Source of the DNA: Paludibacteraceae bacterium
Lineage (GTDB): Bacteria > Bacteroidota > Bacteroidia > Bacteroidales > Paludibacteraceae
DNA length: 35,192 nt
Direction: 5' to 3'
Assembly (NCBI GenBank): GCA_024399495.1
Contig: JAKSNY010000021.1
Span: 1-35,192 of the forward strand
Notes under the pieces: generated by a model
What the model was told of the DNA's origin: nothing
What the model saw: the letters and a program-made list of their open reading frames with translations, nothing else
The model's database searches: none
Part shown: in pieces, positions 1 through 35,192 of the stretch
How positions within the stretch are numbered: position 1 is the first letter of the stretch
Layout of the letters: each line of letters begins with the position of its first letter
Program-made: the position numbers and the translations under genes

Positions 1-30
1 AAGCGTCAGTGCCAGTAACTTCTTTGAGCG

Positions 31-67
31 AAGCGAAAAAAAGTTACAAAAAGCGAAAAAAAGTTAC
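31..67. repeat. Tandem direct repeat, 17-base unit
   Basis: AAGCGAAAAAAAGTTAC occurs at 31-47 and again at 51-67, a 20-base period. A complementary GTAACTT at 15-21 lets the first unit fold back as well. No credible gene covers this stretch. My impression that this composition resembles non-coding interspersed repeats of Bacteroidales is from memory and untested. Confidence 0.7.
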
Positions 68-96
68 GAAATTTTTCGTAACGAAAAATTTCGTAA
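64..96. repeat. Perfect 16-bp inverted repeat with a 1-base centre
   Basis: TTACGAAATTTTTCGT (64-79) is followed by one A and then its exact reverse complement (81-96). It could form a cruciform or hairpin, but there is no T tract on the minus strand to make it a classical terminator for the operon that ends at 146. It directly abuts the 17-base tandem repeat. Confidence 0.75.
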
Positions 97-145
97 TATG
101 GGAAAATCCATATTTGGATTATGAACGTTTGTGGATTAAAATGCG

Positions 146-427
146 TTACCTTTTTTGCGATTCTGCGTTGTAGAACACAGAATCTTCCCCTGCCGTTATA
201 TTGCAACAGTTGTTAGAGTGGAACATTCCTTCAAAACTCAAATCCTCATCAACAGACGGCCAATGGATGCCGGTATAAGATAATTGGAAGTTTTCACGCT
301 CTTCTTGAGTGGCAGAAGCAAGTTTGCTCCAGTCTGCAAAGAGGTAACTTGCTTTTAACCCATCAATGGTTTCAGCATATACAGCCTCATCATCAACCCA
401 AACTCGTTTTATTTGATGCTTTAACAT
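146..427 (-). CDS. DUF2442-domain protein
   Basis: A 93-residue protein. The segment from about residue 22 to 66 (DGLKASYLFADW, then ATQEERENF and GIHWPSVDEDLSFEGMF) has the pattern I associate with DUF2442, a small domain of unknown biochemistry often found in accessory regions and next to DUF4160 proteins. The start is the ATG at 427, 38 bases after the stop of the second methyltransferase, so it is probably the last gene of the restriction-modification operon. No DUF4160 partner is visible before the left edge. A role in defence or as half of a toxin-antitoxin pair is speculation from context only. Confidence 0.7.
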   Translation of the reverse strand: MLKHQIKRVWVDDEAVYAETIDGLKASYLFADWSKLASATQEERENFQLSYTGIHWPSVDEDLSFEGMFHSNNCCNITAGEDSVFYNAESQKR

Positions 428-465
428 TGTGCAAATTCTGTTTTTGAAGTATTCAATATCGTGGA

Positions 466-1449
466 TTATTTTAGTGTCTTATATACCCATTCTGCTAAAA
501 CTTGACCTAACCGTGGTGGCACAGCATTACCTACCATTTTATACCCGTCCTTAATGTCCGAATATGTAAAACGGAATGTATCAGGAAATGTTTGTATTCT
601 TGCACATTCACGTACACTCAACCGGCGATACAGATGTTCCTTGCCTTTTACAAAACCACGTTGATTCAAAGATAAGAATTCCATCTTTGGTGCTTGGGGA
701 TGCAGAGGCTCGTTTTTTGCCTGTGCTTGTATTGTATACGATACTTCATCCCATCCTCTAACCCTGTTTCTTGCCATAAAACGTTCGTCAAAAGCTCCGT
801 TGTAGACATCGTGGTTGAGATATTTGTCATAATTTTGCAAGACTTTTTCACCATCAGTGTAGAAGCGTGGATGTTCTATAATATCTCCAATGGCTTGACG
901 TAATGTAATAATTTTATCACTAGTTGGATTCGGTAAAAGACATGCTTTGTTGAGTTCTTTCTTGATGCCTACAACCAACACCCTTTTCCTGTCTTGCGGT
1001 ATTTTAAAATCTTTTGCATTTAACAGTGCATAGGTTACAATATATCCTGCTTCAAATAATGTGGTTAAAAAGGAATTAAATGTTTTGATATGTTGTGCTG
1101 TCAATATTCCTTCGACGTTTTCAATTACAAAGAACTTTGGATGTTTTGCCTTAATTAGTCGGATATACTCTAAAAATACCCTTCCACGCATGTCTTTTAG
1201 ACCTAACCCTTTTCCTCCTAAACTCCACGCCTGACAAGGAGGACCACCAATAAAACCATCACAATCAGGAATATCAGATTCTTTTATTGTGCAAATATCT
1301 GCATTGCAGAATATAGTTTTTGGGTGGTTATAACGATAGGTGGCTTCAATCGTAGGGTCAAATTCATTAGCCCACAATACATTAAATCCCGCTTTTTCAA
1401 ATCCGAGATCCAAACCTCCACAGCCAGCAAAAAAAGAACAAATGTCCAT
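466..1449 (-). CDS. DNA (cytosine-5)-methyltransferase, divergent target-recognition region
   Basis: A 327-residue C5-cytosine methyltransferase of normal length. Motif I is FAGCGGLDLGF (7-17), motif IV GGPPCQAW has the catalytic Cys at 72, motif VI is ENV (110-112), motif VIII is PQDRKRV (151-157), motif IX is RRLSVRECARIQTFPD and motif X is GYKMVGNAVPP. It resembles its neighbour and M.HaeIII over most of its length. The target-recognition segment near residues 225-255 (MARNRVRGWDE, then YTIQAQAKNEPLHPQAP) lacks the [14 protein letters not shown] signature of the GGCC enzymes, so a different specificity is likely and cannot be read from sequence. Its ATG overlaps the previous stop as TAATG, implying translational coupling. 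It may protect against another nuclease, be an orphan, or be a divergent duplicate. Confidence 0.93.
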   Translation of the reverse strand: MDICSFFAGCGGLDLGFEKAGFNVLWANEFDPTIEATYRYNHPKTIFCNADICTIKESDIPDCDGFIGGPPCQAWSLGGKGLGLKDMRGRVFLEYIRLIKAKHPKFFVIENVEGILTAQHIKTFNSFLTTLFEAGYIVTYALLNAKDFKIPQDRKRVLVVGIKKELNKACLLPNPTSDKIITLRQAIGDIIEHPRFYTDGEKVLQNYDKYLNHDVYNGAFDERFMARNRVRGWDEVSYTIQAQAKNEPLHPQAPKMEFLSLNQRGFVKGKEHLYRRLSVRECARIQTFPDTFRFTYSDIKDGYKMVGNAVPPRLGQVLAEWVYKTLK

Positions 1450-2456
1450 TATTCTAAATGTACATTATGCACTCGCAAGCAATCAATTACACTGCGTGCT
1501 ACATGAAAAGCCAAATTTACAGGTACGGCATTCCCTATCATTTTATACCCATAATCCACTTCATCGTAGATAAATTGAAAATCATCAGGGAAACTTTGTA
1601 CTCTTGCTACTTCACGTATGGTCATTCTGCGGTATAAATTTTCTTTGCCTGGTACAAAAATTTGCTTATTTACCCCTACTTTTATCATTTTGGGTGCTTG
1701 TGGATGCAACTGACATTGTCGACCGCTTGCTTGTACGGTAAAACCTGGCTCATCCCAACTACGTACACGATTACGTGACATAAAAATAGGAGAAAAAGAA
1801 CCTGTAAAATACTCGTGGTTAGGAACAATACACTCCGTACCATTTGTTTTATTGTGCTCTTTTGCAGGAATGGCAGTTTTGCACAAATCCCAAATGGCTT
1901 CTCGTAAGGTAGGTTTGTGGTCTTGAGGTTGAGGATATTCAAAATTGATTATGCCCAAGTCTTTACGGAATCCAATATAAAAGACTCGGTCTCTGTCTTC
2001 TGGTACATCATAATCATTAGCATTGAGCATTTTTAGATTAACATTATATCCAGCTTCATCGAATAAACGCAAGAAACATTCAACAGCATCGGAGTGACGG
2101 GATGCTAACATTCCTGAAACATTTTCAGCTACAAAGAAAAAAGGTTGAGTAGCACGTAAAATGCGTATGTATTCGTAAAACAATTGTCCGCGTGCATCTT
2201 CAATGCCTCGTAGAGAGCCTGCTTCACTCCAAGATTGGCAAGGAGGACCACCTATAATACCCGTGATATGCCGAGGAAATACTTCTTCGTTAATATTGCG
2301 AATATCTCCTTCAATAAGATTGGCATTTGGAAAATTAGCACGAAAAGTAGGGCATATTTTTTTATCCCATTCATTGGCGATTATTGTTCGAAACCCAGCC
2401 CTGCTGAAGCCTTTATCCAATCCACCTGCACCACTAAAGAGACTAATTAGTTCCAT
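1449..2456 (-). CDS. M.HaeIII-like DNA (cytosine-5)-methyltransferase, predicted GGCC
   Basis: A 335-residue C5-cytosine methyltransferase starting at the ATG at 2456, which overlaps the endonuclease stop (TAATG) and has GGAG a few bases upstream. An upstream TTG in the same frame at 2471 is less likely. Motif I is [11 protein letters not shown], motif [10 protein letters not shown] has the catalytic Cys at 73, and motif VI is ENV at 111-113. From memory of M.HaeIII and M.NgoPII, the sequence tracks them closely, including [20 protein letters not shown] followed by [12 protein letters not shown] in the recognition domain. GGCC specificity is therefore a good inference. One oddity: motif VIII reads PEDRDRV, with Glu where Gln is usual. 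Confidence 0.95.
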
Positions 2457-3409
2457 TATCTCCAGATACAATTAATAGTTACGATACTAGCTGGCACACC
2501 CAGAATCTGCACATCAAACTTAAGTGATGGTTCGCATATAGTAGATGCATTATGCAGGCGTAATGTAAATGACCACCCTCCATTAAAATTCATTTCTAAT
2601 GTATTCATATGGTCTGGAATGAATTCAAGACTTAATAAACGTGACGGAAATGTTGATAATGGAATTTCTATCTTGGGTTTGGCTGTTTGTGAAGGTTGGT
2701 TAAGAGTTCCATGCATATTATGCCCTTTTATTTGAGTCAATCTTCTATCATCCACACTAATTATCTTGTAAAAATCAAAATGCCCTAAAAGATATTCTGC
2801 CATCTTTGTTGCGATTGTATGGTCTTGAGCATATTGCATTTTTACTTCTTTCATAAAAGCGTTAAGAATTGGAATATATATATCATCCCACTTATTTGGC
2901 AAAGACTCAAATGGTGTACATTTATTCTTTTCCTCATTTAAGTAATTAAATATCGGACGTATTTCTTCGAAATATGTATTTGAACAAGTTTTGCCATACC
3001 AAGTAAGACCAAAATTATTAGTTCGGCTCAAACGGCTATGTTTAACTGCAAAGTGATTGTGTTTTATACTGAATCCTATTTCCCACTGTATATCCTTACG
3101 AATAACCAAAATGTCACGCACATCGCCATTCTTTCCTGCATCATCTGTTTGGAATAGAAGCAAAAGTTCATCTTCTCCAGGTTCTATCATACGAGGTTCT
3201 GCTTCAAAAATAGATTGAATGGTGGCTTTAGCACTTAAAAGGAACATCTCTTGAGAATAAGAGTCTAAAGTATTCCATGCTCGCTCGTTTGCTTCATATG
3301 CACTATTGTGCATAATTTTAACTTTACGATATGACTCAATGGCCTTCGAAAAAACAGTGATACATGCAAATTCATATGCACGTCCGTTGTCATTGCTCTT
3401 TGTACTCAT
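2456..3409 (-). CDS. HaeIII-family type II restriction endonuclease, predicted GGCC
   Basis: A 317-residue protein, the first gene of the modification operon. The central segment has [10 protein letters not shown] (95-104), [12 protein letters not shown] (109-120) and [10 protein letters not shown]. Asp96/Asp99, Glu110 and Lys116 are candidates for a PD-(D/E)XK-type metal site. I assign it to the HaeIII endonuclease family from this signature and from the directly coupled M.HaeIII-like methyltransferase. The family assignment is recollection plus context, not an alignment. No frameshift or internal stop is present, so the system is probably active. The start is the ATG at 3409, preceded by a TAACTTTG -7 element. 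Confidence 0.85.
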
Positions 3410-3492
3410 ATTTTCTATAAATCGTATGTTTATTCTTTTATCACTTAATATCTACAGATATATGATTTGTGATTGGTGCGTATTTATTGCAA

Positions 3493-3500
3493 CAAAGTTA
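3493..3500 (-). promoter_or_regulatory. Bacteroidota -7 element for the restriction-modification operon
   Basis: TAACTTTG on the minus strand matches TAnnTTTG. It would start transcription near 3487 and give a 5' leader of roughly 75-80 bases. No TTG stands 19-21 bases upstream, so the -33 box is weak or absent. Confidence 0.45.
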
Positions 3501-3523
3501 CAAAAAAAGTAAGAAAAAAATAT

Positions 3524-3531
3524 TACCTTTA
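3524..3531 (+). promoter_or_regulatory. Near-consensus -7 element for the YdeI/OmdA-like gene
   Basis: TACCTTTA differs from TAnnTTTG only in the last base. It lies 24 bases before the ATG at 3556. It is divergent from, and very close to, the minus-strand element at 3493-3500, so the two promoters may interfere. Confidence 0.35.
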
Positions 3532-3555
3532 CGGGAAAGTATTGAAAATTAACTA

Positions 3556-4134
3556 ATGGACACAAATTATTTAGGTATAAAGAGCAGGGCGGAGTTGCGT
3601 AATTGGTATGAGATAAATGCTTCTACAGCAAAAGAGATGTATATTCCTATATCAAAGTCTTGGGAGCCGCAGGACGGTGTTGTGTTGTATGTAGATGCCG
3701 TTGAGGAGGCTCTCTGTTTTGGGTGGATAGATTCAGTACACAAAAACATAAACGGAGTGTTATGCTCCCGATTTTCGCCAAGACGCAAAGGTGGAAATTG
3801 GACTGAACTTAATATTGCTCGTTGTAATAGGCTTGAGCGTTTAGGACTAATGACTCCTGCAGGGCGTGCTGTAATGCCTGAATATAAACCTTTTATAATA
3901 CCTGCTGATATAGAGACGGCGATGCATGCCGATACTGAGGCATGGGCATTCTTAAAAAGTGCACCTGAACTTTATTTGCGTGTAAGAGTGTCAAATTTAG
4001 TGTCGCTTATAAACCACGGATTCCAGAATAAAGCCCAAAAACAGTTGCAAAATGTAATAAAGTATGCCAAACTAGGACGTTACTATGGGCAGTGGAATGA
4101 TAATGGGAGATTGCTCAATTCACCCCGATTCTAA
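3556..4134 (+). CDS. YdeI/OmpD-associated (OmdA-like) family protein
   Basis: A 192-residue soluble protein with no signal peptide or membrane segment. The signatures EEALCFGWIDSV (residues 50-61), RFSPRRKGGNWTELN and LERLGLMTPAGRAVM match the YdeI/OmdA family. Members of this family have been linked to resistance to envelope stress and bacteriocin-like agents, but their biochemistry is unsettled. The start is the ATG at 3556; the gene is divergent from the restriction operon. Its last 20 bases overlap the 3' end of the convergent thioesterase gene (4115-4134), so there is no room for a separate terminator. Confidence 0.85.
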   Translation: MDTNYLGIKSRAELRNWYEINASTAKEMYIPISKSWEPQDGVVLYVDAVEEALCFGWIDSVHKNINGVLCSRFSPRRKGGNWTELNIARCNRLERLGLMTPAGRAVMPEYKPFIIPADIETAMHADTEAWAFLKSAPELYLRVRVSNLVSLINHGFQNKAQKQLQNVIKYAKLGRYYGQWNDNGRLLNSPRF

Positions 4135-4840
4135 GCAGTGCAAGTGGGAGCCCTTCTGTGTTAAATATTTTAAAGTAGTAATTGCCGTCTGTGGCGGAGT
4201 ATATCTGTATGGTTACGTCTGTCTCTGGTTTGGTCTCGTTAAGGTAACTTATCTCTATGGATTTTATGCCCTGTTTTGCCACTAAATTGTAGGGTAGGCA
4301 GTTCAATGCCCAAATAACGTAACTTGTATTGTTTACGTGACTATTGCAGTCTATGTCAGAGTATGTTACATTATGAATATACTCTTTTATAAGAGGTAAC
4401 CCCGATGGGATTCTTAACTTTATGTTGCGGTCTGTCATTGCGTCCTCATGCAGTATGCAATCTTCAAGAATAGACTTTGGACGTGACAGTGAGCGTGTCT
4501 TTATGTTTACTGTAGCCCAGATGGATGTGGATTTTATTAGTAGATTGCCCTCTGTATCGTGTATGGTGTAGTCACGGTAAAAAATAGGTCCCATCTGCCC
4601 CTTATGCCAGGTCTGCATAACAACATCCTGCATATTGCAAGGCATCTGAATGAACTCTGTATTCATTTTTATGAGCATCCATGCCAAGTCATCTTTGCGT
4701 AAATCAAGTTGTCCGCAACCCTTAGACTGAACATGGTCTGTGGCTATATCCTGTGCCATGTTCATAAACTCGTAAGGCTTTAACTTAAAGTTAAGGTCAG
4801 TCTGATGAAACCCTATTTTATAATTCTTAGTATATTTCAT
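4115..4840 (-). CDS. Acyl-ACP thioesterase
   Basis: A 241-residue double-hotdog acyl-ACP thioesterase that would release free fatty acid from acyl carrier protein in the cytosol. The first hotdog starts with YKIGFHQTDLNFKLKP and includes MAQDIATDH. The second carries the Asn-x-His catalytic pattern in DIDCNSHVNNTSYVIW, followed by IEISYLNET. The start codon overlaps the ligase stop by four bases (ATGA), so the two are translated together. Paired with the ligase, the likely cycle is release of a fatty acid from ACP and its re-activation as acyl-CoA or acyl-AMP. The length is typical of bacterial members. Confidence 0.9.
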   Translation of the reverse strand: MKYTKNYKIGFHQTDLNFKLKPYEFMNMAQDIATDHVQSKGCGQLDLRKDDLAWMLIKMNTEFIQMPCNMQDVVMQTWHKGQMGPIFYRDYTIHDTEGNLLIKSTSIWATVNIKTRSLSRPKSILEDCILHEDAMTDRNIKLRIPSGLPLIKEYIHNVTYSDIDCNSHVNNTSYVIWALNCLPYNLVAKQGIKSIEISYLNETKPETDVTIQIYSATDGNYYFKIFNTEGLPLALLRIGVN

Positions 4841-6657
4841 ACATCATACATTGCATCTATCTCCGCCTTAAACATCTCATTTATAACCTTTCGCTTGATT
4901 TTCAGTGTGTTGGTAAGGTGCCCTTGCTCCATAGTGAAAGGCTGAGGCAGAAGTGTGAAACGTTTTATCTGTTCAAATCCGGCAAGAATGCCTGTGCGTT
5001 TGTTTATTATATCCTGATAGAGTGCCTTTACATCGGGTAGGGCCAACAACTCCTCTTTTGTTTTCCAATTTAGGTTATGCTCTTTAGCCCAATCTTCCAA
5101 ACGGCTGAACGATGGCACTATAAGCATGGACACGTATTTATGCTCATTACCTATTGCCACTGCCTGCTCCACAAATTTACTGCCACAGATAAGGCTCTCA
5201 AGCATTTGCGGTGCTATGTATTTGCCACCTGATGTCTTAAACAGGTCCTTTATGCGGTCTGTAAGGTAAAGATTGTTCTCCATATCCACAAATCCGCTAT
5301 CGCCTGTGCGGAACCAACCGTCTTCTGTAAATGCCTCTGCATTGGCTTCTTCGTTATTGTAATATCCCGATGTAACGGACTTCCCTTTTATCAGTATCTC
5401 ACCATCGGGTGATATTTTTACATCCATTCCCTCAATAATCCTGCCCACAGAACCTATTTTATAGAATTTGTTGTCTGGTAAAAAGCAACTTACTGTGGCA
5501 GTGGATTCTGTAAGACCATAGCCGTAGCATATATTTATGCCCATACTGTGGAAAAACATATTTATGTCATCAGATAGTTTTGCCCCGGCACATGGAAAAA
5601 CATTTCCTTTCTCAATACCTATGTTACGTTCCACCTTACGGAATACAGGGCGTGCAAAAATCTTGTATGCGGCACTCAGACCCTTTGGAGAGTGGAGCCC
5701 AAAACGTTTGTAGTTAAGATTGTATCTTTCCCCTAAAGATAGAATCCACTTGTAATATATACGCTTGGAATGGGGTATTGCAGTCTCTATCTTATCTGAC
5801 ATTACTGCGTAAATCTTCTCCCAAAATCTTGGCACTGCACAGAATGCGGTAGGGTGTACCTCTTGCAGAGACCTTCTTATTTCATCTGGCAGATGGTTAA
5901 TATAAATGGTAACGCCATTAAGCAGGCAAAAATATGTCCAAACTTTCTCAAATATGTGAGACAGTGGTAGATATGTTATGGTTGTATCCTTGTCGCTTAT
6001 TACGTTAAACCTTACCAGACTACGGTCAAGGCACTCTTTATAGTTTGACTGTGTAAGCATTACACCTTTAGGAAACCCTGTTGTACCCGATGTGTAAAGT
6101 ATGGTCATAAGGTCATCGTCAGAGTCAGAGGCATTACGTTTTTCCGCCTCTTTCTCTGTATCGGGTGATACGCCTTTTGTAAGCAAATCAGAGAAATAAA
6201 CAGCCTCATTGCACTCTGAAATATCCACTGTATTATCAAATACAATGATTTTTTTAATGGTTGAGGAGTCTTTTACAATCTCACGTGCCACATCAAATTG
6301 ATACTGCTCTCCTATAAACATCACATTTATGCCGGCATTGGTGATTATGTAGTCAAGCTGGATGGAAGTGCTTGTGGCATATAGTGGAACTGTAACCGCT
6401 TTGGCATAGAAATTAGCAAAGTCAGCCACTATACACTCATACATATTATGAGAAAAGATTCCTATTCTGTCACCACATTTAACCCCTGATTCAATTAGAG
6501 CCTTGCCCATAGCACTTACATGCATGGCAAACTCATCCCAACTGACAGACTCCCATTTGCCTGAGTTGTCATTGCGGTGATAAATGGCGGCTCTGCTACC
6601 GTAGTGCTTGGCCTGTTCAAATATCAACTTGTTCAGATGTGGTGTCACTATGCTCAT
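4837..6657 (-). CDS. Long-chain fatty acid-CoA ligase (AMP-forming)
   Basis: A 606-residue adenylate-forming enzyme of the long-chain acyl-CoA synthetase family, ATP + fatty acid + CoA giving acyl-CoA + AMP + PPi. The phosphate-binding loop LYTSGTTGFPKGVM is at about 187-200. Further motifs are YLPLSHIFEKVW, CYGYGLTES (aromatic-rich A5), GWFRTGDSGFVD (A7/A8) and SGGKYIAPQ. The start is the ATG at 6657, so its first 41 bases overlap the 3' end of rnc. It sits between rnc and the thioesterase in a head-to-tail operon starting with acpP, placing it in membrane lipid synthesis or remodelling. Soluble, possibly membrane-associated; no signal peptide. Confidence 0.93.
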   Translation of the reverse strand: MSIVTPHLNKLIFEQAKHYGSRAAIYHRNDNSGKWESVSWDEFAMHVSAMGKALIESGVKCGDRIGIFSHNMYECIVADFANFYAKAVTVPLYATSTSIQLDYIITNAGINVMFIGEQYQFDVAREIVKDSSTIKKIIVFDNTVDISECNEAVYFSDLLTKGVSPDTEKEAEKRNASDSDDDLMTILYTSGTTGFPKGVMLTQSNYKECLDRSLVRFNVISDKDTTITYLPLSHIFEKVWTYFCLLNGVTIYINHLPDEIRRSLQEVHPTAFCAVPRFWEKIYAVMSDKIETAIPHSKRIYYKWILSLGERYNLNYKRFGLHSPKGLSAAYKIFARPVFRKVERNIGIEKGNVFPCAGAKLSDDINMFFHSMGINICYGYGLTESTATVSCFLPDNKFYKIGSVGRIIEGMDVKISPDGEILIKGKSVTSGYYNNEEANAEAFTEDGWFRTGDSGFVDMENNLYLTDRIKDLFKTSGGKYIAPQMLESLICGSKFVEQAVAIGNEHKYVSMLIVPSFSRLEDWAKEHNLNWKTKEELLALPDVKALYQDIINKRTGILAGFEQIKRFTLLPQPFTMEQGHLTNTLKIKRKVINEMFKAEIDAMYDV

Positions 6658-7450
6658 TGGTTTCTGCCTCTATCCTTGCATTGCGTGCTTGTGCTATCGT
6701 CTCTGATGTCTTTGGTTCCTTTATTTTCTTAAGTGCGTGTCTTGCGGCATCTTGTTGTGATTCACGTTTGCTTGAACCGGTACCGTTACTTACTGATATT
6801 CCCTCTATTATAACAGAAGATGTAAATATAGTGGTGTTGGTTTCACGTATGAATTTGGTGTCTTCTGTAACAAAATCAAACTTGTACTTTTCACGTTGAG
6901 CCCACTCTATAAGCTTTGATTTGAAATTTATATCCTTACGTGCCGCTTGTTCTATATCTATATAACCTTCAGCTACCAATCTTAGGAAAAACCGTTTGCA
7001 ATATTCATATCCACGGTCTTCATATACGGCACCCATAAGAGCCTCAAATGCGTTTCCGTTTATGTGAACTTTTCCGTAGTTCCTGGTGCTGCGGCGGTTC
7101 ATTGTCATCAGCTTATCCAACCCGATGGCAAGTGCCAACGCATCAAGCGATGCCCTCTGCACTATTCTTGACCTTATGTTTGTGAGTTCTCCCTCTTTTT
7201 TTAAGGGGTATTTGTTATAAAGCACATCTGCTGTTACTGTGCTTAATACAGAATCGCCCAAGAACTCAAGTCTTTCATTATTAAGCATTTTACCGCTGTT
7301 CTCACGCATTGCGGCAGACTTGTGTATTAGTGCAAGCTTGTATATTCCTATATTCTTAGGAGCGAATCCTAATAATTTTTTTAAACTAAAATAAGGCTCT
7401 TGTTTCTTGGAGAAAAAGAACCTTATTTTTTGTATTAGATTGTTTTTCAA
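6617..7450 (-). CDS. rnc: Ribonuclease III
   Basis: A 277-residue double-stranded-RNA endonuclease. The nuclease signature NERLEFLGDSVL is at 58-69, with Glu62 and Asp66 as expected metal ligands. A second metal cluster is in NAFEALMGAVYEDRG, and a dsRNA-binding domain follows from about residue 168 to 243 with a basic KRESQQDAARHALKKI end. The extra tail is low in complexity (Glu/Thr/Ser). The start appears to be TTG at 7450: no ATG lies between the fabF stop and residue 48, and a start that late would remove conserved N-terminal sequence. It is 12 bases after fabF. The acpP-fabF-rnc order is common in bacteria. Confidence 0.95.
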   Translation of the reverse strand: MKNNLIQKIRFFFSKKQEPYFSLKKLLGFAPKNIGIYKLALIHKSAAMRENSGKMLNNERLEFLGDSVLSTVTADVLYNKYPLKKEGELTNIRSRIVQRASLDALALAIGLDKLMTMNRRSTRNYGKVHINGNAFEALMGAVYEDRGYEYCKRFFLRLVAEGYIDIEQAARKDINFKSKLIEWAQREKYKFDFVTEDTKFIRETNTTIFTSSVIIEGISVSNGTGSSKRESQQDAARHALKKIKEPKTSETIAQARNARIEAETNEHSDTTSEQVDI

Positions 7451-7462
7451 AGCGATATAATG

Positions 7463-8719
7463 TTATTTTGAAAATTTCTTTAGAACTATTGTTGCGTTAT
7501 GCCCTCCAAACCCGAATGTGTTGGATAATGCCGCTTTTATTATCTTTTTCTGAGGCTTGTTGAATGTGAAATTAAGTTTGTAATCTATATTCTCGTCCTC
7601 TTCTCCTGTAAAGTTGATTGTGGGAGGCACTACATCATTATAAACAGCAAGAGTGGTGGCAATTGCCTCTACCGCTCCCGCGGCACCAAGCAAATGGCCT
7701 GTAACAGATTTGGTGGAACTTATATTAAGTTTATAAGCCCAATCTCCAAACACCTCTTTTATAGCCTTTACTTCTGAAATATCGCCCAATGTGGTTGATG
7801 TGCCGTGTGCATTGATATAGTCTATATCAGTAGGTTTAAGACCTGCATCTTCAAGTGCGTTACGCATAACAGATATGGCACCCAACCCCTCAGGATGTGA
7901 TGCTGTAATATGGTATGCATCAGAGGTCTCGCCCTCGCCTACAATCTCTGCATAGATTTTAGCACCTCTGCTGAGTGCGTGCTCCATCTCTTCCAATATG
8001 AGGCAACCTGCACCTTCTCCAAATACAAAGCCGTCACGGCTTTTGCAGAATGGGCGTGAAGCGGTCTCCGGGCTATCATTACGTGTGGATAGGGCATGCA
8101 TGGCGTTAAAGCCACCTATTGCACATTGTGTCAGAGATGATTCAGTACCACCGGAAACTATTACGTCCGCTTTACCTAATCTGATGGTGTTGAACGCCTG
8201 GGCAATTGCATTACTGCTTGAAGCACAGGCAGATGAACATATATAACTTGGTCCGCGTAATCCAAATTCTATGGATATGTGACCGCTGACTATGTTTGTA
8301 ATCATTTTAGGTATGGTAAACGGATTCAGACGAGGAGTGCCGTCTCCTGCATAAAATTCTGAACATTGCTCCTCGTATGTGTTCAGACCACCTATTCCTA
8401 CACCATAAATAACGCCTATTTTATCAAGATTCTCCTGTTCTAAATTAAGAGCGGAATCCTTAATTGCCTCACGTGCCGCTACTATGCCAAGTTGTGAAAA
8501 CCTGTCCAATTTGCGTGCCTCTTTACGGTCAAAATGGTCTTCCGGATTAAAATTCTTGACTTCACAGGCAAATTGAGTTTTGTGCTTGGATGCATCAAAA
8601 CAAGTAATGGGTTTAGCTCCGCTTACACCACTCAACAATGAGTCCCAATACTCAGGAACATTGTTGCCTACAGGGGTAAGAGCACCTAAACCCGTTACAA
8701 CAACTCTTTTAAGATTCAT
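7463..8719 (-). CDS. fabF: 3-oxoacyl-[acyl-carrier-protein] synthase II
   Basis: A 418-residue elongating ketosynthase of type II fatty acid synthesis. It condenses malonyl-ACP with acyl-ACP in the cytosol. The catalytic triad is complete: Cys165 in CSSACASSSN, His305 in INAHGTSTT and His342 in STKSVTGHLLGAAGA. The C-terminal NTFGFGGHNATIVLK is typical. The start is the ATG at 8719, nine bases after the acpP stop, so the two are surely co-transcribed. Length and motifs are normal. Confidence 0.98.
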   Translation of the reverse strand: MNLKRVVVTGLGALTPVGNNVPEYWDSLLSGVSGAKPITCFDASKHKTQFACEVKNFNPEDHFDRKEARKLDRFSQLGIVAAREAIKDSALNLEQENLDKIGVIYGVGIGGLNTYEEQCSEFYAGDGTPRLNPFTIPKMITNIVSGHISIEFGLRGPSYICSSACASSSNAIAQAFNTIRLGKADVIVSGGTESSLTQCAIGGFNAMHALSTRNDSPETASRPFCKSRDGFVFGEGAGCLILEEMEHALSRGAKIYAEIVGEGETSDAYHITASHPEGLGAISVMRNALEDAGLKPTDIDYINAHGTSTTLGDISEVKAIKEVFGDWAYKLNISSTKSVTGHLLGAAGAVEAIATTLAVYNDVVPPTINFTGEEDENIDYKLNFTFNKPQKKIIKAALSNTFGFGGHNATIVLKKFSK

Positions 8720-8728
8720 AAATTAAAA

Positions 8729-8977
8729 TTAGGCTTTGCCGGCGGCCTCTTCAATAAACTTAATGGCCTCGCCCACAGTTGTTATTTTTTCTGCTGTCTC
8801 ATCTGGAATTGAGATGTTGAATTTCTTTTCAAATTCCATAATCATTTCAACGGTATCAAGAGAGTCTGCACCAAGGTCTCCTGAAAAGCTTGCTGATTCT
8901 ACAACCTCAGATTCCTCTACACTTAATTTCTCTACAATAATTGCTTTAACTTGAGCTGCGATAGAATTGTCTGCCAT
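8729..8977 (-). CDS. acpP: Acyl carrier protein
   Basis: An 82-residue acidic four-helix carrier protein. Ser39 in [11 protein letters not shown] is the phosphopantetheine attachment site. The following [13 protein letters not shown] and [10 protein letters not shown] segments are characteristic. It is the first gene of the minus-strand lipid operon, read from a strong-looking promoter at 9022-9052, and supplies the carrier for FabF and the substrate for the thioesterase further down. Confidence 0.98.
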
Positions 8978-9021
8978 AATAAATAGGTATTAGTTAATTG
9001 TAAAATTTTTCTTATCGACTA

Positions 9022-9052
9022 CAAAGATAGTGATTTTTCTCTAAAAATGCAA
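9022..9052 (-). promoter_or_regulatory. Promoter of the acpP operon
   Basis: On the minus strand TTG (9050-9052), a 20-base spacer and TATCTTTG (9022-9029) match the Bacteroidota -33/-7 pattern. Transcription would begin near 9016, about 40 bases before the acpP ATG. This is one of four places in the window with exactly this geometry. Confidence 0.75.
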
Positions 9053-9074
9053 CTTGATTAAAAATACTTGCATA

Positions 9075-9131
9075 TTGTTAATAAGTTTTTGGCTTGTACC
9101 TTTACTAGATATTACATTTTAATTACTTTTG
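9075..9131 (+). promoter_or_regulatory. Candidate promoter(s) of purN
   Basis: Two overlapping candidates face purN. TACTTTTG at 9124-9131 is a perfect TAnnTTTG but lacks a TTG at the right distance. TTG at 9075-9077, a 19-base spacer and TACCTTTA at 9097-9104 has good geometry with one -7 mismatch. I cannot choose between them. Confidence 0.4.
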
Positions 9132-9175
9132 CACTTGGAGATTTATGTGTTAAAATCAAAAGTTTTTATAGGATT

Positions 9176-9742
9176 ATGAAGAGGATTGTTATATTGGCAT
9201 CGGGTAACGGAACCAATGCAGAGAATATTGTAAAGCACTTTAAGGGTAACGGCGATGTCACCGTTTGCCGCATAATGTCCAATAAAAAGGATGCGTATGT
9301 GCTTACAAGAGCGGCTAATTTAGGCATTGAGAGTTCTTCTTTTACAAAACAGGAGTTTGAGGACGGTACGGTGCTTGGTGATATTAAGAGTATGAACCCC
9401 GATTTGATTGTGCTTTCAGGTTTCCTGCTCAGAGTGCCGGAGGCTATGGTAAAGGCGTTTCCGCGTATGATTGTCAATATACACCCTGCGTTGCTTCCAA
9501 AATTCGGTGGCAAGGGAATGTATGGAGACCGGGTTCATGAGGCTGTGGTGGCATCGGGTGAGAGGGAGAGTGGCATAACAATTCACTATATTGATGAGAA
9601 TTATGACCAAGGCACAACCATATTCCAAGCCAAATGTGAGGTTCTGCCTACAGACACTCCCCACGATGTAGCCACCAAAGTTCACGCCCTTGAGTATCAG
9701 TGGTTCCCAAAAATATTAAACAATATTTTAATGCATAAATAA
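9176..9742 (+). CDS. purN: Phosphoribosylglycinamide formyltransferase
   Basis: A 188-residue folate-dependent enzyme of purine synthesis that transfers formyl from 10-formyl-THF to GAR. The N-terminal MKRIVILASGNGTNAENIV binds the phosphate of GAR. VNIHPALLPKFGGKG contains the catalytic Asn and His, and GITIHYIDENYDQGTTI carries the catalytic Asp. The start is the ATG at 9176. The reading frame stays open further upstream, but that stretch contains the promoter elements and does not resemble the family. The gene is divergent from acpP and followed by dnaE after 29 bases of heptad repeat. Confidence 0.96.
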   Translation: MKRIVILASGNGTNAENIVKHFKGNGDVTVCRIMSNKKDAYVLTRAANLGIESSSFTKQEFEDGTVLGDIKSMNPDLIVLSGFLLRVPEAMVKAFPRMIVNIHPALLPKFGGKGMYGDRVHEAVVASGERESGITIHYIDENYDQGTTIFQAKCEVLPTDTPHDVATKVHALEYQWFPKILNNILMHK

Positions 9743-9763
9743 CTTTCAACTTTCAACTTTCAA
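9742..9763. repeat. Heptanucleotide tandem repeat (ACTTTCA)3
   Basis: Three exact copies of ACTTTCA at 9742-9762 fill most of the purN-dnaE gap. The first base is the last base of the purN stop codon. No terminator or promoter is evident within it. Confidence 0.8.
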
Positions 9764-9771
9764 TTAATTAG

Positions 9772-12700
9772 ATGTTCACCCATCTCCACGTCCACTCCCA
9801 CTATTCCATTTTAGACGGAATGTCTAAGGTGCCGGACCTTGTAGCCAAAGCCACAAGCCTTGGTATGAGTGCCATTGCCCTTACAGACCACGGAAATATG
9901 TTTGGAATAAAGGAGTTTACTGATAGTGTGAAGAAATATAACAGTAACCCTGATAATCCGCACTTTAAGCCCATAATAGGTGTTGAGGCATATTGTGCAA
10001 GACGTACACTTTATGATAAAGACCCTAACTACCGTGTTTTTGACGATGAGCGTGGTAGAGATGTGGCATTAGACCGTAGCGGTTGGCACCTTATCCTGCT
10101 TGCAAAAAACAAGACAGGGTATCAGAATCTCTGCAAGATAGTTACTCAGGCTTGGGTTGACGGCTTTTATGACAGACCACGTATAGATAAGAACATACTT
10201 AAGGAGCATAAAGATGGGCTTATTGTCTGCTCTGCATGTTTAGGTGGAGAACTACCTTATTATATATTAAGAGACAGACGCGATGAGGCTGAAAAAGCGG
10301 CACAGTGGTTCAAAGATGTTTTTGGAGAAGATTTTTACATCGAGTTACAACGTCATAAGACCAATAAGGAAGGTGGAGATACTACTACATACGAGAAACA
10401 ATGTTTGGTTAACCCGACACTTGTTGATATTGCCCATAAGTTAGGCATTAAGATTATAGCGTCAAACGATGTACACTTTATAGAGGAAAAACACGCAGAG
10501 GCACATGAGAGGCTGATTTGTATAAGCACGGGAGCTAAACTTGAGGACGAGAACCGTATGCGTTACACAAAACAGGAGTGGCTGAAGTCAGGCGATGAGA
10601 TGGCTAAAATCTTCTCAGACCTGCCTGAAGCCATAGAGAATACACAGGAGATTGTGGATAAGGTGGAGGAGTACAGCATAGAGTCAGACCCTATTATGCC
10701 TATGTTTGATATTCCTAAGGAGTTTGGTACTGTAGAGGAGTATAAAAAGAGATTTACGGAAGAGGATTTGTTTAATGAGTTCACCCGCAATGAGAAAGGT
10801 GAGGTAGTGCTCAGCGATGAGGACGCCAAGAAAAAAATAAAGAAATTAGGCGGCTACGAGAAACTTTACCGTATAAAGTTAGAGGCTGATTATCTTGCAA
10901 AACTTGCTTGGGAAGGGGCTGAGAAACGTTACGGCAAGGATATGGACGACCATATTAAGGAGAACATTATCTTTGAACTGCACGTAATGAAAACTATGGG
11001 ATTCCCAGGCTATTTTCTTATAGTTCAGGATTATATAAAGGCTGCAAGAGAAAAGTTAGGTGTAAGCGTAGGACCAGGTCGTGGTAGTGCGGCAGGCAGT
11101 GTGGTTGCATATTGCCTTACCATTACAGACGTGGACCCGTTAAAATATAACTTACTGTTTGAACGTTTCCTTAATCCTGACCGTATATCATTACCCGATA
11201 TTGATGTGGATTTTGATGACGATGGGCGTGGTCTTGTACTTGATTGGATTACAAAGAAATATGGCAAGGAGCGTGTAGCCCACATAATAACTTACGGCAC
11301 TATGGCAACCAAATCCAGTATGAAGGATGTGGGCAGAATGCAGAACGTGCCGTTAGCGGAGATGAACCGTTTGGTAGGCTTTGTTCCAGCCAAGTTCCCT
11401 GAAGACCCCAAGACAGGCAAGGCACCGGCAGTTACAGTGGAGAATTGCCTGAAAATGGTTCCTGAACTACAACAGGCACTGCATGGCGGTGATGAGAGTA
11501 TAAAGCAGACACTTGAGTATGCAGGGCAACTTGAAGGCACTATAAGGCAAATAGGAATACATGCATGTGGCGTTATTATTGGAGCCGATGACCTTACTAA
11601 ATTTGCACCACTAAGCACCGTAAAGGATAAGAATACGGGAGAGGACGTAATGGTTACGGAGTATGACGGTCATGTAGTGGAGTCTGTGGGGCTTATAAAG
11701 ATGGACTTCTTAGGGCTCAGCACCTTATCCATTATAAAAGAGGCACTTGCAAACATAAAGATAACCAAAAACATAGAGGTGGATATAGACCATATCCCTA
11801 TAGATGATGAAAAAACATTCAAACTCTACAGTGAGGGGCGTACGGTAGGTACATTCCAATTTGAATCAGCAGGTATGCAGAAATACTTGCGTGAGTTGCA
11901 ACCAACTGTGTTTGAAGACCTTATAGCCATGAACGCCCTATATCGTCCAGGACCTATGGATTATATCCCTGATTTCATTAACCGTAAGCAGGGTAGGGCA
12001 CCTATAGAGTATGATATACCTGTAATGGAGAAGTATCTTAAAGATACATACGGAGTTACGGTATATCAGGAGCAGGTGATGCAGCTCAGCCGTCTGCTTG
12101 CAGGGTTCACACGTGGTCAGTCTGATACACTGCGTAAGGCTATGGGTAAAAAGCAACGCAAGGTGCTTGATGAACTTAAACCTAAATTCCTTAACGGAGG
12201 TCAGGCAAACGGACACGATGTTGCAAAATTGGAGAAAATATGGTCTGATTGGGAGGCGTTTGCAAAATATGCGTTTAACAAGTCTCATGCCACATGTTAT
12301 GCATGGGTATCGTATCAGACCGCTTATCTGAAGGCAAATTATCCTGCAGAATTTATGGCAGCCAACCTTACTCGTAATAAAGATGATATTACAGAGGTAA
12401 CAAAGTTTATGACGGAATGTAAGGCTATGGGTATAAATGTTTTGGGGCCCGATGTAAACGAGAGCCGCCTTCACTTTGTGCCAAACGATAAGGGAGATAT
12501 ACGCTTTGGACTTGGTGGTATAAAAGGAGTGGGAGACACAGCGGTGGAGGCTATTGTAAATGCACGTGACAAGGGTGGTAAGTTCAAAGATGTGTTTGAT
12601 TTTTTTGAGCGTGTTAATTTGGCATCGTGTAACAAGAAGGCCATAGAGTCTCTTGTATATGGCGGTGCATTTGACAATATAGGAGGCATAACCAGAGAGC

Positions 12701-13656
12701 AGTTCTTTGCCACAGGCAAGAAAGGCACAACTATGATAGAGGTGCTTATGCGTTATGGAAATATGTATCAGGAGTCCAAATCATCTATGCAGAACTCTCT
12801 GTTCGGGGATATGGGGGTTGAAATACAAAAACCGTTAATAGAGAAAGCCGCACCTTGGGATAATCTGTATAAACTGCGTAGTGAGAAAGATGTGGTGGGA
12901 ATGTACATATCTGCACATCCGCTTGATAAATACAAGGTTATATTGCAGGCTATGAACATAACAGACATCGCTGAACTGCAGAATAATGAGACGTTCCTTG
13001 CCAAATACGCACCAGGTTCAAAACTGAATTTTGGCGGCATCGTGACATCGTCAGAGGAGAAAATAGGAATGAAAAGCGGTAAGCCGTATATAGTTATGGA
13101 GGTTGAGGATTTCAGTGGCAGCCACTCATTTACAATAGCAGGTAAACTGTTCCCAGTATATAGAAACATGTTCCTTGCAAACTCATTTGTGCTTATTAGC
13201 GGAGAAATTAAGGAACGTTATCAGCGTAAGGAGGACAAGGATGCGGGCAAACCTGTGGAGTATAGTTTCTCAATAAACAAGATTGAACCGCTTGAGGAGG
13301 TTAAAGAGCACTACAAGATTGGGCTTAATATAAACATTCCGCTTGACAGTGTGCGTACTGATTTGATAGAGTCTTTAGGTGGTGCCGTCTCTGATACTCC
13401 TGATACAGACGGAGTTAAGATGGATTTATATGTAAATGTATATGACGTGGAGGAGCATACAGAGGTTAACTTTAAAAGAAGGAATGATGTGTATGTAAAC
13501 ACTAAGTTGATAGATGTCTTGTCATCATACAATCCGTTACCCGATGATACCAAACAGCAGGATACGGATATGACCGGCGATGATAATGAGTCTTATTCGC
13601 AACCTGTAGTAGAGGAGCAGACGTTATCATACTATTTTGACGCAAAACCATTGTGA
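9772..13656 (+). CDS. dnaE: DNA polymerase III alpha subunit
   Basis: A 1294-residue replicative polymerase of the DnaE type. The N-terminal PHP domain starts with HLHVHSHYSILDG and continues with ALTDHGNMFG and ASNDVHFIE; its metal-binding His/Asp residues look intact. The C-family polymerase core has GPGRGSAAGSVVAYCL (about 436-451) and the Asp pair in PDIDVDFDDDGRG (about 474-486). The third Asp is probably in LIKMDFLGL near 645. Later come the YRPGPMDYIPDFI fingers and a helix-hairpin-helix region. An OB-fold near 1080-1150 and an acidic C-terminal tail follow. Full length, no interruption; the start is the ATG at 9772. Confidence 0.98.
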   Translation: MFTHLHVHSHYSILDGMSKVPDLVAKATSLGMSAIALTDHGNMFGIKEFTDSVKKYNSNPDNPHFKPIIGVEAYCARRTLYDKDPNYRVFDDERGRDVALDRSGWHLILLAKNKTGYQNLCKIVTQAWVDGFYDRPRIDKNILKEHKDGLIVCSACLGGELPYYILRDRRDEAEKAAQWFKDVFGEDFYIELQRHKTNKEGGDTTTYEKQCLVNPTLVDIAHKLGIKIIASNDVHFIEEKHAEAHERLICISTGAKLEDENRMRYTKQEWLKSGDEMAKIFSDLPEAIENTQEIVDKVEEYSIESDPIMPMFDIPKEFGTVEEYKKRFTEEDLFNEFTRNEKGEVVLSDEDAKKKIKKLGGYEKLYRIKLEADYLAKLAWEGAEKRYGKDMDDHIKENIIFELHVMKTMGFPGYFLIVQDYIKAAREKLGVSVGPGRGSAAGSVVAYCLTITDVDPLKYNLLFERFLNPDRISLPDIDVDFDDDGRGLVLDWITKKYGKERVAHIITYGTMATKSSMKDVGRMQNVPLAEMNRLVGFVPAKFPEDPKTGKAPAVTVENCLKMVPELQQALHGGDESIKQTLEYAGQLEGTIRQIGIHACGVIIGADDLTKFAPLSTVKDKNTGEDVMVTEYDGHVVESVGLIKMDFLGLSTLSIIKEALANIKITKNIEVDIDHIPIDDEKTFKLYSEGRTVGTFQFESAGMQKYLRELQPTVFEDLIAMNALYRPGPMDYIPDFINRKQGRAPIEYDIPVMEKYLKDTYGVTVYQEQVMQLSRLLAGFTRGQSDTLRKAMGKKQRKVLDELKPKFLNGGQANGHDVAKLEKIWSDWEAFAKYAFNKSHATCYAWVSYQTAYLKANYPAEFMAANLTRNKDDITEVTKFMTECKAMGINVLGPDVNESRLHFVPNDKGDIRFGLGGIKGVGDTAVEAIVNARDKGGKFKDVFDFFERVNLASCNKKAIESLVYGGAFDNIGGITREQFFATGKKGTTMIEVLMRYGNMYQESKSSMQNSLFGDMGVEIQKPLIEKAAPWDNLYKLRSEKDVVGMYISAHPLDKYKVILQAMNITDIAELQNNETFLAKYAPGSKLNFGGIVTSSEEKIGMKSGKPYIVMEVEDFSGSHSFTIAGKLFPVYRNMFLANSFVLISGEIKERYQRKEDKDAGKPVEYSFSINKIEPLEEVKEHYKIGLNINIPLDSVRTDLIESLGGAVSDTPDTDGVKMDLYVNVYDVEEHTEVNFKRRNDVYVNTKLIDVLSSYNPLPDDTKQQDTDMTGDDNESYSQPVVEEQTLSYYFDAKPL

Positions 13657-13683
13657 TGATTAACTTTTTAAATAAAATTTATT

Positions 13684-13992
13684 ATGGAATTTACAGATCA
13701 GAATTTTCAGGAGGTGTTAGACAATAACGCCGTAGTGGTAGCCGATTTTTGGGCTACATGGTGTGGACCTTGCAAGATGGTGGGTCCTATTATTGAGAGT
13801 CTTGCAAAAGATTATGAGGGCAAGGCGTTAATAGGTAAGGTTGATATAGAGGAGAATACAGACCTTACAGATAAGTATGGTATCCGTAATGTGCCTACAG
13901 TGTTGTTCTTTAAGAATGGTCAGTTGGTTGACAAGCAAGTAGGAGCAGGACCAAGAAACATTTATGAGGATAAAATCAAGGCCTTGCTATAA
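13684..13992 (+). CDS. trxA: Thioredoxin
   Basis: A 102-residue thioredoxin. The redox motif WCGPC places the active cysteines at 27 and 30 in DFWATWCGPCKMVGP, and the cis-Pro is in RNVPTVLFFKNG. There is no signal peptide, so it is cytosolic. It lies 27 bases after dnaE on the same strand and is followed by two hairpins that end the transcript. Confidence 0.97.
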   Translation: MEFTDQNFQEVLDNNAVVVADFWATWCGPCKMVGPIIESLAKDYEGKALIGKVDIEENTDLTDKYGIRNVPTVLFFKNGQLVDKQVGAGPRNIYEDKIKALL

Positions 13993-14002
13993 GTAAGGCT
14001 TC

Positions 14003-14036
14003 AGGTGGGTTCTATACTAATAAATAGAACCCACCT
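14003..14036. terminator. Hairpin downstream of trxA (first of two)
   Basis: A perfect 13-bp stem, AGGTGGGTTCTAT (14003-14015) with ATAGAACCCACCT (14024-14036), around an 8-base loop. It has no clear T tract on either side, so it may act as an mRNA-stabilising or attenuating structure rather than a stand-alone terminator. Confidence 0.55.
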
Positions 14037-14041
14037 TATAT

Positions 14042-14081
14042 GAAGAAGGCTCGCACACAATGTACGAGCCTTTCTTCTTTT
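14042..14081 (+). terminator. Intrinsic terminator after trxA (second hairpin)
   Basis: GAAGAAGGCTCG (14042-14053) pairs with CGAGCCTTTCTTC (14065-14077) with one bulged T, followed by TTTT at 14078-14081. It lies between the convergent trxA and rpmE genes. The plus-strand T tail points to termination of the dnaE-trxA transcript; read in reverse it lacks a T run. Confidence 0.65.
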
Positions 14082-14091
14082 ATGAAAAAGA

Positions 14092-14340
14092 TTACTTATT
14101 TCTCTTGTAACGTGAATTGAATTTATCTACACGACCTGCTGTATCAACCAAAGTTGATTTGCCGGTATAGAATGGGTGAGAACTGCTTGAAATATCCAAT
14201 TTTATAAGTGGATAGTTTTCTCCTTTATACTCAATTGTCTCCTTGCTTGCTGCTGTAGAGCGGGAAAGGAACATATCGCCGTTAGACATATCCTTGAACA
14301 CTACAGGGCGATAACTTTCTGGGTGAATTCCTTGTTTCAT
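14092..14340 (-). CDS. rpmE: 50S ribosomal protein L31, type B
   Basis: An 82-residue ribosomal protein that starts MKQGIHPESYRPVVF at the ATG at 14340. The frame is open further upstream, but that part lies in tRNA-Asp. The protein has no Cys-x-x-Cys pairs, so it is the zinc-free type B paralogue. SSSHPFYTGKS and VDKFNSRYK are typical. It follows tRNA-Asp by 22 bases on the same strand and is probably read from the tRNA promoter. Confidence 0.95.
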   Translation of the reverse strand: MKQGIHPESYRPVVFKDMSNGDMFLSRSTAASKETIEYKGENYPLIKLDISSSSHPFYTGKSTLVDTAGRVDKFNSRYKRNK

Positions 14341-14362
14341 TTCTTTTTCCGTAATTAAATTG

Positions 14363-14436
14363 CGGTGTGGATGGGGCTCGAACCCACGACCTCCGCCGTG
14401 ACAGGGCGGCATTCTAACCAGCTGAACTACCACACC
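14363..14436 (-). tRNA. tRNA-Asp (GTC)
   Basis: A 74-base cloverleaf. The acceptor arms GGTGTGG (14436-14430) and CCACACC (14370-14364) pair perfectly. The D arm contains AGCTGGTTAGA. The anticodon stem CCGCC/GGCGG encloses CTGTCAC with anticodon GTC, and the T arm has GGGTTCGAGCCCC. The discriminator is G. The 3' CCA is not encoded (CAA follows). Confidence 0.97.
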
Positions 14437-14464
14437 AAGAGAATATCTTTCTCAAAAAGCGTTG

Positions 14465-14495
14465 CAAAGATACAACATATTTTTAATATCCACAA
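14465..14495 (-). promoter_or_regulatory. Promoter of tRNA-Asp and rpmE
   Basis: TTG (14493-14495), a 20-base spacer and TATCTTTG (14465-14472) on the minus strand. It sits about 28 bases before the tRNA 5' end. This is the same geometry as the acpP promoter. Confidence 0.75.
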
Positions 14496-14523
14496 AATTT
14501 ATATAAAAATTTTTGTATAAAAA

Positions 14524-15897
14524 TTATTTTGCAATGTTGTTTGCAATCTGCTCAGCATATTCGCTTAGTTTTGGGTCTCTTGCACCCATAACCAGCACTG
14601 TACAGTCACCGTTAGGTAACGCCTTCAGAATCTCTTGCATTGAGCCGTTCTTGTCACCTGCAAAAATGGCGTGCTTACCCTTTGATATTATGTAGTCACT
14701 TACCACATCGGGTGATATATCTCTGTTTACAGTGCCTCCTGCATAATAAACGTCTCCTATTACAAACACATCAGACTCTCTTAATGTATCTGCCGTCATC
14801 TCTGCAAGTTCCCTATGCATAAATCTGAGAGGACCGAATCCATGAGGCTGGAAATATGCTATAACCTTGCCTGTAATGCTCTGACAAGCCTTAATGGCAG
14901 AAGCCACCTCTGACGGATTGTGTGCAAAGTCATCTACCACATAGAGGTGTTTATCCTGATTGCACCAAGTAAGAGATGCACGGCGATATATGCCGCTGAA
15001 ATCCTCTATAGCCTTAACGGCATCTTTCAGTTCCACTCCTGCCTGCACAGCCGCCGCTATTGCCGCAAGTGCGTTCTCCATATTGTGCCTGCCTATTGCC
15101 TTAATGGAGCAGTCAAGTCCGTTCACTTTAAATGTTATACAGAAACCGTCTTGCTTAAAGTCTGTGCCCTTTATACCTGGATTCCCCTCTGTGCCAAAAT
15201 TATAAGCGTCATTTTGGCTTAATCCCATAGTAATAGGGTAGTTACTGTTAACTATAAATGCCTTTTTAGTGTGAGATTTAAAAGTGGAGAACAACTCCAA
15301 CAGTTCAGATTCCTCCTTATGGTCACGCTCTACATTCAGTAACAGGGCTATCTCAGGGTTGTAATTTACAATGCTTCCGTCAGACTCATCAGACTCTATT
15401 ACAAGCCATTCTCCGTTTCCGTTCCAGGCATTGCCAATAAAACCTTGCTTCTGAATGGTGGTGAGCCCTGCTCCTGTAATCAGCGATGGCTCTTTGCCAC
15501 ATTTTTGCAGAATATGAAAAATCATGGCGGTAGTGGTTGACTTACCCGATGTGCCGCCTACCGCAATGGTCTTTATGCTGTCTGATATTTCCGCTAAAAT
15601 TTTAGAACGCTTAATTATAGGTATGTTAAGGCTCAATGCCTTTTGGTATTCCACATTACTCTCTTCTATGGCAGTGGATACTATAACAGCTTCTGTTTCA
15701 GGTGTTATTCCGCTTCCGTCCTGAAAAAAGCACTCTATTCCCACTCTTTCAAGTTGCACTTGGGTCTCTCCTTTTTCTGTCTTGCTGAAAAGACGGTCAG
15801 AACCCGATACTTTCTTTCCTGTACCGCGCAAGTACTGTGCAATGGCACTCATACCAGTACCAGCAACACCTACAAAAAAATAATTATTATACATCAT
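14524..15897 (-). CDS. Mur ligase family protein (MurC/Mpl-like)
   Basis: A 457-residue ATP-dependent Mur ligase. The N-terminal nucleotide-binding domain has FVGVAGTGMSAIAQYL (8-23). The ATP loop GGTSGKSTTTAM is at 114-125, with Ser rather than Thr after the Lys of the usual GKT. ESDESDGS (about 167) and LNVERDHKEE follow. The C-terminal domain has RRASLTWCNQDKHLYVVDDF then AHNP. It is either UDP-N-acetylmuramate-alanine ligase or, more likely given the GTSGKST loop and lack of close fit to standard MurC, a muropeptide-recycling Mpl-type relative. I leave the symbol blank. The start lies inside a heptad repeat that supplies tandem ATGs (15897 and 15894). Confidence 0.8.
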   Translation of the reverse strand: MMYNNYFFVGVAGTGMSAIAQYLRGTGKKVSGSDRLFSKTEKGETQVQLERVGIECFFQDGSGITPETEAVIVSTAIEESNVEYQKALSLNIPIIKRSKILAEISDSIKTIAVGGTSGKSTTTAMIFHILQKCGKEPSLITGAGLTTIQKQGFIGNAWNGNGEWLVIESDESDGSIVNYNPEIALLLNVERDHKEESELLELFSTFKSHTKKAFIVNSNYPITMGLSQNDAYNFGTEGNPGIKGTDFKQDGFCITFKVNGLDCSIKAIGRHNMENALAAIAAAVQAGVELKDAVKAIEDFSGIYRRASLTWCNQDKHLYVVDDFAHNPSEVASAIKACQSITGKVIAYFQPHGFGPLRFMHRELAEMTADTLRESDVFVIGDVYYAGGTVNRDISPDVVSDYIISKGKHAIFAGDKNGSMQEILKALPNGDCTVLVMGARDPKLSEYAEQIANNIAK

Positions 15898-15923
15898 ACA
15901 TTATACATCATACATCATATATT
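15889..15923. repeat. Heptanucleotide tandem repeat, ATACATC type, five units
   Basis: Units are ATACATC, ATACATT, ATACATC, ATACATC and ATATATT. The tract fills the gap between the holA stop (15925) and the Mur ligase start and includes that start codon. Read on the minus strand it creates several ATG triplets in more than one frame. Confidence 0.85.
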
Positions 15924-15924
15924 G

Positions 15925-16926
15925 CTAATGCAATATCCGATACACCATCTCCTTCATCAGCCCTAACGTGTCTTGCGTATTGGCATAGCCCACGCCCTTG
16001 CTCATGGTGTCATACTTACGTAAGTAACCAATGGCTTTAAACACCTGCATCTTTGTATATTTGGTGGCGGCATACTTGTAATCCTTGACAAAATAAGGGT
16101 TTATCTTTAGTGCCGCTACTGCATCAGAGTCAGTGGAGCCAGGCGGTAAGTATAAGTAAATGAGTAGATTTGAGAAATTATTGTAAAGGGTTGGAATAAT
16201 CTTCTGAATAGCCTCACTTGTATGGTTTATTATAAGGTTTGCCTTGTGTACGTCCTTACGTAGCATAGCGTTTGCAAGCTCAAACACATTGTAATCCTTA
16301 GATATGCCTACAACCTTCTCTATGGCTTCAGCCGTAATGCGGCGTTTGCCATCGGGTAGTAGAATGTTAAATTTCTGAATCACGCTCTCTAATTGGGTTA
16401 AATCAGAGCCTATATACTCTACAAGCAGTTCTGTGGCATCTTTATCTATATCAAGGTGAGCCCTATCTGCCATCTGTTCTATAAGTGGCGGCAGTTGGTA
16501 CTCTCTTACCTGCTCCGATGTAAACACCACACCTAATTTGTCCGCCAACTTAATCCAGGCCTTACGCTTGTCTATGGTGCCGCCTTTATACGTTATAACA
16601 ATAATGGTGCTGCTTACAGGGTGTTCCAGATATTTTTCAAACAGCGATAGTTTATCTTTATTCTGTAGCAGTTGCGCCTCCTTAATATATATTACCCGAT
16701 ACGGAGAGAATACAGGATATTGGCGTGCGTCTGTTATTACATCGGCTATGTCAGCCTCTTTGCCATATACTATGGTCTCGTTCATAACTTTCTCATCGTC
16801 AGTTAGAACGGAAGCCTCTATCAGTTCTGTAATCTTATCTATATAGTACGGCTCACCACCCATAAGCACATATATGGGCTTAAAGTCTTTTATGCTGATT
16901 TGTTTTACTATATCTGAATAGTTCAT
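15925..16926 (-). CDS. holA: DNA polymerase III delta subunit (clamp-loader)
   Basis: A 333-residue HolA protein. The N-terminal KPIYVLMGGEPYYIDKITEL is the degenerate nucleotide-site region of delta, and RVIYIKEAQLLQNK matches the family pattern. A middle segment near 205-250 (EKVVGISKDYNVFELANAM) joins the AAA-like part to the C-terminal collar domain. It loads the beta clamp with the other clamp-loader subunits in the cytosol. The start is the ATG at 16926. Divergent from the small HsdR-N-like gene. Confidence 0.93.
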   Translation of the reverse strand: MNYSDIVKQISIKDFKPIYVLMGGEPYYIDKITELIEASVLTDDEKVMNETIVYGKEADIADVITDARQYPVFSPYRVIYIKEAQLLQNKDKLSLFEKYLEHPVSSTIIVITYKGGTIDKRKAWIKLADKLGVVFTSEQVREYQLPPLIEQMADRAHLDIDKDATELLVEYIGSDLTQLESVIQKFNILLPDGKRRITAEAIEKVVGISKDYNVFELANAMLRKDVHKANLIINHTSEAIQKIIPTLYNNFSNLLIYLYLPPGSTDSDAVAALKINPYFVKDYKYAATKYTKMQVFKAIGYLRKYDTMSKGVGYANTQDTLGLMKEMVYRILH

Positions 16927-16971
16927 AGTATATATAAACTCATATTATATAAGAATATTTGTAATTTTCTA

Positions 16972-16979
16972 CAAAGTTA
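16972..16979 (-). promoter_or_regulatory. -7 element for holA
   Basis: TAACTTTG on the minus strand, perfect to TAnnTTTG, placing the start of transcription about 40 bases before the holA ATG. No TTG is found at the usual -33 position. Confidence 0.45.
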
Positions 16980-16991
16980 AAACTTTTTTCA

Positions 16992-16999
16992 TAAATTTG
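16992..16999 (+). promoter_or_regulatory. -7 element for the HsdR-N-like gene
   Basis: TAAATTTG on the plus strand, perfect to TAnnTTTG, 18 bases before the chosen ATG at 17018. That implies a leader of only about 12 bases. It supports the ATG at 17018 over the in-frame TTG at 16997, which lies inside the element. Confidence 0.45.
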
Positions 17000-17017
17000 T
17001 ATGGAAAAAGTAATGGA

Positions 17018-17419
17018 ATGGAACGCAAACCGCAAATATTTGATAAGTTCAGAAAAAAATACGTTGCCTTGACCCCGGAGGAGGAGGTGAGGCAGTGGTT
17101 CTGCAACTATTTGGTGGAGAGTAAAGGCTATCCGTTGCTGTCAATATCCATAGAGACAGGCTTGAAACTTAACGGCTCGCATCGCCGCTGCGACACTATA
17201 GTGTATAAAGGTGTAACGCCTGTTGTCCTTATTGAATTCAAGGCACCCGATGTTGCCATAGACTCATCTGTTATGGAGCAGGCTATCAGCTACAACACAA
17301 AACTAAAAGCCCCATATATTATTCTAACAAACTCAAAAACAACGTTCTGCGTCAAGTTTGACTTTACCGCTGGCACACACCGATTTCTCAGTGATATTCC
17401 CGAATACAATGTGTTGTAA
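17018..17419 (+). CDS. Stand-alone HsdR N-terminal-like nuclease domain protein
   Basis: A 133-residue protein from the ATG at 17018. It resembles the type I restriction HsdR N-terminal domain (HSDR_N_2 type) seen as a single-domain protein in Bacteroidota. SHRRCDTIVYKG followed by PVVLIEFKAPD gives Asp59, Glu73 and Lys75, a complete PD-(D/E)XK triad. VMEQAISYNTKLKAPYIILT follows. No helicase, HsdM or HsdS is nearby, so it is not part of a type I system here. Its position divergent from holA suggests a conserved, perhaps DNA-repair role, but that is inference only. Confidence 0.8.
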   Translation: MERKPQIFDKFRKKYVALTPEEEVRQWFCNYLVESKGYPLLSISIETGLKLNGSHRRCDTIVYKGVTPVVLIEFKAPDVAIDSSVMEQAISYNTKLKAPYIILTNSKTTFCVKFDFTAGTHRFLSDIPEYNVL

Positions 17420-17423
17420 ACAA

Positions 17424-17451
17424 TGTATGATGTATGATGTATGATGTAGGA
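17424..17451. repeat. Heptanucleotide tandem repeat, TGTATGA type, four units
   Basis: Three exact TGTATGA units and one TGTAGGA fill the gap between two convergent genes. The unit is the reverse complement (rotated) of the ATACATC unit at 15889-15923, so the two tracts lie in opposite orientation around holA and the HsdR-N-like gene. Confidence 0.85.
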
Positions 17452-17461
17452 AGGGTTATGT

Positions 17462-18715
17462 TTACTCATCTCTCAGAGCGTCTATAGCCTTAATCTGCAC
17501 GGCTCTGTATGCAGGTAGAAGCCCTGACAGAAGTCCGCTTAGAACTAATATGCCTAAAACTACTAACGCAACGCCGAAAGGCACATAAACTCCGTCAACA
17601 AACTGGTTGTCTTGTGGCATTGAAGATAACATTGATTCTGCCCCTGCACCTATCAATACACCTACAAACAGCCCCACAACCCCTGCAATAAGGGCAAGTA
17701 AAAGACTCTCATTCATTATCTGTCTTATTATTACAAATGGCGAAGCCCCCAATGCCCGCTTTACACCAATCTCTTGTGTGCGTTCCTTTACTGTAACTAA
17801 CATAATGTTACTTATACCAACTATTCCTGCGGCAAGAGTTCCCAAACCTACAATCCATATAAGTATCCTAAGTCCTAAAAACAGGTTTGCAAAAGTGTCA
17901 AAAAACTGCTTTGTGTTAAAGTGTCCTACGCCTTGCTCATCTTCAGGTGCCACATTATGCCTCTCTTTAAGAAATGCGACCGCCTCACTCTCAAAATCCC
18001 GAACATTTACACTCTTTGATATGGAAAGCCCTATACAGTGGACGTTATCACCAATGTTTGACGTTTGTGCAAGAGTGGTATAAGGAGTGTAAATGGACTC
18101 TTCCGGATCTCCAAAAATATTTATGTCCGCTTGCTTCTCCATAACCCCTATTACAGTATATGCTGTGCCGTTTACCCAAACAAGAGACCCTGTGGCTTTG
18201 TCGCTGCCAAAGAGTGTGTTCTTTATTTTAGAACCAATAACGCATACTTTACGGCTCTGTTGAACATCTATGTCGTTTATAAACCTGCCTTCCAGAATGT
18301 GGCAAGGGTTAATTACATTATAGGCACTTGACAGTCCTATACATTGTAGGTTTTCGGTTGATTTGTCAGCGTGAGTCATCTTCTTTATTACGTTGCCCCA
18401 AATCACAGGTGATATGTTCTCTATCTCAGGAAATTGATTGATTAACGCCTTAATGTCGTCACGTTTGTATTGTATGCGTCTGCCACGCTTGAACCCTTTA
18501 TAAGGCATAGATGTTGTGCCTTGAAAAAAGAATGCCGCATTAGGAGATGTTTCTCCCCATTGATTAAGCATATTACGCTCAATGCCCAACCCGAATCCAA
18601 GTGTAACCATAAGCATCAACATTCCCCAAAACACACCAAATGATGTGAAAAAACTTCGGGTCTTGTTTCTTGTTATTGTCGCCCAAATCTCCCGTATGTT
18701 ATCTATGTCAAACAT
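17462..18715 (-). CDS. MacB-like ABC transporter permease, type B, copy 2
   Basis: A 417-residue FtsX/MacB-type permease without an ATPase domain. One membrane helix lies near the N terminus (SFFTSFGVFWGMLMLMVTLG), followed by a large periplasmic domain (about 45-280) and three helices near the C terminus. The cytoplasmic coupling motif ISNIMLVTVKERTQEIGVKR is present. It ends IDALRDE. It is a clear paralogue of the permease at 21261-22514 (shared EIW, RSFFT/RTFFT and QSRKVCVIG/QNRKVCMIG segments). It overlaps the upstream permease stop (TAATG) and would form a heteromer with it. No ATPase in its own half-operon; it probably shares the one at 23748-24419. Confidence 0.9.
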   Translation of the reverse strand: MFDIDNIREIWATITRNKTRSFFTSFGVFWGMLMLMVTLGFGLGIERNMLNQWGETSPNAAFFFQGTTSMPYKGFKRGRRIQYKRDDIKALINQFPEIENISPVIWGNVIKKMTHADKSTENLQCIGLSSAYNVINPCHILEGRFINDIDVQQSRKVCVIGSKIKNTLFGSDKATGSLVWVNGTAYTVIGVMEKQADINIFGDPEESIYTPYTTLAQTSNIGDNVHCIGLSISKSVNVRDFESEAVAFLKERHNVAPEDEQGVGHFNTKQFFDTFANLFLGLRILIWIVGLGTLAAGIVGISNIMLVTVKERTQEIGVKRALGASPFVIIRQIMNESLLLALIAGVVGLFVGVLIGAGAESMLSSMPQDNQFVDGVYVPFGVALVVLGILVLSGLLSGLLPAYRAVQIKAIDALRDE

Positions 18716-19968
18716 TATTTTGCCTGCAATGCTACAATAGGTTTTATCTTTACGGCTTTTCTGGCTGGAATGTAACCTGCAAGAGTACCTGCAACAACAA
18801 GTATGATTAATGCCGTTATTGCAATTGAAAGGTCTATTGTAGGGTTCATAAATGTAGTGAACTCTCTATCTCCGCTTTTGGGCATACTTTCCAGAACTTT
18901 AGAGACAGTCTCGCTCAACACAATTCCTAAAAACAGCCCTATGTACCCAAAACTAACCGTTATAATAAGTGATTCAAAAATTACTGATTTAAGTATTGAG
19001 GCAGGTGTAGCCCCCAATGTCTTGCGTATTCCAAACTCTTTTGTGCGTTCCTTAATAGTTATAAGCATTATGTTTCCCACACCTACAATACCTGCCACAA
19101 GTGTTCCGATACCGATAATCCATATAAAGAAGACTATAGCGGAGAATATGGAGGCGGACTGCATTGAGTTTGACACATTGTCACGAATCCACACCGCTTC
19201 CTTGTCATTGGGGTCAAAATTCAGTCGGCGGGCAAGAATCCGACGCAGTTGGTTCTGTAGAGCCTCACTCTTCTCTTTTGTATCTACTCCCGCTACAGAG
19301 AATGATATGTCTGTTATAAGCCCCGATGGGTTGAATATCATTTGTGAGGTGGAGAATGGAATATATACATCGGGTCGCCAAGACTCGCTTTTCTCTGTGT
19401 AGATGCCCACAACCTTGAATGGTATGTTGTTTATGTTTATGAATTTACCTACGCCGTCCTCGCCTTTGAACAGGTTTTTCTCTGTTTTAGGGTGGATTAG
19501 AACCACCTTGTTATGGTTTCTTTCATCTACTTCATTAAGAAAACGTCCGCGTTCAATGCTGAGGCTGCGCATAACCTCATATCCAGGTCTGACTCCGCAA
19601 AGAGACGATACATCATTCTCTCTCTTATAGGTCAGAGTGTCGTTCCATATATTGAAAATAGGGGTGTATTGCTCAACTTTTGCAATTCTACGTATCTCCA
19701 TTTCCATATAGTCAATGTCCTCAGCCTTGAAGTTAAGTTGACGGCCTTTCTGGAAGCCTGCGTAGGGCATTGTGGTTCTGCCAGGGTAGAGCATAACTGT
19801 GTTTTTTGCCATGTAGAAGAAATTTGACTCCATACCGTTTTTGAACCCATTGCCAGCGGCAAGAAGCAGTATGAGCATAAATATTCCCCATACAATGGCA
19901 AAACCTGTCAGAAAAGACCTCAGACGGTTTGCCCGTAATGCATCTAATATTTCTTTTAGAGTCTCCAA
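18715..19968 (-). CDS. MacB-like ABC transporter permease, type A, copy 2
   Basis: A 417-residue MacB-type permease with the same layout: one N-terminal helix (FLTGFAIVWGIFMLILLLAA), a periplasmic domain, and three C-terminal helices with VGNIMLITIKERTKEFGIRK between them. It is a paralogue of the permease at 22511-23761. The start is TTG at 19968, just after the adaptor stop and preceded by AAAGGAG; no in-frame ATG occurs before residue 31, inside the first helix. Coupled at its end to the type B permease. Role: export of an unknown substrate with the MacA-like adaptor and TolC-like channel. Confidence 0.9.
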   Translation of the reverse strand: METLKEILDALRANRLRSFLTGFAIVWGIFMLILLLAAGNGFKNGMESNFFYMAKNTVMLYPGRTTMPYAGFQKGRQLNFKAEDIDYMEMEIRRIAKVEQYTPIFNIWNDTLTYKRENDVSSLCGVRPGYEVMRSLSIERGRFLNEVDERNHNKVVLIHPKTEKNLFKGEDGVGKFININNIPFKVVGIYTEKSESWRPDVYIPFSTSQMIFNPSGLITDISFSVAGVDTKEKSEALQNQLRRILARRLNFDPNDKEAVWIRDNVSNSMQSASIFSAIVFFIWIIGIGTLVAGIVGVGNIMLITIKERTKEFGIRKTLGATPASILKSVIFESLIITVSFGYIGLFLGIVLSETVSKVLESMPKSGDREFTTFMNPTIDLSIAITALIILVVAGTLAGYIPARKAVKIKPIVALQAK

Positions 19969-19969
19969 A

Positions 19970-21049
19970 CTACTCCTTTATTTTATCTTCTTTACTGATT
20001 CCGCTCTTGATTTCAATGTTTATGCCGTCAGAGAGTCCAATCTTAACATCGCGGCGTTCATATACATCGGGGTCTGTAGATTTAAGAACCTCAACGTATG
20101 GTGTGTCAACTGCAAAATTAAGTGATGATTCAGGAATGGAAAGTACGCTGTCTGCCTTGCTGAGTATTATTTTAGCGTTGGCACTATATCCCGCCCTTAG
20201 AAACTCGCCTTTAGGAATGGTTACGGCAGCCTTTATCTCAAACATAACCGCTCCGTTCTCTTCTGTGCCTTTAGGAGCGATGTACTCTAATGAGGCATCG
20301 TAGTATTTACCTTCAATGGCACCTATAATAATTTGAACAGGCATTTCTATATAGAGTTTACCAACCTCAGTCTCATCAATTTTTCCCACAAACAACAAGT
20401 CATTCATATCGGCTACAGTGGCAATAGTTGTACCTTCATTAAAATTATTAGTAAGCACAACAGAGTTACCAACTTTTTCAGGAATGTCAAGTATTGTGCC
20501 TGAAACGGTGGAGCGAACGTATGTGGTACCTGTGCTCTGTGAATTTTTTGTGGCACCGTCTTTTGCTATGTCATATACGTCCTGACACCTTTGATACTCC
20601 TCTTTTGCATTGTTCAGAGTAACCTCAAACTCCTCAATATCCGCTTGTGATACAAGTTTTTTGTCATAGAGTTGTTTTTCACGGTTATAGTCAATCTGTG
20701 CCTTGTCAAGGGCTATTTGGGCTTTCTTTAACGATGCCTCCGCATTTGCAAGGGTGTTCATATCAGGTATGACACGCAGTTTGGCAATAAGTTCGCCCTC
20801 TTTCACATTATCGCCAGCCTCTTTGTATAGTTCTTCAATGATACCCGATATCTGAGGCTTGATTTTAACCTCATCACGTGGCTGAATTTTTCCTGTGGCA
20901 AGTGTAGTCTTCTCAATGGTTCGGATTTCAGGTGATATGTTCTCATATACCACCACCTCTGGTTGAGACTTCTTCCACAGATACACAAATGTTCCTACTA
21001 TTGCCGCTAAAAGCAATACCGTCAAAAAAATTCTTTTTACTCGTTTCAT
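19970..21049 (-). CDS. MacA-like periplasmic adaptor (HlyD/RND family)
   Basis: A 359-residue membrane-fusion protein starting MKRVKRIFLTVLLLAAIVG at the ATG at 21049. One N-terminal membrane anchor (about 6-24) is followed by a barrel-sandwich half (IKPQISGIIEELYKEAGD), a coiled-coil hairpin near 100-170 rich in Lys/Glu/Ala (IALDKAQIDYNREKQLYDKK), and the second lipoyl half (VRSTVSGTILDIPEKVGNSV). The beta-barrel and membrane-proximal domains come last. It would link the MacB-like permeases to the outer-membrane channel. It lies directly upstream of permease copy 2. The frame stays open for 63 codons upstream, but that stretch is repeat-like and not part of the family. Confidence 0.92.
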   Translation of the reverse strand: MKRVKRIFLTVLLLAAIVGTFVYLWKKSQPEVVVYENISPEIRTIEKTTLATGKIQPRDEVKIKPQISGIIEELYKEAGDNVKEGELIAKLRVIPDMNTLANAEASLKKAQIALDKAQIDYNREKQLYDKKLVSQADIEEFEVTLNNAKEEYQRCQDVYDIAKDGATKNSQSTGTTYVRSTVSGTILDIPEKVGNSVVLTNNFNEGTTIATVADMNDLLFVGKIDETEVGKLYIEMPVQIIIGAIEGKYYDASLEYIAPKGTEENGAVMFEIKAAVTIPKGEFLRAGYSANAKIILSKADSVLSIPESSLNFAVDTPYVEVLKSTDPDVYERRDVKIGLSDGINIEIKSGISKEDKIKE

Positions 21050-21260
21050 AATTTTTTTATTATAAATTTTAAATATTCTGCAAACATCAAGGAAAAAATT
21101 ATGAAACTTCGAAACTTCGCCTAACGGCTTGTTTAAAGTTTCTAATCCTTTTTTATTGGGGGACACCCCCAAACCCCTGCGCCAAGCGTTCGGGCATACG
21201 CCCTCTGTCGTTTCACTCCATAAGAGGTCGCTGTCCACTGTCCACTGTCAACTATCCACT
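21050..21260. other. Repeat-rich gap between the two permease blocks
   Basis: No gene is seen. It holds a direct repeat GAAACTTC GAAACTTC near 21100, a perfect hairpin TTGGGGG-ACA-CCCCCAA (21156-21172) and a heptad tract at 21232-21259. On the minus strand the hairpin is followed by A-rich, not T-rich, sequence, so it is not a standard terminator. No TAnnTTTG element was found before the adaptor gene, which may therefore depend on read-through. Confidence 0.6.
21232..21259. repeat. Heptanucleotide tandem repeat, TGTCCAC type, four units
   Basis: TGTCCAC, TGTCCAC, TGTCAAC, TATCCAC. The tract ends two bases before the permease stop codon at 21261. A related three-unit tract lies at 25859-25879, so both permease-block ends carry the same type. 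Confidence 0.8.
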
Positions 21261-22514
21261 CTATTCGTCTCTCAACGCGTCTATAGTCTTAATCTGCGAT
21301 GCTCTGTATGCAGGCATCAGACCGGCTATAAGTCCACCTGTCTCCAGTATTATAAATATTATTACAGCCAACTTAAATGGTATGTAAATGCCTTTTAATT
21401 GTACTGTATCACTTCCTTCAATGCTAGTGAATATATCCTCTAACACGGCGGATACACCTAACCCCACTATTATTCCGCCCACACCTGCCAGCAGTGACAT
21501 TAAAATGCTCTCCCATAGTATTTGCCTTACAACACTAAATGGTGTGGCTCCCAATGCACGCCTGATTCCTATCTCTTGTGTACGCTCCCTTACTGATATC
21601 AGCATAATGTTTGTGATGCACACCATACCTGCAAGCAGCGTACCTAATCCAATAACCCAAATAAGTATTCTTGTGCCCTTAAACAGGTTGTTTACTGTAT
21701 CAAAGTATTCCTTAGTGGTGTCAGAGATAATTCCCTGTTTGTCATCGGGCGATACTATAGCCCTCTCTTTAAGAAAGTTCTTTATATCTGTTTCCAAATC
21801 CAATATATTGGCATTCTTGTTTGCCGACAGTGCTATACAATCAACAATGTCGCCCGTATTGTAAATATCCGCAAATGTGGTATATGGTATAAAAATCATT
21901 TGCTCAGGGTCTCCAAATATGTTTACGTCAGTACTCTTTTCCATAACCGCTATAACAGTGTATGCCACTCCGTCAATCCAAATAAGCGTGCCTTCCGCCT
22001 TTTCAGCTCCAAATAGTCCGTTCTTTATTTGTTCACCAATCATACACACCTTGCGGTTTTGAGACACATCAATCTCATTTATAGTGCGACCCTCTAATAA
22101 AAAGCAAGGGCTTATTTGGTAGAAATCGGTTGACAATCCGTTAATAGGTACATTCTCTTTAGATTTGTCTCCTCTAATAACTATGTTTGCGTTATTCCAA
22201 AATGATGGGGAGATATATTCAATATCTTTAAATCTTGACATTATGGCTGTCATGTCGTTTGTTTTCAAATGCACACTTCTTCCTTTCTTCAACCCTTTAT
22301 ACGGCAGTGATGCATTGCGTCCATAAAAGTAGGCGGCATTGGTTGACGTTTCACCCCATGTGCTTCTCATCGCTCGTTCCACACCAAGACCGCAGCCAAG
22401 CAAAACAACAAGTATGGTCATACCCCACGCAACACCAAATGTTGTGAAAAATGTGCGTACCCTACGCTTGTGCAGAGTGTCCCATATCTCCTGTATGTAG
22501 TCTATATCAATCAT
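21261..22514 (-). CDS. MacB-like ABC transporter permease, type B, copy 1
   Basis: A 417-residue permease with an N-terminal helix (TFFTTFGVAWGMTILVVLLG), a periplasmic domain and three C-terminal helices. The coupling segment is TNIMLISVRERTQEIGIRR, and it ends IDALRDE like copy 2. The ATG overlaps the stop of the type A permease by four bases (ATGA). It pairs with that permease as a heteromeric exporter driven by the ATPase two genes upstream. Confidence 0.9.
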   Translation of the reverse strand: MIDIDYIQEIWDTLHKRRVRTFFTTFGVAWGMTILVVLLGCGLGVERAMRSTWGETSTNAAYFYGRNASLPYKGLKKGRSVHLKTNDMTAIMSRFKDIEYISPSFWNNANIVIRGDKSKENVPINGLSTDFYQISPCFLLEGRTINEIDVSQNRKVCMIGEQIKNGLFGAEKAEGTLIWIDGVAYTVIAVMEKSTDVNIFGDPEQMIFIPYTTFADIYNTGDIVDCIALSANKNANILDLETDIKNFLKERAIVSPDDKQGIISDTTKEYFDTVNNLFKGTRILIWVIGLGTLLAGMVCITNIMLISVRERTQEIGIRRALGATPFSVVRQILWESILMSLLAGVGGIIVGLGVSAVLEDIFTSIEGSDTVQLKGIYIPFKLAVIIFIILETGGLIAGLMPAYRASQIKTIDALRDE

Positions 22515-23761
22515 TTAGACATTATAGCATCTATTGTTTTTATATGTGACGCCTTGTGTGCCGGTATAAAGCCCGCTATGGCACCTACAATTACAAGCAA
22601 AATAAGAGCGTTAACTGCTACATGTAAATCTATAGTAGGGTCCATAAATGTCTTTACAAATCTCTTGTCAGGTGGAATTATAACTAAAAGTTTTGCCACA
22701 ATCTCAGTAGTTAAGATTCCTAAAAACAGACCAATATATCCAAAGCCTATGGTTATAATAAGTGATTCCAAAATAGTGTTTCCCACTATTGATGCTGGTG
22801 TGGCTCCCATTGCCTTTCTTATTCCAAACTCTTTAGTACGTTCCTTTACAGTAACAATCATAATGTTACCAACTCCCACAATGCCTGAGATAAGAGTGCT
22901 TATGCCTATTATCCATAAAAACAAGTTTATATAACTTAAAATATTGGCTGTCCGTGCGGCTGTTCTGACGCTGTTAATTATACCTAAAGCCTCTTCATCA
23001 CTGGGGTCAAAATTCATACGTTTGGCTGTCAGTTCCCTTAACTCTTTTGCAAATTCCTCACTCTGTTGTATTGTTGTAATTCCATCAACAGTAAAAGTTA
23101 TGTCTGTAACTGTTTTTTCAGGATTAAATAGCACTTGTGATGTTGAAAAAGGAATAACCACTCTTTCACGCGCAAGGTTACCCTTCCTTGTAAAAACTCC
23201 TACCACTTCAAAAAGAATATCGTTGTATTTCACAAGTTTGCCTATCGGGGACTCATCTTCAAAAAGATATTCCGCAGTTTTCTTGGGGATAAGCATTACC
23301 TTATTACGCTTAATCTCATCAGTCTTATTCAGCAATCTGCCTTCAACTATTGTTAAATTTCTGATTTTATCATATCCGGGTCTTGCACAAAACATATTGA
23401 CTATTGTATTCTCATCCTCATATACAATATTTGCACCCAGAATGCTGTATATGGGTGTAAACACATTTACTTTTACCATCTTGCCAATCTCTTTCTCAAA
23501 GAAATCTATGTCTTCTTCAGAAAATACGATTTGTCTTCCTTTTTGTAATCCATTGTAAGGCTTGGTTGTCTTGCTGGGGTATAGGGCAAAGGTGTTTTTT
23601 GCTATAAAGGAGGATTCGGAATCCAAGCCGTGCTTAAATCCGTTAGCGGTGGCAATAAGCAATATGAGCATATAGATACTCCATATTATTGCAAATCCCG
23701 TAAGGAAAGTCCTAAAACGGTTTGCATTCAACGCATCTAATATTTCTCTAATTGTCTCCAA
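22511..23761 (-). CDS. MacB-like ABC transporter permease, type A, copy 1
   Basis: A 416-residue MacB-type permease (N-terminal FLTGFAIIWSIYMLILLIAT; coupling segment VGNIMIVTVKERTKEFGIRK). It starts at TTG 23761, inside the 3' end of the ATPase gene (14-base overlap); as in copy 2 there is no in-frame ATG before residue 31. It shares the METxxEILDALxANRxRxFL opening with copy 2, which supports the TTG start in both. Probably the partner of the type B permease. Confidence 0.9.
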   Translation of the reverse strand: METIREILDALNANRFRTFLTGFAIIWSIYMLILLIATANGFKHGLDSESSFIAKNTFALYPSKTTKPYNGLQKGRQIVFSEEDIDFFEKEIGKMVKVNVFTPIYSILGANIVYEDENTIVNMFCARPGYDKIRNLTIVEGRLLNKTDEIKRNKVMLIPKKTAEYLFEDESPIGKLVKYNDILFEVVGVFTRKGNLARERVVIPFSTSQVLFNPEKTVTDITFTVDGITTIQQSEEFAKELRELTAKRMNFDPSDEEALGIINSVRTAARTANILSYINLFLWIIGISTLISGIVGVGNIMIVTVKERTKEFGIRKAMGATPASIVGNTILESLIITIGFGYIGLFLGILTTEIVAKLLVIIPPDKRFVKTFMDPTIDLHVAVNALILLVIVGAIAGFIPAHKASHIKTIDAIMSK

Positions 23762-24419
23762 TTATTCCGTCCTGTATCTTTATTAGTCTGTCCGTTTGTG
23801 CCGCAACATTGGGGTCATGCGTAACTATAATCATTGTCACACCCTCTGTGCGGTTCACCTCGCGTAAAAGTTGCATAACCTCTTTTGATGTCTGTGAATC
23901 CAATGCACCTGTAGGCTCATCGGCAAGAATTATTTTAGGCTTTGCAATTAAGGCTCTGGCTATTGCCACACGCTGCTTCTGACCGCCTGACATTTCATTT
24001 GGCAAATGTTCTGCCATATCTTTAATCCCCATTTTATCCAAGTATTCAAGTGCTATGGCGTTACGTTGTTTACGTCTGATACCTCTATAATATAAAGGTA
24101 AAGCCACATTTTCCATTGCGTTCTTGAAATTAAGCAGGTTATAAAATTGGAATACAAATCCTATTTTCTGATTCCGCAGTTTGGCAGACTTGGTTTCTGA
24201 CAAGTCTTTGATTAGTTCTCCGTCAAGCAGATACTCTCCCTCATCGTAGTTGTCAAGCATACCTAAAATGTTTAGCAGGGTTGATTTTCCTGAGCCGGAT
24301 GCACCCATAACGGATACAAACTCACCTTCATTAATGGTAAGATTAATGCCTTTTAGTACGTGAAGCGGAGCCCCTACGTTGTAGGTCTTGTGGATGTTCT
24401 TTAGTTCTATTATAGACAT
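23748..24419 (-). CDS. ABC transporter ATPase, MacB/LolD-type
   Basis: A 223-residue ATPase. Walker A GASGSGKST is at 39-47, the Q loop is in VFQFYNLL, the signature MSGGQKQRVAIARAL near 143, Walker B IILADEPTGALD near 160 and the H loop in IIVTHD. It is the only ATPase in the ten-gene efflux region, so it probably serves both permease pairs. It is five bases or fewer from the TolC-like gene and overlaps the next permease by 14 bases. Confidence 0.96.
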   Translation of the reverse strand: MSIIELKNIHKTYNVGAPLHVLKGINLTINEGEFVSVMGASGSGKSTLLNILGMLDNYDEGEYLLDGELIKDLSETKSAKLRNQKIGFVFQFYNLLNFKNAMENVALPLYYRGIRRKQRNAIALEYLDKMGIKDMAEHLPNEMSGGQKQRVAIARALIAKPKIILADEPTGALDSQTSKEVMQLLREVNRTEGVTMIIVTHDPNVAAQTDRLIKIQDGIIGDN

Positions 24420-24423
24420 ATGT

Positions 24424-25761
24424 TTAATTATTGTTTCCTACTTTTATCTCTTTATCTTGTAACACATTAAGCAGTTGTAAAGATACTATTGCCTTGTAGC
24501 GGCACTGAATGACTTCCTGCTCTGCCGCAAACAGATTTTTCTCTTCTGTGAGCAAATCAACTGTGTTTTTCATTCCTACATTGTACTGTGCCGATACTAA
24601 GTCATAACTCTCTTGGGCATAGCCAAGTTTCTCTTTAGCGGTGATGTAGTTGTCTTGAGCATTAAGTGCGTTTACATACAGGGTTTCCACATTTTTTGAA
24701 ATCTCTTTATCTACAAGTTCATAGTTAAGTTTGTTGCTCTCAATGGCAAGATTGGCTTTGTTTACAGCTGTCTTAGTGGAGCGTTGGTCATAGATGGGAA
24801 CGCTTAGAGTGAGACCTGCCGTAGGTCCAAGAGATTGCTTGAACTGTTCTCCTATGTTTATTCCTTGTCCTGTAGCGTATGAGCCGCTTAGACCTGCGTT
24901 AAGTGAAATAGACGGTATCCAACCCGATTGTGCTACGCGTTTTGATAACTCCGCACTTTTTATATTAAGTTTAGCCGCTTTTACAGATGGCATTGATTCC
25001 ATTGCGGTATTATATATCTCTAACATATCGGGTAGTGGGGCAAGAATCTCTGCATCATCAATCTCAGGGAAATTTACACTGAAATCATCGGTAATGTCAA
25101 GTTCAAGAACCTGTTTCAGATTCAGTATGTCTATTCTGAGATTGTTGCGGCTTATTGTGAGGTTGTATTTGTTGCTTGCCCATTGTGACGCTACCTGAGC
25201 CAAGGCGCTTTTTGTTATTTTGCCTACTTCATACATTGCCTTTGAACGTTCATACTCAGCGTTGCTCAGTTCAAAGATTTTCTCACTTGTCTTAACGGTT
25301 TCGTTATCATATAAAACCTGTAAATAGGCTTCCAATACGCTGGTCTGAATCTGTTTCTTACTTGCGTTCACGTCTTCCTTACTGCTTTCAAGCAATACCT
25401 CATTCTGCTTTTTGGTGTAGTGCAGTCTGCCTCCTGAAAACACAGGCATATTAAGGTTTATGCCGTATGTGGCGCTATATACGGATTGGTTGTCAGGTCC
25501 AAGCATATTTTGGTAGGCGTATCCCTGATTTGTGCTTGCGTTTATGTTTGGGGCAAACGCCTGTTTTGATTGCTCAAGAGTCTCGTGTGCCGAACTCTCT
25601 GCAACTTGTTTTTGCAGTACGTTTATATTGTGACTTAAAGCGTAATCCAAACACTGTGTCAGAGTCCAGTCCTTATAACTTTTACTCTCTTCTTGTGCCA
25701 CCGCCTGTAGTGCTATGGTGGCAATAACTAAAATAAGTGCAAATCTGTGTGTGTTTCTCAT
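24424..25761 (-). CDS. TolC-like outer-membrane efflux protein
   Basis: A 445-residue outer-membrane channel protein. A signal peptide (FALILVIATIALQAVAQ) is probably cleaved after about residue 22. Two OEP-type halves follow: the first begins WTLTQCLDYALSHNINVLQKQ, and the second has VKAAKLNIKSAELSKRVAQS and ESYDLVSAQYNVGMKNTVDL, the usual helical periplasmic barrel repeats. It would provide the exit duct for the MacA/MacB-like exporter. First gene of the transporter operon proper, 117 bases downstream of the PspC-domain gene. Confidence 0.93.
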   Translation of the reverse strand: MRNTHRFALILVIATIALQAVAQEESKSYKDWTLTQCLDYALSHNINVLQKQVAESSAHETLEQSKQAFAPNINASTNQGYAYQNMLGPDNQSVYSATYGINLNMPVFSGGRLHYTKKQNEVLLESSKEDVNASKKQIQTSVLEAYLQVLYDNETVKTSEKIFELSNAEYERSKAMYEVGKITKSALAQVASQWASNKYNLTISRNNLRIDILNLKQVLELDITDDFSVNFPEIDDAEILAPLPDMLEIYNTAMESMPSVKAAKLNIKSAELSKRVAQSGWIPSISLNAGLSGSYATGQGINIGEQFKQSLGPTAGLTLSVPIYDQRSTKTAVNKANLAIESNKLNYELVDKEISKNVETLYVNALNAQDNYITAKEKLGYAQESYDLVSAQYNVGMKNTVDLLTEEKNLFAAEQEVIQCRYKAIVSLQLLNVLQDKEIKVGNNN

Positions 25762-25878
25762 ATTTATGTTTAACTTTATTAAAACTTCGTTTTAATCATG
25801 TTACTTCGTCGTTCGGCATAATCCAAGTAAACTTGGCTCTGCTCTCACTCCTAGTAACAGTCAACTATCCACTATCAA
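25762..25878. other. Gap with two small palindromes between the PspC-domain and TolC-like genes
   Basis: ATTAAAAC-TTC-GTTTTAAT (25778-25796) and CCAAGTAAACTTGG (25823-25836) are perfect inverted repeats. Neither has the T tract expected of a terminator, and no TAnnTTTG element was found, so read-through from padR into the exporter genes is possible. Confidence 0.45.
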
Positions 25879-25879
25879 T
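25859..25879. repeat. Heptanucleotide tandem repeat, TATCCAC/TATCAAT type, three units
   Basis: AGTCAAC, TATCCAC, TATCAAT run up to the stop codon of the PspC-domain gene. It is a close relative of the tract at 21232-21259. Confidence 0.7.
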
Positions 25880-27162
25880 TATTTATGGCATCCGCTCCAT
25901 CTGTATAATTGCGGATTGGTGAAATCAAACTTTTGGTCTGGGTCCGGACTCAGGTGAATGTTGCTCAGTTTCTGCCACGATTGTGTTTCAGCATCGTAGT
26001 ACTCAATTTCATTACTCCAATTCCCTTTGGTGTCCTGGAATTTTATCTCATTATACATATCTGATGGTATTTTCAGTGTCCATACACTGTCCGATACCTT
26101 TTGCATTGCGGATATTCCCCATCGGTTTGCTGTTCCTGATACGGCAGGTATGTAATCACCGCAATATATGGTTTGTAGTGTTATTGTGAATGAGTCTGTG
26201 TCAGCGTAAAAAGAGTCATCAATGTATCTGTCATCGGGTAGAGTGTTGTCAAAAACATTTCCAACGGTATCTCCCCAATTTTCAATGTTGTTCCTAATGG
26301 AGTTTATGTTAAGGCACATATATACTATACCTGCTAAAAACAATGCCAATAATATATAGTAAACACTTTTTCCTCTCTTATTATTGTGCTCATAATTATT
26401 TAATCCTTTAAGGTAATAGATTAGTGCGATTATAGGACATAGTATTATGACAAGTGATGAAAGTGCCAAAAATATGGTTTCGGATATTCCCGATACACCT
26501 AAGAGGAATATAGGTATTAGCAAAAATGCAAGCAATAACGGACATAACAGGCATAACACGGAAATCACAATAAAAGTTTTTCCAAGCAGGCTTAGACAGC
26601 CGTTGTTTCCTCTGTTTGCTATAATGTTGGCGCTCTCATTCTGCAGATTATCTGTGGTTATGTCAAGCCCTTGCATCTCAAGACGTTGTGCGGGTGTCTT
26701 GGCATCGGGTAGTATAATCCACATAAGAACATATATCAGTGCGGCTATAGGGTTGCAAAGTATAAATAGCAATACCCACACTATGCGTACTATTGACGTA
26801 TCGATACCTATGTATGACGCAATACCGCTTGACACACCGCCTATGATGCCGTAAAGAGTGTCTCTATAGAATTTTTTCTTTTTCTTAGGTTGTGTCTTTG
26901 CCGTCTCTGATTGGTCTTCAGGGGTGGGTTCTCCAATCTGTTTTATGGCATTCTCCACATCAGACATCTCTATCACTTGTCTGCTGAGTTTGCTTAAGTA
27001 TTCTGTAAAAAGTTCGGCAAGTCTGAACTCTATGTCTTTGGCTATCTCCTTATCATCATACTTCTCTTCAAATGAGTGTATGTATTGTTGCAGACTTTTG
27101 TAGGCATCTTCATTTATTATGAATGCCATTCCGCCCAGATTTATGTTTACAGTTGTGTTCAT
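25879..27162 (-). CDS. PspC-domain multi-pass membrane protein
   Basis: A 427-residue protein starting MNTTVNINLGGMAF at the ATG at 27162, which overlaps the padR stop by four bases (ATGA). A soluble N-terminal part (1-90, Glu/Lys-rich) is followed by a KKKKK stretch and a PspC domain (about 97-155: YGIIGGVSSGIASYIGIDTS, then RIVWVLLFILC and LPDAK). Four or more further helices span about 190-305. The C-terminal ~110 residues are probably extracytoplasmic and end NPQLYRWSGCHK. PadR-plus-PspC pairs are common in Bacteroidota and are linked to envelope stress sensing; its link to the exporter downstream is inference from position. Confidence 0.85.
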   Translation of the reverse strand: MNTTVNINLGGMAFIINEDAYKSLQQYIHSFEEKYDDKEIAKDIEFRLAELFTEYLSKLSRQVIEMSDVENAIKQIGEPTPEDQSETAKTQPKKKKKFYRDTLYGIIGGVSSGIASYIGIDTSIVRIVWVLLFILCNPIAALIYVLMWIILPDAKTPAQRLEMQGLDITTDNLQNESANIIANRGNNGCLSLLGKTFIVISVLCLLCPLLLAFLLIPIFLLGVSGISETIFLALSSLVIILCPIIALIYYLKGLNNYEHNNKRGKSVYYILLALFLAGIVYMCLNINSIRNNIENWGDTVGNVFDNTLPDDRYIDDSFYADTDSFTITLQTIYCGDYIPAVSGTANRWGISAMQKVSDSVWTLKIPSDMYNEIKFQDTKGNWSNEIEYYDAETQSWQKLSNIHLSPDPDQKFDFTNPQLYRWSGCHK

Positions 27163-27494
27163 TGTTTTATATGTGTTATTGTTTGTTCTATAGAGTTCCA
27201 TGTAGTTTCCATCTCCGCAAGCAGTTTCTCTCCGTCTTCTGTAAGCTGGTAGTATTTACGTGGCGGACCTTGCGTGGATTCCACCCAAGAGTAGGTAAGC
27301 ACACCATTGTTCTTTAATCGGCTAAGAAGAGGGTAGAGCGTTCCTTCCACAATTATAAGTTCAGCATTTTTCAGTTCCTCTATTATATCAGAGGAGTATG
27401 ATGCCTTCTTTTTAATAAGCAACAGTACACTATACTCCAAAATGCCTTTACGCATCTGAGAGTTTATGTTTTCTATTAGTGCTTGTTCTATCAT
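27159..27494 (-). CDS. PadR-family transcriptional regulator
   Basis: A 111-residue winged-helix regulator. QMRKGILEYSVLLLIKK, then EGTLYPLLSRLKNNGVLTYSW and GPPRKYYQLTEDGEKLL, are classic PadR. It probably binds as a dimer, with the C-terminal helix used for dimerisation. The start is the ATG at 27494. It heads the unit padR, PspC-domain gene and perhaps the exporter. A 6-bp inverted repeat over its own -33 box (27545-27561) suggests autoregulation. Confidence 0.93.
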   Translation of the reverse strand: MIEQALIENINSQMRKGILEYSVLLLIKKKASYSSDIIEELKNAELIIVEGTLYPLLSRLKNNGVLTYSWVESTQGPPRKYYQLTEDGEKLLAEMETTWNSIEQTITHIKQ

Positions 27495-27522
27495 TTATAC
27501 CTCTTTGTTATCTTATCGGGTG

Positions 27523-27553
27523 CAAAGATAAATAAAATTTTAGAACTATGCAA
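27523..27553 (-). promoter_or_regulatory. Promoter of the padR-like operon
   Basis: TTG (27551-27553), a 20-base spacer and TATCTTTG (27523-27530) on the minus strand. Transcription would start near 27517, about 23 bases before the ATG. Confidence 0.75.
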
Positions 27554-27561
27554 TACATAGT
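27545..27561. promoter_or_regulatory. Candidate PadR operator over the -33 box
   Basis: ACTATG-CAATA-CATAGT is a perfect 6-bp inverted repeat with a 5-base centre. It contains the TTG of the -33 element. PadR regulators commonly bind AT-rich dyads with TATG/CATA cores near their own promoters, so occlusion of the -33 box is a reasonable inference. Confidence 0.5.
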
Positions 27562-27582
27562 ACTAAAAATTTACAACAATAG

Positions 27583-28914
27583 TTATAATTCACCTTGAAA
27601 CATAACTATTTTAGAGAGAATGAAAGAATACAATTTTTTATTAAGAATATTAAGCAGTTTTTTTTTGTTAGAATTTGTTAAGGATAAATCGAAATAGTTA
27701 GATTTTATCCTTTGAATTAGTTGTGAATAAAGCGTAGTTTTTTTTAATTCATACAAAAGAATTGTATCTGTCTTATCTAGTTTTATAGAAATGTGTTCTG
27801 AATTTATCATAGGAACAGTGACGTAATCACGATGAAATTCCAAAAAAGGTGTTAGTTTAATGAGAAAATCAGTTCCTTGCTCTATTGCATTAACGAATTT
27901 TGATGGTCCTCCAATTATATACAAATCACGTAATACTAAAGATTCCATTTTGTGTTTGGATATAATTGATGGATTATGAAACCAATGTTTTAACAAAATC
28001 TCTATGGATTCAGTGTTGAAATTTACAATTTCTTTTAAAAAATTGTGTTCGTCAAACTGATAAAAATTTTGTATTTTATCGAAATAAGATGGGTAAAATC
28101 TGATTACATTATTTAATACATCAAAACAAAAATGCGTTTGTTTTTTTGCTGTTGCCATTAAATGAGTATAGTCAGAAAATTTTGGAACTAAGTTAAAATT
28201 AGATAGAACTGCATAATTGCATTTTTCAACTTCTCCGTTCAGTAAAACAGATACTTTCTCATTCTCTTTATGAACCATTTCGTATAATAGCACTTGTTCA
28301 AAAAATACGTTAAAATTATTTAACGAATATGACATAAGAGAGTCCATGTTTTTATTAACAAAGTCAAGAGCGGCAATACTGTAGCGTTTAATAAAGTCAA
28401 TATTACATCCACCAAATACTCCCATATTATATGCGTATCGTTTGGTTTTCATTCCAAAATGGCACATCGCTTCTCCTAAAAAAGTTAATTTTGGTTCATA
28501 TATGCTCCAGTTTTTTGTGTAATAATCGTTCGTTGCATCTTCTTTATTTTGTACGATAATATTTGCATTATTAACATAAGTTGGGAAGGGATTCCACAAA
28601 TAAAAATCTCCATCAATATGAATAAATGGCTCATTCTGTTCAGCGTAGGTCTTTATTTTTGCTGTTGCCCATAAGTCGTCGCGGAAAATCACATCAAAAT
28701 TTATTTTATGTATTTTTGTATAATCGATACCTAACATGCCAATCAATAATTCACGACCAAATTCATCCGTATACAATTCAACATCATCGTAATACTTTAT
28801 TAATTGATTTGCACTTAAAATCCAACTGAGAGCATTATACTTTGGCTCTAACCATCCAAAATTAGAATTCATATCTGGATTGCTTCCTGAATAAAAAGTT
28901 TGAATATATCTCAT
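27583..28914 (-). CDS. DUF6734-family, glycosyltransferase-like protein
   Basis: A 443-residue soluble protein, last gene of the peptide cluster. The opening IQTFYSGSNPD then FGWLEPKYNALSWILS, plus WATAKIKTYAEQNEPFIHID and GDFYLWNPFP, match my memory of DUF6734 proteins. HIDGDFY (99-105) offers a DxD-like pair (Asp101, Asp103), as in nucleotide-sugar transferases with a GT-A fold. The longer C-terminal half (about 270-443) is unassigned. The ATG overlaps the protease stop (ATGA). It might glycosylate the small peptide encoded upstream, or a cell-surface target; that is inference. Markedly AT-rich. Confidence 0.7.
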   Translation of the reverse strand: MRYIQTFYSGSNPDMNSNFGWLEPKYNALSWILSANQLIKYYDDVELYTDEFGRELLIGMLGIDYTKIHKINFDVIFRDDLWATAKIKTYAEQNEPFIHIDGDFYLWNPFPTYVNNANIIVQNKEDATNDYYTKNWSIYEPKLTFLGEAMCHFGMKTKRYAYNMGVFGGCNIDFIKRYSIAALDFVNKNMDSLMSYSLNNFNVFFEQVLLYEMVHKENEKVSVLLNGEVEKCNYAVLSNFNLVPKFSDYTHLMATAKKQTHFCFDVLNNVIRFYPSYFDKIQNFYQFDEHNFLKEIVNFNTESIEILLKHWFHNPSIISKHKMESLVLRDLYIIGGPSKFVNAIEQGTDFLIKLTPFLEFHRDYVTVPMINSEHISIKLDKTDTILLYELKKTTLYSQLIQRIKSNYFDLSLTNSNKKKLLNILNKKLYSFILSKIVMFQGEL

Positions 28915-30095
28915 TTTAATTTCAAATACAAGTGTTTACAAAAGTTAAATAAAAGTAAATAAAAAATGGCTGGGCGTAACAATGCAAAAAATGTAGCATA
29001 ATAAATTTCACCATCATTGCACACGCCAAGTATTAGATGTATTATATTAATCGGAAATTTGATAATAGAATCCAATTCAGTTGACACCATATAAACAACG
29101 AAAGAGGCTGTCATTGCGTAACACGTAAGTCCATAAATAGCGACAAAAGCATGCGAAATTTGAATGTTGTTATCTTTGTTTTTAAATAATTCTGTGAAAT
29201 AGTTTACATATTTCCAAATATTATTGAAAACATTAGGCTCATTAATTAAATCACAAAACAGCCAAAAACCATCCGTTCTGATAAACGGATTAAGATTAAA
29301 CAAGCAAGAACATAAAATGGCCCACGCAGATATTATACATATAGGTGATGACGCAAGTACGCCAACAAACAGTACAACAGACGAAAATATTATTTCAAAA
29401 TACACTCCTGCAATATCAACAATTACTCTTTCTTTTTTTGGTAAGCGCCAAACATCAGTTATTTCAGAATACAATACGAATTGGAAAAAATAAAAGCCAC
29501 ATCCAATCTCTCCATTTTTAGCTCCAAAAAACGAGGCGGAAGCGGAGTGTCCAAGCTCATGAAAAATAGAACTGATAAAAAAGATCAGAGTGAATTTCCA
29601 CCATGAAAAATGAGTGGATAGGTCTATTTGTTGAAAAACAAAAAAACTGCATAATAACCATATAACAATAGAAACAAGTATAGAAATTATTATCGTTTTT
29701 ATTTGAAGCAAAAAATATGTGTGTGTTACACACTTAGCGACAAAAGCAGAAGGGAACAATCTTAGTCTTAGTTGGATGTAAGATGGGGATGTCTTTACTC
29801 GATTAACTGGGTGCTCACGAAAAAAGCCAAGCGAAATTAATTTAAAAATGGTGTCATTATAATCAGCAACTAATGCGTTTTCTTCTTTAACATACATATT
29901 GTTATATGTGTCAATGATGTCTTTAATAGACCTCTCTCCGTCAAACAACATTAACAAGTTGTATGTTTGGTGATTAATTTTAACATATAGGTTTTGTTCT
30001 TTGCTTGAAACCAAATAGCTATATTTAGAAAATTTTGTAATGTTAATGCTATCCAACAAAGATAGTACCTCATTTCCAATCACAGGCTCTTCCAT
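28911..30095 (-). CDS. PqqD-like domain fused to an M50-type membrane metalloprotease
   Basis: A 394-residue fusion. Residues ~15-95 form a PqqD-type winged helix (NLYVKINHQTYNLLMLFDGE, then RSIKDIIDTYN), the fold that recognises leader peptides in many peptide-modification systems. Next come membrane helices from about 131. HELGH has zinc ligands His179 and His183 with Glu180 catalytic. NLNPFIRTDGFW (267-278) carries Asp275 as the probable third ligand. Further helices run to the end. This is the layout of peptide-maturation site-2-type proteases. It should sit in the inner membrane and cut or help export the modified peptide. Starts at ATG 30095, overlapping the isoprenoid-enzyme gene by 26 bases. 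Confidence 0.85.
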   Translation of the reverse strand: MEEPVIGNEVLSLLDSINITKFSKYSYLVSSKEQNLYVKINHQTYNLLMLFDGERSIKDIIDTYNNMYVKEENALVADYNDTIFKLISLGFFREHPVNRVKTSPSYIQLRLRLFPSAFVAKCVTHTYFLLQIKTIIISILVSIVIWLLCSFFVFQQIDLSTHFSWWKFTLIFFISSIFHELGHSASASFFGAKNGEIGCGFYFFQFVLYSEITDVWRLPKKERVIVDIAGVYFEIIFSSVVLFVGVLASSPICIISAWAILCSCLFNLNPFIRTDGFWLFCDLINEPNVFNNIWKYVNYFTELFKNKDNNIQISHAFVAIYGLTCYAMTASFVVYMVSTELDSIIKFPINIIHLILGVCNDGEIYYATFFALLRPAIFYLLLFNFCKHLYLKLK

Positions 30096-30870
30096 ATGAA
30101 TCTATCACATTAGTAACGTTTTGAGACAGACAGTCTATTGCCAATTCAAAATTATCCACAGAAACATTATGTTTTGGCAAAAAAGATTTTGCCTTATTGA
30201 AATGGTATTTGGACAATTGTAAAACTTCTATTTTTAAGTCGGGTGAAATTTGAAAAGTATCCAAATGATAAATGCCTTTTTTTCTGCATTGATACAACAA
30301 CCAATTAAACTGGTTCTTTTTCAAGTCTTCGTTTACATCAAGGACATCATCTAACAATTGGTACGCAATAGAAAAGTTTGAGTAGGAGTTAAACAATGAA
30401 TTATGAATTTTCCAGTTCTTGTCATCTGCAATGTAATGCAATGCATCAATTGCTAAAGCCCCCAACCCAGCTTTTTTTACTGATATCTCGCAATAATCAG
30501 ACCATAAAGCGGAGTCATGATTTATATTTTTTTCGTAATCTATGGCTTGAAAGAAAAAATATTTCCTTTCTCTCCAAAGTCTCCAAAAATCAGATTTCAA
30601 GGGAAATATTTGATGTAGTTTCTCTAAACTCATTTCAAACAAAGAAAGCATAAATGGAGAACGGTCAACATCTTGATCATCTATTATTCTGTCAAGTTGC
30701 ATTACACACTGGTATAGTAGATAACCAGAATCATTCAAATCTTTAATACGATCATCATCATTTAAATGATAATAAGGGGTGAACAACGATGCAAAATGAC
30801 GGTAGAATTCTGGTGACTTATCCAATGATGTAATGACATCAATTGGATTGTCCAATTGATTTGTTGACAT
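30070..30870 (-). CDS. Class I isoprenoid-synthase-fold protein
   Basis: A 266-residue all-helical protein. It has both Asp-rich motifs of class I prenyl synthases: MQLDRIIDDQDVD (57-69; Asp60, 64, 65) and YQLLDDVLDVNEDLKKNQFN (170-189; Asp174, 175, 178, Glu181). The second motif is intermediate between polyprenyl synthetase and squalene/phytoene synthase forms. It is shorter than usual polyprenyl synthetases and not next to any isoprenoid-pathway gene; it lies between the secreted-protein gene and the PqqD-protease. I infer that it modifies the 41-residue peptide, for instance by prenylating Trp as ComQ does for ComX. Alternatives: a stand-alone prenyl diphosphate or terpene synthase. Confidence 0.75.
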   Translation of the reverse strand: MSTNQLDNPIDVITSLDKSPEFYRHFASLFTPYYHLNDDDRIKDLNDSGYLLYQCVMQLDRIIDDQDVDRSPFMLSLFEMSLEKLHQIFPLKSDFWRLWRERKYFFFQAIDYEKNINHDSALWSDYCEISVKKAGLGALAIDALHYIADDKNWKIHNSLFNSYSNFSIAYQLLDDVLDVNEDLKKNQFNWLLYQCRKKGIYHLDTFQISPDLKIEVLQLSKYHFNKAKSFLPKHNVSVDNFELAIDCLSQNVTNVIDSYGRACDWK

Positions 30871-30914
30871 AAAAAATAGGATTGTATTTGACCTTCACCT
30901 TATTATAATCACGT

Positions 30915-32084
30915 TTATTGTTCGTGGATAAACAGATTGTCTCTTTTAAATGATTCCAATATAATGTTTTCTTCCGCAGTGCGTTTAACCATTGGGTTGC
31001 TATCCCAAAAATCAGGATCATACTTGAATTTATAGATTGCAGAAAGCAAGTCGGTATCCCACTTTATATTTTTACGTCTGTTTTTTGATTGTAATGATGT
31101 TTTTGTTAAAAATGCATTGCCATCAAAATGGTTTGTCTGTCCATTGTCTGAAACAGCATCAAGACAAATGTGTAATGATATAGAACGAATATATGGAGTA
31201 GAATCGGCTGACTCTCCGTAAGATATTGTGGTATGCATAACATCGTTTTGTATCTTTGTATTTGGTATTTGTAGAGATTGCTCCGCTCCTATTGTCTTTT
31301 TTTCATATTGGAGTAAAACATTCCCTATCGTTTTTACATATAGTTTGATACTTACGTTTGATGTTTTAAATGGTATTAGTCTGTAAACTATTATCTCGTT
31401 ATCCGTATCAGCATCGATTATTTTGTCTATGGTAATATCATAGACCTTATCAAAATTAGCATATAGGGAACTAGGGTATGGAGAATTAAAATATATCCAT
31501 TGAGCAATAGGTGGAGTACAGCAAAACGCAAAAAGATTGTACCAACTAATTTTCAATCCAGTTAAGTCTTTTCTCCCGAATCTTCCTTCAATAAGCTTCA
31601 TATCGGGGATTTCGTAAATGCCTTTACCTGTAAAGAGAGCCTCTAAGTATTCGTAGCAGGAATCATTTTTATACGACAACTGTCTGAAGTACCAATTCTG
31701 CCAGTCGCCTTCTCCATATTTCAGGTATTTTTTTCTTAATGATTTTAATCTTTTCACCATTATTTCTTTTGGCAGGAATACGGCTTCGGATAATTTGTAT
31801 GGTTTTGGATTTAAAAATATTCTTTCGCTTACATCAAGTGTATTTGAAATAATAGTGTCTCCGTATGAAATGTGGGAAATTTTAATGCTTGTGTTTGGTG
31901 TTGTTTTTAGTTCAAATTCGCCTTCTTTATTTGATAGAGTGTTTGCTTCTCCGCACTCGATATAAGCAAACTCTATAGGCTGACCAGTTTCCGCATCTAA
32001 TAAAGAAGCGGAAACAGATTCATTAGCCGACGATTTCCCAATTAGTAGAATCAGGGCAAAAACAATTAGAAGGTGTCTATACAT
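30915..32084 (-). CDS. Secreted carboxypeptidase-regulatory-like beta-domain protein, paralogue 1
   Basis: A 389-residue exported protein. A signal peptide (HLLIVFALILLIGKSSA) is followed by a CarboxypepD_reg-like Ig-type domain (about 23-95: ASLLDAETGQPIEFAYIECG, then ISHISYGDTII). The rest, about 100-389, has no known match to me. It ends WDSNPMVKRTAEENI then NLFIHEQ. It starts 11 bases after the small peptide gene, so the two are co-transcribed. It resembles the 396-residue protein at 33724-34914 throughout and the one at 32545-33690 more weakly. Periplasmic or outer-membrane; role unknown, perhaps in export or perception of the peptide. Confidence 0.8.
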   Translation of the reverse strand: MYRHLLIVFALILLIGKSSANESVSASLLDAETGQPIEFAYIECGEANTLSNKEGEFELKTTPNTSIKISHISYGDTIISNTLDVSERIFLNPKPYKLSEAVFLPKEIMVKRLKSLRKKYLKYGEGDWQNWYFRQLSYKNDSCYEYLEALFTGKGIYEIPDMKLIEGRFGRKDLTGLKISWYNLFAFCCTPPIAQWIYFNSPYPSSLYANFDKVYDITIDKIIDADTDNEIIVYRLIPFKTSNVSIKLYVKTIGNVLLQYEKKTIGAEQSLQIPNTKIQNDVMHTTISYGESADSTPYIRSISLHICLDAVSDNGQTNHFDGNAFLTKTSLQSKNRRKNIKWDTDLLSAIYKFKYDPDFWDSNPMVKRTAEENIILESFKRDNLFIHEQ

Positions 32085-32095
32085 AACCCCAGGAG

Positions 32096-32221
32096 TTAAA
32101 GATAGAAACCAACGGCTGGTGAGCCATAGTCACTAGCATGCCAACTCCACTTCATTTCATAACGTTGTTCTAATTCTTCGACATCAAAATTAGTAATTTT
32201 TTTCTTTAGATTGTTATTCAT
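32096..32221 (-). CDS. Putative modified-peptide precursor (41 residues)
   Basis: A short gene I found by translating the gap. The first half, residues 4-24, is charged and leader-like (LKKKITNFDVEELEQR then YEMK), with a pattern that recalls Bacteroidota natural-product leaders. The tail WSWHASDYGSPAVGFYL (25-41) is rich in aromatic residues and Ser/Gly and has no Cys, no Thr and no Gly-Gly cleavage site. An in-frame TAA lies just upstream of the ATG at 32221, fixing the start. It has its own strong-looking promoter and a structured leader, and stands 11 bases before the secreted-protein gene. Trp25 and Trp27 are candidate sites for prenylation. No peptide product is proven. Confidence 0.75.
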   Translation of the reverse strand: MNNNLKKKITNFDVEELEQRYEMKWSWHASDYGSPAVGFYL

Positions 32222-32234
32222 AATTACTTAAGTT

Positions 32235-32276
32235 GGGATCTGCTAATTTGTAATCCTCATTAGGCAGACAGATCCC
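32235..32276 (-). promoter_or_regulatory. Leader hairpin before the peptide gene
   Basis: GGGATCTG (32235-32242) pairs with CAGATCCC (32269-32276). Inside it CTAAT pairs with ATTAG across a 5-base bulge. It lies in the transcribed leader, ending 14 bases before the ATG, without a T tract. Possible roles: control of translation start or mRNA stability. Confidence 0.55.
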
Positions 32277-32313
32277 ATTTATTCTGCCGATGAGTTTATT
32301 GACTTTTTGTTAT

Positions 32314-32335
32314 ATGACGGTCGTTGATACGTCAT
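32314..32335. promoter_or_regulatory. Candidate operator-like inverted repeat
   Basis: ATGACG (32314-32319) and CGTCAT (32330-32335) form a perfect 6-bp inverted repeat with a 10-base spacer. It lies just downstream of the predicted transcription start of the peptide operon, a position suited to a repressor. No regulator gene for it is visible in the cluster. Confidence 0.35.
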
Positions 32336-32346
32336 CAAAACGATTG

Positions 32347-32377
32347 CAAAGGTATTTCATTAAGATGCTAAAACCAA
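32347..32377 (-). promoter_or_regulatory. Promoter of the peptide operon
   Basis: TTG (32375-32377), a 20-base spacer and TACCTTTG (32347-32354) on the minus strand. Transcription would start near 32341, giving a leader of about 120 bases. This is independent support that the 41-codon gene is expressed as the first gene of its own unit. Confidence 0.75.
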
Positions 32378-32544
32378 TGGAAGTAGTGGAAATAGTAGTA
32401 AAAACCTGCCTATTCTAAATTATAAATTCTTGATAATCATAGTATTCGGTGTAATGGGGGGGTGAAAAAAAGTAGTAAAAAAGATAAGGAAATGTAAAAT
32501 TTATATCAAAAATGCAGTGATATAATTCCTACAGGAAAAATACA

Positions 32545-33690
32545 CTAATACAAAATATATTCCTTGTCAATGTTCTGAAGACTTTCTTCTTTTTCTCGTT
32601 CTGATTTGGTTTGAATAATCTGCATTAGCTGAAATGGTGGAAGTTCTATAAATTCACTTGTATGTTTTTCACTAACGGCAGGTTTTAAATTTAACTCAGC
32701 CTCTTTGGATTCAAATTTCTTTCCTGAAAATTTCCCTTTAGATGATTCTATAATATAGAAAATTTTATACTTTGCATTTGTCGCATAGAATAACCCATTT
32801 GTGTTATTGTAAGTAATATCAGTGGCTATTGTCCATGTTGTGAAATCATATCCCATAATGGAATGTATGGTTGAACGGGCAAAACCGTCAATATAATTAT
32901 GAGTGTTATAATCCAGTTTCGTTTCCCGATGTACTAAATGAATAGTGCAATGTGCAGTATCAACCCTCATATATCCATAGTCTCCGTCGCCATATTTTAA
33001 TGATTCAAAACCTATCTGTACTATGTTTGGGTTATCATTGTCAGGTATGTCAATTTCAGAAAAAGTATGACTTTTAATGAATTTTTTTGTCAATGTTCTC
33101 ATAAAGTCTTCATATAGTATTCTTCTCATACATGTAAAATCACACCCGGCAGTATTGTCTTTGAAGTGAATTTTTGCAGTAGATGGAGATACAAAATAGT
33201 TTTTTTTAGGAGCATCAAGTAATAATCCTTGACTTTCAAACCAGTATCCACTCTCACTGTTTATGCATCCGGTCCTATAGTCATAGTTGAATGTTGTTGA
33301 AATTACTTTGTTTACATCGCTGTTCTTTTGAACCAGTTTCTTAAGGAAAGGTCTTATCCATTCAGGCTCTTTGCTGGATATTTTTATCTCTTGCAGAATG
33401 TATGATTTAGGAGTCAGGAACAGAGTGTCTCCTATTTTACTGATAGTTGATGTTTCATAGTTTATATGAGATATGGTCAGTTCTTTAAAAGGAAAATCCA
33501 CGTTGCAAATTCCGTTGTTATCACTTATTGTTCCTTTTACAGCCCCATTCTCTATTTTGTAAACATTGGCATAAGATACGGGGATTTGATTGACATTATC
33601 CCATATAACGGTTCTTGTTTGAGCATACATGGCTCCGTAAAGTGCAATAACCATTAAAGTCAGCACTGTTTTTTTAATAATTGATTTCAT
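32545..33690 (-). CDS. Secreted carboxypeptidase-regulatory-like beta-domain protein, divergent paralogue 2
   Basis: A 381-residue exported protein. A signal peptide (TVLTLMVIALYGAMYAQ) is followed by a CarboxypepD_reg-like domain (ISYANVYKIENG-like strand SYANVYKIENG, then ELTISHINYETSTIS and LTPKSYILQEIKIS). The remainder shows alternating beta-strand-like sequence and differs from the two neighbouring paralogues: it lacks the EFLEALFTG-type segment and the NLF-His end, and closes with Lys/Glu-rich sequence ending KEYILY. It is 33 bases after the 396-residue paralogue and probably co-transcribed with it. Function unknown. Confidence 0.75.
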   Translation of the reverse strand: MKSIIKKTVLTLMVIALYGAMYAQTRTVIWDNVNQIPVSYANVYKIENGAVKGTISDNNGICNVDFPFKELTISHINYETSTISKIGDTLFLTPKSYILQEIKISSKEPEWIRPFLKKLVQKNSDVNKVISTTFNYDYRTGCINSESGYWFESQGLLLDAPKKNYFVSPSTAKIHFKDNTAGCDFTCMRRILYEDFMRTLTKKFIKSHTFSEIDIPDNDNPNIVQIGFESLKYGDGDYGYMRVDTAHCTIHLVHRETKLDYNTHNYIDGFARSTIHSIMGYDFTTWTIATDITYNNTNGLFYATNAKYKIFYIIESSKGKFSGKKFESKEAELNLKPAVSEKHTSEFIELPPFQLMQIIQTKSEREKEESLQNIDKEYILY

Positions 33691-33723
33691 ATAATTTAGT
33701 GTTTGTTGTTATTTTGACGGAGT

Positions 33724-34914
33724 TTAAGGGTGATGTTGGAACAGATTTTCCTTTGTGAAGAACTCCACAATTCCAGACTCTTCCTCAGATCGCTTGATGT
33801 ATGGGTTGTTATCCCATGACTTGATTTTAAAATCTCCCCAATACAGAATGTGCAGCAAATTGTTGTTGAGGTCAATTTTCTTTCCTCTGCCATTGGGACG
33901 GTAATCGGTCTTTGACATAAATGTGCGAATACGGAATCCAACACGCTTGTAGTTTTCGTCTTCCATAAACGCAACTTCAGATTCAGTGTTTATGTAATTT
34001 ATTTCCGGCTGTCCGGCAAGGGTGTTATATGAGATAGTCACCCTTACGTTGTTTTTTATGACCTGCCTATTATAATAATCTACGTATAAATTATCAGATA
34101 AGCTCATATTGTATTCAAGCAACTTCAAATCCTTGGTCCTTATAGTAAGACAAATGTAATCCAGTCCTGTCTTCTCTTTTGTGGTAAGTTTATATCGAAC
34201 CGCCTCATTTGAAGAGCCATCATTAATGATTTTATCAATCGTCACATCGAAAAGTTTTTCAAAATTATCATACAGTGAAAATAGTCTGTTCCTACGGCTA
34301 TTCTGTTTCTTAGACATACCCTTCTCAAATGGTGAAATGGTGCAAAAGGCATACGCATTGGTCATTGAAAGCGGAGTACGTCCGTCATACTGTTGAATCT
34401 TAGCCCAGCGACCATCCTGCACTCTCAGTTCAGGGATACGATATCCGTCACTTCCAGTGAAAAGTGCCTCAAGAAACTCAGTGCAAGTGTCATTTGCAAA
34501 AGTAAGTTGCGTGTAATACCAGTTCTTCAATACATTCTCATTAGTTTTGATTGCAAGGTATTTATCTCTGGCTGCCTTCAAACGTTTCATTATGACGGCA
34601 TCGGGAATGACAACCGACTCTTTTAAATCATATCTGGACTCTTCAAGATAAATAGTGTCTTCAATGGCACTTGGTGAAACGATGACATCATTGTATGAAA
34701 TATGTGAAATATTAATCTGACCATCGTCCGCTGGCAACTCAAACACACCATCATAGTTCGTGAATGTGTAATTTTTGCTGTTGGTCACATAGGCAAACGG
34801 AATCGCATTCCCTGTGGTCTTGTCAACCACAACAGAGGAAACAGAGGCTCCGTTGACTGTCAAAATATTTGCAACAGCAAATAATGTCAATATTTGACGT
34901 GTTGTAAAATTCAT
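33724..34914 (-). CDS. Secreted carboxypeptidase-regulatory-like beta-domain protein, paralogue 3
   Basis: A 396-residue exported protein. A signal peptide (ILTLFAVANILTVNGAS) is followed by a CarboxypepD_reg-like domain (TGNAIPFAYVTNSKNYTFTN then INISHISYNDVIVS). Then come MKRLKAARDKYL, CTEFLEALFTGSDGYRIPEL and FDVTIDKIINDG. These match paralogue 1 (MVKRLKSLRKKYL, CYEYLEALFTGKGIYEIPDM, YDITIDKIIDAD), and the ends match too (WDNNPYIKRSEEE, NLFQHHP). The pair is thus a gene duplication with one copy inside the peptide operon. No TAnnTTTG promoter was found upstream. Confidence 0.8.
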   Translation of the reverse strand: MNFTTRQILTLFAVANILTVNGASVSSVVVDKTTGNAIPFAYVTNSKNYTFTNYDGVFELPADDGQINISHISYNDVIVSPSAIEDTIYLEESRYDLKESVVIPDAVIMKRLKAARDKYLAIKTNENVLKNWYYTQLTFANDTCTEFLEALFTGSDGYRIPELRVQDGRWAKIQQYDGRTPLSMTNAYAFCTISPFEKGMSKKQNSRRNRLFSLYDNFEKLFDVTIDKIINDGSSNEAVRYKLTTKEKTGLDYICLTIRTKDLKLLEYNMSLSDNLYVDYYNRQVIKNNVRVTISYNTLAGQPEINYINTESEVAFMEDENYKRVGFRIRTFMSKTDYRPNGRGKKIDLNNNLLHILYWGDFKIKSWDNNPYIKRSEEESGIVEFFTKENLFQHHP

Positions 34915-34938
34915 TGTTCTAGAAGTTGTTTGGAGACG

Positions 34939-34962
34939 TTATTCATTTCTCAACGCATCTGA
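34939..34962 (-). pseudogene. Possible remnant of a MacB-like permease C terminus
   Basis: On the minus strand these bases read SDALRNE and a stop, close to the IDALRDE ending of the two type B permeases at 17462 and 21261. A TAA precedes it in frame, so only about seven codons remain. It could be the scar of a deleted permease gene, or chance. Confidence 0.25.
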
Positions 34963-35062
34963 GAATTAATGTTTTTCTATTATTAAAAAACAAGACAAGC
35001 AATATTGTGGTACAACCTAATATGGGTAGTAATATCTCCTTAATGACTATTCTGCTTTTCAT
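34943..35062 (-). CDS. Small hydrophobic protein (39 residues), doubtful
   Basis: An open frame with the ATG at 35062 overlapping the stop of the partial gene to its right (ATGA). One hydrophobic stretch (ILLPILGCTTILLVLFF) suggests a single membrane helix. It is not recognised, and its end overlaps the permease-like scar in another frame. The coupled start is the only support. Confidence 0.25.
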   Translation of the reverse strand: MKSRIVIKEILLPILGCTTILLVLFFNNRKTLILRCVEK

Positions 35063-35192
35063 AATCTTATAATTGTTTCCACACTCTTCCAACTCTCTAT
35101 GGTGCGTGATTCTGTGGAGAAGTTTATGCCCACCTTCAGCTTGCGGCGTGGGTCTGCAAGGTATGGGTCTGCGTAGTGCTGGTCATCTATCT
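35059..35192 (-). CDS. Partial gene, C-terminal end (possibly AAA/PD-(D/E)XK family)
   Basis: The last 44 codons of a gene that runs off the right edge. The readable end HYADPYLADPRRKLKVGINF followed by STESRTIESWKSV resembles, from memory, the C terminus of Bacteroidota proteins with an AAA-ATPase-like and a PD-(D/E)XK nuclease domain. The catalytic regions are outside the window, so the assignment is tentative. Confidence 0.5.
   Translation of the reverse strand, partial: IDDQHYADPYLADPRRKLKVGINFSTESRTIESWKSVETIIRL

Follow-up and report, generated by a model that had tools for sequence, protein, structure and literature searches.

A candidate ribosomal peptide prenylation cassette with a stand-alone isoprenoid-synthase-fold enzyme in a Bacteroidota genome

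The window analysed here, a stretch of 35,192 nucleotides from a Bacteroidota host, contains a compact five-gene cassette (Table 1). The original prediction had described these genes as a same-strand set running from a short peptide gene to a DUF6734 gene. All five open reading frames were found, all on the minus strand, and the spacing is as it had been claimed, with intergenic gaps of 11 and 44 bases followed by overlaps of 26 and 4 bases, counted from the precursor on. GC content is low, and no Rfam family was found within positions 27000-35192. The short gene had also been credited with its own promoter. Support for this is weaker: the Bacteroidetes-type -7 box comes with an upstream element matching at three of four positions, and sigma-70-like sites numbered 36 versus 41.7 in shuffled sequences.

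Table 1. Features of the cassette and its surroundings in window coordinates
Feature	Position	Strand	Remarks
Precursor peptide gene, 41 aa	32096..32221	-	leader motif F-D-V-E-E-L-E-Q-R-Y-E-M, core KWSWHASDYGSPAVGFYL; putative leader/core border
Secreted-type protein, 389 aa, CarboxypepD_reg-like N-terminal domain (below cut-off)	30915..32084	-	type shared with several relatives
Class I isoprenoid-synthase-fold protein, 266 aa	30070..30870	-	stand-alone; related to the N-terminal part (prenyltransferase) of ~650-aa fusions with a cyclase
Intramembrane M50 metalloprotease, 394 aa, PqqD-like N-terminal domain (weak similarity)	28911..30095	-	HELGH at residues 179-183, second motif around D275
DUF6734 protein, 443 aa, HIDGD (GT-A-like DxD) motif	27583..28914	-	4-base overlap with the M50 gene
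Bacteroidetes-type -7 box (TACCTTTG)	32347..32354	-	upstream of the precursor; weak consensus match
ABC / FtsX-type permease / membrane fusion protein / TolC exporter genes	17462..25761	-	homologous modules adjoin the enzyme pair in the window's tree clade; putative link
Two more secreted-type proteins (32545-33690 and 33724-34914)	within 32545..34914	-	upstream of the cassette; membership uncertain

A secreted-type protein between precursor and prenyltransferase is also present in several relatives. In the window this protein matches CarbopepD_reg_2 below the Pfam cut-off (E 1e-4), and a CarboxypepD_reg-like domain recurs in the 33724-34914 protein. Exporter modules homologous to those of the window adjoin the enzyme pair in five of six members of its own clade and at none of 24 other loci (Fisher 4e-5, or 2e-4 with loci L128 and L129 counted once, in a test made after the pattern had been seen). 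In this count L119 is represented by no more than an 80-aa ABC fragment at the end of a contig. Other ABC matches at L082 and L125 were scored as negative, as was a more distantly related permease at L034/L071 (2e-29). PadR and PspC genes lie between the exporter genes and the cassette. With modest support for the window clade (86/78), a post hoc test and the L119 fragment, we do not claim the exporter as a general part of the system.

The 41-aa product had been proposed to be a peptide precursor, and comparison with other genomes bears this out. Other Bacteroidota and Balneolota have the leader FDVEELEQRYEM too, next to relatives of the isoprenoid-fold enzyme and of the M50 protease, and the peptide matches precursors from other genera (phmmer 5e-6 and 1.5e-5). 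The locus combines the elements that define a RiPP cluster, namely a short precursor, a conserved leader, a variable core and an adjoining modifying enzyme and protease. Judged by its sequence, the gene is a RiPP-type precursor. None of seven precursors of this leader type reached an NCBIfam model cut-off (one weak match, L034, at 14.8 of 35 bits), and hence such precursors can now be mined directly by their leader.

A tryptophan is retained in the core whereas most other core positions vary; the window core also contains it. An early tryptophan, within at most 6 residues after the leader motif, is found in 34 of the 39 precursors from loci that have the isoprenoid-fold enzyme and in 0 of 9 from sister M50 loci without it (Fisher 1.2e-6; per locus 23/27 versus 0/8, 2.1e-5), although these values overstate the evidence because peptides and loci are kin by descent. 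Shuffled cores gave an early tryptophan in 12.0 of 39 on average and in 21 at most. The L029 precursor has its tryptophan at position 19, and L031, L124 and L125, which have stand-alone enzymes, carry tyrosine or phenylalanine at the site. The count leaves out duplicates of contig or peptide (L028, L032, L034, L037, L078, L080-L082, L120), a contig without precursor (L083), enzyme-bearing loci where no precursor was found (L076, L128, L129, L138) and the M50 loci L132 (no precursor found), L136 and L137 (both not searched by eye). Visual inspection rather than the motif supplied the precursors at L124, L125, L123, L038 and L039 and one of the L031 peptides; of these, L038, L039 and L123 have more divergent leaders. 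The precursor tryptophan tracks the presence of the enzyme, and modification by the isoprenoid-fold protein, one of the two sources of chemistry that had been envisaged, is the best reading.

The 266-aa protein matches polyprenyl_synt just under the Pfam cut-off (E 1.1e-5), and hhalign aligns its family to prenyl synthases with a probability of 98.1. Both Asp motifs that had been assigned to it are present (D60xxxD64 and D174D175xxD178xxxD182), and all 31 aligned homologues conserve each of these six residues, so that the family has the full DDxxD second motif of ordinary prenyl diphosphate synthases. A glutamine before this motif (Q171) is kept in 30/31; the ordinary prenyl synthases aligned, a set that takes in two intermediate matches (L052 and L053), have it as well, and thus it is not diagnostic. 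In the tree 24 of 31 homologues are fusions with a cyclase domain, among them that of Chryseobacterium defluvii (L087), and three fused-type homologues are cut, split by a stop or shortened (L089, the first copy of L077, and L138). Among solved structures, the cyclase domain comes closest to MstE, a monodomain class II terpene cyclase (PDB 6sbg; E 1.6e-38). The window enzyme lacks this domain, since its reading frame is complete at 266 aa and runs into the M50 gene. It sits on a long branch (1.21) and shares no more than 36% identity with its relatives in the tree, where stand-alone forms fall in two separate regions.

The neighbouring protein had been called a PqqD-M50 fusion, and the two halves of this assignment fared differently. 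Peptidase_M50 is matched just under the Pfam cut-off in the window protein (E 1.3e-5) and at E <= 0.1 in 12 of 12 M50 proteins, all of which hold the complete HExxH and NPxxxxDG-type motifs (H179, E180, H183, P270, D275 and G276). The N-terminus of the window protein has no Pfam match at E <= 1, and 2 of 18 homologous N-termini match PqqD (PF05402, gathering cut-off 23.4 bits) with a best E of 0.023. TIGR03859 scores 13.5 bits against the window protein (E 0.05), the best solved chain for the N-terminus is a PqqC/D protein (E 0.036), and a small hhalign comparison with four PqqD-like pieces gave a probability of 1.8. With similarity this weak, a firm PqqD assignment was rejected.

The last gene of the cassette encodes a DUF6734 domain (Pfam E 6.8e-79), and the glycosyltransferase-like feature previously noted in it is there as the HIDGD motif. 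HxDxD is invariant in 11 aligned DUF6734 proteins (H99, D101, D103) while HxDGD is not. This family of unknown function is not mentioned in the literature searched; it adjoins other peptide clusters, and in view of the motif the protein may be a peptide glycosyltransferase.

Co-occurrence of the enzyme, the M50 protease and a precursor-like gene in other genomes, whose lack was to count against the original prediction, is present. A strong domain-profile match (E <= 1.6e-33; next best 7.6e-13) was obtained in 9 of 394 genomes of the phylum, own genome excluded, and eight of them have an M50 relative at most a few kb from the enzyme; in the ninth, the two genes are near the ends of two contigs. 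Scanning a species-level genome collection gave 19 loci, four of them source contigs of the query, and the M50 gene adjoins the enzyme at 13 of the 15 non-query loci (17/19 overall), a figure that favours M50-linked members because the query profile was itself derived from M50 neighbours. The two loci without it are a rearranged copy and a contig end. No match was found in 249 other genomes sampled from the host family, nor in a further 15 genomes from the genus, of which several are incomplete. Plasmids yielded no relative of the isoprenoid-fold enzyme and no fused relative, and none of 3 pattern stretches in viral contigs and 37 in genome contigs (single-sequence search) was confirmed. Solved-structure matches of the single window protein, mainly to Kelch-type designed proteins, were rejected as not meaningful. 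The window has no radical SAM protein, as had been stated, yet such proteins occur at several related loci (Pfam matches at L029, L030 and L038, their homologues at others). The search of the own genome, 82.5% complete, found no radical SAM relative, a weak result with no control match. At the sister M50 loci a lipid-A-acyltransferase-like protein, at some of them with a PqqD-like domain, replaces the isoprenoid-fold enzyme. This suggests that leader and M50 protease form an interchangeable peptide-lipidation platform.

We consider it likely that the locus is a RiPP cassette making a prenylated peptide, by tryptophan prenylation and trimming at the membrane. The gene set, the conserved leader, the conserved tryptophan, the catalytic residues and the co-occurrence are read directly from the sequences. 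From these we infer the chemical steps, their order and the cleavage site, and likewise the sugar and the export. The FxVEELExRxEM leader would serve as recognition handle of the precursor, and the 266-aa protein would move a prenyl group, C10-C20 by analogy, from a diphosphate to a tryptophan just past the leader (W2 or W4, core KWSW...). Lacking the cyclase domain of most relatives, the enzyme would leave the chain linear, or the indole itself may cyclise as in ComX. With its lipid tail the peptide might reach the membrane and there lose its leader to the PqqD-like/M50 protease; DUF6734 may attach a sugar, and the ABC/FtsX/TolC exporter may export the product. More tentatively, the product could be a lipo-glyco-RiPP, with tryptophan prenylation from a stand-alone trans-IDS-like enzyme and a sugar from DUF6734, built on a shared leader/M50 platform with swappable isoprenoid (linear or cyclised) or lipid-A-acyltransferase-like enzymes. 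If so, DUF6734 would be a new class of peptide glycosyltransferase. If the prenylated-peptide reading is right, peptide prenylation by the isoprenoid-synthase fold would reach a stand-alone form in another Bacteroidota lineage, and the leader would be easily searched. A testable general rule would follow from the leader and M50 protease common to isoprenoid and acyltransferase-like loci, namely that lipid-tailed ribosomal peptides are processed by intramembrane proteases.

The intact DDxxD and the missing cyclase domain would also suit a protein that supplies the donor or binds the peptide, be it a prenyl diphosphate synthase or a degenerate leftover, with glycosylation by DUF6734, whose family lies near other peptide clusters and has the glycosyltransferase-like HxDxD motif, as the real modification. 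This is unlikely. The enzyme family separates clearly from the ordinary prenyl synthases that the same genomes encode (E <= 1.6e-33 versus at least 7.6e-13) and the precursor tryptophan follows its presence, whereas in the neighbourhoods examined DUF6734 is found at just one other enzyme-bearing locus (L086) and is therefore not the common denominator. The chance is slim that the prenyl group goes to another residue (Tyr, Ser or Cys), or that the tryptophan is a recognition element only. Such a reading could draw on the Tyr/Phe loci with stand-alone enzymes, but the tryptophan is conserved against a mostly variable core, and all characterised enzymes of the type act on tryptophan in the account excerpted from the review PMC13290415.

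We give very little credence to a decaying remnant, i.e. a formerly fused enzyme that has lost both its cyclase and its function. The long branch, the lack of matches in the genus genomes searched and a relative broken by an in-frame stop between the two domains (the first copy of L077) would fit decay. However, the catalytic residues are all retained, the reading frames are intact and tightly packed with the M50 gene overlapping, and stand-alone forms occur in separate parts of the tree. Trp prenylation by a working stand-alone enzyme remains the reading that we prefer.

Several known systems share parts of this arrangement. The M50 proteases of daptide (NF041824) and epipeptide (YydH/LiaK, NF058609) clusters are homologous to that of the window (5.7e-27 and 1.2e-15), but scores of 94.8/300 and 57.8/225 bits are far under the curated cut-offs, and the partner enzymes in these clusters are others. 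We know of no M50 or DUF6734 protein at the ComQ/ComX locus of Bacillus. ComQ resembles the window enzyme as a small stand-alone isoprenoid-synthase-fold protein that acts on a short peptide by tryptophan prenylation and keeps the first and fifth Asp of the first motif. In contrast to the DDxxD of the window family, its second motif is degenerate, a pseudo motif in the excerpted text of PMC5331326, which also describes ComX as having no obvious leader recognition sequence. PalQ of Paenibacillus alvei is likewise a tryptophan prenyltransferase of the isoprene synthase superfamily in a RiPP cluster, but it acts on a C-terminal tryptophan with an NHLP leader, and the excerpt of PMC10853753 mentions no cyclase domain.

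The claim that no described system has this kind of set was not upheld. A literature search for a RiPP with a terpene cyclase or prenyltransferase and an M50 protease in one system found none among the matches listed, and graspetide work surfaced. Nevertheless, we reject categorical novelty, since the excerpted review describes ChrPC, a prenyltransferase-cyclase fusion of the type of the fused relatives that prenylates a peptide tryptophan and cyclises the chain (PMC13290415). Both systems would place a trans-isoprenyl-synthase-like domain on an internal tryptophan of a ribosomal peptide, and most relatives of the window enzyme have the MstE-like cyclase domain. The window system thus appears akin to the ChrPC kind, a link made by architecture from the review's description and not by sequence alignment. 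It differs by a lone prenyltransferase domain, an added DUF6734 protein with HIDGD, low GC and the lack of a match in the 249 family genomes. Taken together, the cassette looks like a pared-down relative of the peptide-terpenoid systems published in 2024.

The cassette of five minus-strand genes is a real, conserved peptide cassette. In a phylum sample of 395 genomes, its M50 protein has relatives in 22 other genomes, and their neighbourhoods hold a second recurrent gene, related to the isoprenoid-fold protein of the window, as well as short open reading frames with one common leader. Searching the 395 genomes with an isoprenoid-domain profile gave ten strong matches (own genome and nine others, E <= 1.6e-33; next best 7.6e-13). 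The M50 gene lies within a few kb of the isoprenoid gene in eight of these nine, a co-occurrence count that is not a blind test since the profile was built from M50 neighbours; in the ninth genome (G262) the two genes lie near the ends of two contigs. Scanning the GTDB collection (one genome per species) for the isoprenoid enzyme yielded 19 loci, with hosts including Flavobacterium, Aquimarina, Allomuricauda/Flagellimonas, Chryseobacterium defluvii and Balneolaceae. Four of them (L071, L073, L078, L087; L-numbers denote compared contig stretches) are the contigs that supplied the query. The M50 gene adjoins the isoprenoid gene in 13 of the other 15, which are not 15 independent cases because L078-L084 are near-identical; the two without an adjacent M50 gene are L081, where the copy is rearranged, and L089, where the contig ends. 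The neighbourhood search proposed with the original prediction found short leader-bearing genes, mostly with an early Trp, at loci with enzyme and protease, and these three recur together in other genomes; the outcome that would have refuted the prediction did not occur. In L078, L079, L080 and L082 (Allomuricauda and a MAG) the cassette from precursor to M50 is almost the same, with an identical 47-aa precursor, and the upstream outer flanks differ among L079, L080 and L082, which suggests recent horizontal movement.

Features of the window and of compared loci, with positions in nucleotides or order within the cassette
Feature	Stretch	Position	Strand
41-aa gene, precursor	window	first in order	minus
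389-aa secreted-type protein	window	second in order	minus
266-aa isoprenoid-fold protein	window	third in order	minus
394-aa M50 protein	window	fourth in order	minus
443-aa DUF6734 protein	window	fifth in order	minus
TolC, ABC, FtsX-type permease and fusion-protein genes	window	17462-25761	
Methyltransferase-like genes and third gene	window	466-3409	
M50-YcaO locus	L039	8994-13785	
Broken copy	L081	8824-9873	
Broken copy	L077	8908-10700	
Lantibiotic-dehydratase genes	L077	116-3165	opposite
Lantibiotic-dehydratase genes	L076	9202-12407	opposite
Tandem precursors	L087	7836-8881	

The window is the complete contig C14 of a Bacteroidota genome listed as 82.5% complete. In gene order, the cassette genes are separated by gaps of 11 and 44 bases, followed by overlaps of 26 and 4 bases, and their GC content is 28-34% versus 40% in the first 27 kb of the window. 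A single-sequence query with the isoprenoid-fold protein matched none of the 249 other genomes sampled from the family, and a profile search of the genus's 15 other genomes, of which several are incomplete, gave no match either; hence the gene looks acquired. Near the start of the window lie two adjacent cytosine-methyltransferase-like genes and a third that may encode a restriction enzyme, all named by sequence look only.

The precursors carry the leader motif F-x-V-E-E-L-E-x-R-x-E-M, or one near it, and the remaining core differs between precursors in its length, charge and Cys content. Of 39 precursors from 27 loci with the isoprenoid enzyme, 34 have a Trp at position 2-6 past the motif; of nine peptides from eight M50 loci with related leaders and without that enzyme, none does (one peptide of such a locus, L131, has Trp at position 8). 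When each core was shuffled over 5000 rounds, 12.0 +/- 2.7 of 39 had an early Trp (maximum 21). The exceptions are L029, where Trp comes at position 19, and two peptides of L031 together with L124 and L125, with Tyr/Phe at the site; the enzymes of the latter three loci are stand-alone forms from another part of the tree than that of the window. A leader-motif precursor was not found at L128 and L129, where stand-alone enzyme, M50 and exporter are present. At L087 (Chryseobacterium defluvii) six differing precursors stand in tandem ahead of one fused enzyme, each with Trp as the core's residue 2 or 3.

The window enzyme matches polyprenyl synthetases weakly (1.1e-5), and its family profile aligns to ordinary prenyl synthases with an hhalign probability of 98.1. 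Both motifs keep their Asp residues in 31/31 homologues. A Gln ahead of the second motif, present in 30/31, is compatible with Trp recognition but no proof of it, because ordinary prenyl synthases have this Gln too. Most homologues (24 of 31) are fused proteins of about 650 aa. SQHop_cyclase_C matches the C-terminal domain in two of three fusions tested (L037, 3.4e-15; L029, 4.3e-7; no match in L032), and a C-terminal profile of 12 fusions matches the terpene cyclase MstE at 1.6e-38 with its DxD aligned. The window enzyme is without this cyclase domain. Among the fusions, the tree places stand-alone forms in two separate parts: the window enzyme, L121 and L128/L129 lie in one, L031, L124 and L125 in the other. 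Loss (or gain) of the domain thus probably happened more than once, with moderate support at these branches. Two broken copies were seen, one with a shortened fused enzyme and no M50 gene after it (L081), the other with an in-frame stop between the two domains (L077). Lantibiotic-dehydratase genes lie near the cassettes of L077 (by Pfam) and, in a different genus, L076 (by sequence look).

Of the proposed PqqD-M50 fusion, the M50 part holds, with HExxH and the second metal motif invariant in 12 aligned proteins; for the N-terminus a PqqD-like domain is plausible, on weak similarity. The nearest NCBIfam models, daptide and YydH/LiaK proteases, score far below cut-off. A lipid-tailed substrate would fit an intramembrane protease. 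At eight sister loci (L036, L038, L123, L127, L131-L134) a relative of lipid A acyltransferases stands where the isoprenoid enzyme would be. Pfam PF03279 matches five of the six such proteins that were compared with Pfam, above cut-off in L131 (1.4e-9), L133 (1e-7) and L127 (4.4e-5) and below it in L036 (1.1e-4) and L123 (0.035); that of L038 has no Pfam match and is linked by phmmer to L123, L127 and L131 (1e-10 to 1e-8). L132 was assigned by phmmer, L134 by position and likeness to L133. This replacement, together with PqqD matches in L133 and, below cut-off, L131, underlies the idea of an interchangeable lipid enzyme. A radical SAM/SPASM protein is often present at these loci, which are candidate acylated RiPPs. 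At L039 an M50 protease adjoins YcaO (SagD-type, 1.2e-76), a nitroreductase and a Cys/Gly-rich 59-aa peptide, an azole-type variant of the platform.

L126, L128 and L129 have close homologues of the window exporter genes beside the enzyme pair; in L119 only an ABC piece lies there. Exporter homologues occur in 5/6 members of the window's tree clade versus 0/24 other loci, a comparison made after the pattern had been seen; part of the module is also present at the acyltransferase-type locus L123. The exporter may carry the cassette product out.

Matches to DUF6734 came from 9 of 218 genomes; one of the nine is the own genome, which has four copies. Nine further stretches were compared. C39-type ABC transporters lie near DUF6734 in the two other stretches from the own genome (Pfam) and in L160 (phmmer to an ABC protein and look), and L156 and L086 have DUF6734 as a fusion with a C39 domain. 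Short double-glycine-type peptides adjoin it in L155, L158, L159 and L161; only that of L161, where a LanB-type gene is also present, scores above an NCBIfam cut-off (8e-12 to the class I lanthipeptide leader), and the other three were assigned by eye or by weak matches. No sign of a peptide cluster was seen at L162 (phage-like look), L157 (contig edge) or L163 (fragment). All 11 aligned members share H99, D101 and D103 (HxDxD, which reads HIDGD in the window). We read DUF6734 as a putative peptide-associated, glycosyltransferase-like protein. L155 and L156 (contigs C22 and C10 of the own genome) are two more peptide-type clusters with DUF6734 and C39 transporters, with a C39-VKOR-thioredoxin protein and a 95-aa double-glycine-type peptide.

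A 2024 paper on peptide-terpenoids reportedly speaks, in its abstract, of widespread pathways that have fused prenyltransferase-cyclase maturases. According to a review, the trans-IDS-like domain of ChrPC uses C10-C20 donors to prenylate an internal Trp of a peptide, its C domain cyclises the prenyl chain, and NctPC combines an unrelated prenyltransferase fold with an MstE-like C domain (PMC13290415). The original prediction knew of no described system with this gene set; that claim is not supported, since Trp prenylation of the ChrPC type is in print. By architecture, the fused relatives of the window enzyme are very likely of the ChrPC type. The cassette itself is very likely a RiPP system of the ChrPC kind that prenylates Trp, its prenyltransferase standing alone. 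ComQ is a stand-alone analogue that, unlike the window enzyme, has lost the second Asp motif (PMC5331326), PalQ is another (PMC10853753), and in lanthipeptides Trp is prenylated leader-dependently by an unrelated enzyme (PMC12715784). Within the scope of the literature searched, the addition of DUF6734 and the swap of lipid enzymes could be new.
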